NCBI GenBank assembly: GCA_029777945.1
Contig: JAKORG010000036.1
Location: forward strand, 1-64,000
Length of the DNA: 64,000 bases
Source: Deltaproteobacteria bacterium
Lineage (GTDB): Bacteria; Desulfobacterota; Syntrophorhabdia; Syntrophorhabdales; Syntrophorhabdaceae
Direction of reading: 5' to 3'
The notes under the pieces were generated by a model. It was given only the letters and a program-made list of their open reading frames with translations. It was not told the origin of the DNA and did no database searches. Shown here in pieces: positions 1 to 64,000 of the stretch. Both the position numbers and the translations under genes were made by a program. Position 1 is the stretch's first letter. Every line of letters starts with the position of its first letter.

Positions 1-2
1 CG

Positions 3-290
3 TTACAGGACCATCTCACAGTAATAGGTGCATGTGTTGTTGGCATCCCTGATCCAAAGGTGGGAGAACGTATAAAGGCAATAGTAGTATTAAAAGAAGA
101 TGCTAAAGGTGTGGGAAGTGCTGAACTTATAAAATGGTGCAGGGATAGACTGGCACCTTATAAGGTTCCCCAATACATTGAATTCAGGGATATGCTACCT
201 AAATCAAAGGTAGGAAAACTGCTCCGTAGAGAAATAAGGGATGAAGAAAAGAGAAAGCTGGAAAAGAAGCAGAAAAAAACAGCTCAGTAG
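3..290 (+). CDS. AMP-forming acyl-CoA ligase, C-terminal fragment
   Basis: This is the C-terminal end of an acyl-CoA/acid ligase of the ANL (AMP-binding) superfamily, which activates a carboxylic acid through an acyl-adenylate to its CoA thioester. The frame is already open at the window edge, so the core domain lies upstream. The visible part begins VIGACVVGIPDPKVGER, the usual opening of the mobile C-terminal domain. It continues with APYKVPQ and PKSKVGKLLRREIR, in which the Lys of GKLLRR is the family's catalytic A10 lysine. It ends in a strongly basic tail and a TAG stop. The acid substrate cannot be read from this fragment. Confidence 0.9.
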   Translation, partial: LQDHLTVIGACVVGIPDPKVGERIKAIVVLKEDAKGVGSAELIKWCRDRLAPYKVPQYIEFRDMLPKSKVGKLLRREIRDEEKRKLEKKQKKTAQ

Positions 291-404
291 AGATTTTTTA
301 AGAATCGATTTTATAAGGTTTTAAAAGCAAGAGTTTTATCTTTTTTATAGTATCTTTTAGTTTTTTTTCATTTTCTTTTCTTGTAATAGGGCATGTCTAA
401 CTTA

Positions 405-433
405 TTGACATTTTAGATTTATTTTCATACTAT
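405..433 (+). promoter_or_regulatory. Sigma70-type promoter of the MFS gene
   Basis: A perfect -35 box TTGACA (405-410) is followed by a 17-base spacer and TACTAT (428-433) as -10. Transcription would start near 441, just upstream of an AAGGGG ribosome-binding site (452-457). This supports a translation start near 464 rather than at the first in-frame ATG (587). Confidence 0.6.
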
Positions 434-463
434 TTTTTGAAAAATATCAAAAAGGGGTATAAA

Positions 464-1738
464 ATACACGTTTTTAAGAAAATTGATAAAATAAAGAACT
501 TAACCATTCCTTTTTCTTTCCATTATGCATAGGTTATTGCATTTACTGGCACTGTTGTAGTTCTTCTTGCCCATGGATTTGGAAGGATGTCCTATTCAAT
601 AATATTGCCTTCCATGAAAGAAGGTATAGGGCTTACCTATACAGAATCAGGCCTGATAGGCACCGGAAATTTTATAGGCTATCTGTTTTTGTGTTTTTTA
701 GGCGGCTCTCTCGCAGTGCGTTTTGGGTCGAGAAAGATTATATTTGTGTCCCTTATTGTCATGGGGTTGTCTTTATTTGCCACAGGGCTTTCTAATTCTT
801 TTATTACGGCCTTTTTAATGAGGCTTATTACAGGAATGGGCAATGGCAGTGCATATATCCCCATGCTTGCGCTCCCTGCCCTGTGGTTTTCTAAAAATAA
901 AAGGGGTTTAGCAACAGGGATAATTACCATGGGCACAGGGATAGGTCTTTTTTTAAATGGTGTTTTGCTACCACCAATAATAGGAAAAGCAAGTGATGGT
1001 TGGAGATATGCCTGGTTTACCCTGGGCGTAATCTTAATCGTAACCTCTTTTTTCTGTTATGCCTTGCTTAGGGACAATCTAAAAGAGATGAACACAACCA
1101 TGTACGGTGAAGAAGAGTTTGAAAAAAGAATCTTTAATATAGATAAACCCCTTGCAACATGGATAGTTTTGATAAAGGAGATAGAACTCTGGAAGCTTGG
1201 GCTCGTCTATTTTATGTACGGTATTTCTTATATAGTGTTTCTAACGTTCTTTGTAGCATATTTGACAGGTGAAATCGGATATACTTATAAAAATGCAGGA
1301 AAAATTTTCGCAACCTTTGGCCTATGCAGTATAATAAGCGGTGTTATATGGGGCTGGATATCAGATATTTTTGGCAGAAATATTGGTCTTTTTTTTGCCT
1401 CATTTGTCCTTGCATGTTCATATGTTCTTTCCATTTTATGGAAAAACACATTGGTTTTGTATGCATCAGCCATAATTTTTGGCCTTACAATATCTTCTAT
1501 ACCAACAATTATGGCTGCTGCTGCCGGTGATGTAACAGGTGGAAAACTTGCCCCCGCTGCCCTTGGTTTTATAACATTGTTTTTTGGCATAGGTCAATGC
1601 ATTGGGCCTGGTATTGCTGGATGGTTAAAGGATATAACAGGGTCATTTATGTGGAGTTTTGGTTTTTCTTCTGTTGCATCGTGCTTAGGCGGACTATGTT
1701 CAATACTTTTTAAAGGAAGCTCATCGTTTAAAGGTTAA
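464..1738 (+). pseudogene. MFS transporter with in-frame TAG near the N-terminus
   Basis: This is a major facilitator superfamily transporter of the YbfB/YjiJ-like type, a 12-helix inner-membrane carrier of unknown substrate. The uninterrupted part starts at ATG 587 (383 codons) and contains MSYSIILPSMKEGIGLTYTE, the usual helix-1/loop region. The coding frame clearly extends upstream, reading FHYA-TAG-VIAFTGTVVV, with TAG at 530-532 where this family normally has Trp before helix 1. Upstream sit a promoter, an AAGGGG ribosome-binding site and an ATA codon at 464 with ideal spacing, where ATG would be expected. Starting at 587 would remove most of helix 1. It is either a recently inactivated gene, a read-through gene or a sequence error. 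The remaining frame is undamaged, which argues for a recent event. Confidence 0.65.
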
Positions 1739-1770
1739 AATATTTATAAAATTTTTAAGAAAGGAGCCAT

Positions 1771-2196
1771 ATGGCAGATTTAAAAACCCCTTATTTAACA
1801 ATTGATATAATTATTCGATATAAAGAAGGCATTGTTTTAATTGAAAGAAAGAATTATCCGAATGGATGGGCACTGCCAGGAGGTTTTGTAGATATTGGAG
1901 AATCTCTGGAACAGGCAGCAGTGCGGGAGGCAAAAGAAGAGACATCCCTTGATGTGACTTTGATTGAACAATTTTATGCATATTCAAGGCCTGATAGGGA
2001 CCCTCGTTTTCATACTGTTTCTGTTGTTTTTATAGGTGATGGGAGTGGTGAGCTAAAAGGAAAAGATGATGCAAGAAAGGCTAAAGTCTTTACCCCAGAC
2101 AACCTTTCTGAACCAATAGTCTTTGATCATAGAGAGATAATAGATGATTATTTTTACTATATAAAGACCGGTAAAAGGCCTAAGATAAAAGCATAA
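1771..2196 (+). CDS. NUDIX hydrolase
   Basis: A 141-residue NUDIX hydrolase that would cleave a nucleoside diphosphate linked to another group; ADP-ribose or oxidised nucleotides are typical substrates. The NUDIX box runs from G38 through E44 and R52-E53 to E56-E57, matching the metal-binding GX5EX7REXXEE pattern. The residue after EE-T is Ser where most members have Gly. The ATG at 1771 follows an AAGGAG ribosome-binding site. It lies 32 bases after the MFS gene and runs convergent to prmA, six bases from its stop. The exact substrate is not predictable. Confidence 0.9.
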
Positions 2197-2202
2197 TGGC
2201 CT

Positions 2203-3030
2203 TTATGAAACAGGCTTTAATATCATACCTTCCCACGAGTTTTTGTGCTCCTCAACAATACATTGAAGATCCTTGAAAACCTCAAAAATATTTTTTTTCT
2301 CCTTTTTTAAAATACCGGAGATTATAAGTAGACTGTTTGTTTTTAAATAACCTTCTATTTTTTTTCCGTTTTTTTGAAATGTTCTTATATCAAGATTTGC
2401 AAGAACAACATCAAAAGAACCTTTTATATCCTTTATGTCTGCGCAAACTATGGAAATCTTATTTAATTTATTTAACATTGTATTTTTCTTTGCTGAAAGC
2501 ACTGCATCGAGGTCATTGTCTACTGCCACAACCGATTTTGCACCGCGCATGCGTGCAAATATGGCAAGAATGCCTGAGCCGCATCCTATGTCAATTACAT
2601 GTTTTCCTTTAAAATCTATTTTTTGCATAAGTTTAATCATTAATTTTGTGGATTCGTGTCTTCCTGTGCCGAATGCCATTCCTGGATGGATGATTATTGA
2701 ACCCTGGGGCATCTTTTTCGACCACGGTGGTATAATCTTTACACCATAAACAGAAATGGGTTTAAAATATTTCATTGTAAGTTCTGAATAATCAGGAAAT
2801 GCTACCTCTTTTATCTCCACATCCTTTATCTTCAAACCGGTATTTCTTAAAATCTTAAAAAACTCCTCCATATTATCAGGGAAACACCTTATTATGCTCG
2901 AATCTTTATTTTCTTCTATCCAGAGCCCTTTTTTTGCAGAATCATATATGCCTTCGGGTAGAAGCTCTTCCGCACCTTTTTCAAGATGCACCTCTACTTG
3001 AATGTATTTTTGTTCTTCCAAATCTTTCAT
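2203..3030 (-). CDS. prmA: Ribosomal protein L11 methyltransferase
   Basis: PrmA uses S-adenosylmethionine to methylate lysines and the N-terminus of ribosomal protein L11. The 275-residue protein has the family's hallmark HPGMAFGTGRHESTKLM (115-131) followed by the SAM-binding loop VIDIGCGSGILAI (145-157) and the acidic AVDND that contacts SAM. The catalytic-loop motif reads VVLANLDIRTF, slightly divergent from the usual NLL form. The N-terminal substrate-recognition domain is present, so length is normal. No strong ribosome-binding site precedes the ATG. It is convergent with the NUDIX gene. Confidence 0.88.
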   Translation of the reverse strand: MKDLEEQKYIQVEVHLEKGAEELLPEGIYDSAKKGLWIEENKDSSIIRCFPDNMEEFFKILRNTGLKIKDVEIKEVAFPDYSELTMKYFKPISVYGVKIIPPWSKKMPQGSIIIHPGMAFGTGRHESTKLMIKLMQKIDFKGKHVIDIGCGSGILAIFARMRGAKSVVAVDNDLDAVLSAKKNTMLNKLNKISIVCADIKDIKGSFDVVLANLDIRTFQKNGKKIEGYLKTNSLLIISGILKKEKKNIFEVFKDLQCIVEEHKNSWEGMILKPVS

Positions 3031-3340
3031 GTGTTTACAATACCAATTTTTTAATTTTTAATCTGAAAAATCTCCAACCTTATTATAAATCTTGATTGTT
3101 CATACCTTCTGGACAAACTTATATACTTCCATATTTTTTTAAGATACCTTGCAGGTTCTTTGTCAGATAAAATCTCCATGACGGATAATTATATGACCTT
3201 TATATGATCTTGTAAAGGCCATATGCGCTATTAAAATCCCTTGCAATATGTAAACCCTATAATCTCTCTGAAAGATAAAATGACATTATCTGCATTTATT
3301 TAATAAATATCCTCATTTATAATTAAAATTTACCTTTTTT
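3031..3340. other. 310-base intergenic gap
   Basis: This AT-rich stretch between two minus-strand genes holds no convincing reading frame. The only structure seen is the imperfect inverted repeat at 3192-3222. Confidence 0.6.
3192..3222. repeat. Imperfect 11-bp inverted repeat
   Basis: TATGACCTTTA and TAAAGGCCATA, separated by 9 bases, are complementary at 10 of 11 positions. It lies downstream of the CGGC-domain gene and upstream of prmA on the minus strand. It could be a hairpin in either transcript or an operator. There is no T-run, so it is not a typical terminator. Confidence 0.4.
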
Positions 3341-3793
3341 TTAAGGTTTTTTTATTGTTTTCTTGATTATACTTGAGATACTTGGTTTTTGTTGGGTAAG
3401 CATATGCTTCATTGCCCCAACAAACATTTCAGGTGTTACACCTGGTGCATGGCCATGCGTGCCTTCTATAAAATCTATGTCAGGAAAGGTATTTTTAAGC
3501 ATATTTAGATACCTTTCCTTAAAAGGACATAATAGGGTAACACAGGTAGCAAGATGAATTGCGTTTAGTCCTATCTCAGTGAGAGATTTTATCCTTCCAA
3601 GAAGTTTTTCAGGTGCATGGGCAGTTGGACAACCTGCACAGTTTATAATACCTGCTATTACTGGTTTGTCATCTAAATCTTTATACCGTGCGAATGCACC
3701 AGCCCTTTCATTAAAATCCTGAAAACAAAGATAAGATGAGCAACCTAACTCCTGTGTTGTATTAGAACAAGTTAAAATACCTATTTTTGTCAT
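3341..3793 (-). CDS. CGGC-domain, predicted metal-binding protein
   Basis: A 150-residue protein resembling the CGGC-domain family (PF08821), small cytoplasmic proteins thought to bind metal through conserved cysteines; no enzymatic role is established. Cysteines are at 9, 18 and 23, then C52 and C55 in INCAGCP (the CGGC position, here CAGC), and C84 and C89 in LATCVTLLCP. The fold looks Rossmann-like at the N-terminus (KIGILTCS). The ATG follows AAGGGGGGATAAC, a strong ribosome-binding site. It is a single-gene unit with its own likely promoter, next to the metal-oxyanion regulator, but a functional link is only conjecture. Confidence 0.7.
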   Translation of the reverse strand: MTKIGILTCSNTTQELGCSSYLCFQDFNERAGAFARYKDLDDKPVIAGIINCAGCPTAHAPEKLLGRIKSLTEIGLNAIHLATCVTLLCPFKERYLNMLKNTFPDIDFIEGTHGHAPGVTPEMFVGAMKHMLTQQKPSISSIIKKTIKKP

Positions 3794-3842
3794 GTTATCC
3801 CCCCTTATGATTCATGAAAAAATAAAAATTTATTTAGAAAAA

Positions 3843-3871
3843 ATCTTATAAATATTATTAGAAAGTTGCAA
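3843..3871 (-). promoter_or_regulatory. Promoter of the CGGC-domain gene
   Basis: On the minus strand TTGCAA (3866-3871) and TAAGAT (3843-3848) are separated by 17 bases, about 50 bases upstream of the ATG at 3793. The -10 match is moderate. Confidence 0.4.
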
Positions 3872-3938
3872 GAGAAAAATGTGCTTTGACACAAAAAAAG
3901 AAGGACTGTTAACCTTTTTTGACAACTTCCTTTATCAA

Positions 3939-4811
3939 TCACTCTTTAAGATAAACAACATTTCCTGTTTTGGTAATATTATATCCTGTTAAGTCCTTTA
4001 CGTGCTTCACAAGGGAAGGTGGCTCAAAAAATGAAAGAAAGGCTCTTACATGACTGCTATAGTAATGCTCTTTTGTAACTACAAATTCAAATCTCTCGTT
4101 CCAGAGCGGTATGAAGTCGAGATCAAGTATATATGCAATATGCTGTATACCAAAGGCAGCGTCAGCAGTATCCTTTAAAACCTCTATGCCTGCATGTAGA
4201 TGGGATTCTACCTCAATAGCATATCCATTAATTGATGTCGAATTTATACCAGCCTCGTTGAGAAGAAAATCAAACAGTAGCCTTGTCCCAGAGCCGAAAT
4301 TTCTGTTTACAAAACGCGCACCCTTAATGGCAATATCCTTGATAGAATTAATACCGCAAGGATTACCTTTTTTTGTATAGATGCCTTGAGTCCTCTCAAA
4401 GAGGGAAATCACCACATAATCATCCCTGTTGAGATATTTATCGAGATAGGAGAGGGTGTAATCTTTTTTTTCTAAATCCAGAATATGAACGCAGGATATG
4501 GTTGCTCTGTTCTCTTTCAGGGCTTTCAGTCCATTTATGCTTCCAATGGGCGCATAATAGGCAATGACATTACCACTTTTGTTATAGATATCTATGATCC
4601 TTCTCAGGAGGACGTCGTCACTTCCTGCAATGTAGATATTTTTTTCCCGTTCTGTATTTTCGAGTATCCATTTATTGACAATTTCTCTTGTAAAGGCGAT
4701 CTTCCCTCCTATTTTTATATGGGGGATCTTCGATTCCTGAACCAGTTTATAGATTTTTTTCTCATTAATCTTGAGATACTTGGAAAGTTCTTTTGTATAA
4801 ATTATTTCCAT
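3939..4811 (-). CDS. HTH plus periplasmic-binding-like regulator of oxyanion uptake
   Basis: A 290-residue predicted transcription factor. Residues 1-50 form an excisionase/MerR-like winged helix (LSKYLKINEKKIYKLVQ, then a wing ending in VNKWI). Residues about 60-285 form a cytoplasmic binding-protein-like domain of the PBP_like type (PF12727), with the ligand-loop motif RNFGSGTRLLFDFLL around 170-184. Proteins of this architecture are commonly placed next to molybdate/tungstate transporters. Here it diverges from the receptor-TonB-Tup locus, so I infer that it senses the transported oxyanion and controls that operon. It lacks a signal peptide. No ribosome-binding site precedes the ATG, and its promoter sits almost on the start codon, suggesting a leaderless transcript. 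Confidence 0.78.
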   Translation of the reverse strand: MEIIYTKELSKYLKINEKKIYKLVQESKIPHIKIGGKIAFTREIVNKWILENTEREKNIYIAGSDDVLLRRIIDIYNKSGNVIAYYAPIGSINGLKALKENRATISCVHILDLEKKDYTLSYLDKYLNRDDYVVISLFERTQGIYTKKGNPCGINSIKDIAIKGARFVNRNFGSGTRLLFDFLLNEAGINSTSINGYAIEVESHLHAGIEVLKDTADAAFGIQHIAYILDLDFIPLWNERFEFVVTKEHYYSSHVRAFLSFFEPPSLVKHVKDLTGYNITKTGNVVYLKE

Positions 4812-4819
4812 TAAAGTTA

Positions 4820-4848
4820 AGTATATAAAAAAATTTGTTTTTTTTCAA
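4820..4848 (-). promoter_or_regulatory. Promoter of the HTH-PBP regulator (leaderless)
   Basis: On the minus strand TTGAAA (4843-4848), a 17-base spacer and TATACT (4820-4825) form a good sigma70-type promoter. The -10 box ends only 8 bases before the ATG at 4811, so transcription would start within a few bases of the start codon. Confidence 0.6.
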
Positions 4849-4912
4849 TTAAGAATATAGGTAATAAATGGTTTAATTTGGTTAAAATAAGTTATTATTT
4901 TATATTTTTTTC

Positions 4913-4941
4913 TTGACTTGATTTTCAAAATAGCTTATTAA
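4913..4941 (+). promoter_or_regulatory. Promoter of the receptor-TonB-Tup locus
   Basis: TTGACT (4913-4918), a 17-base spacer and TATTAA (4936-4941) precede the receptor gene, whose AGGAGG ribosome-binding site is at about 4961. The region between this and the divergent regulator promoter is very AT-rich and contains TTTAA-N5-TTAAA (about 4871-4885), a candidate but unproven operator. Confidence 0.55.
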
Positions 4942-4973
4942 TTTTTTCACATACTCTTTTTAGGAGGGATTTT

Positions 4974-7070
4974 ATGAAAAAAGAAAGGATTACAATTTTA
5001 TTTTTAATAATATTTTTCTCTTTTTTTTCTTTAGACAGCCTTTATGGAGAGGAGAAAATAAAGGAAAAAAAGGATTACGATGTATTTACACTGGGAGAGA
5101 TATATGTAACTGGTGAAAAGCTTCCAGCATCAAAGGAGGTCACGCAGACAACAGAGATAAGAGCCGAAGAAATAGAGGCATCAAACAGTAAAACAGTTTC
5201 CGAGGCCCTTACTTTTGTTGATGGTATAAGGGTCTCGACAGGCCGAAAGAATGAACCGAATGTCCAGATACATGGTTTTGATCAGAGCAGGACTTTGATC
5301 TTAATAGACGGTGTCCCTTACTACGAAACCAATTACGGTAAGCTGGATTTAAATGTCATACCTGTAGATAACATTGCCAAGATAGAGGTTGAAAAGGGAG
5401 TTTCATCGGTATTGTATGGACCGAACGGTATGGCAGGTGTGATAAATATTGTTACAAAAAAGCCTACTGATAAACCATCCATAGATGCCCTTATAGAGAC
5501 AGGGGACTATAGATCAAACAAGTTTTCAATCTCTCATGGCATGAAGATAAGGAAGTTCAGCTACTGGCTAAACTACAGCCATCAAGAATCAAGGGGATGG
5601 TATATGTCACGGGATTTTGACCCAAAGCAAGGCCAGATTGCTTACAAAAATCCCACTTTAAACGTAACAAGGATACTTGAAGATGGTGGTGTAAGAGATA
5701 ACTCTGCCACAAGAACAAACAGCATTTGGGCAAAAGTTGGTGTTGAACCATCCACAGATTCAGAATATTATATTAACTTCCATTACATAGAAAGATACAA
5801 AGAATCACCTTCACCACTTGGATCCATACTTACAAATTCAGTTTTTAGGGCGAGGCCTATGTTTTTGCAGTTTGCCCAGATGCCAAGATACGACAATTGG
5901 GGTGTGGACTTAAGCGGCCAGCAAAAGATAGGTGATCGAGTAAAGGTAAAGGCAAAACTTTTTTACCATTATCATGTGGATGACTACGTTTCATACTATG
6001 ATGAAACCTACACGAGACCTATTGCAATAAGTCGCTACGAAGACAACACCCTCGGGGGCTCATTCCTCACAGATTTCAAGCTTGTAGAGATTGATACGCT
6101 AAAATTTTCCTTCCATTACAGACGGGATTCCCACAAAGAAAGGGATGATGACTACTTGCCCTTCGACGAATCTGTTTCCTATACGGGTTCATTAGGTCTT
6201 GAAAACGAACTTAATATGAGCAAGCATTTTTCCATTGTAGCAGGCCTTGGATACGATTGGTTCAAAGTTGCCAGTTCAGAAAATTCCAATCTAGACAAAT
6301 CCGGTAATCTCATAAACCAGACAAGACTTAGAACCCCTGGTTATGACAGCAAACTTAATCCTATGGTTGGCGCGACCTATACCTTTACAGATGGAACAAA
6401 AATATTTGGTTCATTAGCAAGAAAAATACGTTTTCCCACTTTACAGCAACTTTATTCTTCAAAAGGGGGGAATATAGACCTTACCGCTGAGAAGAGCTGG
6501 AATTATGTATTCGGTATTTCACGGGAACTCACAAAATACGCACGGGGCGAATTTTCAGTCTTCTGCCATGATATTAGCGACTTCATTACCCGAGATGTTC
6601 CAACGATAGAGGGTAAATATATGAATGTTGGCAAGATAAGGATGATAGGCTTTGAATTGTCAGGTGAGGTGAATCCAACAAAAGCCTTAAGCTTCAAAGC
6701 AGGATATACCTATAACAATGCAACCGATAGAAGTCCAGGCCGTGTAACAAACAGGGTTTTGAATGTTCCGGAACATAAGATAGACATTACTATGAAATAT
6801 CTTGTTCCTGTTGTAAATGCAAGACTTGATATAACAGGGCTTTATATGGGTCAGGCATGGGGGCAGCTGCCTACATCGTCGAGTCCCACAACCTCGGCCG
6901 AAAAGATAAATGACCATTTGATATTTAATACCAGAATCGCAAAGACCTTATGGAAAAATGTAGAGGCTTACTTTGCCATAAATAACATCCTTGATAGAAA
7001 TTATGAGTCAGAGCTCGATTTCCCCGCTCCAGGCAGGAATATGTTTCTGGGGATTAGGGCAAGTTACTGA
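4974..7070 (+). CDS. TonB-dependent outer-membrane receptor
   Basis: A 698-residue gated outer-membrane transporter. A signal peptide (about 1-25) is followed by a TonB-box-like LGEIYVTGE region near residue 41. The plug domain (about 60-160) contains GFDQSRTLILIDGVP and the end motif INIVTKKP. A 22-strand-type barrel with alternating aromatic pattern follows and ends in GIRASY, with a C-terminal aromatic residue as needed for outer-membrane insertion. Length is normal. It heads a run with a dedicated TonB/ExbB/ExbD and a Tup-type ABC transporter, so its cargo is probably the same metal oxyanion or a complex of it. This cargo assignment is inferred from neighbours; siderophore- or corrinoid-type ligands remain possible. 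Confidence 0.93.
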   Translation: MKKERITILFLIIFFSFFSLDSLYGEEKIKEKKDYDVFTLGEIYVTGEKLPASKEVTQTTEIRAEEIEASNSKTVSEALTFVDGIRVSTGRKNEPNVQIHGFDQSRTLILIDGVPYYETNYGKLDLNVIPVDNIAKIEVEKGVSSVLYGPNGMAGVINIVTKKPTDKPSIDALIETGDYRSNKFSISHGMKIRKFSYWLNYSHQESRGWYMSRDFDPKQGQIAYKNPTLNVTRILEDGGVRDNSATRTNSIWAKVGVEPSTDSEYYINFHYIERYKESPSPLGSILTNSVFRARPMFLQFAQMPRYDNWGVDLSGQQKIGDRVKVKAKLFYHYHVDDYVSYYDETYTRPIAISRYEDNTLGGSFLTDFKLVEIDTLKFSFHYRRDSHKERDDDYLPFDESVSYTGSLGLENELNMSKHFSIVAGLGYDWFKVASSENSNLDKSGNLINQTRLRTPGYDSKLNPMVGATYTFTDGTKIFGSLARKIRFPTLQQLYSSKGGNIDLTAEKSWNYVFGISRELTKYARGEFSVFCHDISDFITRDVPTIEGKYMNVGKIRMIGFELSGEVNPTKALSFKAGYTYNNATDRSPGRVTNRVLNVPEHKIDITMKYLVPVVNARLDITGLYMGQAWGQLPTSSSPTTSAEKINDHLIFNTRIAKTLWKNVEAYFAINNILDRNYESELDFPAPGRNMFLGIRASY

Positions 7071-7123
7071 TATAGACTTTCAAGGTATGTTCAGAAATAG
7101 ATAACAGATAAAAGGAGAAGGAT

Positions 7124-8875
7124 ATGAGAAAAGGATTGCTTTTTGTATTGTTACACCTTTTTGTAATAATAGGAGTGCTCGGAGGAGTATCTTCTTCAAT
7201 GGCGTTAACTATAGGCGGCTCAGTAAGGCAGCCCCTTAATCTCACAATAAATGACCTTTTGAGATTCGAGTCTGTAGAGGCAAGGATTACTGAGGTTACA
7301 GCTGACAATAGTTATAGAGGTGTCTTTATCTACCGCGGGGTTCCACTTAAAACCCTTCTTAATTTTGCTTTCATACAGAAGGAAGAAGAGGGATTTTCTA
7401 AACCTATAGATCTTGCTGTTGTAGTGCGCAACAGAGAAGGAAAGGCAGTCACACTTTCATGGGGTGAGATCTTCTACAGGAATCCTCAGGAAGTAATGAT
7501 AGCATTTTCTGCTACACCTGTAATTCCACACCATAATAACTGTGGTGATTGCCACACATTGGACTTTTATAAGCCAGTAATGGACCAACTGAAGCGGAAG
7601 GTAGGATTTCCAAAACTCGTAATAACGAAGGACTTCTTTACAGACCGCTGTCTGGAAGAAGTGATTCATATCGAAGTAGTGAATCTCAAACAAAAAGCAG
7701 AAAAGAAGAAAATGGATAAACTTTTTTCGCCAAAGTTCACTATCGCTGGCATGAATAATAAATCCTTTGAGATCAACGATTTATCCGGCTACCGTCACTT
7801 TGAGGTATCTATCAAGCAGGTGGGTGATGGGAGGGGCTACCATGGTTTAAAGCGTTTTTCTGGTGTCTCTTTAATAGAACTTCTTAAAAAGGTGGGCGTT
7901 AAACAGGAGATAGACTCTGCAATACTTGTTTCATCCATTGATGGATACAGAACACTCCTTTCATACGGTGAGCTTTTTATGGCACCCGATGGAGAACGAG
8001 TTATGATAGCTGACAAAATTGGAACTGAGCCCCTTAAAGAGAATGGAAAATTTGCCCTGGTGATACCTGATGATATATCAGCAGACAGGATGGTGAAGGC
8101 TGTATCAAAAATAGAGGTAATCTCTTTCAAAACTATACCAAAGGTTTACATAATAGGCATGGGCTGCGCTGATACGAGCCTTATTACGCTTGAGGCAATC
8201 TCATATATGGGGAAGGCAGATGTTTTTGTTGCCCCAGAAGATATTGTAAAAAGATTTTCAAAATATATGGGTGACAAGCCTGTTCTCTTCGACCCTTTAC
8301 GAAATGCAGAACATATGTTCAAAAAGAATAATCCAAATCTCTCAGAAGAAGAACTTAAAAGCAAACTGGAAGCACAGCGCGCAGCTGACCTAAAGAAGAT
8401 AAAAGATGCCTTTAATGAGGGGAAAAGTATAGCGCTTCTGGAATATGGCGATCCTACTATATATGGAGCCTGGCAGTACTGGCTCGAGGAACATTTCAGG
8501 GGGCATATAGAGATTGTGCCTGGTATAAGCGCCTTCAATGCTGCAAACGCAATGATAGGAAAACATCTCGGCTGCAAAGGCTCAATCATACTCACAGTAC
8601 CAAAGGGGCTTACAAAAAACGAAGAAATGCTGAAGGCTATTGCTACCAATGGTGACACTATAGCCATCTTCATAGGACTTATGGAATTAAAAAACCTTGT
8701 TGCTCTTCTTGAGAAATATTATTCACAAACAACGCCGGTTTATGTAGCATACAGGGCAGGTTATTCTGAGAGCAAGCATCTTTTGAAGACCACACTCGGT
8801 GAAGTTATTTCTGCTACAGAGAAAGAAAAGGAAAGGCATCTTGGCATGATCTACATAGGTCCCTGTCTGAAATAG
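7124..8875 (+). CDS. Exported fusion: two molybdopterin-binding-like domains plus tetrapyrrole methylase domain
   Basis: A 583-residue protein with an unusual architecture. Residues 1-28 look like a cleavable signal peptide ending SSSMA. Two domains related to the oxidoreductase molybdopterin-binding fold (PF00174) follow, at about 29-187 and 203-335, each with the small-family signature (YRGVPLKTLLN and FSGVSLIELLKK). Domain 1 contains CGDCH (C140, C143, H144), which has the form of a c-type haem-binding motif. Residues about 340-583 form a tetrapyrrole (corrin/porphin) methylase domain with VYIIGMG, YGDPTIYG and VPGISAFNAANAM. The usual GxGPGD loop reads GMGCAD. An S-adenosylmethionine enzyme behind a signal peptide is puzzling, because SAM is not expected in the periplasm. 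The gene follows the receptor by 53 bases and precedes the permease by 11. The function is unknown; a role in binding or modifying the imported ligand is a guess. Confidence 0.8.
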   Translation: MRKGLLFVLLHLFVIIGVLGGVSSSMALTIGGSVRQPLNLTINDLLRFESVEARITEVTADNSYRGVFIYRGVPLKTLLNFAFIQKEEEGFSKPIDLAVVVRNREGKAVTLSWGEIFYRNPQEVMIAFSATPVIPHHNNCGDCHTLDFYKPVMDQLKRKVGFPKLVITKDFFTDRCLEEVIHIEVVNLKQKAEKKKMDKLFSPKFTIAGMNNKSFEINDLSGYRHFEVSIKQVGDGRGYHGLKRFSGVSLIELLKKVGVKQEIDSAILVSSIDGYRTLLSYGELFMAPDGERVMIADKIGTEPLKENGKFALVIPDDISADRMVKAVSKIEVISFKTIPKVYIIGMGCADTSLITLEAISYMGKADVFVAPEDIVKRFSKYMGDKPVLFDPLRNAEHMFKKNNPNLSEEELKSKLEAQRAADLKKIKDAFNEGKSIALLEYGDPTIYGAWQYWLEEHFRGHIEIVPGISAFNAANAMIGKHLGCKGSIILTVPKGLTKNEEMLKAIATNGDTIAIFIGLMELKNLVALLEKYYSQTTPVYVAYRAGYSESKHLLKTTLGEVISATEKEKERHLGMIYIGPCLK

Positions 8876-8886
8876 GATGAGATAGC

Positions 8887-10209
8887 ATGCCCCTCAAAAG
8901 AACCCTTAACCTTTTTGATGCAATCTTGCTCGTTGTGGGCAATGTGGTTGGTGCAGGTATATTCACAACATCCGGTTTGCTTGCAAAAGAGCTGGAGTCC
9001 CCCATTCTCTTTATCGGCATTTGGATGATCGGCGGAGCCCTTACGCTCTGTGGGGCACTTACCTATGCAGAGATGTCGGGTATGTTTCCCCGTTCAGGGG
9101 GTGATTATTTATTTTTGAAAGCTGCCTATGGACCTTGGGCAGGTTTTCTTCTCGGATGGGTTTCTTTCTGGATAATAAATCCTGGCTCCATAGCAGTGCT
9201 TTCAATTGCAGTTGTAAAATACATCAAGGGTTTTATTGATTTTACAGATTTATTCAATGAAAAGATAGCAGCCCTCGGTGTTATCCTCTTTTTTACTTTA
9301 CTCAATTACCGCGGTATTCGGTTGAGTGCAAAGATACAAAATTTGTGTGCACTGGGGAGTATAGCCTTTATACTAATCATGATTGCAGGTGGACTTGCAT
9401 CTGAGAAGGGTAACTGGGAGAACTTCAACAATAATGAACTGGAGTCCATCTCTTTCTTTAAGCTTTTTGGTTCATCTATGATAGCAGTGATATTTTCCTA
9501 CAGTGGATGGTTCGTCACTGCATACATCGGAGATGAAGTAAAAAGACCTGAACGTAATCTTCCCTTATCCCTCTTTATAGGCACCATGATAGTAATGATT
9601 TTATACACACTTCTCAATATTGTTTATCTCTATGCCATGCCCATCAGCAGTCTCAAAGGGGTCATAAATGTAGGACAGCTTGTGGGAGAAAGACTTTTTA
9701 ATTCATATTTTGCTCGAGTTGTAAGTGGGGTAATCATTCTTGCCATTGCAGCAAGCATCAATGCCACGATTCTTGCCGGTGCCCGTATTCCATATGCTAT
9801 GGCTGAGGATAGACTCATTTGGATGCCGCTTAAAAAGGTCCATCCAATATATGGAACACCTCATATAGGGCTTCTTTTTCAGATGGGACTTGCATATCTT
9901 TTTATCATTTTTGAGACCTTTGAGCGTCTTTTGAGCTATGTTGTTTTTATCATGCTCCTTTCATCCATTGGTTCAGGGCTTGCGCACTTTGTGCTACGAA
10001 GACGGTCTCCTTTTCTTCCAAGATCTTACAAAACATGGGGATATCCTTTTGTCCCTCTCATTTTTGTCTTGTCGTATATGTGGATTGCGGGCCAAATTGT
10101 CTTCTCAAACCCAGGAACATCCCTTTTAGGCATAGCAATTGCCCTTTCAGGTATACCATTTTATTTTTATGCAGTTGGTAGAAAAAATAATGCTGAACTT
10201 ACTAAATGA
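8887..10209 (+). CDS. APC-superfamily amino acid permease
   Basis: A 440-residue, 12-helix secondary transporter of the amino acid-polyamine-organocation superfamily, closest in appearance to LAT/y+LAT-type exchangers. The helix-1 signature VGNVVGAGIFTTSGLLAKE and the FPRSGGDYLFLKAAYG segment are characteristic. It lies 11 bases after the fusion-protein gene and overlaps tonB, so it is co-transcribed with an uptake system for something that is probably not an amino acid. It might bring in the same ligand released in the periplasm, or an amino acid used as a chelator. The true substrate is unknown. Confidence 0.88.
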   Translation: MPLKRTLNLFDAILLVVGNVVGAGIFTTSGLLAKELESPILFIGIWMIGGALTLCGALTYAEMSGMFPRSGGDYLFLKAAYGPWAGFLLGWVSFWIINPGSIAVLSIAVVKYIKGFIDFTDLFNEKIAALGVILFFTLLNYRGIRLSAKIQNLCALGSIAFILIMIAGGLASEKGNWENFNNNELESISFFKLFGSSMIAVIFSYSGWFVTAYIGDEVKRPERNLPLSLFIGTMIVMILYTLLNIVYLYAMPISSLKGVINVGQLVGERLFNSYFARVVSGVIILAIAASINATILAGARIPYAMAEDRLIWMPLKKVHPIYGTPHIGLLFQMGLAYLFIIFETFERLLSYVVFIMLLSSIGSGLAHFVLRRRSPFLPRSYKTWGYPFVPLIFVLSYMWIAGQIVFSNPGTSLLGIAIALSGIPFYFYAVGRKNNAELTK

Positions 10210-10996
10210 ACATACATGGAAAAAGTATTTATTCATTTCTATGCTTATCCATATTGCTGTAGTCTTAGTTCCCGTATCTACGAATAATCAGGCAAAAAAT
10301 GATAGAACAATCGAGGTCTTATTGATTTCAAATAGCCCATTATCTGTATCCTTAAACAAAAAGATAGATCAGGCAGCAAGTTCCATAAAAAAATCTTTCC
10401 ACAGAATACAGGGCGTAGGTGAGTCTGGGGGCTTTAAAAGAAAAGAGGAGATAAATGATTTTTCTGCAAAGCCTTCAGATATTGAAGGAAAGGCAAATTC
10501 TTCAATAAGTACAACTTCACTGGATGAACGTTTTGTGTTAAGAGATGGTTCTCAGGGATATGGTGGAAACGGTATTGCGGTACAAACCGGTATAAGTGAA
10601 AAGGCCGGATATGGCACAGGCATTAAAGGGACAGGTGGAGGCACAGGTGCAGGTAGTGGTATTGGAACAGGTGCAGCTGGTAGTGGAACTGGAAACGGTT
10701 CAGGCATTGTTGATGCAAAATTCAATACACCTGATGGGCCTAAGTTCCAATATCGTGAGATTCCAGAATACCCCTTTATGGCAAGAAAATTGGGGAAAGA
10801 AGGGGTTGTCGTTCTCATGGTCATAATAGATGAGAAAGGCAAATTGGTAGAGGTTAAAGTAATAGAGGCATCGGATCAGATATTTGCCGATGCTGCTATC
10901 GAAGCAGTGAAAAGGTCAAAATTTTTTCCTGCGAGGTGGAAAGGAATACCTGTGCCTTCAAGGGCAATTCTGCCGATAAGGTTTTCCCTCAGATAA
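10190..10996 (+). CDS. tonB: TonB energy transducer
   Basis: A 268-residue TonB-family protein linking the inner-membrane proton channel to the outer-membrane receptor. One N-terminal membrane helix (about 14-30, YLFISMLIHIAVVLVPV) carries the His typical of the TonB anchor. The C-terminal domain (about 185-268) has the PEYPFMARKLGKEGVVVL and AAIEAVKRSKFFPARWKG motifs. The spacer is Gly/Thr/Ser-rich (about 115-180) instead of the usual Pro-rich segment. I choose ATG 10190, which overlaps the permease gene by 20 bases; ATG 10169 in frame is the alternative. Neither has a strong ribosome-binding site, suggesting translational coupling. Confidence 0.9.
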   Translation: MLNLLNEHTWKKYLFISMLIHIAVVLVPVSTNNQAKNDRTIEVLLISNSPLSVSLNKKIDQAASSIKKSFHRIQGVGESGGFKRKEEINDFSAKPSDIEGKANSSISTTSLDERFVLRDGSQGYGGNGIAVQTGISEKAGYGTGIKGTGGGTGAGSGIGTGAAGSGTGNGSGIVDAKFNTPDGPKFQYREIPEYPFMARKLGKEGVVVLMVIIDEKGKLVEVKVIEASDQIFADAAIEAVKRSKFFPARWKGIPVPSRAILPIRFSLR

Positions 10997-11048
10997 GTTG
11001 TGCATTGGTTAAGATTTAATATTATAGGATATAAGAAAGGGGAACACG

Positions 11049-11642
11049 ATGATCGACATAATTATAAAAGGTGGATGGATGATGGTGCCTCTGGCAATCT
11101 GTTCGATCATATCAGTGACAATCATTTTTGAACGATTCATGTTTTTCAAACGCATGGGAGTAGCCCATCAAGCTGAGGAGGTGCTCGCATTCATCGGTAA
11201 GGGGCAGGTTGAAAAGGCCATTACCTTAGCTAATGGTTCTTCACTCCCTATTATGAGAGTTTTATCCGCTGGTCTTAACAATCCTTTCAACCCCGGAAGC
11301 TCAATGGTTGCAGCAGCAACTACCGAGATACAGACTATGAAAAGGGGGCTTACAACCCTCGATACAATTATCACCCTGGCACCACTTCTTGGTCTTTTAG
11401 GAACAATAATCGGGATGATACGTTCATTTAAGATAATGGCATTAGCTGGCATCGGTCAACCACATGCAGTTACAGGTGGGGTAGCAGAGGCACTCATTGC
11501 CACAGCTGCTGGCATAACAATTGCTATAATTACATTGATTCCTTATAACTATTTTCTTGCACGAATTGAACGAGAGACGGAAGTGATTGAAACATTTGCA
11601 ACCCGCCTTGAAATGGCATTAAGGGGTGTGTTTAAGGAGTAA
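11049..11642 (+). CDS. exbB: ExbB/TolQ-type proton channel
   Basis: A 197-residue MotA/TolQ/ExbB-family inner-membrane channel subunit that uses proton flow to energise TonB. Three membrane helices are visible: about 8-28, 110-130 (LAPLLGLLGTIIGMI) and 142-165 (EALIATAAGITIAI). The two C-terminal ones form the conserved family core. The ATG follows AAAGGGGAACACG. It lies 52 bases after tonB and 5 bases before exbD. TolQ is the alternative name, but the tonB and receptor neighbours favour ExbB. Confidence 0.92.
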   Translation: MIDIIIKGGWMMVPLAICSIISVTIIFERFMFFKRMGVAHQAEEVLAFIGKGQVEKAITLANGSSLPIMRVLSAGLNNPFNPGSSMVAAATTEIQTMKRGLTTLDTIITLAPLLGLLGTIIGMIRSFKIMALAGIGQPHAVTGGVAEALIATAAGITIAIITLIPYNYFLARIERETEVIETFATRLEMALRGVFKE

Positions 11643-11647
11643 CCTCG

Positions 11648-12067
11648 ATGAAAATACCGAAAAAAACGAGAAAAAAAGCTCGTATCGAGATTATACCCAT
11701 GATTGATACCATGTTCTTTCTTCTTGTATTCTTCATGATTGCGACCCTTTCGATGACAATCCAGCGTGGATTAAATGTAAATCTTCCTTATGCTGCCACA
11801 GCCCATGACGATTTTCAAAAGTTGATCACTTTGACCATAACAAAAGATAGGAGGCTTTTCTTTGAGAAGGAGGAGGTTTATTCATTAACTGAAGTAGAAA
11901 AAAGGCTTTCAGCACAAGGAAAGAGGGCTCATGGGCTTTCAATAGTGATAAATGCCGATAAAAATGTAGAACACGGACGGGTAATCGAAGTGATGGACAT
12001 TGTAAGAAAGAGTGGTATTACAAAGATAGCAGTAGCCACCAGACCTAAAGAGTTTTTTGTAAAATGA
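11648..12067 (+). CDS. exbD: ExbD/TolR-type proton channel subunit
   Basis: A 139-residue partner of ExbB with one N-terminal membrane helix and a periplasmic domain. The conserved proton-carrying Asp is D20 in IEIIPMIDTMFFLLVFF. The periplasmic part has the family's VVINADKNVEHGRVIEVMD region. It closes the tonB-exbB-exbD group and is followed by a 148-base gap with a promoter for the ABC transporter genes. Confidence 0.92.
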   Translation: MKIPKKTRKKARIEIIPMIDTMFFLLVFFMIATLSMTIQRGLNVNLPYAATAHDDFQKLITLTITKDRRLFFEKEEVYSLTEVEKRLSAQGKRAHGLSIVINADKNVEHGRVIEVMDIVRKSGITKIAVATRPKEFFVK

Positions 12068-12148
12068 GAAAAAATTTCAAAATAGACCATTTTTTGTAAT
12101 CATTAAAGATAAATTGTTATAATTGGTAATAATTATATCTTTTTCTGC

Positions 12149-12177
12149 TTGAATTTCATTTTTAAAACATTTATATT
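12149..12177 (+). promoter_or_regulatory. Promoter of the Tup transporter genes
   Basis: TTGAAT (12149-12154), a 17-base spacer and TATATT (12172-12177) lie in the gap after exbD. The preceding bases (GGTAATAATTATATC) loosely resemble those before the receptor promoter, but the region is so AT-rich that this is weak evidence for a shared operator. Confidence 0.5.
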
Positions 12178-12215
12178 TAACATAATTCTTTCATTAAGAT
12201 TGATGAGGTGATGAA

Positions 12216-13091
12216 ATGGTGAATAAAAATATGAACAAATGGCTTTATATTGCCTTTTTTTTCATTTTTTTATCCTTGCTACCCATTTCTGGTCTTGCTG
12301 ACTCACAAAATTTTATTCTTATGGCGAGTACAATTGGCCCTATAGATTCAGGGATTGTTGATGTGCTGGAAGAAGCCTTTGAAAATGAAACAGGCATAAG
12401 GGTTCGTCATATAGGGGCAGGAACTGGGGCAGCCCTCGATATAGCCCGAAAAGGAAATGTGGATCTTGTAATGGTTCATGCAAAATCCCTTGAAGAGAAG
12501 TTTGTGAAGGAAGGGTATGGAGTAGAAAGAATTGACCTTATGTATAACGACTTTGTAATTGTTGGTCCACCTGATGATCCTGCAGGTATTAAAGGGATGA
12601 AGGATGTAGGTGAGGCACTGAGGAAGATATCCAACAAGGATGTTTCCTTCATAAGCAGGGGGGATAAATCTGGCACTCATGTGGTGGAGATGGCATTATG
12701 GGAAAAGGCTGGCGTAAAACCATCAGGGACCTGGTACATCATTTATGAAAAGGGCTCACTGGGAAATGTTGCTACCCTTCGTTATACAGATCAAATGAAA
12801 GCGTATACAGTCATAGATAGAGCTACATTTCTTGCCCTACAGAAGGAAATTAAACTTGTTATCCTTGTGGAGGGAGATGAGGCAATGCTGAATTATATCA
12901 GTCTCATCCCAGTTAATCCGAAAAAATTTAGTAAAGTGAATTATAACGATACAATGGCCTTTGTAAATTGGTTAACAGACCCTCAAAAAGGTCAGCTCAT
13001 TATAAAAGAGTTTGGGAGAGATAGATATGGCAGCCCGTTATTTTTCCCTAATTCGCAAAAGTGGAGAAGTTTAAAGGGTGATAGTAATTAA
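12216..13091 (+). CDS. TupA-like oxyanion-binding protein, divergent paralog
   Basis: A 291-residue exported solute-binding protein of the TupA (tungstate) family with a signal peptide of about 29 residues. It keeps the ligand-site motif SRGDKSGTH and the typical end YGSPLFFPNSQKW. The N-terminal anion loop differs from the family norm: where TupA proteins have TTTSTxxSG, this one has STIGPIDSG (38-46). The next gene is a canonical paralog, so this copy may bind another oxyanion, bind with altered affinity, or pass ligand between receptor and transporter. The start at ATG 12216 follows GAGGTG at 5-base spacing. It is first in tupAA'BC. Confidence 0.85.
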   Translation: MVNKNMNKWLYIAFFFIFLSLLPISGLADSQNFILMASTIGPIDSGIVDVLEEAFENETGIRVRHIGAGTGAALDIARKGNVDLVMVHAKSLEEKFVKEGYGVERIDLMYNDFVIVGPPDDPAGIKGMKDVGEALRKISNKDVSFISRGDKSGTHVVEMALWEKAGVKPSGTWYIIYEKGSLGNVATLRYTDQMKAYTVIDRATFLALQKEIKLVILVEGDEAMLNYISLIPVNPKKFSKVNYNDTMAFVNWLTDPQKGQLIIKEFGRDRYGSPLFFPNSQKWRSLKGDSN

Positions 13092-13113
13092 AACTGTAAA
13101 GGGAGAAATGGTC

Positions 13114-13971
13114 ATGAAAAGAGTAAACACCATACTAACAATATCCATAGCATTGATTGTTCTATTTTCAGTTATTATTCCATTACCGTCTTTTGCACAA
13201 CAGAAAAATGTGATACTTGCCACCACAACAAGCACCCAGGATTCGGGGCTACTTGATGTCCTCATCCCGATTTTTGAAAAAAAGACAGGTTATTTTGTAA
13301 AGACTATTGCAGTAGGCACAGGACAGGCCCTTGCCATGGGTAGAAAAGGAGAGGCAGATGTGCTTTTGGTCCATGCCCCAGAAGAAGAGGAAAAATTCGT
13401 CGCAGAAGGGTATGGTATAAGAAGAAGGCTTGTTATGCACAATGATTTTGTTATAGTAGGCCCTAAATCTGATCCTGCTAAAATAAAAGGCACTAAATCA
13501 GCAGTTCAGGCATTTAAAAGAATTGCAGAGACAAAGAGCCTTTTCATCTCAAGAGGTGATAATTCAGGGACACACGCAAAAGAGAAGACAATCTGGAAGG
13601 CTACAGGTATAAAGTGCGAAGGAGAAAAATGGTATCAGGAGACTGGTCTTGGCATGGGTCAGACCCTAAATGTTGCCTCTGAAAAAAAGGCATATACATT
13701 AACAGATAGGGGAACATATCTTGCCCTTAAAAAAAGACTTGACCTTGATATACTATCAGAGGGAGATAGATTACTTTTTAACATCTACCATGTAATTGAA
13801 GTAAATCCTGAAAGGTTTCCTAAGGTAAATAGTCAAGGGGCACAGGCGTTCTCTGATTTTTTAGTGTCTAAAGAGGCACAGAACATAATAAAAACATTTG
13901 GTATTGAAAAATTTGGCTCGCCTTTATTCTTCCCTGATGCTGAAAAAAAGATTAACCAACAGGTAAGATAA
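13114..13971 (+). CDS. tupA: Tungstate ABC transporter substrate-binding protein
   Basis: A 285-residue periplasmic binding protein of the TupA family with a signal peptide ending in PSFA-QQ. The characteristic anion loop ATTTSTQDSG (36-45) and SRGDNSGTH are intact, as is the closing FGSPLFFPDA. I choose ATG 13114 because AAAGGGAG (13098-13105) sits 8 bases upstream; ATG 13108 is too close to that site. The upstream paralog ends 22 bases earlier and tupB starts 2 bases after this stop. Tungstate is the best guess; molybdate specificity cannot be excluded from sequence alone. Confidence 0.9.
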   Translation: MKRVNTILTISIALIVLFSVIIPLPSFAQQKNVILATTTSTQDSGLLDVLIPIFEKKTGYFVKTIAVGTGQALAMGRKGEADVLLVHAPEEEEKFVAEGYGIRRRLVMHNDFVIVGPKSDPAKIKGTKSAVQAFKRIAETKSLFISRGDNSGTHAKEKTIWKATGIKCEGEKWYQETGLGMGQTLNVASEKKAYTLTDRGTYLALKKRLDLDILSEGDRLLFNIYHVIEVNPERFPKVNSQGAQAFSDFLVSKEAQNIIKTFGIEKFGSPLFFPDAEKKINQQVR

Positions 13972-13973
13972 AC

Positions 13974-14672
13974 ATGGAACTTATAATCGAAGGCATTATA
14001 AAGGCCATTAAGCTTCTTTTTAGCCTTGATAGAGAGGTTATGGATATTACGCTACTCTCTCTTAAAGTCTCTGGTATTGCTACAATCATCAGTGTGTTTA
14101 TAGGGGTATCAATAGGAACACTTATTGCCTTAAATGAATTTCCGGGAAAAAGGATTATTGTGAGCCTTGTAAATACTGCCATGGGACTACCCCCTGTTGT
14201 TGTAGGGTTATTTGTTACAATCTTTCTATGGAGAAACGGACCATTTGGTTTTCTTGGCATTCTCTATACACCTTATGCAATAATAATTGCACAATCGGTG
14301 ATTGCTACCCCTATTGTTATGGGTATCACCATTGCTGCAATGCAGCAGCTTCCTAAAAAATTAAGACTCCAGATCCTTGCCCTCGGTGCAACAAGGCTTC
14401 AGATGGTGTGGCTGCTCATTAAAGAGGCACGTCTTTCCTTGCTGGCAGCTGTCATGGCAGGATTTGGGGGCGTGATTTCTGAGATAGGGGCATCCATCAT
14501 GGTAGGGGGTAACATCAAAGGATATACCCGTGTCCTTACAACTGCCACTGTCATGGAGACAAGTAAAGGCAATTTTGATATTGCCATTTCGCTGAGCATA
14601 ATTCTACTGCTTCTTGCATACTTTATAAACCTGATCCTTACCCACATCCAGCAGAAGGGGCATTGGAGGTAA
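13974..14672 (+). CDS. tupB: Tungstate ABC transporter permease
   Basis: A 232-residue inner-membrane permease with about five helices and the binding-protein-dependent (MetI-type) EAA loop, here ALGATRLQMVWLLIKEA, which docks onto the ATPase. Length and the G-rich AGFGGVISEIGASIMVGG segment are typical of TupB. It is separated from tupA by 2 bases and from tupC by 8, so the three are translated together. Substrate specificity follows the binding proteins. Confidence 0.9.
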   Translation: MELIIEGIIKAIKLLFSLDREVMDITLLSLKVSGIATIISVFIGVSIGTLIALNEFPGKRIIVSLVNTAMGLPPVVVGLFVTIFLWRNGPFGFLGILYTPYAIIIAQSVIATPIVMGITIAAMQQLPKKLRLQILALGATRLQMVWLLIKEARLSLLAAVMAGFGGVISEIGASIMVGGNIKGYTRVLTTATVMETSKGNFDIAISLSIILLLLAYFINLILTHIQQKGHWR

Positions 14673-14680
14673 GATTATAA

Positions 14681-15778
14681 ATGATGTGGGAAAATAATAT
14701 GTCTGTAATTGAAGCAAAAGGCATCTCCCTTAATAGAAAAGGCCATAGGATTTTGAACATTTTTAATTTGAGAATAGATGAGGGAGAGGTTGTTTCCCTT
14801 ATTGGGCCCAATGGGGCAGGTAAAACCTCTCTTCTTATGATATTATCCTGTCTTTTTAGGAATTTTTCAGGGAAAATCCTTTTCAGAGGTTTAGAGGTAG
14901 AAAAAGACATAACCGCCTTTGAATACAGAAGAAAAATCAGCATGGTTTTTCAGGAACCTTTGCTCTTTAACACAACTGTATTTGAAAATGTTGCATCAGG
15001 ACTTAAATTCAGAAGGTTTAATAAAAGGGAGTGTAGAAGAATTGTCTATGAACACTTAGAAAGATTTGGCATCATTCATCTAAGCACACGTTTGGCAAGG
15101 ACACTTTCAGGGGGTGAGGCGCAGAGGGTAAGCCTTGCCAGGGCATTTGCCATAAGACCTCATATCATATTTCTCGATGAGCCCTTTTCTTCCCTGGATA
15201 AACCCACAAAAGATGCACTCATGGAAGACCTCGAGCGTAACATAAGAGATTTAAAAATCACGGCAATCTTTGCCACCCACGACAGGGATGAGGCATTAAG
15301 AATGTCAGAGAGGATTATAGTTTTAAACCAAGGAGAGATAGTTCAAGATGGCTCACCGGAAGAGGTGATGAATCATCCCTGCAATGAATTCGTTGCCTCT
15401 TTTTCAGGCATGGAGACCATAATCTCTGGGACTGTGGTAAAAAACGAAGGGGGCATCATAACTATTTCAGCTTCAGGGGTATATATTGATGCAGTAGGTG
15501 ATGTTGCACCTACCAGAAAGGTAATCCTATGTATTAAACCAGAGGATATTGTCCTTTATCCTGTATCACATAAGTTAAAATCAAGTGCAAGAAATACCTT
15601 TACAGGCACCATAACGAGGGTTGTCCCTTCAGGCTTCTATCAAAAGATTTATCTTAATTGCGGTATCCCCCTTGTTGCATACATAACGAATAGCTCTGCA
15701 AAGGCCCTTGAAATATCAGAGGGTATAAACATCATGGCATCTTTTAAGGCAACATCAGTGCATGTGATAAGGCAATGA
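14681..15778 (+). CDS. tupC: Tungstate ABC transporter ATPase
   Basis: A 365-residue ABC ATPase that powers TupB. It has Walker A GPNGAGKT, the Q-loop VFQEPLLF, the signature LSGGEAQR, Walker B IIFLDEPFSSLD and the switch His in FATHDRDEA. A C-terminal extension (about 245-365) has the two-copy TOBE-like look seen in ModC-type ATPases and may bind anion for feedback control. ATG 14681 follows GGAGGT (14665-14670); ATG 14699 is a possible alternative. A terminator follows the gene. Confidence 0.9.
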   Translation: MMWENNMSVIEAKGISLNRKGHRILNIFNLRIDEGEVVSLIGPNGAGKTSLLMILSCLFRNFSGKILFRGLEVEKDITAFEYRRKISMVFQEPLLFNTTVFENVASGLKFRRFNKRECRRIVYEHLERFGIIHLSTRLARTLSGGEAQRVSLARAFAIRPHIIFLDEPFSSLDKPTKDALMEDLERNIRDLKITAIFATHDRDEALRMSERIIVLNQGEIVQDGSPEEVMNHPCNEFVASFSGMETIISGTVVKNEGGIITISASGVYIDAVGDVAPTRKVILCIKPEDIVLYPVSHKLKSSARNTFTGTITRVVPSGFYQKIYLNCGIPLVAYITNSSAKALEISEGINIMASFKATSVHVIRQ

Positions 15779-15837
15779 TTATTTTCCCTATGCATTATAT
15801 ATGCAGAGCACATTAAAAACTCATTAAAGGACGATGT

Positions 15838-15869
15838 AAGGCAGTTTATACTGCCATTCTGCCTTTTTT
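15838..15869 (+). terminator. Rho-independent terminator of the Tup operon
   Basis: AAGGCAG (15838-15844) pairs with CTGCCTT (15859-15865), followed by a run of T. An inner GGCAG/CTGCC hairpin is also possible. The T-run serves the plus strand only, closing tupC before the convergent Skp-like gene. Confidence 0.65.
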
Positions 15870-15885
15870 GTGTTTTTTAAAGTTT

Positions 15886-16401
15886 TTAGTTAAGCTCCTT
15901 TAGTATCTTTTTTGTAATATCTATAGAATCTTTCAGATGCACAATGCCTGCCTGATTTCTTTCAAATATAATGGAATATCCCTCCTTCTCGGCTATACTT
16001 TTTATAACAGAACCGATATTGGCAAAGGCCTTTTGAGTAAGTTCCCTGTCCATTTTTATTAGCTCAGAATCAATATCCTCCCTCAATCTCTTTAGCTCTT
16101 TTAACTCCCTCTCAAGCCTTTCTTCCATTGCCTTTTTCTCAGATACTGACAAAGTATCCATCTCTTTTCTGAATTTATTCTCAATGCTTTTAACCGAATC
16201 CTCCTTATCTTTTAAGAGCCTTTTTTTTGTCTCAATGTTTTTTAAAAACTCCTGCCTATAACCTTCTATGGTCTTTGATTCGCGCATAATCCTCTGGATG
16301 TCAAAGACACCAATTTTTAATGCCTGGGCTTTAACCATCTGAATATTAATTGCTATGAGAAATAAAAAGAGACAAACAATGGATGTAAATTTTTTCATCA
16401 T
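15886..16401 (-). CDS. OmpH/Skp-family periplasmic chaperone
   Basis: A 171-residue protein with a signal peptide (about 1-25, ending VKA-QA) and the OmpH/Skp layout: LKIGVFDIQRIMRESK, a long charged coiled coil (about 55-120) and a C-terminal beta strand EKEGYSIIFER. Skp-type proteins are trimeric periplasmic holdases that deliver unfolded outer-membrane proteins. The ATG follows GGAGGAGC. It sits 57 bases after the giant FecR-domain gene on the same strand, so it may be a dedicated chaperone for that protein and its barrel partner. No BamA or lpx genes are nearby, unlike the usual skp context. Confidence 0.85.
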   Translation of the reverse strand: MMKKFTSIVCLFLFLIAINIQMVKAQALKIGVFDIQRIMRESKTIEGYRQEFLKNIETKKRLLKDKEDSVKSIENKFRKEMDTLSVSEKKAMEERLERELKELKRLREDIDSELIKMDRELTQKAFANIGSVIKSIAEKEGYSIIFERNQAGIVHLKDSIDITKKILKELN

Positions 16402-16458
16402 GCTCCTCCGGTAAATCCTTTTAAAATTATCGTTAATTACCGTAAATAAACGCTTTTT

Positions 16459-19400
16459 CTATTTCGCTATGCCTGCTGCAGTACCAGTGAAGGTCCCTCC
16501 TTGTGGATTTATATTTCCCGCTGCTGCACCCTTGAAGGTAAAAGCAGGGTGCTGATTAGATAACGCATTCGCTTGAGCACTTCCATCTGTTATAGTGGCA
16601 AGCCACTTATTAGAGCCTGTATCCCATGTCTTTAAATTAAACTTCGCGCTAACTGTCGCGCTTGTATTGTTAGCGTTAGTAAGAGATACATTAGCATTTA
16701 TTGGATTACCAGAATAGGTGCCACCTACACTGTTTGTTGCCCATATCTTGGGTGCCTCTGAAGGGTTTGTTGTAGATCTGAAAAATTTAACATTGTTCAT
16801 GGATACGTTAATGCTATTATTTCCACTATCTGCCCATGAGCCACTGAGGTTGACACTACCCACCTCAACTGCCGGTATGCCAAGTTGCTGTAGCTTTGCC
16901 TGTCCTTCTGGATTTGATGCTAAAGCAAGGTAGGTATTTGTCTCTATAGCTACGCCAAGCGCCCCTATCTGGAAGGCGCTCAAGAATGGGTCAAAACTTC
17001 CCCTTACATTTCCAACTGAGACCCAGGTAGCTGGTAGTGGTGGATTAAGGTCAGCACCATAACCCCTTGAACTGCCCGTAAGTATATTATCTGTGTTAGT
17101 GCCAACATTTAAATTACCGACTATTCGTGTAGAATCCATGTATTCGAACGATGTAGTCCAGAAGGCACCTGGATCTGAGATTTGGGCTCCAATACCCATA
17201 TTCCATACACCAAAGCTTCTTTGCGTATCATCATAGAGAGACATATAGTGCAATCCATATCTAAATTTTTCTCCTGCAATTAAGGTGTCATTTACTTTTA
17301 AGAATGCAATGCCACCACTACCTGTAGGTAAATCGGTGCGATGTAAATAATAATCAAGGGATGTGTAAGGAATGAGTTTGTCCATCAAAAATACAGGGTA
17401 TATATTACCATCGCCCTGCCACATCCCAATATCATCATATACTGTACCTGTAAAGGTGCCTACCAAAAAGCCTGCCTGTGATTTTGTATCGTCTATGCGT
17501 TTTAGATATATAGCCCTTATTCCACCATCTATCGAGCCGTCTGCCTCAAATCCTGCTATATATCCATTGTATGCACCCTGTCCATCAAGTGTTGTATTGG
17601 TATTGTTCTTAACATTATTGCTTGCAATATCAGTCAAGAAAATAACAGGCTTTTCATACCACTTATCGTATTCACCGAGAAAATATAATGTGGCAGGAGA
17701 ATTGGATGTAGCGCCCCACAAATCTCCCACACCACCCATTATTGCAGAGATGGAGCCTATATCATCGAATCCCCACCCGTCAAATGTATGATTAGGCGCC
17801 TGATATCCTTTGCTTTGTGCAAGGTTGCTGAAGAACTCATGGCTGAAAGTATCAGGATAGTCTGTGCCTGTCTGGTATTCTGAGAATGTGTTATTGGATT
17901 TTTGATACGTATACTCAGACCACATGGGTGTTGAAAAAGGACCTGTATCCGGTTCATACTTTCTCTGAGTTATAGATGTCTTATTGGCATCGCTGAAAAA
18001 GTTTATTGCTCCATATTTTGCCTCGTTGTTGAACCAGTATTGGTATTGATTATAACCAGTCTCACCTCCAGTATAGTAGTTGCCTGAATGCTGCTCTGTA
18101 AAACGCTTTGTCGAGCTATCAAAATGGCTGGCAAACGTAAAATATTGGGTTGTATTCCACACACCGCCCATAACACCCTGCCAGGAATAGGCTGTATAAG
18201 AGACAACAGGAGACGGCTGTTGATAGACACCGAGGATACCTACATCACTGATAGTACCCATCTTTGTCATGGTCATAAACTGACCTACATTTACTGCACT
18301 TTCTGTGCGAGCCTTAATCACACCGCCTGATAAGGTGCCTTGTAGTGTAGGGACAAGCATAAGCCCCAAATCAGGCTGCCATTGGTTATTGGCATTTTTG
18401 AACTCTCCAAAATAGCCTTCAGCTCCAATTCCCGCTATCCATGTATCTGGTAATGTCGTTGATGTTACACCAAAGCCAGAAGCCCATATAGTCGCACCTA
18501 ATATGCCCCAGTCCTGGCCTTTTATGTTGCGTGTTGAACCTGAATTTACAAAAGGCTGACCCAAGAAAGAGCCTGAATCACCTGAAAATTGGCCAAAGAT
18601 ATATGTCATTATAGGTTTCTCGACAATGTTGCTACTGAAATTATCTATTGTCACCCCTTCTGGATTGCTCGAAAAATTACTGTTCATTACCCGTGCAGCG
18701 AGTGTCCCCTCTGCATCCCACATGCCGATGTCTTTATAAAAGTTTCCTGACAGGAGTTGTGATTGCCATAATACCCCGGCTGTTTGATTATCCAGTCCCA
18801 CATAAAGACCGCGCATTGCAAGTTGCACACCCCGTGCATCATCTGCAATAAAGCCTGCTACAGTCACCCCATAGGCACCATTTTTAGTTCCACCTTCAAC
18901 ATAAGGGGTATAGAAAGTGCCGAAAAGCATTGGGGTTGTTAAAATTGTAGGTTTTGTAAAATAACCATAGGCATTATACCTACCTATAATTGAAACAGAT
19001 GCCCCTTGAGCATTCCATGGATAACCTGTCATGCCAGCTATTGCTGAAAGACTATCATTGGGCCTATTTTCGAGCACATCGATAAAAGACAGCCATTTTG
19101 AATACCCATCTGGCATGAAACTCGGGTTATTGGGATCCATCCAGGAAGGCAGTGCACTTATTTCTTCTATGCTCAAAATATCCCAGTGGTTGGCTACATA
19201 GAAGCTTCCATCCTGTTGTTGGATATACATTGTATTATTAGGGAAATAGTTTTTTTCAGTTGAAAACGCATAATCATCTTTTAACTGCCCTATGCCTTTA
19301 GCATCGGTTTTTATATAGCTAAAGTCATATTCATAGTAGCCTTGAGGCATATAGGGAGTACTTATATATTGTGTGAATTCTGCCTCGTAGTATGTCCCTG

Positions 19401-22400
19401 GCAAGGCACGCCAGAGTGAGGTCGGCTGGGAGTAGGATGTGGAGAACCTCAGGCTTGACGTGAGGGGCGTAGCCTGCCATTTTCCGACACCTGCAGCCTG
19501 CCATGTTGCAAGTTCAGTGTCTATTGTGCCGTAGATGTTCCCTGACATGGTCGCCAGGAAATGGGGTGTGAGAACCTTCGTGTTGTTTAACGTGCCTGAG
19601 AAGGTATCTGATGAAGTGGTGGCAGTTGTTGCATGTCCAAGAAAATAACCCCAGTCCAGGTCATAATAGTATTCTCCGCCAAAATCAAACACCTGCGTGC
19701 TTGTTACTGGTGTTGTGTAGGTTCCTCCCATGCCTAAGTTCCATATACCCCAGGTATGGCCTGTAAGCCCAATGGTAGCGCCTTCCAGATGTGAGGTTGG
19801 GATGGTGCCTCCTGATGGAGTGAATCTGCCTGCCACTAGCCCCGATAAATTATTTTGATCAAGGGATGTAAAGAGATTCTCTGGTAAAATATCCGTTGTC
19901 TCAACAAAGGTCCTGGTGAGTGTGCCACTCAACTCCCACATGTCGGGATAAAAATAGTATTTTCCCGTGAGATTGCCGCCTGCATAACCGGCATTTTTAG
20001 AAGGGTCTATGTAGATCACAAGCGCCTCAGTATTGATGGCGCTGTCTTTCCAGAGACCCACATTGTATCCTATGAAGGCGCCGCCGATCGTTGAAGTGCC
20101 TGTCCATATGGTCGGGTCATAGTACAGGTACCAGCCCGAACCATAAGCGAGCCGCGGTTTACCCGAATAGGGCGACAAGGCTTTATCACTGTATGTGCCC
20201 ATCATGTAAAGCTGAGCCGAACCTAATGACCAGAGGTTGCCTATACCGCCTAAAATGCCTGTGACATTGTGCGTGGTGCTTGAAGGATCTGAATTCGCAT
20301 ACACGAGACTTTCATAGTCCGTATTGTAATAGAGGAGTCCGCCTGATACATCCCCGCTGAACGAAAGGGGTGTGCCTGTATAACTTCCAATTGCCTGGCC
20401 TATCCAGGTTCCACTCTCACTATTTACGCCTAAGAATTTTCCTTCCATGTCATAGAGACGAAATGGTGTAATGGCCTTTCCTGTCACATTACCCGTTATC
20501 TCCCCTGTGGCTGTCCAGGTGCCGCTTGCGCTTGCAAGCCAATAACCTTTATTAGATGAATCAAAGTCACCTTCACCTCCTAAGGTTGCACTCCAGGATG
20601 TATCACCTGTTGGTTTTCCAAGATACGTATTGGGAGAGTCGCTATTACCAAGTTTTAAGTCAAAGACTCCAAATGACATGGGTTGAGATTCTGAAACAAG
20701 GAACATAACACTACTGTATCCACTGTCACTACCAAAAATGCTTCCTGAACCACCAAAGCTACCTGTTAATTTTCCATCCATTTGCCCATATGCAAAGAAA
20801 ACACTTAAAGGATCAACGCTTGATGCGAGCTGTGTTGGGGTAAGGATGCCACTTAAACCCCACATAGGGTTTGGAGATATCTCATAGTAGGAGCCAGTGA
20901 ATGTCCCTTTCATGATACCTGTTGTTACCTTTTCTTCTGAATCTGGAGGGCTTATGTAAAGTGCCCTCACTGTTCCATCAGAGATTGTGCCTACAGTCGA
21001 GGCATCTCCACCCTTCCAGATGGCACCTGCAAATCCATAGATATGACCACCATCATTATTTACCTCAGTAGTCCCACCGGAAATATTAGAATTCATTAGA
21101 TAGTGGGATTTATTATATGTGGTATTGAGATTATAGTTGCCTATGGCAATAAAATCTGCTGGACTTGTCCATGGGTCAGTTGTTCCGCCAAAAAGGCCCG
21201 GTTCAAAGCCTGCATATTCCATCACACCATTATTATTATAGTAGAGGGAATCGCCACCAAAGTAGCCGAAGAAATGTGCAGGTGTCCCCTCATACATGCC
21301 TGTCCCTGCCATTCTGAAAGAGGAACTTTCATACTTTCCCAGATACCTCATTGAGTATGTGCCTATATACCACACCTCTGTATCTACATCGTAACGGATA
21401 GATGAAAGAAGTGTATCTATAGTAAACCTTTTGTTTAATGTATCATGGGTGTAAAATAAAGGTCCAAGGGCAAATTCATTATTCGCTATGTATCCCAGAT
21501 AAGGAAGGGATGGTTGGGCTGTATTGTTTAATGTCCCGGTATATATATTGCCTATGGAAGAAGCCTTTTTCCCCTCGTTTGTTATAAGATAAGGGGCTGT
21601 CCGACCAAAATGAATTGATGTTAATTGAATACCTGAATCACTGATAGTTATCGGATTATTGTATGGGAAAAACAGCGGGGTCGTTGCATATTTAATGGCA
21701 TGTTCAAGTGCATCTAAAAGTGTAGGGCTTGGGGTTAGGTTTATGGTGCCAACGGATGAACTTTTCCCTAAAGAACCTGATATGGTAAACCTTGAGCCAT
21801 CGAATGCACCAGGTGCTTCACCTGTAAGAAAATATAGATAACCTCCTTCTACATATAAGGCAGACATACGGGTGAGCCAGGAGCCTTGAATACCTGCCAG
21901 AGGCCCTGAAAATGCACCACCTTTATCTGATGTGCCAAGAAGCCATCCTTCTATAAGACTTGGCACATTATTTGTATTGATTGAGGCGCTCATGGTACCA
22001 GTTCCTGCATCAGGTATATTGGCTGTAAATGGACCTTCTGAAGCAAGAAAAGATGCAGTGCCAGTAAAATTTGTCCCTTTTGGCGCTGGTGGCGCTGGTG
22101 GTATAGGGGGTGGCGGTTCTTTCTCAGCAAATGATGTGGTAACTACAGGTGGCCCCTCCTGTGGAACAGGCTCTTTTTTCGTTTCAGTAGTCGTTGTAGA
22201 GGTTGTTAATACCTCATTCTCAGCAGCCTTTTCCTCAGACTTTACTGTTTGAACCTGGATGAATGCCTCGCCACCACCTTTTATTAAACTCTCCGGTGCC
22301 TTGGTAGGCACAGATGGTGCAGCTTCACCTGAGACAACGGACATATTTCCTGCAGTTATTGGAACAAAGACCTGTGGTAACTGGGGATTATATAGATAGC

Positions 22401-22899
22401 CTTGACCTGCAATAAAGATAACAACCGTTGTGCCCTGGGTATAACCTACAAGCATGTTAGAGCCTCTTATTCCTGCAACGGCATTTGGTGTATGGACCTC
22501 GAGTTTATTTTTTTCTGCAAGGGCTGAGACCTTTTTTATAAATTCCTCCCCTGAAATGGCCTGCACCCTTCCCCTGTGTAATTTCATGACCTGGGAACTT
22601 GTATCTTCAGTAACATGGTATTCTTTGATTTCTATACGGGTTGAAGGGGCAATCTTTAATACATTCTGGTTATTGAAGGTGATTTCTGCGAGACTCTTTG
22701 TTTTTGTCCTGTATATATCCCCCACGTTTACTAAATCTCCAGCCTTTACAGGTTCAACAATGTTTTTTCCTGTCTTTAAGACATCCACCCTGCCTTCAAC
22801 ATAGGTAACCTTACCAATAGGTGCGCAAAGGGCAAAAGAGGCTGTTAAAAGGAGGATTATCCCTGTCCATAGTATTAAAAAAAGACATTTATGTTTCAT
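16459..22899 (-). CDS. Giant FecR-domain repeat protein (2146 residues)
   Basis: An exported protein of 2146 residues. A signal peptide (about 1-24) leads to a FecR-type domain (about 25-185: IGKVTYVEGRVDVLKTG, then NAVAGIRGSNMLVGYT) and a Thr- and Pro-rich linker with PPPPIPPAPPAP near 270. The remaining 1850 residues are Gly/Trp/Tyr/Thr-rich beta-type sequence with degenerate long repeats. The DIGMW-type block recurs near nucleotides 17410 (IGMWQGDGNIYP), 18715 (IGMWDAEGTLAA), 19935 (DMWELSGTLTRTF) and 20855 (PMWGLSGILTPTQ). There is almost no Cys. I choose ATG 22899 because GAGGTG lies 5 bases upstream. The architecture suggests a surface-exposed or secreted fibrous protein. Adjacent genes encode a TPR-barrel protein and a Skp-like chaperone. 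No enzymatic function is apparent. Confidence 0.85.
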   Translation of the reverse strand: MKHKCLFLILWTGIILLLTASFALCAPIGKVTYVEGRVDVLKTGKNIVEPVKAGDLVNVGDIYRTKTKSLAEITFNNQNVLKIAPSTRIEIKEYHVTEDTSSQVMKLHRGRVQAISGEEFIKKVSALAEKNKLEVHTPNAVAGIRGSNMLVGYTQGTTVVIFIAGQGYLYNPQLPQVFVPITAGNMSVVSGEAAPSVPTKAPESLIKGGGEAFIQVQTVKSEEKAAENEVLTTSTTTTETKKEPVPQEGPPVVTTSFAEKEPPPPIPPAPPAPKGTNFTGTASFLASEGPFTANIPDAGTGTMSASINTNNVPSLIEGWLLGTSDKGGAFSGPLAGIQGSWLTRMSALYVEGGYLYFLTGEAPGAFDGSRFTISGSLGKSSSVGTINLTPSPTLLDALEHAIKYATTPLFFPYNNPITISDSGIQLTSIHFGRTAPYLITNEGKKASSIGNIYTGTLNNTAQPSLPYLGYIANNEFALGPLFYTHDTLNKRFTIDTLLSSIRYDVDTEVWYIGTYSMRYLGKYESSSFRMAGTGMYEGTPAHFFGYFGGDSLYYNNNGVMEYAGFEPGLFGGTTDPWTSPADFIAIGNYNLNTTYNKSHYLMNSNISGGTTEVNNDGGHIYGFAGAIWKGGDASTVGTISDGTVRALYISPPDSEEKVTTGIMKGTFTGSYYEISPNPMWGLSGILTPTQLASSVDPLSVFFAYGQMDGKLTGSFGGSGSIFGSDSGYSSVMFLVSESQPMSFGVFDLKLGNSDSPNTYLGKPTGDTSWSATLGGEGDFDSSNKGYWLASASGTWTATGEITGNVTGKAITPFRLYDMEGKFLGVNSESGTWIGQAIGSYTGTPLSFSGDVSGGLLYYNTDYESLVYANSDPSSTTHNVTGILGGIGNLWSLGSAQLYMMGTYSDKALSPYSGKPRLAYGSGWYLYYDPTIWTGTSTIGGAFIGYNVGLWKDSAINTEALVIYIDPSKNAGYAGGNLTGKYYFYPDMWELSGTLTRTFVETTDILPENLFTSLDQNNLSGLVAGRFTPSGGTIPTSHLEGATIGLTGHTWGIWNLGMGGTYTTPVTSTQVFDFGGEYYYDLDWGYFLGHATTATTSSDTFSGTLNNTKVLTPHFLATMSGNIYGTIDTELATWQAAGVGKWQATPLTSSLRFSTSYSQPTSLWRALPGTYYEAEFTQYISTPYMPQGYYEYDFSYIKTDAKGIGQLKDDYAFSTEKNYFPNNTMYIQQQDGSFYVANHWDILSIEEISALPSWMDPNNPSFMPDGYSKWLSFIDVLENRPNDSLSAIAGMTGYPWNAQGASVSIIGRYNAYGYFTKPTILTTPMLFGTFYTPYVEGGTKNGAYGVTVAGFIADDARGVQLAMRGLYVGLDNQTAGVLWQSQLLSGNFYKDIGMWDAEGTLAARVMNSNFSSNPEGVTIDNFSSNIVEKPIMTYIFGQFSGDSGSFLGQPFVNSGSTRNIKGQDWGILGATIWASGFGVTSTTLPDTWIAGIGAEGYFGEFKNANNQWQPDLGLMLVPTLQGTLSGGVIKARTESAVNVGQFMTMTKMGTISDVGILGVYQQPSPVVSYTAYSWQGVMGGVWNTTQYFTFASHFDSSTKRFTEQHSGNYYTGGETGYNQYQYWFNNEAKYGAINFFSDANKTSITQRKYEPDTGPFSTPMWSEYTYQKSNNTFSEYQTGTDYPDTFSHEFFSNLAQSKGYQAPNHTFDGWGFDDIGSISAIMGGVGDLWGATSNSPATLYFLGEYDKWYEKPVIFLTDIASNNVKNNTNTTLDGQGAYNGYIAGFEADGSIDGGIRAIYLKRIDDTKSQAGFLVGTFTGTVYDDIGMWQGDGNIYPVFLMDKLIPYTSLDYYLHRTDLPTGSGGIAFLKVNDTLIAGEKFRYGLHYMSLYDDTQRSFGVWNMGIGAQISDPGAFWTTSFEYMDSTRIVGNLNVGTNTDNILTGSSRGYGADLNPPLPATWVSVGNVRGSFDPFLSAFQIGALGVAIETNTYLALASNPEGQAKLQQLGIPAVEVGSVNLSGSWADSGNNSINVSMNNVKFFRSTTNPSEAPKIWATNSVGGTYSGNPINANVSLTNANNTSATVSAKFNLKTWDTGSNKWLATITDGSAQANALSNQHPAFTFKGAAAGNINPQGGTFTGTAAGIAK

Positions 22900-22977
22900 A
22901 AAAATCACCTCATCTTTTAAAGAGATTATAGCTTTTTTATCATGTTTTTAAAAAACTTCAATGATATAAATCACCTT

Positions 22978-24651
22978 TTAGAATTTATATTCCAGTCCAA
23001 GGGTTATTAATTCACGTTTGTAATCATAGATTGAGATATTACACTTGTCCCTGATGTACGTATACTGGCCAATAAGGTCTGTGTTTTTTAATAAATCAGA
23101 TATAAAATCCTGGCTTTGTCTTCCCTTAAAGATATTGGCAAAAAGGCCTTCATAAATGAGGCTTGCTGAGAGATTGTATGTATCATTCCTCCGTTTCATA
23201 TTGAATGTGGCGTTTTCAAACTTATACTGGGTGAAGGAAGCATCTGCTGAAGCTAAGAATTTAATAGGTCTTTTTATAAAATCATAAAGAGGGTAGAGGA
23301 AGGTCAAACTGAACCTATTCTCATAGTCTATTGACCAGTTTCTGCCATCTGCCTCTTCTTTATTAAAGGTATATTTCAGACTGAATATGCCCTTGCCACC
23401 TTTGAAAAAGTATGTCTATCCGAGACCTGTGTTCCAGACAAAGGCGTTTCTATTTTCATCTGATGTGAATGGCTCTGGATGAAGGGGTGTTTCAAAATAC
23501 CTCTTTTTTGCAATACCAAAAGAGACCTCGCCTACACTGTTTTTTGTTACCATGAAACGGGCAGTGGGGGTTATACCGTACTGTTCTAAGTAACGTGTTT
23601 GATTCCACCAGTTAAGATCACCTAAAAAGCTATTCCTTTTATCGGCCTGCAGGCTATTGTACATGTAAGTAATGGGAAAACTCAAAGACCATTTCTCAAA
23701 GTTATATCCAGGTATTGCGCTTAATACATTGGACATGTTGTTGTATTCACTTAGGTCTCCTGTTGTGCCATCAGCCCTTGTGTATTGCTTTGGGAAATAT
23801 CTTTCAGCAAATAGTGAGTATTGCAAAGAAAGGTTGAATGGTGTTTTAAAGGAGAAGGGGAATGTATAACCCAAGCGAAGGCTTAAGTTTAATGCACTTC
23901 CTTCGTGACCTGAGATGGCATCCACTATTTGGCCACTGCCCTTTGCCACAACATTGGTATCGTATTTGTAGTTTAAACCTATTGAGAATCTCCATGGACG
24001 CTCTCTCTCTATCTTTTCAGCAACCATCTTTTCATAGTCTTTTGCATAGGTTGCCATATCAGTTGTCGGGTCAAGGGAAATGGTGGATCTGAATCGCTTC
24101 TGCGCCTCTTTTAATTTTCCTTCCTTTGTATAGGCACTTGCAATCTGGAATTCTGCTGCCTGTGCCATAGAAGGGTCAAGGGATTTTGCCTTTTCAAAGG
24201 CAGCTACTGCATCCATATATTTTCCTTCTTTTGAAAGGATCAAACCCTTTAAAAACTGCACACGGGCAGGCTGAATTCCTTCTTTTTCACCTACATCAAT
24301 CCACTCCTTTGCTTCTTTCAGGTTACCTATCTGATAAAGGCTGTCTATGAGTTCAACCAATGCCTCCTTTATCTTAGGTGTCAGTGTCACTGCATCCTTG
24401 AGATGTGGTGTAGCTGATTTATGGTCCTCTAATATTTTATAGGTTAGACCGAGGTAGTATGCAGCAATACTTGAGGTGGGGTCAGCCTTTCTTGCATCCT
24501 GGAAGTATGCAAGGGATTCTTCATAATTTTCCTCTTTGAACTCTTTCATACCTTTTTCAAGAAATTCCTCTCCCGATGCATATAAAGGTGATAAAAGACA
24601 TAAAGATATTAAAAATATCACAACTTGAAATAGGGATTTAAATCTATTCAT
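22978..24651 (-). pseudogene. TPR-beta-barrel outer-membrane protein with in-frame TAG
   Basis: The full frame of 557 codons has a signal peptide (about 1-26, ending LYASG), five or so TPR units (about 28-210) and a C-terminal beta-barrel (about 218 to the end) finishing LGLEYKF with the aromatic residue typical of outer-membrane proteins. One TAG (23416-23418) at codon 412 splits it: NAFVWNTGLG-TAG-TYFFKGGKG. The frame then continues undamaged for 145 codons. The TPR plus barrel layout recalls surface-lipoprotein-assembly (Slam-like) and related export proteins, but identity is not certain. It lies upstream of the giant FecR-domain gene on the same strand and may export or anchor it. The truncated 411-residue product would lack the last barrel strands. 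Confidence 0.72.
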
Positions 24652-24857
24652 TAGATGCCCCCATGATTAATTAAGATAGGTTAAGAATAGTAATATATTT
24701 AATTTAGGATTTGTCAATGAAATTCTTATTAATTTAATTTTTCAATAAACATCTGTCTTTAGATTAGAAAAACCACTAATTTTACATTTTACAGAAACCT
24801 GCAAATGTGGATTGTTTAGGCTGCTTTTGTTTTTTCAAGATAGAGGTGTATAAAAGA

Positions 24858-25319
24858 TTATTCTATTATAAAGTCCCACGCTGAATCATTTATCCATAGA
24901 CAGAAATAGCCTCTACCTAAAAGACCCTTTGATTTGACCATGTAGAGATTGTCCTTTTCTTTGTTTACGATAATCTCTATATCCTTTCCAAATATATATC
25001 TCGGTTTGCCTACGAGGGATGTGCCGTAAAATAACAGAGGATTAAACGTAAGTACATCCATATCGTATTCTCCGTGTATTATAAAATACTGGACGTCTTT
25101 TAATGGAAAAGTTGGGGGTTTATTAGATTCGATAAATAAAATACCCTCTTCATCGAGAACTAAATTTGGTAAGAGTCTGATGAGCCCTGTCTTTGTCTTT
25201 ATATATACACCGAATTCTTTTGGCTTTATAATCTTTTGTTCCTTTGCAAATGAATTATACGTGTTAAAGACAATGGCAATGAACATAAAAACAATAATAG
25301 AAAATTTTATTCCTTTCAT
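24858..25319 (-). CDS. Exported hypothetical protein
   Basis: A 153-residue protein I do not recognise. It has a signal peptide (about 1-25, ending NSFA-KE) and a beta-rich soluble remainder with no Cys cluster and no familiar motif. It is located just upstream of the TPR-barrel unit's promoter region on the same strand, following yjbQ by 32 bases. It may belong to the cell-envelope module or to the yjbQ-iscU-greA run. Confidence 0.7.
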   Translation of the reverse strand: MKGIKFSIIVFMFIAIVFNTYNSFAKEQKIIKPKEFGVYIKTKTGLIRLLPNLVLDEEGILFIESNKPPTFPLKDVQYFIIHGEYDMDVLTFNPLLFYGTSLVGKPRYIFGKDIEIIVNKEKDNLYMVKSKGLLGRGYFCLWINDSAWDFIIE

Positions 25320-25351
25320 TTTTATACCCTCGGTAACATCAAAATTATTTC

Positions 25352-25738
25352 CTATATAAAGGTTAAATACACTTTTCTTTCCCTTGGCCCGTCAAACTCC
25401 ATAAGAAAAATACCCTGCCACTGACCGAGCATGAGCCTGCCTTCTGAGACAGGGATTAATAAAGAGCAACCAGTGATCGTTGATTTTATATGGGCATCTG
25501 CATTTCCTTCCCTGTGTTTGTATGGATAATTTTTAGGGGCAAGTCTTTCAAGGCCTTCAATAATGTCCTTCATGACATCAGGGTCTGCATCTTCGTTTAT
25601 CACAAGACCGCAGGTTGTATGGGGTGTGTAGATATTTAACAATCTCGCCTCAACCCCCTTTATTGCCTTCTGCACCTCATCGGTTATGTCCTTTGCCTCA
25701 ACCTTACCCGTTGTTTTTATCCTCAATATTTTAAGCAT
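25352..25738 (-). CDS. YjbQ/UPF0047 family protein
   Basis: A 128-residue protein of the YjbQ (UPF0047) family, often annotated as secondary thiamine-phosphate synthase because some members show that activity weakly. The family's motifs are all present: TPHTTCGLVINEDAD (38-52), HREGNADAHIKSTITG and GQWQGIFLMEFDGPRER. The His and Glu residues form a metal or phosphate site. It follows the IscU-like gene by 3 bases. The physiological role is not established. Confidence 0.88.
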   Translation of the reverse strand: MLKILRIKTTGKVEAKDITDEVQKAIKGVEARLLNIYTPHTTCGLVINEDADPDVMKDIIEGLERLAPKNYPYKHREGNADAHIKSTITGCSLLIPVSEGRLMLGQWQGIFLMEFDGPRERKVYLTFI

Positions 25739-25741
25739 ATT

Positions 25742-26131
25742 TTATTCACCTTTTTTTCTTTTTGACCTGTAGTTCTCTATTGCCACTTTCAGGGCCTCCT
25801 CGGCAAGGAGAGAGCAATGGAGTTTTGCCTCAGGCAAACCGCCTAATGCCTCTGTGACCTTTTCGTTTGTTATCTTTAATGCCTCCTCTATGGTTTTTCC
25901 CTTCATGAGTTCTGTAGCCATACTACTCGATGCAATGGCAGCACCACAACCAAAGGTTTTAAATTTTACATCTATGATCCTGTCGTTTTCTATCTTCAGA
26001 AATATCTTCATAACATCACCACATACAGGATTGCCGGCCTCACCTACTGCATCGGGATTTTCCATCTCGCCCATGTTTCTCGGGTTCATAAAATGGTCCA
26101 TTACGGTTTCATTATAATTTATCTGTGTCAT
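25742..26131 (-). CDS. IscU/NifU-type Fe-S cluster scaffold
   Basis: A 129-residue scaffold on which [2Fe-2S] and [4Fe-4S] clusters are built. The three ligand cysteines are C37 (GNPVCGD), C62 (FGCGAAIASSS) and C106 (LHCS), with D39 present as in IscU. The LPEAKLHCS region differs from the LPPVK Hsc66-binding motif of proteobacterial IscU. No cysteine desulfurase lies in the window. It is packed between greA and yjbQ on the minus strand. Confidence 0.9.
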   Translation of the reverse strand: MTQINYNETVMDHFMNPRNMGEMENPDAVGEAGNPVCGDVMKIFLKIENDRIIDVKFKTFGCGAAIASSSMATELMKGKTIEEALKITNEKVTEALGGLPEAKLHCSLLAEEALKVAIENYRSKRKKGE

Positions 26132-26153
26132 AGAACTCCTCCATGTTTTCTAT

Positions 26154-26618
26154 CTATTCGATTTTTATTATTTCATAGGTTTTCTGGCCGCCTGGGGCAG
26201 AAAATGTAACCTCATCCCCTACAGTTTTACCCATCAATGCCCTGCCAAGAGGTGATGTTATGGAAATCTTTTTCTGTTCAATATCCGATTCATAGGGTCC
26301 TACGAGGGTATAGGTCACCTCCTCATCGGTATCCAAATTTAAAAGGGTAACAACGCATCCAAATTCAACAAAGTCACAATTTGTTCTTTTTTTGTCCACA
26401 ATTTCAGAGTTTTTTATCATCTCTTCTATCTCGGCAATCTTTTTCTGCAGAAACTGGTACTCTTCTTTAGCAGCATCGTATTCTGCATTTTCTGATAAAT
26501 CACCATGACCTCTTGCCTCTTCAATGGCTTTAATAATCTTGGGTCTTTTTGTATTCAATAAAAACTCTCTCTCTTTTTTAAGACTCTCATATCCCTCTCT
26601 TGTGATGGGCACCTTCAT
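26154..26618 (-). CDS. greA: Transcription elongation factor GreA
   Basis: A 154-residue GreA, which restarts stalled RNA polymerase by stimulating transcript cleavage. The N-terminal coiled coil begins PITREGYESLKKE and carries the acidic tip DLSENAEYDAAKEEY, whose Asp and Glu act at the polymerase active site. The C-terminal FKBP-like domain ends in SPLGRALMGKTVGDEV. Length is normal. It precedes the IscU-like gene by 22 bases. Confidence 0.95.
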   Translation of the reverse strand: MKVPITREGYESLKKEREFLLNTKRPKIIKAIEEARGHGDLSENAEYDAAKEEYQFLQKKIAEIEEMIKNSEIVDKKRTNCDFVEFGCVVTLLNLDTDEEVTYTLVGPYESDIEQKKISITSPLGRALMGKTVGDEVTFSAPGGQKTYEIIKIE

Positions 26619-26692
26619 ACTCTCTCCATTTTAATGAGAAAATTACACTCTTTACTCTTATGAATCAACAAAATTTACAAAATTAAATACGA

Positions 26693-27517
26693 TTAATCAA
26701 ATCTAATCCATTCTCCCTTATCTTTTAGGGGGCTAATGGATTTTACTATCTGTTTTTTTACTTTTAAAAATCTCTGTTTCATTTCTTTTAACCAGTCCCT
26801 ATGGAGAAACATATGCTCTGGGGGGCCGATTATACCCCCTTCTTTTATCTTTATTCTTCTGCCATTTCTATCAATCTTGAAATAGCCGTGGCAAACGGTA
26901 CAGATAAAACCTTCTTCAATAATACGAACGATTTCACATCCGCAGAAGGGACAGCCAAAGCTGTTTTCTATTTTTTTATCGGAAAAAAGAATGCGGGCAA
27001 GTTCTTTTGCCTTTTCTTTATTTGTCTCGTTAAACAAAACCTCACCTGGCAGGGCAGCCTCAATGTTAACGCTTGCTTTGATGTCAAGCCCGAGGGAATA
27101 GGCAAAGACCATAAGTGTCTGAGGTGAAACGCCTATTCTATCTTTGATACCATAGAAATTTAATAGTATACAGGGTTTACCGTAGGTTTCGTTCAGATAA
27201 TTATAAAACAAGAACCCCCTGTCAAGTATACGCTTGAATATGCTGTGGGCACCGAAATAATAAACAGGTGTGGCAACTATCAATCCATCTGCTTTGACAA
27301 TCGTTTCAAGAAGCCTTTCCATATGATCTTTATTGGGACATGGATTACCCATTATGCAGCCGTAGCAGGCACTGCACGGCATGATATTTAGCTCAGGAAG
27401 TCTTATAAGTTTAAGATTGTGGGCAAAGTCAAAGTGTGTGGAAATCTCTTTTATAAAGATTTCACAGTTACCATTTTTTCTTGGTGAGCCTACAAGCCCA
27501 AGTATTTCTTTTGTCAT
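26693..27517 (-). CDS. Iron-sulfur flavoprotein with zinc ribbon
   Basis: A 274-residue NADPH-dependent FMN reductase/iron-sulfur flavoprotein-type protein. The flavodoxin-like start LGLVGSPRKNGNCEIF binds FMN phosphate. The compact cysteine motif C48-x2-C51-x2-C54-x5-C60 matches the [4Fe-4S] ligands of Isf from anaerobes. An unusual C-terminal extension holds a zinc-ribbon-like CPFCGCEI and CTVCHGYF pair (about 208-230). Such proteins shuttle electrons in anaerobic metabolism; the partner is not known here. It is divergent from the MFS gene. Confidence 0.85.
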   Translation of the reverse strand: MTKEILGLVGSPRKNGNCEIFIKEISTHFDFAHNLKLIRLPELNIMPCSACYGCIMGNPCPNKDHMERLLETIVKADGLIVATPVYYFGAHSIFKRILDRGFLFYNYLNETYGKPCILLNFYGIKDRIGVSPQTLMVFAYSLGLDIKASVNIEAALPGEVLFNETNKEKAKELARILFSDKKIENSFGCPFCGCEIVRIIEEGFICTVCHGYFKIDRNGRRIKIKEGGIIGPPEHMFLHRDWLKEMKQRFLKVKKQIVKSISPLKDKGEWIRFD

Positions 27518-27602
27518 GCACTATTATAACAGATTTTGTCTTATTTAACAGCTTTTTAATATTCCATTGCATTTTAAACTCAAATTGGGTTAAAAACCAA
27601 AA

Positions 27603-28823
27603 ATGGACAAAAGAATAGCCTCCTGGTGTCTATTCGATTTTGCAAACTCAAGTTATTCTGCTGTTATTGCCGCAACGGTCTTTCCTGTTTATTATGCCAG
27701 TGTTGTTGTGGGTAATGAGGAAGGTCTTGGTGATATCTGGTGGGGTAGGGCCATAGCGTTAAGCATGGCAATTGTAGCATTGGCATCGCCGTTTTTAGGC
27801 GGTATTGCAGATTATGCAAAGATTAAGAAAAGGATGATGATGTTTTTTACTTTTATGTGTGTAATATCGGTGGGTTTATTTTCTCTCCTCCATGAAGGTA
27901 TGATCATATTCGGTTTTGTTTTAATAGTTCTGGCAAATATAGGCATGGAGTGTAGTTTTGTTTTTTATAATGCATTTTTACCTGAAATCAGCCATAAAGA
28001 CCATTGTGGCAGGGTCTCTGCCTGGGGTTATGGAACAGGATATTTAGGTTCCATTATAAGCCTTTTTCTGGCACTAATATTCATTCAGCAAGGATATATA
28101 AAACCAATATGGATAATGGTTTCTTTGTTTTTTGCCGTTTTTTCTATACCTGTTTTTATTTTTCTGCCTGAAGATGACATGGATAAAAAAAGGATCTTTT
28201 CTTCTGCACTTCAAGGTTTAAAAAATACCATAAAGTATCTTCGCATTATGTGGTCTCACCTAAACACGAGGAAATTTCTCATAGCCTATTTGATTTATGA
28301 AGACGGTGTTAATACAGTTATTGTATTTTCAAGTATATTTGCTGCTACAACACTTAAGTTTAAACCTGATGAGCTAATCTATATGTATCTTCTGGTTCAG
28401 GCAACGGCCATGTTAGGTGCATTTGTTATGGCAAAAAGCATTGATATAAAAGGGCCAAAAAAGATCGTTCAGGTCACGTTATGTCTATGGATCTTTGTTA
28501 CCATATTTTCTTTTTTTGTTAATTCAAAGGGTCTTTTCGTTGTTATTGCATCTTTAGCAGGTTTAGGGCTTGGTTCCCTTCAGGCAGCAACAAGGGCTTT
28601 TTTCTCCTTTTTCATCCCTAAGGGAGAAGAGGCAAAATATTTCGGCGTGTATAATTTTGTGGGTAAATCGTCGGCCATCATAGGCCCCGTTATCTTCGGT
28701 TACATATCGTCTTTATATAAGACCCAGAGGCCTGCTATACTTTCGGTTTGTTTGTTTTTCATTATAGGATTAATTATAGTTTCATTTGTAGATGAGGTTA
28801 AAACAAGAAAGATTCAGGAATAA
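27603..28823 (+). CDS. UMF1/Atg22-type MFS transporter
   Basis: A 406-residue, 12-helix transporter of the MFS UMF1 (Atg22-like) family. The diagnostic start is SWCLFDFANSSYSAVIAATVFPVYY. Homologous fungal proteins export amino acids from the vacuole, while bacterial substrates are unknown. The ATG at 27603 lacks a strong ribosome-binding site. It stands alone between the divergent flavoprotein and a small coiled-coil gene 69 bases downstream. Confidence 0.9.
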   Translation: MDKRIASWCLFDFANSSYSAVIAATVFPVYYASVVVGNEEGLGDIWWGRAIALSMAIVALASPFLGGIADYAKIKKRMMMFFTFMCVISVGLFSLLHEGMIIFGFVLIVLANIGMECSFVFYNAFLPEISHKDHCGRVSAWGYGTGYLGSIISLFLALIFIQQGYIKPIWIMVSLFFAVFSIPVFIFLPEDDMDKKRIFSSALQGLKNTIKYLRIMWSHLNTRKFLIAYLIYEDGVNTVIVFSSIFAATTLKFKPDELIYMYLLVQATAMLGAFVMAKSIDIKGPKKIVQVTLCLWIFVTIFSFFVNSKGLFVVIASLAGLGLGSLQAATRAFFSFFIPKGEEAKYFGVYNFVGKSSAIIGPVIFGYISSLYKTQRPAILSVCLFFIIGLIIVSFVDEVKTRKIQE

Positions 28824-28892
28824 ACTTGCAAAGGTTAATCTTTTCCCATATATTGAATTTAAAAGCCATCAATTAAAAAACAGGAGGTTTTT

Positions 28893-29234
28893 ATGACCTT
28901 AATGGAAGATTTAAAGAAAAAGACAGAGGAAGGTTTAAAGACACTTAAGGAAACGACTCAGGACATAGCCTTTAATGTGGAGAAACAGGCAAAGATAGGT
29001 AAGAAAAAATATCTTGATATAACAAAACTCCAGAGAACCATTCAAAAATTATATGCAGAAATCGGTGAATATGTATATGACCAGTTTACATCAGGAAAAA
29101 CACCAACAATGGAGAGCCCTTTTCTAAAGGAAAGGATCAGTGCCATAACGAGATTATCCATTCATATAAAAGATATTGAAGAAGAGATTGAAGAGATTAA
29201 AAGAACCACCCCGCAAAAAAACCATGAGGATTAA
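28893..29234 (+). CDS. Small coiled-coil hypothetical protein
   Basis: A 113-residue, charged, mostly helical protein of unknown function with coiled-coil stretches at both ends (LKKKTEEGLKTLKETTQDI; HIKDIEEEIEEIKR). It is cytoplasmic, with no signal peptide. The ATG follows CAGGAGG. Its 3' end overlaps the BtuF-like gene by 11 bases, so the two are translated together. Confidence 0.75.
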   Translation: MTLMEDLKKKTEEGLKTLKETTQDIAFNVEKQAKIGKKKYLDITKLQRTIQKLYAEIGEYVYDQFTSGKTPTMESPFLKERISAITRLSIHIKDIEEEIEEIKRTTPQKNHED

Positions 29235-30030
29235 ATACAGTATCTTTCTTTTTTTTCTATGTTTCTTGTTTTTATTATTTTCGCCTTTAACCCTATCATG
29301 TTACGAAAGAATAATATCTTTATCACCACAGGTAACAGAATCCATATATTTAATAGGCGCAGAACAAAGACTTATTGCCAATACCACTTTCTGCAAAAGA
29401 CCGCCAGATGCCTTAAAAAAGGAAAAAATAGGCACGCCCCAGAGACCTGAGCTGGAAAAGATTGTGTCACTAAAGCCAGACCTTGTTATTGCTGCCCAGG
29501 AGGCAAATGACTTTTGGTTTGTTGAAAGGATAAAAAAGATCGGTATTAATACATTTTTTTTTAAAAGGCCTAAAGATTTCAAAGACCTTTCCCATAATTT
29601 TTTTGTCCTTGGAAAACTATTAAAAAAAGAAGAAACAGCAAAAAAGATTATTATGGATGTGAAACAGAAGCTTCACAAAGATGTCAAATCAAAGCAATTT
29701 GGCGTATTATGGCAGATAGGCTCAGGGCCTGTAGTGGTGGCAACTAATACAAGCTTTGTCAATGACATCATCGAATATTCAGGGGGTAAGAATATTATAA
29801 ACAGTGAAGTTCCCTATATGCGAATAAGCATTGAAGAGATTATAAAAAATCCACCACAGGTTATTGTCCTTATGGATATGGGATACAGCATACAGGAAGA
29901 AGAGAAAAGATGGAAAAAATATCTAAAAGACCCTGTTTTTGTTGTGCTTGATCCCTATGTTGCCTCAAGCCCTACACCTGTAACATTTCTCGAGGCTGTA
30001 ACAAGATTAAAGGAGGCGAGGAATTTTTAA
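29224..30030 (+). CDS. BtuF/FepB-type metal-complex binding protein
   Basis: A 268-residue helical-backbone binding protein of the cobalamin/iron-complex type (cluster III/A-II fold). It has a hydrophobic export signal (about 5-25) followed by RIISLSPQVTESIYLIGAE, the family's usual start. FCKRP and LKPDLVIAAQ also match BtuF. I choose ATG 29224, which overlaps the preceding stop; an in-frame ATG at 29176 would add 16 basic residues before the signal. No permease or ATPase is adjacent, so it would act with components encoded elsewhere. Cobalamin is the likely ligand, but iron chelates are possible. Confidence 0.82.
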   Translation: MRIKYSIFLFFLCFLFLLFSPLTLSCYERIISLSPQVTESIYLIGAEQRLIANTTFCKRPPDALKKEKIGTPQRPELEKIVSLKPDLVIAAQEANDFWFVERIKKIGINTFFFKRPKDFKDLSHNFFVLGKLLKKEETAKKIIMDVKQKLHKDVKSKQFGVLWQIGSGPVVVATNTSFVNDIIEYSGGKNIINSEVPYMRISIEEIIKNPPQVIVLMDMGYSIQEEEKRWKKYLKDPVFVVLDPYVASSPTPVTFLEAVTRLKEARNF

Positions 30031-30059
30031 TTGACTTTAATTTCTTTTGTGTGTAAAAT
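30031..30059 (+). promoter_or_regulatory. rpmB promoter
   Basis: TTGACT (30031-30036), a 17-base spacer and TAAAAT (30054-30059) lie directly after the BtuF-like stop and 31 bases before the rpmB start. Confidence 0.65.
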
Positions 30060-30090
30060 TCGTATCTTCATAATAGGTTAGGAGGTAATT

Positions 30091-30273
30091 ATGGCACGAG
30101 TCTGTGAGATATGCGGAAAAGGAAAACAAATCGGCTATAATGTAAGCCATGCAAACAATAAGACAAAAAGGATATGGCTACCCAATCTTCAGAATAAAAA
30201 GGTAGTTATAGGAAATACCACAAAAAAGATAAGGGTATGCACGAAGTGCATAAAAAAAGGTCTTATTCAGTAG
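30091..30273 (+). CDS. rpmB: Ribosomal protein L28
   Basis: A 60-residue bL28 of the large ribosomal subunit. It opens [20 protein letters not shown] and has the basic [19 protein letters not shown] segment. The four cysteines (C5, C8, C50, C53 in two CxxC pairs) make it a zinc-binding (C+) form. A TAGGAGG ribosome-binding site precedes it, and it has its own promoter. Confidence 0.95.
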
Positions 30274-30482
30274 GCCATCTAAAACATCCCCTTATCAATT
30301 AAAAAAAGCCTTCCAATTTAGAAAATTTTCAAAAACCCTTTTAATATTTGATTATTTTACCCTGAACTCTTTAGAATTGAGGTTTTTTAGCTTAAATTAC
30401 CCATAAACATATCAAAGCCGTTTTATACAAAAAAAAGACTGAATATTACAAGAATTATCCTACAAAAAGTTGTTAAATGGTC

Positions 30483-30504
30483 TTTACACCAAGTAAGGTG
30501 CAAA
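30483..30504 (+). promoter_or_regulatory. Candidate operator before livK
   Basis: The inverted repeat TTTACACC-N6-GGTGCAAA (7 of 8 complementary) lies just upstream of the GGGGAGG ribosome-binding site of livK. Its place suits control of the operon by the AraC-type sensor encoded at the operon's end, though AraC sites are often direct repeats. Confidence 0.4.
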
Positions 30505-30525
30505 AAACTATAAGGGGAGGTTTCC

Positions 30526-31683
30526 ATGAAGAAGTTTTTAATATTTATTCTTCTATTGTTATTTGTTGGTCTTTCTGCGACTAACATTGGTTATGCCCAG
30601 AAACCAACCGGCGAACCTTATGTAATAGGAGGCATATTCCCGCTTACAGGTTATCTTTCCTGGCTCGGTGAATACAAGAAAAAGGGATCGGAATTAAAGG
30701 TGGAGTTGATAAACGAGGCAGATGGAATAAACGGAAGACCATTAAAACTGGTTATTTATGATGATCAATCCTCACCAGAACAGGCGGCAAAAATAGCACA
30801 GAGGCTTATTTCCAAGGATAAAGCCATTGCCATGATAGGTACTGCAAGCGTGCCCATTTCAGGGGCAGTGGCATCTTTAGCAAACAAAAATAGCATACCC
30901 GCCATAATAGGTTCCGGTTACGAGGTAAACCCTGAAAAGGACAGATTTGTATTCAATACAGCACATAAGACAGACTTCGCCGTTGCAAGGCCTTTTCAGT
31001 ATTTTAAAGAAAAGGGTATTACAAAACTTGCCCTGTTAATGCCCATAGGGTCTCTTGGTGAACTGGGGAGCACCCTTGCAAGAAAATATGCACCGTCTTA
31101 TGGTATAACCATTGTGGGTGAAGAAAAATTCGATGTAAAGGCACCTGATGTAACAGCACAGCTTGCAAAATTAAAGACGCTTAAACCACAGGCCCTGTTT
31201 TCTTTCTGCACCGGTGAACCTGCTGCTCTTGTGGCACGGAATATGGCGCAGATGAACATGAATATTCCTGTCCTTGTTTCTCACGGAAATGCAAACCCTG
31301 GTTTTTTAAAACTCGTGAGTAATGTGAATGTACCTATTATTGTTCCTGCTGGTAGGGCTGCGGCACCTGATGCAATACCCGATAGTGACCCCTGCAAAAA
31401 GGTTATAGCAGCTTTTAACAAAAGACATATAGCTAAATTTAATGAACCTGCAAACTATTATTCAGCAGAGATGGTAGACGCCATAGCGATCATTGCAGAA
31501 GTTTTAAAGACAACTAAGGGGGCAACAGGAGAAAAGTTGAGAGATGGTATTGAGAACTTGAAAAACTTTGTGGGTATGCAGGGTATCTACAATTTTTCAC
31601 CCTCTGACCATCATGGAACTGTGCTTAATGACATGATGGTATTCGAGGTTAAAGAAGGCAAACTACATATGCTTCTTAAATAA
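30526..31683 (+). CDS. LivK-type ABC substrate-binding protein
   Basis: A 385-residue periplasmic binding protein of the branched-chain amino acid/amide family (Peripla_BP_6). A signal peptide ends at NIGYA-QK. The mature part begins VIGGIFPLTGYLSWLGEY, with ligand-site segments FNTAHKTDFA, SHGNA and NFVGMQGIYN. It starts a five-gene importer (K-H-M-G-F) separated by 12 bases or less. Such systems often carry amino acids, amides, urea or aromatic acids, so the ligand is open. A striking near-copy of this protein, without the signal peptide, forms the sensor half of the regulator at 35730-37748. Confidence 0.9.
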   Translation: MKKFLIFILLLLFVGLSATNIGYAQKPTGEPYVIGGIFPLTGYLSWLGEYKKKGSELKVELINEADGINGRPLKLVIYDDQSSPEQAAKIAQRLISKDKAIAMIGTASVPISGAVASLANKNSIPAIIGSGYEVNPEKDRFVFNTAHKTDFAVARPFQYFKEKGITKLALLMPIGSLGELGSTLARKYAPSYGITIVGEEKFDVKAPDVTAQLAKLKTLKPQALFSFCTGEPAALVARNMAQMNMNIPVLVSHGNANPGFLKLVSNVNVPIIVPAGRAAAPDAIPDSDPCKKVIAAFNKRHIAKFNEPANYYSAEMVDAIAIIAEVLKTTKGATGEKLRDGIENLKNFVGMQGIYNFSPSDHHGTVLNDMMVFEVKEGKLHMLLK

Positions 31684-31695
31684 AGAGTAAGGCTC

Positions 31696-32565
31696 ATGGG
31701 AGAGTATTCACACCTATTTCAATTCTTTTTCAGTGGAATAACTACAGGTAGCATTTATGCCCTGATAGCTGTGAGTCTGGTTATTGTTTACAGGGTATCC
31801 CAGTTAATATGTTTCTCTCAGGGCGAATTTTTTGTATTCGGCGCCCTTTTTATGGCCACCCTTATCTCAAAAGGTGTGTCGCTCCCCCTTGCCTTTGTAA
31901 TATCTTTATTCGGGTCAATGGCAATGGGAGGTTTTCTCCAATGGTTACTTATAAGGCGTATCCAGGGCAGCTCAATCGGTAATTTGATTGTCATGACCAT
32001 TGCCATATTCCTTGCACTGAGGGGGCTTGCATTAATAATATGGGGTAGAGAGTCCTATGTAGTAAGACCTTTTACAGAATCCCAACCCATAACCTTTATG
32101 GGTGCATCCCTTCAGTTACAGGTCTTTTGGATTGCAGGTATAACAGTTTTTGTATTACTTCTTATCTGGTTTTTTTTCGAAAAGACCATGCTCGGTCTTG
32201 CCATGAGGGCCTGTGCAGAGAACCCTCTTGGGGCCAGCTTGATGGGTATAAGCGTAAACAGGGCAGCATTTTTTGCATGGGCATGGGGGGCTGCCATTGG
32301 TGCCATTGCAGGGATGACCATATGCCCACTTTTATTTACCCAGTATACATCTGGTGTGATGCCTATGGTAAAGGGGTTTATAGCGATGTCTATAGGTGGA
32401 TTAAGTAGTATCATGGGTTCGGTGATAGCAGGGCTAATGTTGGGGTTAGTGGAATCTTATACAATAGGTCTTATATCCTCGAAGTTCTCTGATGCAATAG
32501 TGTTCACTTTATTGATTCTGGTTTTGCTTATAAGGCCAAGTGGTCTTTTCAATAGTCAGAGATGA
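31696..32565 (+). CDS. livH: LivH-type ABC permease
   Basis: A 289-residue inner-membrane permease of the branched-chain amino acid transporter family with about eight helices. GITTGSIYALIAVSLVIVYR at the N-terminus and ACAENPLGASLMGISVNR (the ATPase-docking loop) are diagnostic. It starts 12 bases after livK and overlaps livM by 4 bases. The substrate is set by the binding protein. Confidence 0.92.
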   Translation: MGEYSHLFQFFFSGITTGSIYALIAVSLVIVYRVSQLICFSQGEFFVFGALFMATLISKGVSLPLAFVISLFGSMAMGGFLQWLLIRRIQGSSIGNLIVMTIAIFLALRGLALIIWGRESYVVRPFTESQPITFMGASLQLQVFWIAGITVFVLLLIWFFFEKTMLGLAMRACAENPLGASLMGISVNRAAFFAWAWGAAIGAIAGMTICPLLFTQYTSGVMPMVKGFIAMSIGGLSSIMGSVIAGLMLGLVESYTIGLISSKFSDAIVFTLLILVLLIRPSGLFNSQR

Positions 32566-33524
32566 ACATCATGGAAAGGCTTAAGAAGGCTTGGTGGATA
32601 CTTCCGGCAGTTATATTGGGTATAATACCTCTTATTTTTAAAGAAAAATCTGCCTATGTTAGCGGTATATTGATATTTGCCGGAATCTATATAATACTTG
32701 CAGTAGGGCTCGATCTTTTGATGGGCTATGCAGGTCAGATATCTGTAGGCCATGCCTCTTTCTTTGCCATAGGGGCATACTCTTCTGCCATCCTGACTGT
32801 AAAATACGGTATTTCTCCTCTTTTAGCCATGTTTTTTGGAATGTTCCTTAGCGGGTTAATTGCATGGATTATAGGGAGGCCGGTTCTTGCCCTTAAGGAA
32901 TACTATCTTGCCATGGCAACCCTTGCCTTTAACGAGATTGTAATTACCTTGATTATAGAAATCGAATGGTTGACAGGTGGTGCATCGGGCTTAAAGAATA
33001 TTCCGTCCTTTAGTTTATTTGGCTTCACCATGAAAAATAATTTACATTATTATTATTTTGTCTGGTTTGTTGTGTTCCTTGTGGTTGCCATGACCATTGC
33101 CATCGTAAAATCACCAATGGGAAGAACTCTCATTGCCATTCACAGTGATGAAGTAGCAGCTCGAACATTCGGTATAAACAGCACAAAATACAAAACAGGG
33201 ATCTTTGTGCTCGTAAACGTCTTTGCCTCAGTAGCTGGTTCCCTTTATGCCCACTATATGGGTTTTATTGCCCCAGATGATTTTGGGGTAAGCACATCTG
33301 TAAATATGCTGGTTATGCTTTTTCTTGGAGGTTTCGGCACCATATATGGACCTGCCATAGGTGCACTTTTTTTAAAGATATTGCCAGAATTGACATATTT
33401 CTTTCAGGATTATGAACTTCTTATAAATGGGGTCATTCTGATCATTGTCCTTGTATTTATGCCAAAAGGCATGTACGGCATATTTGTGGCTATGAAAAGA
33501 AAAATAGGTTTCAGTAGAGAATAA
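32562..33524 (+). CDS. livM: LivM-type ABC permease
   Basis: A 320-residue second permease subunit. GLDLLMGYAGQISVGHASFF and IHSDEVAARTFGINSTKYK are the family signatures, the latter being the coupling loop. The ATG overlaps the livH stop and its own stop overlaps the livG start, so translation is coupled. Confidence 0.92.
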   Translation: MNIMERLKKAWWILPAVILGIIPLIFKEKSAYVSGILIFAGIYIILAVGLDLLMGYAGQISVGHASFFAIGAYSSAILTVKYGISPLLAMFFGMFLSGLIAWIIGRPVLALKEYYLAMATLAFNEIVITLIIEIEWLTGGASGLKNIPSFSLFGFTMKNNLHYYYFVWFVVFLVVAMTIAIVKSPMGRTLIAIHSDEVAARTFGINSTKYKTGIFVLVNVFASVAGSLYAHYMGFIAPDDFGVSTSVNMLVMLFLGGFGTIYGPAIGALFLKILPELTYFFQDYELLINGVILIIVLVFMPKGMYGIFVAMKRKIGFSRE

Positions 33525-34339
33525 TGAATATGGATAAAAATGGTATTATTCTCAAAATAGAAAATATAAGTAAAAGATTTGAAGGCGTCCATGCCCTCGA
33601 TGGCGTGAGCTTTTCTGTAAAAAAAGGCCAGATTAAGGCCTTAATTGGACCAAACGGTGCTGGAAAGACTACTATGCTTAATGTGATAAGCGGACTGGTT
33701 CCCCCTGACAAGGGCAATATCTATTTTAAGGATAATGATATAACAGGCCAACCTCCAAATATAATAGCATCCTTAGGTATGGGGAGGACATTTCAGCTCA
33801 TTAGACTTTTTACTATAAACGAAGCTACCGTGATGGATAATCTTCTAATAGGCGCAAGCCTAACATTAAAACCTGGCATATTAAAATCCATATTTTTATC
33901 AGGAAGGGTAAAGAGGCAGGAGACTAAGCTTAAGGATAAAGCCCTTGAGATTCTAAACTTTGTTGGATTGTCAGGTAAGGAGGGGGTTTTACCTAGTGCA
34001 TTATCTTTTGGAAATCAGAGGCTCGTTGAGCTTGCAAGGGCACTTATGATGGATCCTAAAATGTTAGTACTTGACGAGCCAGCTTCAGGATTAAACGATA
34101 TGGAGGTGGAAAACTTTAAAGGATTGCTCTTATCGCTTAAAGATAGGGGAATTACCATGCTCATTGTTGAACACAATATGAAACTGGTAATGGATATTGC
34201 CGATGATATAGTAGTACTTGATTTTGGTAAGAAACTCGCAGAGGGTTCACCAAAAGAGGTTTGTGCCAATCCAGAGGTGATAGCAGCTTATTTAGGAACT
34301 AAAGACAAAAATGGAGATGGGGTTTTATGCTCCAAATAG
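33524..34339 (+). CDS. livG: LivG-type ABC ATPase
   Basis: A 271-residue ATPase. It has Walker A GPNGAGKTT, the family's GMGRTFQLIRLF Q-loop region, and Walker B VLDEPASGLN. The signature reads LSFGNQRLVELARAL, typical of LivG in having FG instead of GG. It overlaps livF by 13 bases. Confidence 0.93.
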   Translation: MNMDKNGIILKIENISKRFEGVHALDGVSFSVKKGQIKALIGPNGAGKTTMLNVISGLVPPDKGNIYFKDNDITGQPPNIIASLGMGRTFQLIRLFTINEATVMDNLLIGASLTLKPGILKSIFLSGRVKRQETKLKDKALEILNFVGLSGKEGVLPSALSFGNQRLVELARALMMDPKMLVLDEPASGLNDMEVENFKGLLLSLKDRGITMLIVEHNMKLVMDIADDIVVLDFGKKLAEGSPKEVCANPEVIAAYLGTKDKNGDGVLCSK

Positions 34340-35034
34340 AGGGTCTTTCTTCAGGATACGGTAGGATAAGGGTTTTAAAGGATATAGATATCACTCTCAG
34401 AAAAGGGGAGATAGTGTGTTTACTTGGGGCAAACGGCGCCGGTAAATCAACGCTTTTACGGACTATATCAGGGATATTAAAGGCAGACAGTGGTAGGGTG
34501 ATTTTCAAGGAAATGGATATAACAAATAAAAGACCTGAATATATAGTAAGGATTGGAATAGGCCATGTGCCTGAAGGCAGACAGATCTTTGGCGAACTAA
34601 CGGTTAGGCAAAATCTAATTTTGGGCAGATATTGCAAAAAGGTTGAAAAGAAAGAGATGGAAAGGCTGATGGAATCATGTTTTAGTCTTTTTCCAGTTCT
34701 CAAAGAAAGACTTAACCAGAGGGCAGGCACATTAAGTGGTGGAGAACAGCAGATGCTTGCTATTGCTAGGGCACTTATGTCAGAACCAGAGATATTATTA
34801 TTTGATGAACCTTCCCTTGGCCTTGCACCAATAATTGTGGATAAAATTATGAGGAACATAAGGGAGCTTAAGGACAGGGGGATCTCTATATTAATAGTGG
34901 AACAGAATATAAATGCAGTCCTTGAGATAGCGGACAGGGAGTATGTTATAGAAACAGGCAGAATAGTAATCGAGGGGTCTACTGAGATGTTAAATAATAA
35001 CAAAACAATTAAAGAGTCCTATTTAGGGATGTAA
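34327..35034 (+). CDS. livF: LivF-type ABC ATPase
   Basis: A 235-residue second ATPase. It has Walker A GANGAGKST, IGHVPEGRQIF (the LivF mark), signature LSGGEQQMLAIARAL and Walker B LLFDEPSLGLAP. It completes the importer and is followed after 24 bases by the flavin-reductase-like gene. Confidence 0.93.
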   Translation: MLQIEGLSSGYGRIRVLKDIDITLRKGEIVCLLGANGAGKSTLLRTISGILKADSGRVIFKEMDITNKRPEYIVRIGIGHVPEGRQIFGELTVRQNLILGRYCKKVEKKEMERLMESCFSLFPVLKERLNQRAGTLSGGEQQMLAIARALMSEPEILLFDEPSLGLAPIIVDKIMRNIRELKDRGISILIVEQNINAVLEIADREYVIETGRIVIEGSTEMLNNNKTIKESYLGM

Positions 35035-35058
35035 AAATCAAGATAAAAGGAGTAAGCC

Positions 35059-35727
35059 ATGTATTATGACCCTGACAAGAACAACCATGGCCTTCCCCAT
35101 AATCCATTCAAATCCTGTGTAATACCGAGGCCAATAGGATGGATATCCACTATAAGTCAAGATGGTATTCATAACCTTGCCCCTTTTAGCCAATTCCAGA
35201 ACCTTACCTTTGACCCTCCTTATGTGATGTTTGCGGCAAACCAGAATACAAAGGGTATGAGAAAAGACACTGTGATTAATATAGAGAAAACAGGAGAGTT
35301 CGTTTATAACATGGTTACATGGGAGCTAAGGGAGGCAATGAATATTACTGCTTCGGAGGTGCCCTTCGAAATTGATGAATTCGAGCTGGCAGGGCTGACA
35401 AAAGCGCCTTCCGTCAAGGTTAAGCCAGCAAGGGTGTCAGAATCACCCATTCATTTTGAGTGTATCCATTACCAGACCATAAGGATACCAGGAAATGGTC
35501 TTATGGGTAGTGTAGATGTCATTATAGGTAGGGTCGTTATGATCCATATAAAAGATGAGGTCATAGGTCCTGATGGTCGTTTAGACATACTCCGTATAAG
35601 ACCTGTGGCAAGGTTAGGATATTACGATTACACCACTGTAGATTCATTATTTCAAATGGTCATCCCTGGAGAAAACGAATTACTCCTTACAGGTCTTGAG
35701 GGTGCCATAAAAAAACATAATACTTAA
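35059..35727 (+). CDS. Flavin reductase-like (FMN-binding split-barrel) protein
   Basis: A 222-residue protein of the flavin reductase-like domain family. It binds FMN or FAD and either reduces it with NAD(P)H or uses it in an electron-transfer or oxygenase partner reaction. Visible family segments are KSCVIPRPIGWISTISQDG, NLAPFSQFQNLTFDPPYVMF and the C-terminal IGRVVMIHI strand. A GGAG ribosome-binding site precedes the ATG. It lies inside the liv-type operon, so it probably handles the imported compound, which hints at a substrate other than a plain amino acid. Confidence 0.83.
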   Translation: MYYDPDKNNHGLPHNPFKSCVIPRPIGWISTISQDGIHNLAPFSQFQNLTFDPPYVMFAANQNTKGMRKDTVINIEKTGEFVYNMVTWELREAMNITASEVPFEIDEFELAGLTKAPSVKVKPARVSESPIHFECIHYQTIRIPGNGLMGSVDVIIGRVVMIHIKDEVIGPDGRLDILRIRPVARLGYYDYTTVDSLFQMVIPGENELLLTGLEGAIKKHNT

Positions 35728-35729
35728 TA

Positions 35730-37748
35730 TTGTCCATTGACATATTTGAAAAAGATAGTAGAATAAATCTCTATCAGTCAATGGCTACACAGTTTATTAT
35801 CAAACAAAAAAAAGAACAGGGCTATAGGGATGAAACCATCTGCATAGGTGGTATATTTCCCTTGACAGGTTATCTTTCCTGGCTCGGCATATATAAAAAA
35901 AAGGCATCTGAACTAAAAGTAGATTTAATTAACAATGCCGGTGGTATAGATGGGAGGATGTTGAAACTCGTAATCTATGATGATTGTTCTTCAGAAGAGC
36001 AGGCAACAAAAGCAGCTGAGGAATTAATTTACAAACACAGGGCATCTGCTCTTATTGGAACAGGTTCTCTTCCAGTATCCCTTGCCGTTGCAAGGATTGC
36101 AAATAGAAACAGGATCCCTGCATTTCTCAATTCAGGTTATACCATAGATCCTGTTAAGGATTTATTTATCTTTAACACAGCCCACAAGACTGAATTTGCC
36201 CTTGCTTGTGCATTCCAGTATTTCTCCGAAATAGAAATTTCGAAAATCTCACTACTAATGCCATATGGTCCCCTTGGCGATGTAGGTTCCTGGCTTGCCA
36301 AACATCTTGCAAATCTATTCAATATTAGAATAGTGGGCGAAGAGAGATTTGACCTTAGCTCATTCGATATTAGAAGCCAGCTTGAAAGGATAAAGGAATT
36401 AAGACCTCAAGCAGTTTTCTCTTTTGTGACAGGGAGGCCTGCAGCATGGGTGGCAGGAAATATGGCAAACATGGGTTTCAAAATACCATTGTTGATATCC
36501 CACGGCAACGCAACACCATCCTTTCTCAAGATGATATCTTCCATACCCCTTAAGGTTATTGTGCCTTCAGGTAAATCCATGGCCCTTGATTCCATGACCC
36601 TTGACGACCCATCCATTAGAAAAATTATGGATTTTAATGCTTTGCATATGGCAAGGTTCAATGAGCCGGTAAACTATTATTCAGCAGAACAGGCCGATGC
36701 CATTGACCTTATTGTGACGGCATTTAGACTAACAGGAGGAAGACCGGATGGATTAAAGGATGCCATTGAATCAATAAAAAATTTTGTAGGTATGCAAGGT
36801 ATTTATAACCTCTCAAACATTGACCACTACGGGACAAGACCTGAAAGCATGGTGCTTTTATCCGTGCGCGATGGAAGGTGGTATCTTGAGAGGTCATTTT
36901 TACCCTTGACGAGCTTTAGTCATATTTATGATGATACCAGTAAGGGTTTGGTTCACAGGCTTGCCGGAATACTTCTTGCCCCATCAGCTTCTTTAGACAA
37001 AAAGTATGAAAAGGATCATATCTTGTTAAAAACCTCTATCATGGAAGAAGATGCCAAAGCTACAAGGATAGACTATGATTTTTTCAGGGATTATTATAGT
37101 TATAAGAAGGAATTAATAAAAGCGCTTTATGAAGAGGATGAAATAAAGGCAAGACAAAACCTGTATTGCCTTCTTTTATATTCATTAAACATGGATGAAG
37201 ACGAATCTTTTAGAGGTATGATTCTCGAGATATTCTGCATATTTTGTGATACTGCCATTGAGAAGGGTGTGGATATAGAAAAGATAGCAGAGTTTAGAAA
37301 GGTTTTTATGGAGAAATGGCAGACAATAAGGGAAAGAGACAGGCTCTGCCTTGTCCTTATAAGAGCCCTTTATTACACGATAGAGATGATAACAAGGATA
37401 GAATTTGCAGATTCGGGACTTTTTAAAAAGGTTATGTCCTATATAAAGAACCACTACAATGAAAACCTCAATGTGGAGAGAGTTGCCCGTCACGTATGTC
37501 TGAGCCCTTCATATTTAATCCATAGACTTAAGAAACAATTTGGTATGAATCTTACCGAATGTATAGCCATGGTAAGGATAGAGAATGCCAAAGCCCTCCT
37601 CAAATCCACTAACACATCCATTGGCGAAATAGCCCATGAGGTTGGATATCAGGACCAATGTTATTTTACAAAGGTTTTCAAAAAATATGCAGGATGTACA
37701 CCAAAGGAATACAGAAAAAGTCCTGTGAGGCATATCCCTTTTAGATAG
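35730..37748 (+). CDS. LivK-like sensor fused to AraC DNA-binding domain
   Basis: A 672-residue predicted one-component regulator. Residues about 35-395 align with the operon's own LivK protein over almost its whole length at roughly half identity. The same segments are conserved: IGGIFPLTGYLSWLG, FNTAHKTEFA, SHGNA and NFVGMQGIYN. There is no signal peptide. A helical linker (about 430-560) with a YSYKKELIKALYEEDEIKA stretch follows, as in YesN/PocR-type regulators. The last 100 residues are an AraC/XylS double helix-turn-helix (ESLN-like NLNVERVARHVCLSPSYL; IGEIAHEVGYQDQCYFTKVF). It presumably reads the intracellular level of the imported ligand and controls the operon. The start is TTG 35730, 2 bases after the previous stop; ATG 35781 is the alternative. 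Confidence 0.88.
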   Translation: MSIDIFEKDSRINLYQSMATQFIIKQKKEQGYRDETICIGGIFPLTGYLSWLGIYKKKASELKVDLINNAGGIDGRMLKLVIYDDCSSEEQATKAAEELIYKHRASALIGTGSLPVSLAVARIANRNRIPAFLNSGYTIDPVKDLFIFNTAHKTEFALACAFQYFSEIEISKISLLMPYGPLGDVGSWLAKHLANLFNIRIVGEERFDLSSFDIRSQLERIKELRPQAVFSFVTGRPAAWVAGNMANMGFKIPLLISHGNATPSFLKMISSIPLKVIVPSGKSMALDSMTLDDPSIRKIMDFNALHMARFNEPVNYYSAEQADAIDLIVTAFRLTGGRPDGLKDAIESIKNFVGMQGIYNLSNIDHYGTRPESMVLLSVRDGRWYLERSFLPLTSFSHIYDDTSKGLVHRLAGILLAPSASLDKKYEKDHILLKTSIMEEDAKATRIDYDFFRDYYSYKKELIKALYEEDEIKARQNLYCLLLYSLNMDEDESFRGMILEIFCIFCDTAIEKGVDIEKIAEFRKVFMEKWQTIRERDRLCLVLIRALYYTIEMITRIEFADSGLFKKVMSYIKNHYNENLNVERVARHVCLSPSYLIHRLKKQFGMNLTECIAMVRIENAKALLKSTNTSIGEIAHEVGYQDQCYFTKVFKKYAGCTPKEYRKSPVRHIPFR

Positions 37749-37761
37749 GCCAACTAAGTCC

Positions 37762-37790
37762 TTGACAAAATATGAGTTATTGGTTAATCT
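37762..37790 (+). promoter_or_regulatory. tRNA-Met promoter
   Basis: TTGACA (37762-37767), a 17-base spacer and TAATCT (37785-37790) place a transcription start within a few bases of the tRNA 5' end at 37800. The -10 box is weak. Confidence 0.55.
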
Positions 37791-37799
37791 ATTTGTCAC

Positions 37800-37872
37800 G
37801 GGCCCATAGCTCAGTTGGAAGAGCCACCGGCTCATAACCGGTAGGCCCCTGGTTCGAGCCCAGGTGGGCCCA
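37800..37872 (+). tRNA. tRNA-Met (CAT), elongator type
   Basis: The cloverleaf folds completely. The acceptor GGGCCCA (37800-37806) pairs with TGGGCCC (37865-37871), with discriminator A. The D stem is GCTC/GAGC, the anticodon stem ACCGG/CCGGT holds loop CTCATAA, and the T arm is CCTGG-TTCGAGC-CCAGG. CCA is not encoded. The CAT anticodon and a paired first base favour elongator Met; tRNA-Ile2 (lysidine) is the alternative. Confidence 0.93.
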
Positions 37873-37918
37873 ATTTAATAATTATGGAATGTTACTGTAA
37901 AAAAATAAAATTTTTAAT

Positions 37919-37955
37919 TTAAAGGGGGTGCTCCAAAAAGGTTCACCCCCTTTAA
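37919..37955 (+). terminator. Terminator-like 12-bp hairpin after tRNA-Met
   Basis: A perfect 12-bp stem (TTAAAGGGGGTG with CACCCCCTTTAA) surrounds a 13-base loop and is followed by TTTTA. It lies between tRNA-Met and the zinc-ribbon gene. The T-run is short, but the stem is strong. Confidence 0.6.
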
Positions 37956-37973
37956 TTTTATGGAGGTATTGCA

Positions 37974-38684
37974 TTGGAGCAAGAACTAAAGACCATCTAT
38001 GAAGTTCAGTTATTAGAATCAAATATCATCAATAACGAAAAAAAGAAATTGATAGGCCCAAAGAAAATAGAAGAGATGGACAGGGAGTTAGAAGAACTTA
38101 AAAAAAAGGCAGAAAAGGAAAAGGCAGTAATAGATGAACTCGAAAAAGAAAGAAGAAAGAAAGAGAAAGATCTTGGTGTGGAAAAGGATAGGATTAAGAA
38201 GATAGAAGCAAAATTGTATGAAGTTAAAACAAATAAAGAGTATCAAGCCCTCCTGAAAGAGATTGAAATGGCAAAAGAAGAAATAGATAAAACAGAGGAA
38301 GACATAATTATTCTTATGGATAGGACAGAAGACTTAAAAAAGGAATACGACAGTGTTCTTGAACATATGAAAAAAAGAGAAAATGAAATAAAGGTAGAGA
38401 AGGACAGGTTGTTAAATGAACTGGCAAATATAGATAAAACACTGGAAGAAATAAAAAAACAGAGAGATCAATTACTGAAAAATGTCAGCGAAGAGATAAG
38501 AAGTACATATCTAAATCTTATTGAGAAAAGGGAAGGTCTGGCTGTGGTGAATGTGAAAAACGGTGTATGTTTAGGCTGTTATATGAATATTCCCCCTCAG
38601 CTTTTCATAGAAGTCACAAAAAACAACAGACTCATTACTTGCCCCAGTTGCAATAGAATATTTTATTTTGTGGAAGACATCTAA
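37974..38684 (+). CDS. Coiled-coil protein with C4-type zinc ribbon
   Basis: A 236-residue protein made of a long, highly charged coiled-coil hairpin (about 1-180) and a C-terminal zinc ribbon with CLGCYM and ITCPSCNRIFYF, matching the zf-RING_7/CT398-like family (PF02591). It is found widely next to RNase H-like and Nif3 genes, with an unclear nucleic-acid or type III/flagellar-linked role. I choose TTG 37974 because GGAGG lies 7 bases upstream. The RNase H-like gene follows immediately. Confidence 0.88.
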   Translation: MEQELKTIYEVQLLESNIINNEKKKLIGPKKIEEMDRELEELKKKAEKEKAVIDELEKERRKKEKDLGVEKDRIKKIEAKLYEVKTNKEYQALLKEIEMAKEEIDKTEEDIIILMDRTEDLKKEYDSVLEHMKKRENEIKVEKDRLLNELANIDKTLEEIKKQRDQLLKNVSEEIRSTYLNLIEKREGLAVVNVKNGVCLGCYMNIPPQLFIEVTKNNRLITCPSCNRIFYFVEDI

Positions 38685-38685
38685 T

Positions 38686-39147
38686 TTGGAATGGCATGCC
38701 TATATTGACGGTGCCTCATCGGGAAATCCCGGTGAATCCGGCGCTGGTGTAGTTATTTACGCCCAGGATAAGATGATAAGCAAAGAAAGTCTCTATCTCG
38801 GTAGCATGACAAATAATATGGCCGAATATGAGGCGCTGCTTTATGTGTTGAATAAGGCAATAGATTATGGGATAGAAAATCTAAATGTCTATACTGATTC
38901 CCTTTTAGTTGCAAATCAGGTCTTAGGTATATATCGGGTTAAAAATCCAACTCTTCAGGGCTATATTTCAAAAATTAAAAAAATATTTGACAATTTTAAA
39001 CATTTTAGCATAAAATATATACCAAGAGAAAAAAATAGGATTGCAGATAGGCTTGCAAAAATGGCAATCAAAAATAGGGGTAGACGGGTGGCCGCTCCGC
39101 CTGGCGGAGAGGAAAGTCCGGGCATCACAGGGCAGGATGGTCCCTAA
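38686..39147 (+). CDS. RNase H-like (RVT_3) protein overlapping rnpB
   Basis: A 153-residue RNase HI-family protein expected to cut RNA in RNA-DNA hybrids. Catalytic acidic residues appear in order: Asp in YIDGASSGNPG, Glu in NNMAEYEALL, Asp in VYTDSLLVANQ and Asp in NRIADRLAKMA. Homologues normally end shortly after that last motif. Here no stop occurs until 39147, so the final two dozen codons (Gly/Pro-rich) lie inside the RNase P RNA gene. I choose TTG 38686 (EWHAYIDG), 1 base after the zinc-ribbon stop; TTG 38668 is the alternative. Confidence 0.83.
   Translation: MEWHAYIDGASSGNPGESGAGVVIYAQDKMISKESLYLGSMTNNMAEYEALLYVLNKAIDYGIENLNVYTDSLLVANQVLGIYRVKNPTLQGYISKIKKIFDNFKHFSIKYIPREKNRIADRLAKMAIKNRGRRVAAPPGGEESPGITGQDGP
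38987..39016 (+). promoter_or_regulatory. rnpB promoter inside the RNase H-like gene
   Basis: TTGACA (38987-38992), an 18-base spacer and TAAAAT (39011-39016) lie about 60 bases before the mature RNase P RNA. Transcription from here would give a short 5' leader. Confidence 0.5.
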
Positions 39148-39425
39148 TGGGGACTGGGGGTAACCCTAAGGAAAGTGCAACAGAAAATATACCGTCCCGC
39201 CTCAAGCGGGATAAGGGTGAAATGGTGAGGTAAGAGCTCACCAGCTCTGTGGCGACACAGAGGCTTGGCAAACCCCATCCGATGCAAGGCCAAAAAGGGG
39301 TCACGAAGTAGCGTGAGGGGATGGCCCGTCCCTTAACCCGAGTAGGCCGCTTAAGGTTCAGGGCAATCTGAACCGATAGAGAAATGGCCACCGAACACAG
39401 AACTCGGCTTATAGTTTACCCCTAT
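39074..39425 (+). ncRNA. rnpB: RNase P RNA (bacterial type A)
   Basis: This is the catalytic RNA that trims tRNA 5' ends. Conserved blocks are GAGGAAAGTCCGGGC near the 5' end, ACAGAAAATATACCG, and GAACACAGAACTCGGCTTAT near the 3' end. The ends are set by the P1 helix: ATAGGGGTA (39074-39082) pairs with TACCCCTAT (39417-39425). The length of about 350 bases is typical. The first 74 bases are also the end of the RNase H-like coding frame. Confidence 0.95.
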
Positions 39426-39522
39426 TTGTTTTAAAAGGCGTTCTAAAAGTCTCAAAAAAGTTTAAAACAAGAAGAGATACAGAATTTAGTTAACGATTCA
39501 AAAATTAAAGAGAAAATAGAGG

Positions 39523-41157
39523 ATGGATAAAAAACATATCATTATCTTAATTCTAATGTTCTGGATATTTTTTTTTAATGCTCTTGGGGGATATTCTTTA
39601 AAAGAGCCTGATGAGGGAAGATATGCAGAGATTCCCAGGGAGATGCTCGAATCCGGCGATTTTGTCGTGCCAAGATTGAATTATGTAAGATATTTTGAAA
39701 AGCCACCACTTTTTTACTGGACTGTAGCGGGCTTTTATAAATTATTCGGCATAAACCAATGGTCTTTCCGCCTTCCCTGTGCGTTATCCGCTTTTTTTTG
39801 CGCAATGGTTATATACATATTTACAAAGCGGTGGTTTGGTGAAATAACTGCATTTTACTCTACAGCGATTCTAATCTCTTCCTTTGGCTTTTTTTCCATG
39901 GCAAGGATAGTAACCCTTGATATGTTTTTTACCCTCTGGCTTACATGCTCTATTGTATTTTTTTATGAATTTTATAGAAAAAAAAGGCCTTATTTTATTT
40001 ATCTATTCTATGTTTTTCTCGCACTTGCTACCCTGACAAAAGGGATTGTAGTTCCCATTTTGGTGGGCTTAACTGTTTTTATATTTTTGATAACAGAAAA
40101 AAGGTTATCTTTTTTAAAAGAAATTAAGCTAATAAAGGGTATTTTTGTGTATCTTGTTGTAACGGCCCCCTGGTTTATTGCAATTTCTTTAAAGGAAAGG
40201 GAGTTTTTTTATTTCTTCTTTATTGATCAACATTTTCTCAGGTTTTTAACCCCAAAGCACAAAAGGACCGGGAGTATTTTTTATTTTATTCCAGTGCTTT
40301 TTGGAGGGTTATTCCCATAGTCGTTTTTTATTCCAAGGGCTGTTAAGTCTTTATGGATGATAAAGGAATTGAGGCTTTTTTTTATATGGAGCACGGTAGT
40401 TTTTTTGTTTTTCACCATATCCAGCTCAAAGCTTCCACCTTACATATTACCGATTTTTCCGGCCATTTCCATTGTGATGGGTTTTTTGTTTTCTAAAAAC
40501 GGGGGGCATCCAGTAAGAAAAAAATGGGAAATTTTATTATATCTTGTATTCTTTATTATCATTATCTTCGTTTCTTTTAACTTAAATACCGATGTGTTTT
40601 ACAAATGGGCATCTCTTATCTCTAAAACCGCACCTGCTGTTATGATTGAACTAAAGGTATTTTTTATTTTAGTAGCTATCCTTTCAGCTGTTGTATCTTT
40701 TTTTATGATTATATACTTCAAATCACTGGATTATAGAAAAATCTTTATCTTACTTACCTGTTTTTCTTTGAGTTTTGTTACTGTCCTTTTGTCCCAAAGG
40801 GATATCATTGACAGATTAAATACTACTAAGGGCATTGCGAATATTATAAATGCAAAAAGGTCAAAGGATGATCTGATAATAAACTACGGTTCCTTTGATC
40901 AGACTCTGTTGTTTTATACCAGACAGAGGCTCTTTATTGCCTCCTATAGAGGAGAACTCGATTTTGGAGCCCGCTACGAAGATGCAAAGGATTACTTTAT
41001 AAGCGACGGTGAATTTGTAAATATATTAAATTCTGAAAAAAGGGTATTTTGCGTTGTAAAAGAAAAAAGATTAAACCATATAAGGGAGAAATTGTTCAAA
41101 AATATATACGCCATTGAATGTTTAGAGGAAAGGTGTGTTTTTACAAATATGCAATAA
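39523..41157 (+). pseudogene. ArnT/PMT-type glycosyltransferase with in-frame TAG
   Basis: A 544-codon frame for a multi-helix GT83-like glycosyltransferase that would move a sugar from a polyprenyl phosphate donor onto lipid A or another envelope acceptor. The catalytic loop LKEPDEGRYAEIPREML (D30, E31) is intact, as are about 11 membrane helices. One TAG (40318-40320, codon 266) interrupts it: LFGGLFP-TAG-SFFIPRAV. In this family that position is a conserved Trp (PWS). The frame continues undamaged to 41157. It is a recent nonsense change, a suppressed codon or an error. The gene stands alone between rnpB and a GNAT gene. Confidence 0.78.
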
Positions 41158-41297
41158 AAGTAAAAAATTTTAATGAATAAAAAGGATATCCTAAGTCCTG
41201 TGTTTTTTAATGGACAAGTAATTTTTTTCACAAAATGTCAGTTAAAAAGTTGAATTAATTTTTTTCCTATGTTAAAAAAAATATAAGAGGATAGGAG

Positions 41298-41750
41298 ATG
41301 AACAGTTTTTTAGACAAATTGGAAATAAGATTAATGAGAGAAGACGACCTTGACGCCATTGTGAATATAGATACAAAGGTGCTTGGGGAATCAAGACATG
41401 ATTACTGGGTCACAAAGATTATAAAGCAGGCAGAGGCAAGACCTCCTGATGCATCCCTTGTGGCAGAAATAGATGGAAAAGTCGTTGGTTTTATCCTCGG
41501 AGAGGTGAGCGGTTGGGAATTTAAGGTTCCCAATAATATAGGCTGGATAGACACCATAGGGATAGACCCAGACTATCAGAACAGGGGGATAGCAAAGGTG
41601 CTCGCAAATGCCCTTGTGGAGAATCTCAAAAGATATGGCGTTGATACAATTTACACCCTTGTCAACTGGAATGATTGGGATTTACTGCAGTTTTTCCATG
41701 CCATGGGGTTTACAAGGGGTGATATGATAAACCTCGTTTTAAAGGTATAA
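41298..41750 (+). CDS. GNAT-family N-acetyltransferase
   Basis: A 150-residue Gcn5-related acetyltransferase. The acetyl-CoA-binding motif A reads TIGIDPDYQNRGIAKVLANA (about 92-111) and the N-terminal IRLMREDDLDAIVNID is typical. RimI-like protein acetylation and small-molecule acetylation are both possible. The ATG at 41298 follows AGGATAGGAG. A 54-residue membrane protein follows 32 bases downstream. Confidence 0.88.
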   Translation: MNSFLDKLEIRLMREDDLDAIVNIDTKVLGESRHDYWVTKIIKQAEARPPDASLVAEIDGKVVGFILGEVSGWEFKVPNNIGWIDTIGIDPDYQNRGIAKVLANALVENLKRYGVDTIYTLVNWNDWDLLQFFHAMGFTRGDMINLVLKV

Positions 41751-41782
41751 TTCCCTTTAAAATTTATTGGACATTTATTATT

Positions 41783-41947
41783 GTGGATAAAAAAGACAGT
41801 GTTCAGTCAGACAAAAAAGAGAAAATCTCCGGCCTTGATATTGTGAGGGCAGCAACAATAATAATTGTCTTCGGAATCCCCCTTTTTGTAAGCGTTGTTA
41901 CCCTGTGTGGTTATTGTATAAAGAAGATTACAAACCTTAAAAAATAA
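41783..41947 (+). CDS. Small single-helix membrane protein
   Basis: A 54-residue frame starting at GTG 41783. It has a charged N-terminus (VDKKDSVQSDKKEKISGLD), one hydrophobic helix (about 22-45, ATIIIVFGIPLFVSVVTLCG) and a basic end (KKITNLKK). This is the profile of a real small inner-membrane protein. No clear ribosome-binding site is seen; the GTG start and location after the GNAT gene suggest coupled expression. The function is unknown. Confidence 0.55.
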   Translation: MDKKDSVQSDKKEKISGLDIVRAATIIIVFGIPLFVSVVTLCGYCIKKITNLKK

Positions 41948-41972
41948 AAAAGTCCCTGTATAAATTTAAAAC

Positions 41973-42050
41973 TGGCGCGCCCGACAGGATTTGAACCTGC
42001 GGCTTTTGGCTCCGGAGGCCAACGCTCTATCCATTCTGAGCTACGGGCGC
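41973..42050 (-). tRNA. tRNA-Arg (CCG)
   Basis: On the minus strand the acceptor GCGCCCG pairs with CGGGCGC. The D stem is GCTC/GAGC, the anticodon stem TTGGC/GCCAA encloses CTCCGGA (anticodon CCG), and the T arm is GCAGG-TTCAAAT-CCTGT. The 3' CCA is encoded, unlike in the tRNA-Met of this window. It lies 28 bases after the SAM-hydrolase gene and has no clear promoter of its own, so it may be co-transcribed. Confidence 0.95.
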
Positions 42051-42078
42051 CTAAAATACCACAAAAAATATTAAATTT

Positions 42079-42858
42079 TTAAAGAATCTTTATAATAACC
42101 TCATCACCTTTCCAGATACCCAGTTTATCCTTAATGCTTCCTTTATAATAAGCGAACTCGAGATATCCTGAACTGCCAATTAGACAACTGAATTCACCTT
42201 CAAAATAGGTTTTTTTTATATTTTTAAACTCTTTTTTTCCTACACTGACTTTAAATCCCCTATCTTTTATAAATCCGTCAAGGGTTTTTTCATCTATATT
42301 TGTTATGGCGTTTCCAAATCTATCGAACCTTACTATCTCACCGTAGATAATATCAGTATATATAAGGGGAAAGCAGTTTTCCAGTATCGTAAACTTCTCA
42401 ATTTTTTCTCCCAAAGAGGCAATGGGAATTCCTTTGGATAAATGGGCTGCTACAGGAGAAAACACATCCCTACCGTGAAATGTATTGCTTATTCTGGGCA
42501 ACATAAATGCCCTGTTTTCAATATGGTATATCTCTGCCTTATCGTCTAATACCAGGGTAAATATCCCGTTATCAGGGCCTATAAAGATATGGCCATTGTG
42601 CTCACAAACTAAAGGTCTTCTTTTGCCACCAACTTCAGGATCAACTATGGCAACATGTATAGTGCCATAAGGAAAATATTGATAATATTCCTTTAAAACA
42701 AAAGCAGCCTCACGGATGTCCTGGGGTTCTATTTCATGGGTTATATCTATAATCTTTACGCAGGGATTTATGGATAATATAACGCCTTTCATCTGACCCA
42801 CATAGGAGTCTTTTGTGCTGAAGTCTGTTAGAAGTGTTATTATCCTTTCTTCGTTCAT
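42079..42858 (-). CDS. S-adenosylmethionine hydrolase (adenosine-forming)
   Basis: A 259-residue protein of the SAM hydroxide adenosyltransferase family (PF01887, DUF62), which hydrolyses SAM to adenosine and methionine. It has LLTDFSTKDSYVGQMKGVI (8-26), the DITHEI motif and FPYGTIHVAIVDPEVGG. It lacks the extra loop of the fluorinase/chlorinase branch as far as can be seen. It is the last gene of gatB-mtnA-SAM hydrolase, overlapping mtnA by 4 bases, a sensible pairing because MtnA recycles another SAM by-product. Confidence 0.87.
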   Translation of the reverse strand: MNEERIITLLTDFSTKDSYVGQMKGVILSINPCVKIIDITHEIEPQDIREAAFVLKEYYQYFPYGTIHVAIVDPEVGGKRRPLVCEHNGHIFIGPDNGIFTLVLDDKAEIYHIENRAFMLPRISNTFHGRDVFSPVAAHLSKGIPIASLGEKIEKFTILENCFPLIYTDIIYGEIVRFDRFGNAITNIDEKTLDGFIKDRGFKVSVGKKEFKNIKKTYFEGEFSCLIGSSGYLEFAYYKGSIKDKLGIWKGDEVIIKIL

Positions 42859-43883
42859 GGAAAAAGCATTTTTATATATCTTTTAAAGGGTCTTTTAATG
42901 ATACCCCTTTCTGTAACAAATGCTGAGATGTATCTGTGGTCTGTTATATCAAAGGAATAATACCTTGCCTTTATTTTTTTCAGGGTAATAGGTAAGCCTC
43001 TAAAGTTTTTTACTTCGTTGCCATCACGCTCCTCAATTGGAATTAAGTTACCACTTTCTATTTCAGGGTCAAAGGTAGAAACAGGGGCAGCCACATAAAA
43101 GGGTATGTTATGTGCCTTTGCACATAGGGCTATCATAAAAGTCCCTACCTTGTTTGCCGTATCACCGTTTAATGCAATCCTATCTGCACCCACTATTACC
43201 TTATCTATTAACTTTTTATGAAAGAGGATGCCCACATGGTTATCTGGAACAACCTCTACATGGATCCCTTCATTATATAATTCCCATGCCGTTAATCTTG
43301 CGCCCTGGAAATATGGCCTCGTCTCTGTGGCAAAGACCTTTATCTTTTTACCTGATTCATGGGCTGCCTTTATTACACCTAAAGCAGTGCCGTATCCGCC
43401 CATGGCAAGGCTTCCAGCATTACAGTGGGTAAGTATACAGTCTTTGTCTTTTATGAGTTCAGCGCCAAAGAGTGAGATCATCCTATTGTTTTCAATATCT
43501 TCCACGTGGATGGCCACTGCCTCTTCGAGCATTGATGCTTCAATATCTTGCTTTTCTTTGTATTTATCGTAAGCCCTTTCCATCCTTTTAATTGCCCATA
43601 ATAGATTTACTGCAGTGGGTCTTGTATTCAGAAGGGCTTTAGATATCCTTTTTATTTCCTTTTCATTTAAAAAACCTTTATTTTTCAATATCTCCTTTAT
43701 ACCGAGAACAAAACCATAGGCAGCTACTATGCCTATTAAAGGCGCTCCCCTTATTACCATGTTTTTTATAGCATATCTCGTATCCTCTAAAGTGTTACAT
43801 CGAACATAGACCTTTTTAAAAGGCAGTTCTCTCTGGTCAAGGAGATATAATGAATCGCCTTTCCAGTAAATGTGTTTTGTCAA
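42855..43883 (-). CDS. mtnA: S-methyl-5-thioribose-1-phosphate isomerase
   Basis: A 342-residue MtnA of the methionine salvage pathway, converting methylthioribose-1-phosphate to methylthioribulose-1-phosphate; in some anaerobes it serves the DHAP shunt instead. The eIF2B-like fold carries [20 protein letters not shown] with the catalytic Cys (about 155) and [18 protein letters not shown] with the catalytic Asp (about 235). It overlaps gatB and the SAM hydrolase by 4 bases each. No other salvage gene is in the window. Confidence 0.93.
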
Positions 43884-45328
43884 CCCTTTAGCCTCTTTAA
43901 AAGAAGTTCATTTAATACCTTTGGATTTGCCTTTCCCTTTGTCTCCTTCATAACCTGACCCACAAAAAATCCGAGGAGTTTTTCCTTTCCTGCCCTGAAT
44001 TCTTCAACTTCTTTTGGAAATTTTGAGAGTATCTCATCAATTTTAGCCCCGATTGCAGATTCATCTGTTATCTGTGTAAGACCCTTTTCATAAACGAGCT
44101 CTTTAGGAGAAATATCCCTTTCACAAAGTTCAGGAAAAATGTCTTTTCCTATCTTTATGCTTATGGTGCCATCCTTTATAATGGATAAAAGTTCGGCAAA
44201 TCTCTCTGGTGTTATGGGAGGGTTATTGGGTTGTAAATTCCTTTCCTTTAGCTCCCTTAAGAGTTCTGTCATGATCCAGTTGCTTACAGTCTTTGGTTCC
44301 GGGAATCTCTTTACAGTTTCTTCAAAATAATCAGCAAGGTATCTGTCAGAGACAAGGATCTCCACATCGTATCTCGGCAGGCCATAATCTTTTATAAATC
44401 TTTCCATCTTTTCAAAAGGTAGTTCAGGTAGTTCTTGCCTTATCTTTTTAATCCAGGCATCATCTATGATGAGAGGTAAAAGGTCAGGTTCAGGGAAATA
44501 CCTGTAGTCATGTGCCTCTTCTTTTCCCCTCATGGAATAAGTAATGCCCTGGTCTACATTGAAAAGCCTTGTTTCCTGAACAACCTCTTGCCCGCTTTTT
44601 ATAATCTCTATCTGTCTTTTTATCTCGTAATCGAGGGACTTTTCTATGTATTTGAAGGAGTTTAGATTCTTCAACTCTGTCCTTGTGCCGAATTCTTGGG
44701 TGCCCCTTTTTCTTACAGATACGTTTGCATCACACCTGAAGCTACCTTCCTCCATATTCCCATCACAAATCTCAAGATAAATTAGACAATCCCTGAGCAT
44801 TTTTAAATATTGGACAGCCTCTTGTGGTGTTCTTATGTCAGGTTCACTTACAATCTCAAGCAAGGGTATACTGGATCTATTATAATCTACAAGGCTGTAT
44901 GTGCTTGCCTCAATTGTTGATTCATGGACAAGTTTGCCCGCATCCTCTTCCATGTGTATCCTTTTTATGCGTATTCTTTTCTTTTCATTATTTACCGTTA
45001 TATCAAGATAACCGTTCTCACATATGGGTTCCTCGTATTGACTTATCTGATATCCTTTCGGTAAGTCAGGATAATAATAGTTTTTTCTTGCAAAGATGCT
45101 TCTTCTGTTTATGGTGCAATTTAAAGCAAGACCGAGCTTTATGGCAAAATCTACTACCTTTTTGTTGAGAACAGGCAGTGCCCCTGGAAGGCCCATACAG
45201 GTGGGGCATGTATGACTGTTTGGTTCTGCACCGAATTCTGTGGAGCAACTGCAGAAGAGTTTGCTTTTTGTAAGTAGGTGCGCATGCACCTCTAAACCTA
45301 TTACACCCTCAAAATCATCGTAACCCAC
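43880..45328 (-). CDS. gatB: Asp/Glu-tRNA amidotransferase subunit B
   Basis: A 482-residue GatB, which phosphorylates Glu- or Asp-tRNA for transamidation to Gln- or Asn-tRNA. The start [20 protein letters not shown] and the zinc-site [19 protein letters not shown] are diagnostic. The GatB/YqeY tail ends in [20 protein letters not shown]. Subunits GatA and GatC are not in the window. It is the first gene of a three-gene overlapping operon. Confidence 0.95.
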
Positions 45329-45426
45329 TTGCCACCTCTTATCCTTTTATCTCCTTTGGTTTATGAAATATACAATACATTTCGTGTTTTTGTAAAATAA
45401 TATAAGCTTCTCTATGAAAATGTTCT

Positions 45427-45849
45427 CTATAGAGGAATATCATCTTCTTCGATTTCAGGGACAAACACATCCTCTGTCTTCTCCTGGACCATGTCTTTTC
45501 TCTCATCAGTAGCAGATGGACCTTGCGGGAAAAGGCGTAAATCATTGGCTATGATCTCAGTAACCCTTCTTTTAGTGCCATCTTTTGTTTCATATTCCCT
45601 TGACTGAATCCTTCCTTCTATATAAACAAGCCTCCCTTTTTTAAGATAATCCCTTGCTATCTCACCCAATCTCCTCCATGCAATGATAGTATGCCACTCT
45701 GTCCTTTCCTGTTTTGCATTGTTTTTGTCCCTCCACACTTCAGTTGTGGCAATCCTAAAGGTCGCAACAGTAGTTCCATCGGTAGTAGAACGTATTTCAG
45801 GATCTGCCCCGAGTCTTCCGATTAAAAAAACCTTGTTTAAACTCGCCAT
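45427..45849 (-). CDS. ssb: Single-stranded DNA-binding protein
   Basis: A 140-residue SSB with one OB fold (1-105: MASLNKVFLIGRLGADPEIR, then ERTEWHTIIAWRRLGEIA) and a short acidic tail ending EEDDIPL, the partner-binding tip (usually DDIPF). It binds exposed single strands in replication and repair. It stands alone here, between gatB and the MFS gene, preceded by GGAGGATAAA. Confidence 0.95.
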   Translation of the reverse strand: MASLNKVFLIGRLGADPEIRSTTDGTTVATFRIATTEVWRDKNNAKQERTEWHTIIAWRRLGEIARDYLKKGRLVYIEGRIQSREYETKDGTKRRVTEIIANDLRLFPQGPSATDERKDMVQEKTEDVFVPEIEEDDIPL

Positions 45850-45916
45850 ATTTTATCCTCCAGAGACTTTTTGATTACCATATGATATACCAAAAGAAAT
45901 GTCAATGAATGGTTTT

Positions 45917-47302
45917 TTAGTTTTCTCGAAGGTTACCCCTTGTAAGGGAGATAAAAATACCACACACGCAGAGTAAACCGAATACAATAAAGGCTGTTTT
46001 AATACTATCCAGTAATTTCACATGATTTGCAGGGGATATCTCTACTTGACCCATATATAAAGCAAATATGAGCATGGCAACGCCCATACTGAAAAGTTGG
46101 CCCAAAAGTCTCATGGTGGCAAGCATGGAAGAGGCAATGCCGTAGTATCTATTTTCAACAGAACTCATAATTGCATTTGTGTTAGGAGATGCAAAGAGGG
46201 CAAAACCAGATCCGAGTATGACAAGGCTTACAACAATATAGATGATGTGTGTGCTACTTTCTATAAAGGAAAGTAAAAAAAGTCCTATTGCCGTTACTGC
46301 CATACCGCATGAGGCAACAATCCTCGGCTCAATCCTGTCGGAAGCCTTTCCAGCAAGGGGTGATAATATGGCCTGCATAATAGGCTGCGATACAAGAATA
46401 ACACCTGTTGTCTGAGGTGATAGATTTTTTATATGCTGGATGTAAAAACTCAAAAGAAAACCTACTGCAAAGGTGGCACTATAATTTAAAAGGGCTGCTA
46501 TATTTGACATGGTAAATACCTTATTGGATATAAATAATTGCATGTCTAAAACAGGATTCTTTACCCTTTTTTCCCATAAAATAAAAATAATAACACCGGC
46601 CATCCCTATCAGTATAAGTATCTTTCCTGTATCTGATTGAAGTTTTGAAAATCCATACATAAGACACAGTAGCATTATACTGTAGATTATTGAACCAATG
46701 AAATCGAATTTATCCTTTTTTGCATCAGCCCATTCATCTTTTAACTTTGTAATGGTTAGAATTATAATGAAAATGCCCAGGGGGCAATTAAATAAAAATA
46801 TGCTCCTCCAACCGAGGTGCTGGGTTAAAACACCACCAAAAAAAGGCCCTATTGCCAGACCGAGATACACTCCGGCCACATTTATTCCAAGCACCCTTCC
46901 TCTCTCATTGGGCGGAAAAACAGAGCTTAAAATGGCTATAGATGTTCCGAATATCATAGCACCGCCTATGCCCTGAAAAATTCTGAAGATGATAAGCATT
47001 ATGGCGCTACTTGATATGCCAAGGATAAAAGATGAGAGTGTAAAGATTATCATGCCTATCAAAAAAATCCTTTTTCTGCCATGCATATCTGCAATCTTAC
47101 CAAAAGGCACAAGAAAAATAGCGGCACTTAATATGTAAGCACTGGCTATCCAGCTCAACGCTATAACATCAATATTAAACGCTTTACCTATTGTGGGTAG
47201 AGCAACGGGAACTGTTGCAAGGGCAAGGGGTGTAAGAAAAGAAGAGGCTGTTGTGACTATTAGGGTCGATCTTTTTGTCTCTTCCATATTAAACTCTGTC
47301 AT
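45917..47302 (-). CDS. DHA2-family MFS drug transporter
   Basis: A 461-residue MFS antiporter with about 14 helices, EmrB/QacA type. It has DVIALSWIASAYILSAAIFL, FGKIADMHGRKRIF (motif A) and FRIFQGIGGAMIFGTSIAIL. These proteins extrude hydrophobic drugs or dyes by proton exchange. It overlaps the NUDIX gene start by 4 bases and is the last of a methyltransferase-NUDIX-MFS operon, an unusual grouping. Confidence 0.9.
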   Translation of the reverse strand: MTEFNMEETKRSTLIVTTASSFLTPLALATVPVALPTIGKAFNIDVIALSWIASAYILSAAIFLVPFGKIADMHGRKRIFLIGMIIFTLSSFILGISSSAIMLIIFRIFQGIGGAMIFGTSIAILSSVFPPNERGRVLGINVAGVYLGLAIGPFFGGVLTQHLGWRSIFLFNCPLGIFIIILTITKLKDEWADAKKDKFDFIGSIIYSIMLLCLMYGFSKLQSDTGKILILIGMAGVIIFILWEKRVKNPVLDMQLFISNKVFTMSNIAALLNYSATFAVGFLLSFYIQHIKNLSPQTTGVILVSQPIMQAILSPLAGKASDRIEPRIVASCGMAVTAIGLFLLSFIESSTHIIYIVVSLVILGSGFALFASPNTNAIMSSVENRYYGIASSMLATMRLLGQLFSMGVAMLIFALYMGQVEISPANHVKLLDSIKTAFIVFGLLCVCGIFISLTRGNLREN

Positions 47303-48318
47303 TTTCCTGTGTAATCCTCCTCATTGTATCCTAAAATTATGTAATATGCGGCTCTGTCAAAAAAATAAACAAGTCTTTCTCCAAGTTCGAACATCCTGTA
47401 TATATCTATAATCTTTTCCCATACACTGTAAGAATAAATAAACATCCATATATGCTTTTTTAAGATACTTACAGAGCTTATGAGTTCTTCTATAGGTATT
47501 TTCTCTTTTTTTCTCTTCCGCCCAAGCTCGCAATAAAAAGACTTAAATTCCACCTCACCTTTTATGCCTTTGAGCCAGTTGTTTATCTGTCCTATAATGT
47601 AAATTGCCCTGTTATATAGCTCTTTTTTGTCGAAATTGTGATATGATTTTGTAGAGGGATTTGTGGATATATCATTCAGCCACAATGTTATTATTTTATC
47701 AGAATTATTCTGGATCGCATTTAAAAGCTCATCGGAAAGAAGGGAATCTTTATAACCGATCTTATCTTGTTTAGCGCCTTCAAAGAATTTTTTAAGGGAA
47801 TCCTGAATTTTCCATAGGTCTTTTTTCAGTTCAATGTAAGTTTTTACAGCCTTTTCCTGGGAATCAAAGGCAAGTCTCGGTAAATTGTCAATGGGGAAAT
47901 ATTTGCAGTCCTTTGCATCATCTCCAGGTCTTTCAACCCCCCCTGTCTTTTCTGCCTCAAAGGTAACTATCAGTAATTCACCGTAAATAGGGTTTATATG
48001 GGAACTTACATCTACAAGCTGTATGATTTTTCCTTCCACACCTGTCTCTTCCTTTAACTCCCTTAATGCAGCATCCTCGATACTTTCTCCTACCTCTGCG
48101 AAGCCTATGGGGAAACACCACATATCCTTATAAGGTTCGTATGCCCTTTTTACAAGGAGTACTTCCCTGCTATTATTTGATAGAATAACAGAGGCAACGG
48201 GTAGTGGATTTTCGTAATGTATTTTTTTGCAGAGAGAACAAATCTGTCTTAATTTTCCTTCTATAAATTCTTCTTTTAATTCTGCTCCACAAAAATAACA
48301 GTATGCCTTTGAATTCAT
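47299..48318 (-). CDS. NUDIX hydrolase fused to RsbRD-like sensor domain
   Basis: A 339-residue three-part protein. A zinc ribbon (CYFCGAEL, CSLCKKIHYENP; 7-42) leads to a NUDIX domain (about 43-165) with the box GFAEVGESIEDAALRELKEE. This matches the NADH pyrophosphatase-like/ADP-ribose type. The C-terminal 160 residues are helical and resemble the RsbRD N-terminal domain (PF14361), with LWLNDISTNPST and IPIEELISSVSILKKHIW. That domain normally sits on stress-response antagonists and sensor kinases. Joining it to NUDIX is unusual. The gene is translationally coupled to the methyltransferase upstream and the MFS downstream. Confidence 0.82.
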   Translation of the reverse strand: MNSKAYCYFCGAELKEEFIEGKLRQICSLCKKIHYENPLPVASVILSNNSREVLLVKRAYEPYKDMWCFPIGFAEVGESIEDAALRELKEETGVEGKIIQLVDVSSHINPIYGELLIVTFEAEKTGGVERPGDDAKDCKYFPIDNLPRLAFDSQEKAVKTYIELKKDLWKIQDSLKKFFEGAKQDKIGYKDSLLSDELLNAIQNNSDKIITLWLNDISTNPSTKSYHNFDKKELYNRAIYIIGQINNWLKGIKGEVEFKSFYCELGRKRKKEKIPIEELISSVSILKKHIWMFIYSYSVWEKIIDIYRMFELGERLVYFFDRAAYYIILGYNEEDYTGK

Positions 48319-49067
48319 GGCCTTGCAATGAAAATCTTGTCATTTTTATTAAAACTTAAAAACTTTTTTTCCTTGAGCTCTTTTAGAAGTTTAACCTTTA
48401 CTGTTTCGGGATCAACATCCTGTTCAATAAAGGCACTTTTGAAATCTATATATTGTTCTAATGCATGACTGTCTTTTTCATGAAAAATGAGTTCATTTGG
48501 GTAATCGTAATATTCGACATGGTCAAAATATTGTTTTAAAATATTGTAACCATTTTCAGCAGAAAAGGACTCTATAAGTTTTCTTAAATTGTCGAATTTG
48601 AAAAATCTTTCACCCTCTTCGAGCATGTGACTGCTGTGGGTAATCACTATAAAAACCCCTTTGGGGTCAAGTAGCCTTTTGATTTCCTGAAGCATATCAG
48701 GGAAAAAATAAAGAGAATAGGCAGAGACTATCATGTCAAAATAACAAGATGGCATGTCAATCTTTGAGGGCAAAAATAATTTTTTAAACAGGGCCTTTTT
48801 TGCCTTTTTTTGGGCTAAAGAAAGAAAGGCTGATTCATTTTCATCATTATAATCAACGCCCATGATAAAATCAAAGCCCTCGGGCAGAGCCTCCAAAAAC
48901 CATCCATATCCACAACCTAAATCAAGAAGCCTATGGTATAGTTTAAAATCTATAATCTTTTTCACTTCATTTCTTATGTCTTCTTTATTTTTGGAGAGTT
49001 TTTTTATAATTAAGCTGATTTTTTTATGGAATGATTGGTCAGCATAACTTTTTATTATTTTTTCCAT
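48315..49067 (-). CDS. Class I SAM-dependent methyltransferase
   Basis: A 250-residue methyltransferase with the SAM motif RLLDLGCGYGWFLEALPEGF (about 49-68) and the acidic VDYND. The post-motif IVSAYSLYFFPDMLQEIKRL fits a small-molecule or quinone-type Methyltransf_11 enzyme. The acceptor is unknown. It is the first gene of the operon with the NUDIX and MFS genes; no strong ribosome-binding site is seen. Confidence 0.85.
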   Translation of the reverse strand: MEKIIKSYADQSFHKKISLIIKKLSKNKEDIRNEVKKIIDFKLYHRLLDLGCGYGWFLEALPEGFDFIMGVDYNDENESAFLSLAQKKAKKALFKKLFLPSKIDMPSCYFDMIVSAYSLYFFPDMLQEIKRLLDPKGVFIVITHSSHMLEEGERFFKFDNLRKLIESFSAENGYNILKQYFDHVEYYDYPNELIFHEKDSHALEQYIDFKSAFIEQDVDPETVKVKLLKELKEKKFLSFNKNDKIFIARP

Positions 49068-49189
49068 ACTGGTATATATATCAATATCAAAGCTTTGTAA
49101 ATTAAAATTAGCAATAATTAATCTGAAAAATTAATTGACCCATAGATTAGGTTATATAACATAGAAAGGATAATCAAGAACTTAATTAA

Positions 49190-49843
49190 TTATATATCAT
49201 CCTGACCGTAATGAATCCTTGCAGCCTTAATTATCCTCATAGCTGCAAGTCTGGCAATTACAGTAATGTCCTCTAAAGGCAAATACGAATTAATGGTTTC
49301 ATCGAATAGCACCCTTACAGATGGCGGAAATTCTTCATCTGCCTCCCATAATATAAATGTTATAGGCACCCGGGGTAATGGGTATAGTGTAAAAGATGCA
49401 TCACCGTATGTTTCTTCAAATCCGTTGAGAGATCTTCCAGCCTCAAGAAACGCATCCCTATTTAAGGCAAAGGCTTTTTCAAGGGGTTTAGTTACCCTTT
49501 TTTCAAATATGGGCATATAATGTTTACATCCCGGTATATCTTCATAGGAGAGTAGGTTCATATTCAAGGCATCTCCTGAGGCAAAATTAATGTAATGGAG
49601 GATTATCACCTTTGTCACAAGGTTTACTACAGGTGATTTAGAGCTTATGAATTTAAATTCAGGGTAAAGCATCGTTATGATTTCATTAAAAAAAGGTATC
49701 TCTGCCCTGTATCCTTTTTCAGATTCTCTGTATGTTATCCCTGATTTTTGAAACCTTTCTTTTACATTCGACTTTCTCAATTGATTACAAGCATCTTCGA
49801 ATACTCTTTTATACACCTTTTGTTTTTTCAAAACTTCTATCAT
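49190..49843 (-). CDS. DUF3786 protein
   Basis: A 217-residue protein matching DUF3786 (PF12654), a family known mainly from anaerobes, often near corrinoid or acetyl-CoA pathway genes; its function is not established. The family's blocks are ILHYINFASGDALN, LSYEDIPGCKHYMPIF, ASFTLYPLPRVPITFILWEA and EEFPPSVRVLFDETINSYLP. It lies 25 bases upstream of the rpe stop on the same strand and probably ends the htpX-rsmB-PASTA-rpe run. Confidence 0.8.
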   Translation of the reverse strand: MIEVLKKQKVYKRVFEDACNQLRKSNVKERFQKSGITYRESEKGYRAEIPFFNEIITMLYPEFKFISSKSPVVNLVTKVIILHYINFASGDALNMNLLSYEDIPGCKHYMPIFEKRVTKPLEKAFALNRDAFLEAGRSLNGFEETYGDASFTLYPLPRVPITFILWEADEEFPPSVRVLFDETINSYLPLEDITVIARLAAMRIIKAARIHYGQDDI

Positions 49844-49868
49844 TTAAAACAACTCCTTTTTTATCATC

Positions 49869-50531
49869 TCAATCGCTTATAATATTTCTCACCTCTTGTA
49901 TCTTTTTTTTGTAATCAGTGCTGTGGAAAATCTCTGTGCCCATTACGAGTATATCAGCACCACACTGAACAACCTTTTTTGCATTGGTCGCCTTAATCCC
50001 ACCGTCTACTTCAAGTTCTATATCTTTTTTTGTTTTATCTATCATATTTCTTGCCTTTTTTATTTTTTCGTCCATAACATCCATGTATCTTTGTCCTCCA
50101 AACCCGGGATTTACGGTCATAATAAGAACCAAATCCACTTCATGGATGATGTGTTCCAGTGTAATAAGGGGCGTAGACGGATTTAATGTTACCCCTGCCT
50201 TTATCCCCTTTGATTTTATAATCTCTATTGTCCTGAATATATGCCTGTCCGTTTCCACATGCAATGTTATAATGTCTGCACCTGCCTTTATAAAGTCCTC
50301 TACGAACTTATGGGGGTTTTCTATCATAAGGTGCACATCAAGGGGCTTTGATGTAATTTTTCTGACCTGTTCCACAAGCATGGGTCCAATTGTTATATTG
50401 GGAACAAAATGGCCGTCCATGATATCAATATGAAAGAGATCTGCCCCGGCATCCTCTGCTTTTTTTATATCTTCTTCTAATCTTAAAAAATTACATGACA
50501 AAATTGACGGCGCTATCTTTATCCTATTCAT
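49869..50531 (-). CDS. rpe: Ribulose-phosphate 3-epimerase
   Basis: A 220-residue TIM-barrel enzyme that interconverts ribulose-5-phosphate and xylulose-5-phosphate. It has KIAPSILSCNFLRLEED, the metal-site HIDIMDGHFVPNITIG, the HLMI motif and VNPGFGGQ. The catalytic Asp pair is in the DIMDG and EVDGGI segments. It overlaps the PASTA gene by 8 bases. Confidence 0.95.
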   Translation of the reverse strand: MNRIKIAPSILSCNFLRLEEDIKKAEDAGADLFHIDIMDGHFVPNITIGPMLVEQVRKITSKPLDVHLMIENPHKFVEDFIKAGADIITLHVETDRHIFRTIEIIKSKGIKAGVTLNPSTPLITLEHIIHEVDLVLIMTVNPGFGGQRYMDVMDEKIKKARNMIDKTKKDIELEVDGGIKATNAKKVVQCGADILVMGTEIFHSTDYKKKIQEVRNIISD

Positions 50532-51237
50532 CTTCCCTCCTCATACTGATTTTTAGTTCTATACCCTCATCTGCATCAAAGATAAACCCTTTGGGTATTG
50601 AGCCTGTAATATTATAACTTTGGGCATCTGTATCACCGTTTGTATATGTTATTTTAAATGCAATCTTTTTTCTTGTTAACTCTTCTTTTAAATCAATAAG
50701 TGAAACACCTTTTAAATCAGGCATAAGGACGTATCTTTTCCTTTTATTTCCCACAAAAACGGTAATACCCTTACCTTCAGGTATTGTTTCAGATGCCTTA
50801 GGTATCTGGGCAAGTATTTTTCCTTCGTTATCATCAGGCACATATATTACCTTTTCCACAATTATCTTTTTGTCTTTTAAGTCTTCATTGACCTTATTTA
50901 TATCCTGGCCGAGAAGTTGAGGAACCGTTATTAATTCAGGTCCGTCAGAGACAATAACATACACGGTCCTTCCCTTTTTGGTGGTAATGTTTGCAGCAGG
51001 TTTTTGAACTGTAATGTGGTTATAGGGAATATCGTTTCTTTTTTCGTATCTTACCACATGGAATAAAAGTCCCCTTGATTCTACAAGCATTTTTGCTTCA
51101 TTTATCTCTTTTCCCACAATGTCAGGGCATATTACGGTCTTGTGGGTTTTTAAAACGATTTTCATCGTAAAGTATGCGGTAAGGACAAAGCACAATATGG
51201 AAAGAAAGATAGACAGTATTACCTTAAAAAATCTCAT
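50524..51237 (-). CDS. PASTA-domain membrane protein
   Basis: A 237-residue protein with one N-terminal membrane helix (about 5-25) and three PASTA domains (about 35-97, 98-165 and 166-235), each opening with the V-P-x-L/I-x-G pattern (VICPDIVGKEIN, ITVPQLLGQDIN, VLMPDLKGVSLI). PASTA domains bind muropeptide-like ligands. No Ser/Thr kinase or penicillin-binding domain is attached. Its ATG overlaps the rsmB stop and its end overlaps rpe. Confidence 0.9.
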   Translation of the reverse strand: MRFFKVILSIFLSILCFVLTAYFTMKIVLKTHKTVICPDIVGKEINEAKMLVESRGLLFHVVRYEKRNDIPYNHITVQKPAANITTKKGRTVYVIVSDGPELITVPQLLGQDINKVNEDLKDKKIIVEKVIYVPDDNEGKILAQIPKASETIPEGKGITVFVGNKRKRYVLMPDLKGVSLIDLKEELTRKKIAFKITYTNGDTDAQSYNITGSIPKGFIFDADEGIELKISMRREDE

Positions 51238-52568
51238 TGTTTTTTCAGCCTTGCTATAAAAAATCCGTCAAGGTCAGTTTCATGGGGTAAGGAAATAAAA
51301 TATCCATTATTAAACAGAATAGGGAGTGGTTTTTCAACTACAAATTTGTATTTCTTTTTTAATTCTTCAATTAAAAGTAATGTTTCTTCTGGCTCAAAAG
51401 AACAGACGCTGTAAATAAAACAACCGTTTTTTTTGAGACTTGGCCATAAAGATTCTATCATGGCAAGCTGCTCTCTTCCATGTCTTATAATATCTTTTTC
51501 ATTAAGTCTCCATTTTATCTCCGGGTGCTTTCTTATAATCCCTACAGATGAACAGGGTGCATCTAAAAGGATTTTATCAAATATCTCTTCCTTAAATGGT
51601 CTTGCAGCCACATCCCCTTTTATTAAGTTTCCCTTATTTCTATTTTTGCTTAGTTTTTTCATGTCCCTATCTATGGAAAATATGTTTGTCTCTTTTGCAA
51701 GCCATTTTATTTGGGCAGTTTTTGTTCCAAATCCGCAACATGCATCAAGGATTACATCCCCTCTTTTAGGATCTACTGCAATGACTGCAAGCTGTGATGC
51801 CTCGTCCTGAACGAATAATAACCCCCTTTTAAACACAGGGTCATCTATTACATGGGCAAGTTTGTTTATATAATACGCATCATTGACAAATCTTGCACTT
51901 TTAAAGGTAATACCCTTTTTTTCAAAATGTCTAATAATATCTTCTCTTTCTTTGTCTACGGCCTCTATCCTGACTGTAAAAAAAGGTGTTTTGTTCAGAT
52001 GGGCACAGAGCCTTATTGTTTCTTTCTCGCCATATCTTTTTAACCATCTAATAACCATCCATTCAGGAAAAGAATAACCAATGGATATACTTTTTTCAGA
52101 TGGCATGGGTTTATTATTGATAATATATTGATAGAGCATGTCAATGGAAGAAATGGGTTCGTTCTTTTTTATAACATCCAGCACCTCATTTATATATCTT
52201 CTTAAAATTGCATTTACAAAATTAGCCCCATATATTCCATCTTTTTGTTTTGCAAATTCGACAGCCTCTTTGATGACATGGTATGGAGATTTTTTCATAA
52301 ATGAAATCTGGTATAGCGTGATCCACAGAAGATATTTCAGCCTGGGTTTTATAGACCTCCGGGCAAACATCTCAAGGATCCATTCAAAGAATCCCTTCCA
52401 CCTTATGGTCCCTGATGTAATTTCGTATATAATGCCTTTGGCCTTGCTATCGATCCTTCTTTTTTGAAATAATGTATCTATTGTTTCATCTAAGAAACTA
52501 CCCTTTTCGACTTCACCTATTATTTCAATACAGGATGACCGGACTAAATTGGCAAGGTTATCTTCTAT
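51234..52568 (-). CDS. rsmB: 16S rRNA m5C967 methyltransferase, start codon ATA or lost
   Basis: RsmB/Fmu methylates C967 of 16S rRNA. The N-terminal NusB-like domain (about 1-130) is followed by the catalytic fold with [16 protein letters not shown], motif [20 protein letters not shown] and motif [12 protein letters not shown], each with its reactive Cys. Starting at the first ATG (52370) gives 378 residues and cuts the NusB domain. Homology clearly continues upstream ([33 protein letters not shown]) to 52568. No ATG, GTG or TTG occurs in that stretch. GGAGG (52578-52582) is followed after 9 bases by ATA (52566-52568), the likely original start position. Full length would be 444 residues. 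Confidence 0.85.
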
Positions 52569-53412
52569 AAACCATTTCCTCCAGTCTTCTTATCCTTTCT
52601 TCAATAGGCGGATGGGTGCTGAACAGGGCAAGCACACCTTTTCCACTAAAGGGGTTCATGATGAACATGGGTGCTGTGGAAGGGTTTGCATCTTCCATTG
52701 GTATGCGGGTGATACCTATATGTAGTTTTTTTAGGGCATTAGAAAGATAAAGGGGATTTCCTGTTAACCTTGCTCCTCCCTCGTCGGCAAGGTATTCCCT
52801 TGAACGGGATATGGCAAGCTGAATAAGCATGGCCGCGAATGCTGCAAGCATTGAAAACAAGATTACACTGAAAATATTTCCTCCACCTTCGTCATCGTCG
52901 CTTCTTGACCCTCCGAATATGGCGGCAAATCTGGCCCAATCGGCAATCATGGTAATTGCTCCGGCAAGGGTAGCAGCAACTGTCTGTATTAATATGTCTC
53001 TGTGTTTTATATGGGATATCTCATGGGCAAGGACACCCTCTAATTCTTCTAATGTGAGTATCCGCAATATCCCTGTTGTTACTGCCACAACACCGTGTTC
53101 TGGATTTCTTCCTGTGGCAAATGCATTAGGGCTATCATTTTCTATGATATATATCTTTGGCATGGGGATTTGTGCCTTCTGGCTCAGGTTATATACTATC
53201 CTATATAAATGGGGTGCCTCATGTTCTGTAACAGGCTGTGCACCATACATCTTAAGGACGATCTTATCGCAAAACCAGTAACTTATGAAATTCATAATAA
53301 ATGCTATAAAAAAGGCAATATACGCCCCTGTTTTTCCACCTACCATACCTCCAATGGCTACAAATATAATCGTCAGTATTGCCATTAAAAAGAATGTTTT
53401 AAACTGATTCAT
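52558..53412 (-). CDS. htpX: HtpX-type membrane zinc protease
   Basis: A 284-residue M48 metalloprotease that degrades damaged inner-membrane proteins. The zinc motif [13 protein letters not shown] (about 133-145) and the third ligand Glu in [14 protein letters not shown] are present. Four membrane helices are visible, two at the N-terminus and two after the zinc motif. It heads the htpX-rsmB-PASTA-rpe run and has its own promoter, divergent from gyrA. Confidence 0.93.
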
Positions 53413-53442
53413 TAAAACCCCCTGATTACTCTATTTACTAAA

Positions 53443-53471
53443 AAAATATACACCCTTTTATCTTTTGTCAA
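53443..53471 (-). promoter_or_regulatory. htpX promoter
   Basis: On the minus strand TTGACA (53466-53471), a 17-base spacer and TATTTT (53443-53448) precede htpX by about 30 bases. Confidence 0.5.
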
Positions 53472-53506
53472 GGACATAAAAGGTTAGAATTTAGTCACCA
53501 TTTTAG

Positions 53507-53535
53507 CTGACACAGAGAAAGGGTTTATGTTAAAT
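53507..53535 (+). promoter_or_regulatory. gyrA promoter
   Basis: CTGACA (53507-53512), a 17-base spacer and TTAAAT (53530-53535) lie upstream of the TAGGAGG ribosome-binding site of gyrA. Confidence 0.5.
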
Positions 53536-53569
53536 TAATAAAAAACAAGGTGTTTAGGAGGCTTAAACA

Positions 53570-55987
53570 ATGCAACAATTAGTGATTACTGTTCCCATAG
53601 AAGAGGAGATGAAGAGGTCTTACCTTGATTATGCCATGAGCACCATAATAGGCAGGGCCTTACCCGATGTCCGGGATGGTTTAAAACCTGTACATAGAAG
53701 GATCCTCTATGCCATGTATGAACTTGGCAATACCCATGACAAACCGTATAAAAAATCAGCAAGGATAGTAGGTGATGTTATAGGTAAATTTCATCCCCAT
53801 GGAGACCAGGCAGTATATGATGCCATAACAAGGATGGTGCAGGATTTTTCACTCCGTTATCCTTTAATCGACGGTCAGGGCAATTTCGGTTCCATTGACG
53901 GTGATGCACCGGCAGCCATGAGATATACAGAGATCAGGCTCTCAAGGATTGCCGAAGAACTTTTAAAAGACATTGAAAAAGAGACAGTTTTATTTAGACC
54001 TAACTACGATGAATCCCTTGAAGAACCTGTGGTGCTTCCTTCAAAGATACCGAATCTCCTTATAAATGGTTCTTCTGGTATAGCTGTAGGTATGGCCACA
54101 AACATCCCTCCCCATAATTTAGGTGAGGTAATCGATGCCATAATAGCAACAATTGACAACCCAGATATCAGTATTGATGAGTTATTAAATATCATCCCTG
54201 GCCCAGACTTTCCCACCCATGGCATAATCTATGGAAGAGAAGGTATAAGAGAGGCGTATACCACAGGAAAAGGTCACATCATTTTAAGGGCAAGGTGCGT
54301 AATAGAAAAACATAAAAAAGATGGAAGGGAAAGGATTGTTATAATAGAGATACCCTATCAGGTAAATAAGGCAAGACTTATCGAAAGTATTGTGGAGCTT
54401 GTAAATTCCAAAAGGATAGATGGCATCTCCAATATGAAGGACGAATCCAGTAGAGAGGGGATGAGGATTGTCATTGAATTAAAAAGGGGTGAGCTGGCAA
54501 CGCCGATTCTTAACAAACTATACAAACACACACAACTCCAGACTACCTTCGGGATCATATTTTTGACAATAGTAAATAACGAGCCAAGGGTATTAAACTT
54601 TAAAGGTATCATCAACGAATTTATAAAGTTTAGAAGAGAGATTGTTACAAAACGTTCCATATTCGAGTTAAATAAGGCATTAGAAAGACTCCATATACTC
54701 GAAGGGTTAAAGATTGCGTTAGACAACATCGACGAGGTGATAAGTCTGATTAAGGCATCAAAGACTACCCAAGAGGCAAAAACGAGCCTTATGGAGAGAT
54801 TTAGTCTCACGGAAAAGCAGGCAACAAACATCCTTGAAATGAGACTCCAGAGACTCACATCTTTAGAGCAGACAAAGATTATAGAAGAATTAAACGCCAC
54901 CGTGGAGGAGACAAAGAGATTAAGGACAATACTCGATGATGAAAGGGTTCTTCTCGGTATTGTTAAAAATGAACTTACGGAGATCAAGAAGAAATACGGA
55001 GATGAAAGGCTAACAGAGATAGTGGACGAACTTCCTGAGATTAGCATTGAAGACATGATAAAGGAAGAAGAGGTCGTTGTTACAATTACAAGCAAGGGTT
55101 ATATAAAGAGAACACCCCTTGACCAGTATAAGCACCAGTTAAGAGGCGGTAAAGGAAAAACAGGGATTGTGGTAAGGGAAGAGGATGTTGTGGATCACCT
55201 GTATATTGCATCGACCCATTCTCATATCATCTTTTTTACAAACAGCGGAAAGGCCTATATGCTTAAAGTATACGCAATACCCGATGCACCTCTTACATCA
55301 AAGGGAAAACCTATTATTAATTTGATAAATATCGGGAAAGATGAAAAGATTACTGCAGTAACCCATGTAACAGAATTTTCTGAAGATAGATTTCTCTTTC
55401 TTATAACAAAAAAGGGCATTGTTAAAAAGATAAGCTTAGAAGAGCTTAAAAATTTAAGGGCAACAGGGATTAGGGTAATTAGCCTTCCAGAAGATGACAG
55501 CCTCGTAGAGGTTCTTGAAACAAACGGCGATAATGAGGTGATGCTGGGAACAAAAAAAGGCATGACCATTAGATTCAGCGAAAAAGAGATAAGACAGATG
55601 GGAAGGCAGGCATACGGTGTAAGGGGTATTAGATTAAGGAATGCCGACGAGGTGGTCTCTGCAAAGGTTGTCTCAGAGGATTCACTGGTGTTTACTGTGA
55701 CAGAGAAAGGCTATGGTAAATGCTCTCCTTGTAGTGAATATAGAAGCCAGTCAAGGGGTGGGACTGGTATAATAAACGTAAGATGTAAGGAGAAAAACGG
55801 GGATGTAGTGCATATAAAACAGATAAACACAAAAGATGAGGTGATTCTCGTCACAGATACGGGCAGGACCATAAGATTCAATGCATCACACCTGCCGGTT
55901 CAAAAAAGGGGTGGGATTGGGGTTAAGCTTATGGATTTGAAAGAAGGCGAAAAGATAAGTGATGTGGCCATAGCAAGTGAGGATTAA
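53570..55987 (+). CDS. gyrA: DNA gyrase subunit A
   Basis: An 805-residue GyrA, the cleavage-religation subunit of gyrase. The catalytic Tyr is Y119 in [13 protein letters not shown]. The GyrA-box appears as [11 protein letters not shown] (the family form is QRRGGKG) and starts a six-bladed C-terminal domain with degenerate repeats such as SQSRGGTGI and VQKRGGIGV, so this is gyrase and not topoisomerase IV. In the quinolone region, [12 protein letters not shown] has Gln (Q80) at the place of E. coli Ser83, with the Asp87 equivalent kept (D84). gyrB is not in the window. The gene leads gyrA-gpsA-DUF6125. Confidence 0.96.
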
Positions 55988-55997
55988 AAAGTCTTTA

Positions 55998-57011
55998 ATG
56001 GATTCGTCTGGAAAAAACAAAAGGATCAGTGTTGTAGGCGCCGGTGCCTGGGGAACGGCATTTTCCATATATCTTGCAAGAAAGGGTTTTAATGTCCTTT
56101 TATGGGTTTACGAAAAAGAGCTTTGCAAGGTCTTAGAGGGTTATAGAGAAAACAGATATTATCTACCGGGGTTTATTTTACCCCGTGAAATAAACTGGAC
56201 AGATGCCTTAGAAGAAGTAGTGATTTTTTCAGATGATATAGTCATTGCAACCCCTTCTTTTGCATTGAGAGAAACGGTAAAACCTGTATCTGACAAATTT
56301 AAAGATAAAAGGATACTGATACTCACAAAGGGCATAGAGATAGAGACCCTAAAATTCATGAGTGATGTTGTCTATGAGTTATCAGGAAAAGATACAGATA
56401 TAGCAGTTCTTTCAGGTCCTTCCTTTGCAAGGGAGGTGGCACAGGGGGAGTTCACATCCGTTGTTGTGGCATCTTTAAAAAAAGAGCTGTCCCTCTATTT
56501 TCAAAACCTCATACACGGTGATGATTTTAGGGTATATACAACAGACGATGTAATAGGGGTTGAATTGGGTGGCGCCATGAAAAATGTCATGGCAATAGGT
56601 GCCGGTATCATCGAAGGATTATCTTTAGGGACAAATGCTAAATCTGCTTTTATCACAAGGGCACTGGCCGAAATAAGAAGATTAGGCAAGGCACTGGGGG
56701 CAAGGGATTCTACTTTTATGGGTTTATCTGGAATGGGGGATTTGATATTAACATCCTACGGTGCATTGAGTAGGAATAGGGCATTCGGTATCGAACTGGC
56801 AAGGGGTAGGAACCCTATGGAGATAATATCAACCCAAAAGGCTGTAGTGGAAGGATATTTTGCGATAAAGGCCGTATATACATTATCGAGGAATATGGAA
56901 GTGGATATGCCTATCACTGAAGAGCTTTTTAGAATCGTCTATGAAAAGAAAAACATCTTTGATTCCATAAAGGATATAAAGGCCAGGGGATTAAAAGAAG
57001 AAGATGAATGA
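55998..57011 (+). CDS. gpsA: Glycerol-3-phosphate dehydrogenase [NAD(P)+]
   Basis: A 337-residue enzyme making sn-glycerol-3-phosphate for phospholipids from dihydroxyacetone phosphate. The dinucleotide fold reads [33 protein letters not shown] and the catalytic-Lys segment [17 protein letters not shown] are intact. I choose ATG 55998; GTG 55977 would overlap gyrA and add seven residues. Neither has a good ribosome-binding site. Its stop overlaps the next frame. Confidence 0.94.
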
Positions 57012-57031
57012 TAAAAAATAAAGGGGGGCAT

Positions 57032-57538
57032 ATGGATTTAAGGATATTCGACACAATGGATGAGGTCAAGCTAAAAAGTTATATTGAATTTCTGCTATGG
57101 CACTACAGGGTAGTAGATGCCTTTTGGTTTATATATGTGGCAGAGAGATTTGGACAAGAGGTGGCAGAGAGAATAAACGAACAGGTATGGGGCAGGGTGC
57201 CTAAAATGGCAGCCCGTGATTTGATTAAAAGATTTAATATAAAAGAAAAGGGGCTTAGAGGTTTTGTAGAGATGCTCAAATATTTTCCATGGACCATTAT
57301 CGTTGAATATGAGATATTAGAAAAGAACGATGAGGTCATTATCACTGTTTCCCATTGTCCAACACAGGAATCAAGGTTAAAAAAAGGTCTTGGAGAGTTC
57401 GTTTGCAAGGAGATGCACAGGGGAGAATTTATCGCCCTTGCAAAAGAAATCGACCCCAATATAAAGGTAGAGTGCTTATTTGCACCTCCCGATGAACACC
57501 CACAGGATATGTTTTGTAAATGGCGTTTTACTATATAA
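57032..57538 (+). CDS. DUF6125-like protein
   Basis: A 168-residue soluble protein resembling the uncharacterised DUF6125 family of anaerobes. It has [19 protein letters not shown] near the start and [20 protein letters not shown] with conserved Cys and His. A last Cys lies in DMFCKWRF. I choose ATG 57032 because AAAGGGGGG lies 3-4 bases upstream; ATG 57008 overlaps gpsA. The function is unknown; co-transcription with gpsA is likely. Confidence 0.75.
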
Positions 57539-57591
57539 GGCCGTTATAATCTTTACACTACAAAATTTTTTTAATTTTATGACCTAAATTG

Positions 57592-57604
57592 ATTTTGCAC
57601 CCTT
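57592..57604 (+). repeat. 13-bp repeat, left copy
   Basis: ATTTTGCACCCTT occurs here and, inverted, at 60542-60554. The two copies bracket the three minus-strand genes at 57659-60479. Confidence 0.6.
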
Positions 57605-57658
57605 CTTTCAAATCACCCTTGTTTTTTTATACTCCACAAATGTTACTTTTGCATCTTT

Positions 57659-58465
57659 TTAGATAGCAGCCTTCCCGCTTTTTCTTTGCCTGGCCACATT
57701 TAAAAGATATTCATCCATCCCCCTGGCGACCTCAGGACGAAAGGCATTTATGGCGCCTTCCCTGTCAGGGTCAGTAACAATGATGACCCTCTCGTTTTCT
57801 GCCAGTCCTTTTAAGATACCCCGGGCAGACTCTTCTGGGGTTATTGCCGATTCAGGAGGCCCACCTGCCTTATCCCAGATAGGTGTGGCAACAGTTCCGG
57901 GTATCACAGTGGAGAAACGGATGTTTTCATCCCAGAACTCATAACGCAGAGAACCAGTAAGCCCAACGAGGGCTGATTTTGTTGCACTGTACATACTCTG
58001 AAACGCCATTGGTGCAAAGACTATTCCCGAGGCGGTATTTGCTATATGCCCACCACCCTGGCCGCGCATGATAGGAAGCACTGCCTGAATCCCGTATAGG
58101 GCGCCATAGAAATTCACATCAAAGGCAAATTTCCAGTCCTCATCTGTTGTTTCATCAAAGGGTTTCACCAGTCCAAGACCAGCGTTGTTGAAAAGGAGAT
58201 CAATCCTGCCTGAGCCAAATTCCGCTGCCTTTTCAATCATGGAAAAGACACTCTCCTTCTTTGTCACATCCGTCTGGATTCCCAGCACCTTACCAGGATA
58301 TATATCATTGAGTCTCTTTGTTTCTGCTTTCAACTTCTCGGCGTTTAAATCTGCCATAATCACTGCCTTTGCACCTAATGACAGAAGCATCTCGCACAGG
58401 GCAAGACCTATGCCTGATGCGCCGCCTGTGACCACACCAACCTTATTTTCATAATATTCTTTCAT
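57659..58465 (-). CDS. Short-chain dehydrogenase/reductase
   Basis: A 268-residue classical SDR using NAD(P)H. It has the cofactor motif TGGASGIGLAL (13-23), NNAG (93-96), and the catalytic S146, Y159 and K163 (YSATK). The acidic ADLNAEK after strand 2 suggests NAD preference. It is the last gene of membrane protein - acetoacetate-decarboxylase-like - SDR. A ketone or hydroxy-acid reduction linked to its neighbour is plausible but unproven. A strong GGGAGGATG ribosome-binding site precedes it. Confidence 0.88.
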   Translation of the reverse strand: MKEYYENKVGVVTGGASGIGLALCEMLLSLGAKAVIMADLNAEKLKAETKRLNDIYPGKVLGIQTDVTKKESVFSMIEKAAEFGSGRIDLLFNNAGLGLVKPFDETTDEDWKFAFDVNFYGALYGIQAVLPIMRGQGGGHIANTASGIVFAPMAFQSMYSATKSALVGLTGSLRYEFWDENIRFSTVIPGTVATPIWDKAGGPPESAITPEESARGILKGLAENERVIIVTDPDREGAINAFRPEVARGMDEYLLNVARQRKSGKAAI

Positions 58466-58499
58466 GTGTTCATCCTCCCTTATGGGTTTTTAATATATG

Positions 58500-59285
58500 C
58501 TAACTGAGAACGCGTCCACGCTGTTCCATCAGTATGGCCCTGCCTTTTGTCATAATGACAGGGGCCATCTCTATAACGGGCAATTCTGCCAGGGCATTTA
58601 TGATATGAAATTGCATTGGGTTCTGGTCCCATCTCATTTCGGTCCATTTTATTGTGCCGCTACCCATCCAGGCGAACTCAGGCTCACTGCGCATTGGGAA
58701 TAGGATGGGCTGATTTAGATCCGCTCCCGGTCCTCCCACCTTTGGAATGTAGCGCCATCCAATGGAGTTGATATCCATGGTGAGTGCCTTTATTTCATCT
58801 TTTTCCATGGCCTTAGGGTTTCTCATCTCTAACTGGAGGAATGTGTTCCCTTCGTAGCTTAACCATGTGCGGTATGTGTTGGCAAAGATGTGCAGGTCTT
58901 CAATATCGGCATATATCTTAGGCATACCCATCATGTTCCCCGTTAAAATCGGGGTGGTCTTATTCTCCCAGATTACAAGGACAAATACACCATCGAGTGT
59001 ATCTTTTTGGCCTTTAAAAACAACAGGTGCCCCGAATGTAACGAGATTGTAGTATGACCCTGCCATCCATTCCACTTCCCGGCACTGCTGGTACTGGATG
59101 GTGAGTTCCGGTTTTGTAAGTTCAAGGCCCTCGGGGATATAATTGGACAGCATATCACCGTCAGTCACAAAGGTAAAAATAAGACTCGTTACATCGTTAT
59201 AGACTGCCCTGGCTTCTTTATCAAAGGGCGATCCGCCAAAGTGGGCAGGCATCCTATAACACATTCCATCTTTAAATTTAAACAT
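58500..59285 (-). CDS. Acetoacetate decarboxylase-family protein
   Basis: A 261-residue member of the acetoacetate decarboxylase superfamily (PF06314). The active-site Lys that forms a Schiff base is K123 in GNMMGMPKIYADIE. The Arg/Glu-containing QYQQCREVEWMAG strand fits the family core. Members include true decarboxylases and enzymes acting as aldolase-dehydratases or hydrolases, so the reaction is uncertain. It lies 34 bases upstream of the SDR gene and 15 bases after the membrane-protein gene. Confidence 0.83.
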   Translation of the reverse strand: MFKFKDGMCYRMPAHFGGSPFDKEARAVYNDVTSLIFTFVTDGDMLSNYIPEGLELTKPELTIQYQQCREVEWMAGSYYNLVTFGAPVVFKGQKDTLDGVFVLVIWENKTTPILTGNMMGMPKIYADIEDLHIFANTYRTWLSYEGNTFLQLEMRNPKAMEKDEIKALTMDINSIGWRYIPKVGGPGADLNQPILFPMRSEPEFAWMGSGTIKWTEMRWDQNPMQFHIINALAELPVIEMAPVIMTKGRAILMEQRGRVLS

Positions 59286-59300
59286 AGTCTCCTCCTTGAT

Positions 59301-60479
59301 TTATTTTTCCATACCTGCCCTCATCTTATCCAGTTTCACTAAAATACTAAGTAGATACAGAAGGACACAGCCGTTTGCAGCGAGAATCACACCTATTGCC
59401 AGGCCGTGGATAAGATTAGGGATAAGCATTGATACGCCGAACATGATGCCAAGCAGGTTTAAGATAAGCTGTGTTACAGAAAGATGAATAAGTATAGGAG
59501 GGATGGACAGGGCAATTCCTTCTTTTTGTAGAAGGCGTTGCATCCCGATTTTAATTATTGAAATGATACCGCCGGCGATGTTTAGCACACCAACGAGGAT
59601 TGTCAAAGGTGACAGTAGAATATCCGGTATGATACATGAGACAATACCCAAAGCAGCAAAAAAAAGACCAAAGGCAATAATTAGCCATGAACGGGGAAAG
59701 GCGCCTATTGGTGTGCCTCCAGATGCAAGCATCTGAAAGGCAAATATTACCATGAGAAGGCCAAGCTGGGCACTTTTTGAAAAGGGCAGTAACCCCAGAC
59801 TAACAGGGACGAGAAGAATACCTAAAATCACCATGAATACACCCATAAGTATTAGCATTGCCTGATCCGTGGAAATTACTATAGTACTTTCAGGCTTTAT
59901 CTTTACGGGGTATCTGCCATATATCTTCCAGAGGACCCCTGATAGATAAAGGATTGCCATGCCGAAAAGACATAAAATAACACCTATCACAGGTGTAGAA
60001 AAAAGGCCCTGTTGTAATAAAATAACGCCTGTAAGCATAGAGAAAACATAGGTCAAGCCGCATCCGTGAATTAGATGCCAGAATATCCCCCCTTTTGCTG
60101 CCCAGCTCCGCAACCTTTCTTTTTCGAGACACATCTTAAGAAAAAGAAAAAGACCGCCCGGGCCAAAAGAGATAAAGAGTAAAATTCTGGGAAAAGGGCT
60201 GACAGATGGAATAAAGGAAGTTACCATGCCTGCGACTGCAATCAAAACACCCGTTACAAAAAGAGGGATTGATCTGGACATATCGCCAAAAGGTGTTTTC
60301 CCAAGCATCATCATCTGCAGGGAAAATATAATGATGAGCAATCCAAAAAGACCGTTTTCGTAATAGGGAATAAAACCGTAATGGACAGGGAAGAGTAAAA
60401 TTCCGGAGATGAGCAAAGCCATTCCGCCGATAATCAGGATAACCACCTCAAGGGGAAGGCCTGCCTCTTTTAATAACAC
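59301..60479 (-). CDS. Polytopic membrane protein with internal duplication
   Basis: A 392-residue membrane protein of about eleven helices that I do not recognise. The two halves look alike: EVVILIIGGMALLISGILLFP with GLFGLLIIIFSLQMMMLGKTP in the first, and MLILMGVFMVILGILLVPVS with LGLLMVIFAFQMLASGGTP in the second. Each is followed by a Gly/Phe-rich pair (FGDMSRSIP; IGAFPRSW). This points to gene duplication and a transporter or channel-like fold. It is first in the operon with the decarboxylase-like and SDR genes; the start codon ATG 60479 has no clear ribosome-binding site. Confidence 0.7.
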   Translation of the reverse strand: MLLKEAGLPLEVVILIIGGMALLISGILLFPVHYGFIPYYENGLFGLLIIIFSLQMMMLGKTPFGDMSRSIPLFVTGVLIAVAGMVTSFIPSVSPFPRILLFISFGPGGLFLFLKMCLEKERLRSWAAKGGIFWHLIHGCGLTYVFSMLTGVILLQQGLFSTPVIGVILCLFGMAILYLSGVLWKIYGRYPVKIKPESTIVISTDQAMLILMGVFMVILGILLVPVSLGLLPFSKSAQLGLLMVIFAFQMLASGGTPIGAFPRSWLIIAFGLFFAALGIVSCIIPDILLSPLTILVGVLNIAGGIISIIKIGMQRLLQKEGIALSIPPILIHLSVTQLILNLLGIMFGVSMLIPNLIHGLAIGVILAANGCVLLYLLSILVKLDKMRAGMEK

Positions 60480-60528
60480 TATCTATCCTTGATGTTGCCT
60501 TCGGATACTGGTCATCATCGTATTATCC

Positions 60529-60553
60529 TTTTGCATCTCCCAAGGGTGCAAAA
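60529..60553 (-). promoter_or_regulatory. Inverted repeat before the membrane protein-ADC-SDR operon
   Basis: TTTTGCA-N11-TGCAAAA lies 50-75 bases upstream of the operon's first start codon, a suitable place for a repressor or activator site. The right arm overlaps the 13-bp flanking repeat. Confidence 0.4.
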
Positions 60554-60554
60554 T
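60542..60554 (-). repeat. 13-bp repeat, right copy (inverted)
   Basis: This is the exact inverse of the copy at 57592-57604 and lies upstream of the membrane protein-ADC-SDR operon. Confidence 0.6.
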
Positions 60555-60685
60555 ACTTTGTATAAAATATTATTAAAACATTTAAATTAATCCATTTTGT
60601 CTTAACTATTAGGTTAATTCTGCTATTTTAGTTTTGTTGATGATAAATGTCAATAAATTAAACATATGACCCATGATGAATTTAA

Positions 60686-60714
60686 TAGACACCAAAGTTA
60701 TAAATTAATACACT
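60686..60714 (+). promoter_or_regulatory. Possible promoter of a 19-codon frame
   Basis: TAGACA (60686-60691), a 17-base spacer and TACACT (60709-60714) precede a strong GGAGGT ribosome-binding site (60721-60726). Confidence 0.35.
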
Positions 60715-60732
60715 AATAACGGAGGTGTCATA

Positions 60733-60792
60733 ATGGATATAATTCCAAAGGCAGTATTATTAGTTAGTTTAAGAGAGAAGCAACAAAAATGA
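60733..60792 (+). CDS. Possible 19-residue peptide or gene remnant
   Basis: ATG 60733 has an ideal GGAGGT site 6 bases upstream and a promoter-like pair before it. The frame codes MDIIPKAVLLVSLREKQQK and stops at TGA. The same frame continues after the stop through a TAA and into the 9-bp repeat, so it may be the start of a decayed gene and not a functional peptide. Confidence 0.3.
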   Translation: MDIIPKAVLLVSLREKQQK

Positions 60793-60852
60793 ATAGATAA
60801 GATGAAATATCCATTTATTTAAAAGGAAAAGGGGCAATCAAAGACATTGCCT

Positions 60853-60906
60853 AACGAGACAAACGAGATAAACCAGATAAACGAGATAGACGAAATAGAA
60901 GAGACA
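60853..60906 (+). repeat. 9-bp tandem repeat, six units
   Basis: Six imperfect copies of AACGAGATA run head to tail (AACGAGACA, AACGAGATA, AACCAGATA, AACGAGATA, GACGAAATA, GAAGAGACA). The 9-base unit keeps reading frame, but no intact gene spans it. Confidence 0.75.
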
Positions 60907-61127
60907 GACAATGCGTGAGTTAGCATGAGTAAAGTTCCGTGTCTATTATTGGCATCAGGGGGCAGGCTCCTTCCTTATGGCAAATCGCGCACTTCACTGG
61001 ACAATAACTGTGAATCTGTGAGGAAATAGAAGTCATAATGATGTAATAATCTTTGGTAGCAGCCATATAACTATGAGGAAAAAGAAGGAATGGGGGATTG
61101 ACAAATGTGACAATATTTGAATAGCTT

Positions 61128-62414
61128 TTAAAGCTGAATAGCCTCAAGCCAATCTTTGATAGATTTCAATGCATTTTCAATGACTTTATACTTTTTTCTC
61201 TTGTTATAATCCTTCAGAACACCAAAATTTATATTCATAGGCTGAAATTCCTTTTTTTCAGTGGTGATATATTCAAGGAGTGCGCCTATGCATGTCTCTG
61301 GAGGGGGTGGAATAAACCTTATACCCTTTACAAAGCAAAGAGCAGAAAGGCCTGCCAAAAGCCCCATGGCAGCTGATTCACAGTAACCTTCAACCCCGGT
61401 TATTTGACCTGCAAAAAACACCTGATTATTTTTCTTAAGCTGTAAACTTTTATTTAAAAGTTCAGGTGATTTTATGTATGTATTCCTGTGGATGCTCCCG
61501 TATCTTAAAAATTTTGCATTTTTTAAAGCAGGTATGAGCCTAAAAACCCTTTCCTGTTCTTTATACTTTAATTTTGTTTGAAACCCCACCATGTTAAACA
61601 TTTTTCCCTGGGCATCCTCTCTTCTTAATTGAACAACGGCAAAGGGCTCTTTTCCTGTTCTTTTATCTATTATGCCAACAGGCTTCATGGGGCCAAAGAG
61701 AAGGGTCATCTTTCCCCTAAGTGCCATAACTTCAATAGGTAGACATCCTTCAAAGTAAGAAATATCTTGTTCAAAATCTCTGGGTAAAACTGTTTCAGCC
61801 CTTATAAGTTCACTAAAAAATCTATCGTATTCCTCAACTGTTAATGGACAATTTAAATAGTCATCTGATTCATTCTTGTATCTTGAGGCGAAAAAGGCAA
61901 GATTAAAATCAATAGAATCACCTTCTATAATAGGCGATATGGCGTCATAAAAGAAAAGATTATCCCTTCCAGTAAGCTCTATTATCTTTTCTGTTAAGGC
62001 ACTGCTTGTAAGGGGACCTGTGGCAATAATCACAGGACCAGAAGGTATTTCTTTGATCTCTTGTCTTATTACATCAATCATTGGATTTTTTTCTATTATG
62101 TCTGTGATATATCGGGAGAATCTCTCCCTGTCCACAACAAGGGCCTTGCCCCCAGGTATAGAGTTCATATCAGCGGCCTTAATTATAATAGAATCGAGTA
62201 TTCTCATCTCTTCTTTAAGTAGGCCATGGGCATTTTTTAGTTCATTCGACTTTAAAGAGTTACTGCATACAAGCTCAGAAAGCATTGATGTCTTGTGGGC
62301 CGGTGTTGGAACATGGGGCCTCATCTCGAAAATTATGGCTTTATATCCCCTTTTTGCTATCTGATAGGCAGCCTCCACCCCTGCAAGACCACCGCCTATG
62401 ATTTTGATTTCCAT
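61128..62414 (-). CDS. trmFO: Folate-dependent tRNA m5U54 methyltransferase
   Basis: A 428-residue flavoprotein that makes 5-methyluridine at tRNA position 54 using methylene-tetrahydrofolate and FADH2. The FAD motif KIIGGGLAGVEAAYQIA starts the protein. MLSELVCSNSLKSNELKNAH carries one catalytic Cys, and AGQITGVEGYCESAAMG is diagnostic. I choose ATG 62414 (AAGGA 6 bases upstream); TTG 62420 is possible. It overlaps the topA 3' end by 19 bases, the usual topA-trmFO pairing. Confidence 0.95.
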   Translation of the reverse strand: MEIKIIGGGLAGVEAAYQIAKRGYKAIIFEMRPHVPTPAHKTSMLSELVCSNSLKSNELKNAHGLLKEEMRILDSIIIKAADMNSIPGGKALVVDRERFSRYITDIIEKNPMIDVIRQEIKEIPSGPVIIATGPLTSSALTEKIIELTGRDNLFFYDAISPIIEGDSIDFNLAFFASRYKNESDDYLNCPLTVEEYDRFFSELIRAETVLPRDFEQDISYFEGCLPIEVMALRGKMTLLFGPMKPVGIIDKRTGKEPFAVVQLRREDAQGKMFNMVGFQTKLKYKEQERVFRLIPALKNAKFLRYGSIHRNTYIKSPELLNKSLQLKKNNQVFFAGQITGVEGYCESAAMGLLAGLSALCFVKGIRFIPPPPETCIGALLEYITTEKKEFQPMNINFGVLKDYNKRKKYKVIENALKSIKDWLEAIQL

Positions 62415-64000
62415 CCACAATCCTTACGAAGACAATATGTGGCGTTTTTATATGTAAAAAGTGTAGGGGCCTGGCAGACAGGGCAATTACCTTCCTTGGG
62501 TTCCATATATGTTGCAAATGCACAGTTGGGATAATTGGAGCAACTCACAAATCTCTTTTTCTTTTTTGACACCTTTTCTACAAGCCTTCCATTACAGTTT
62601 TCTTCAGGACAAGAAAAGCCGAGATAGTAAGGTTCTGTGTTTTTACATTGCGGATAATTACTGCAGGCAAGAAATCTGCCGTATCTACCCGTTTTCTCAA
62701 TCATATTTCTACCACATAATTTACAGATGCCTTTGACCTCTGCCACCTGAACATGGATATTTCCATCGGCATCTATCTTGACATTCTTTTTATTTTTACA
62801 ATCAGGCCTACCACTGCATACAAGATACTCACCGTTTTTTCCCCATCTCAAAATCATCTTTTTGCCGCATTTTTCACATATAATATCCGTTTCTTTTTCT
62901 TCTTTTTTAAGGCTCTTCATGCCTTGTTCTGCCTGTTCTAATGCCTTTTTCAGGGCTTCATAAAATTTTTCCAGTGATTTTACCCAGTCCCTTTTACCTT
63001 CTTCAATTAAGTCAAGGCGTTCCTCCATTTTTGCCGTGAAGTTTATATCCACTATAAGAGGGAAAAATTCTTTCATCAGTCTGTTTATTGTCATACCAAG
63101 GGGTGTAGGGACAAACCTCCCCTTTTCTTTTTTTACATAATTTCTATCCTGGACAATAGAAAGGATAGTGGTATAAGTTGAAGGTCTACCTATACCTTTT
63201 GCCTCGAGAACTTTAATGAGTGTTGCCTCGTTGTATCTGGGGGGAGGCTGTGTAAATTTTTGTTGGAGGTCAACGTGTTTTAGTGTGAGGGTCTGGCCTT
63301 TTTTTAATTCAGGAAGCTCTTTAGTCTCATCCTGTTCTTCCTTCTCTTCCTCATACACCCTTGTAAAACCGTCAAACAGAACCTGTCTTCCCTTTGCAAC
63401 AAAGATATAGTCATCTCCTATTTCTACAGTCTTAATCCTTACTTTTTGTTGTGCCATCTGGGATGCTATGAATCGTTTCCAGATGAGTTCGTAAAGGGCA
63501 AATAAATCTTTATCGAGATAGGGTTTTACTTTTTCCGGTGTGATTTGCACATCTGTGGGTCTGATTGCCTCATGGGCATCCTGGGAAGTCTTTTTATTTT
63601 TGAACTGATTTGGTGTTTTGGGTAGATAAGATGCACCGAAGGTGTTAAATATCAGATTTCTTGCATTTTCAACGGCCTCAGTAGAAACCCTGACAGAATC
63701 TGTCCTCATATATGTTATAAGTCCTGTAGTTCCTTCTTCACCTATATTTACGCCTTCATACAACCTCTGGGCAAGTAACATGGTCTTTTTAGGTGTGAAT
63801 TTGAGTTTTCTCGATGCCTCTTGCTGGAGATTACTTGTTATAAAAGGCGGCTCAGGTTGAATATTTTTATCCTTTATATCGACATTAGAAATCTCAAAAG
63901 GCTTATCTTTTAAGATACCCTTTATCTGTTCTGCCTCTTTTTGGGACTTGACCTTTATTTTTTCGTTGCCCCTTCTTTCAAGGATCGCCTCAAAGGATTC
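62396..64000 (-). CDS. topA: DNA topoisomerase I, C-terminal part
   Basis: The gene enters from beyond the right edge; 534 codons are visible. The active-site segment TTGLITYMRTDSVRVS contains the catalytic Tyr, followed by QDAHEAIRPTD and the KGIGRPSTYTTIL motif. The C-terminus carries four Cys4 zinc ribbons (CEKCGKKM, CKLCGRNM, CPEENCNGRL and CPVCQAP starts). It relaxes negative supercoils. The N-terminal TOPRIM domain lies outside the window. Confidence 0.95.
   Translation of the reverse strand, partial: ESFEAILERRGNEKIKVKSQKEAEQIKGILKDKPFEISNVDIKDKNIQPEPPFITSNLQQEASRKLKFTPKKTMLLAQRLYEGVNIGEEGTTGLITYMRTDSVRVSTEAVENARNLIFNTFGASYLPKTPNQFKNKKTSQDAHEAIRPTDVQITPEKVKPYLDKDLFALYELIWKRFIASQMAQQKVRIKTVEIGDDYIFVAKGRQVLFDGFTRVYEEEKEEQDETKELPELKKGQTLTLKHVDLQQKFTQPPPRYNEATLIKVLEAKGIGRPSTYTTILSIVQDRNYVKKEKGRFVPTPLGMTINRLMKEFFPLIVDINFTAKMEERLDLIEEGKRDWVKSLEKFYEALKKALEQAEQGMKSLKKEEKETDIICEKCGKKMILRWGKNGEYLVCSGRPDCKNKKNVKIDADGNIHVQVAEVKGICKLCGRNMIEKTGRYGRFLACSNYPQCKNTEPYYLGFSCPEENCNGRLVEKVSKKKKRFVSCSNYPNCAFATYMEPKEGNCPVCQAPTLFTYKNATYCLRKDCGWKSKS

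Follow-up and report, generated by a model that had tools for sequence, protein, structure and literature searches.

The gene at positions 7124–8875 (forward strand) of the window, as we call the whole 64,000-nucleotide stretch of DNA analyzed here, may encode a periplasmic hand-off protein of TonB-dependent tungstate or molybdate acquisition, in which a tetrapyrrole-methylase fold holds an organic ligand rather than methylating it (probability of roughly 0.5). An involvement in molybdenum or tungsten uptake is probable in itself, non-catalytic ligand binding by the methylase fold has about an even chance, and real periplasmic methylation is unlikely. The metal-uptake context is well supported, and it is the ligand and the chemistry that we infer. 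The hand-off reading is based on the content of the operon, four AFOR_N matches in the same genome, and the finding of only siroheme-type and RsmI-like methylases there besides the fusion, as well as on a TupA-like fusion in a related genome (G374), the split of sister loci between those with tungsten- or molybdenum-linked genes and those with DUF4198, and the proximity of TonB-dependent receptors (TBDTs) and APC permeases.

The folds and the type of operon are already known; what appears new is the export of the protein, its architecture, and the way its modules are paired. The architecture had been called unfamiliar in a sequence-only reading of the same DNA, and a search of the open-access literature, with most subscription papers outside its reach, found neither an exported tetrapyrrole methylase nor a TonB-dependent tungstate or molybdate transporter. 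To our knowledge, no TonB-dependent route has been characterized for either tungsten or molybdenum. SAM-requiring enzyme folds normally reside in the cytosol, and the crossing of the outer membrane by tungsten and molybdenum is usually left to porins. In these loci, one SAM-type fold family appears to have been moved outside the cell membrane and reused beside outer-membrane receptors, and the relatives suggest that metal uptake in bacteria recurrently involves the exported methylase fold, a component not described before. If the modular reading developed below is true, it would give tungsten and molybdenum a testable route across the outer membrane and provide a sequence handle on tungsten, molybdenum, and nickel chelators in anaerobes.

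The open reading frame begins with ATG, runs for 583 aa without a frame break, and is preceded by AAAAGGAGAAGG. The N-terminus, MRKGLLFVLLHLFVIIGVLGGVSSSMA, resembles a signal peptide (residues 1–27, positions 7124–7204), with an n-region, an h-region, and a candidate cleavage site after SMA. It is followed by two PF00174/SUOX-like domains with approximate borders at residues 28–187 (positions 7205–7684) and 203–336 (positions 7730–8131); this N-terminal half matches PF00174 in two stretches with 42.1 bits (Pfam cut-off 24), the best stretch in the second domain being residues 229–334. The remainder, residues 340–583 (positions 8141–8872), is a tetrapyrrole-methylase domain with the motifs GMGCAD, GDPTIYG, and VPGIS, of which residues 340–561 match PF00590 (TP_methylase) with 124.3 bits (Pfam cut-off 27.8), which places it in the superfamily. 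The nearest PDB sequences to the fusion protein are CbiF and CobM, but the domain reaches only 90 bits of the 259.65 set for the CbiF/CobM equivalog (TIGR01465) and stays under all NCBIfam cut-offs. The parts listed in the sequence-only reading, namely a signal peptide, two PF00174-like domains, and a tetrapyrrole methylase domain with the GDPTIYG and VPGIS motifs, were recovered from the ORF and the Pfam matches. Absent from that account was a CXXCH motif, found as CGDCH at residues 140–144 (positions 7541–7555) of domain 1, which is a candidate site of c-type haem attachment. Among 28 relatives, CXXCH is kept in 24 and His240 of domain 2 in 27.

The fusion gene is a conserved, real gene. Intact full-length fusions occur in 17 further genomes, and a chance ORF, a frameshift, or an assembly artefact is thereby ruled out; the fusion in G231 is split by a run of N, and that in G153 is cut by the end of the contig. 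The earlier proviso that relatives might reveal a frameshift and two separate genes was thus not borne out. The same architecture is found at 52–63% identity in G031, G039 (two tandem copies), G014, and an uncultured Geobacter sp., with more distant fusions in other families of the same phylum; by their lineage labels, the carriers are Deltaproteobacteria/Thermodesulfobacteriota. Other proteins carry the methylase fold on its own, in two copies, or joined to DUF4198, mostly beside TBDTs. The fold is fused to DUF4198 in G268 and adjoined by DUF4198 in seven more loci, and a single protein of G374 combines the two-domain module with a TupA-like domain. In G058, the gene at L036:8459–10156 encodes an exported protein in which two tetrapyrrole-methylase domains lie in tandem, and genes for DUF4198 and an APC permease come next. 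In a plasmid search, the methylase query returned ordinary cobalamin-type methylases only, and the N-terminal module returned no match.

Judged from the tree, the methylase fold of the exported proteins groups apart from its cytosolic relatives within the sample used, with 40 exported and 35 cytosolic domains on opposite sides of one branch of moderate support (75/84). The 21 fused domains form one group (support 100/99) and 13 stand-alone domains form a second (100/94). In the tree of the two-domain module, the forms without a methylase domain are scattered (7 changes), which, together with the single group of fused methylase domains, points to one fusion event followed by losses of the methylase domain.

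Export of the fusion protein is well supported by its predicted features and those of its relatives. A simple rule-based signal-peptide pattern, which requires an n-region, an h-region, and an SPase-like site, is matched by 36 of 47 related proteins, and most of the remaining 11 have a hydrophobic segment with no site matching the pattern. Positive charges precede the N-terminal helix and none occurs within 12 residues after it, so the body of the protein would lie outside even if the helix were uncleaved. In stand-alone methylase-fold relatives of approximately 290–320 aa, the domain mostly starts at residue 31–35, after a signal-peptide-like segment, and the fusion partners seen in relatives, a TupA-like domain (with the two-domain module) and DUF4198 (with the methylase fold), are both of periplasmic or secreted kinds. 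The original proposal of an exported protein holds up on these N-termini, the charge pattern, the CXXCH motif, and the two kinds of fusion. Its alternative, with the N-terminal helix anchoring a protein that otherwise works in the cytoplasm, would suit a SAM-binding fold that is normally cytosolic and an N-terminus whose cleavage is only predicted, but it is very improbable given the charges ahead of the helix, the SPase-like sites in most relatives, the CXXCH motif, and the relatives fused to TupA-like and DUF4198 domains. It is reasonable to expect that an exported methylase domain would be without a supply of SAM, although, given the amino-acid-type APC permease linked to it, SAM or something similar might cross the membrane. 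The PF00383 deaminase fold appears to be a second normally cytosolic enzyme fold exported in these loci, as exported-looking proteins of this kind lie beside metal receptors (L039:5964–6683, which equals L032:7983–8702, and L033:776–1462), with homologues in L085 and L087.

The fusion gene is part of a run on the forward strand in the order TBDT, fusion, APC permease, TonB, ExbB, ExbD, TupA, TupA, TupB, and TupC. The receptor (4974–7070; PF00593, PF07715) ends 53 bases upstream of the fusion, and the APC-family amino-acid-type permease (8887–10209; PF13520; L-type/2A0306-like, below equivalog cut-offs) starts 11 bases downstream. These are followed by TonB (10187–10996, start codon uncertain; PF03544), ExbB (11049–11642; PF01618), ExbD (11648–12067; PF02472), two TupA-like binding proteins (12216–13091 and 13111–13971), a TupB-like ABC permease (13974–14672; PF00528), and a TupC-like ABC ATPase with a TOBE domain (14681–15778; PF00005, PF03459). 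The gaps along the run, taken from ORF coordinates with later start choices for TonB and the second TupA, are 53 bases, 11 bases, an overlap, and then 52, 5, 148, 19, 2, and 8 bases, and the run is predicted to be likely one transcript. A receptor, TonB, ExbB, and ExbD in a single run are the components of TonB-dependent uptake.

The only family that matches the two TupA-like proteins well is the TupA equivalog NF041772, with 191.6 bits for the first, which has ASTIGPIDSG for TTTSTQDSG, and 264.8 bits for the second, which has TTTSTQDSG, both under the cut-off of 400 bits. With these scores under the NCBIfam cut-off, tungstate is the best guess for the substrate and molybdate the alternative. 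The same tandem pair of TupA-like paralogues is present in the G288 locus (L084). The genome from which the window derives has only four TBDT barrels, and its AFOR_N matches are a mark of tungsten/molybdenum oxidoreductases (tungsten-enzyme type). The end of the run resembles TupABC systems in its TupA-, TupB-, and TupC-like genes, as does the G374 protein in its TupA-like domain, whereas the operon of the window adds a TonB receptor and methylase-fold and SUOX-like components, none of which we know from TupABC systems.

The structure models, built from four sequences, have low to moderate confidence. For the two-domain model (pLDDT 67, pTM 0.63, moderate confidence), the best Foldseek match in the PDB was PruR (TM 0.74 over PruR), followed by SoxCD and sulfite oxidases. 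In a weak alignment (E 0.06) of domain 1 to the bacterial sulfite oxidase 1xdq, no Cys is present at the position of the cysteine that we take to be the Mo ligand, and the matching stretch of domain 2, identified by eye, has none either. A Moco enzyme of the sulfite oxidase family is ruled out by this absence. The likeness to the sulfite oxidase/YedY (MsrP) family is the PF00174 score above the cut-off, and the differences are that the domains of the fusion protein are short and have no Mo-ligating cysteine at the aligned position. PruR is a periplasmic pterin binder that is also without the Mo-ligating cysteine (PMC13259868). The fusion protein likewise has the exported SUOX-type fold without this cysteine, but differs from PruR in having two domains, a CXXCH motif, a metal-uptake context, and no PruR/DcpA pairing. 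That the SUOX-like pair binds pterin as PruR does, with the operon scavenging extracellular tungsten- or molybdenum-pterin from which the metal is recovered, is improbable. In its favor, PruR is the best structural match as well as a pterin binder of this cysteine-less type, and exported deaminase-like proteins lie near some relatives, whereas the two-domain model behind the match is of moderate confidence and no tie connects the methylase fold to pterins.

The exported protein with its CXXCH motif is encoded together with two Cytochrom_C_asm (cytochrome c assembly) proteins in its own genome, the combination expected of a c-type cytochrome, and because of these two proteins covalent attachment of haem to CGDCH is possible. 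CcsA/ResB-like genes are found at 9 of 28 two-domain-module loci versus 0 of 12 methylase-fold-only loci; since three of the nine relatives with such neighbors have no CXXCH, the haem reading is treated as a candidate and not as a result. At four loci (L073, L076, L083, and L089), CcsA-like and ResB-like genes form pairs beside the two-domain module, and CXXCH is missing in three of the four modules, an absence that the haem reading leaves unexplained.

In a shallow AlphaFold2 model (pLDDT 64), the C-terminal part matched CobM/CbiF in Foldseek with a probability of 1.00, the TM-scores being low because the geometry of the model is poor. The comparison of each domain by structure prediction and Foldseek, as suggested beforehand, thus returned the CobM/CbiF fold for the C-terminal part and PruR as nearest to the N-terminal half. 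The SAM/SAH-contact residues of CobM and NirE were used as the reference for the pocket (PMC6478909, PMC4731766), and residues were mapped onto them by our own sequence alignment. Asp443, Ser469, and Ala545 are retained in nearly all of the fused domains, and GDP, PG, and the remaining SAM-contact positions are very conserved, as would be expected for a cleft still binding SAM or something like it. On the other hand, Cys replaces the GPGD Pro in 18/21 fused domains, GDP is preceded by Tyr, Trp, His, or Pro in 21/21, and an acidic residue (Glu or Asp) occupies the NirE Lys102 position in 21/21; the base of all these counts is 20 rather than 21, as the sequence of the window itself was tallied among the cytosolic domains. 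By these kept and changed positions, the methylase cleft is conserved but altered. The Asp of GPGD is lost in about half of the stand-alone forms.

The alterations of the SAM pocket (the Cys, the residue before GDP, and the Lys102 position) argue for a non-catalytic methylase fold that holds a ligand. If the domain were instead a working periplasmic methyltransferase, the APC permease would swap SAM out and SAH in, and the incoming ligand would be methylated, releasing the metal or marking the ligand. Such an enzyme would account for the retained GDP, PG, and several SAM-contact residues, and the permease, which goes with the methylase fold and not with the metal module, is of amino-acid type and similar to L-type exchangers. 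It is nevertheless unlikely, as the pocket has Cys for the GPGD Pro in 18 of the 21, a bulky residue before GDP, and an acidic residue at the NirE Lys102 position, and roughly half of the stand-alone forms are missing the Asp of GPGD. We know of no SAM exporter of such an APC kind.

A PF00590 search of the own genome found, besides the fusion, only two genes of the tetrapyrrole-methylase family, a 535-aa frame that is presumably of the CobA-HemD kind (siroheme-type) and a 228-aa frame that we take to be RsmI, and no corrin-pathway methylases, which rules out a corrin biosynthesis enzyme. With the precorrin-4 C11-methyltransferase CbiF/CobM and the PF00590 superfamily, the protein shares the fold (by profile and Foldseek), GDP, PG, and several SAM contacts; it differs in being exported and fused, in the Cys for Pro in GPGD, and in a genome without a corrin pathway. 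The methylase fold could also be a receptor-side binding domain for corrin, porphyrin, or haem, with the periplasmic CbiK of Desulfovibrio as a comparison case. The fold binds tetrapyrroles in relatives, the receptor is adjacent to the fusion gene, and some loci (G031, G039, and Geobacter) have FecB/FecCD-type ABC genes that are possible haem or B12 systems, yet this role is quite doubtful because the transport genes of the window are TupABC-like, tungsten/molybdenum or nickel partners recur in relatives, and the receptor scores under the B12 and haem receptor cut-offs. The sequence-only reading had supposed a domain binding a corrin, porphyrin, or metal complex delivered by the adjacent receptor; a role tied to the receptor is strongly supported, whereas the corrin or porphyrin gained no specific support from the TupA-like and ABC genes, the lack of corrin-pathway methylases, and the Mo/W or Ni neighbors.

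Sister loci share much of this setting. Much of the gene set of the window recurs at the G229 locus, L069 (TBDT, fusion, APC permease, ExbB, HTH-PBP_like, TupA, TupB, and ABC ATPase), the TupA-like/two-domain-module protein of G374 has a ModE-like HTH, TupA, TupB, and an ATPase as neighbors, and in G221 and G361 the module adjoins an SBP_bac_11 binding protein that we take to be WtpA-like from its HAGSLS motif. Tungsten- or molybdenum-linked genes (TupA, WtpA-like, ModE-like, HTH-PBP, and FmdE/DUF364) occur at 12/28 module loci versus 0/12 methylase-fold-only loci (p 0.007, Fisher, kinship ignored), or at 9/28 module loci with a stricter set (p 0.04, likewise by Fisher with kinship ignored), and are absent nearby in 16 of the 28. 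DUF4198 has the opposite distribution, with 0/28 module loci versus 8/12 methylase-fold-only loci (p 6e-6, Fisher, kinship again ignored). DUF4198 is secreted, binds nickel with a Kd of 18 nM, and is found beside TonB receptors (PMC12537917). Similar to the fusion protein, DUF4198 proteins are exported, have TonB receptors alongside, and are fused or adjacent to the same methylase fold, but they have another fold and a nickel rather than a Mo/W context (PMC12537917).

When the same fusion was sought beside TonB receptors, as had been advised, a TBDT was found within 3 kb on the same strand for 16/21 fusions, and also for 8/12 module-only genes and 14/16 stand-alone methylase-fold genes, although locus counts are not independent of one another. 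Of the 18 scorable fusions, 15 have an APC permease within 5 kb, versus none of the 9 module genes without a methylase domain, the divergent APC genes of L077–L079 having been scored by tblastn and genome search; the permease is also found beside many stand-alone methylase folds. Independent contrasts for this link agree in direction, with two only on well-supported branches. Across the loci, the Mo/W genes accompany the PF00174 module and DUF4198 accompanies the methylase fold where it stands alone; the APC permease accompanies the methylase fold in both.

Under the hand-off reading, the receptor would import tungsten or molybdenum, probably complexed by an organic ligand. The metal part would be received or redox-processed by the SUOX-like/haem half, which would hand the oxyanion to TupA. 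The methylase fold, with its conserved but altered cleft, would hold the organic ligand, predicted to be amino-acid-like, for subsequent import through the linked APC permease. In the sister loci, DUF4198 (nickel) would replace the SUOX-like pair as the metal partner, and the methylase fold, often with the permease, would stay. The methylase fold and APC permease would thus be the shared half and the metal-specific half the exchanged one; as the shared half goes with an amino-acid-type permease, it most simply handles the organic ligand of the incoming metal complex. More broadly, and more tentatively, a widespread undescribed family of periplasmic tetrapyrrole-methylase folds may work with the APC permease as the half of TonB-dependent metal uptake that handles the ligand (or methylates it with supplied SAM), combined with exchangeable metal halves such as the haem-bearing SUOX-like pair for tungsten or molybdenum and DUF4198 for nickel.

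Upstream of the receptor is a divergent regulator with HTH_17 and PBP_like domains (3939–4811, reverse strand; PF12728, PF12727), which has homologues in the G229 and G231 loci. A search for operator palindromes at 4790–5000 gave A+T-rich matches only, none of them convincing, and promoter-like sites are no commoner than in shuffled sequence. Riboswitch control was set aside, with no Rfam match within positions 1–24000 of the window. Beside the regulator lies a gene for a CGGC-domain protein (3341–3793, reverse strand; PF08821) that is possibly metal-binding, and downstream of the operon a repetitive, exported-looking protein of 2149 aa with an N-terminus that is FecR-like by eye is encoded on the reverse strand (16459–22908).
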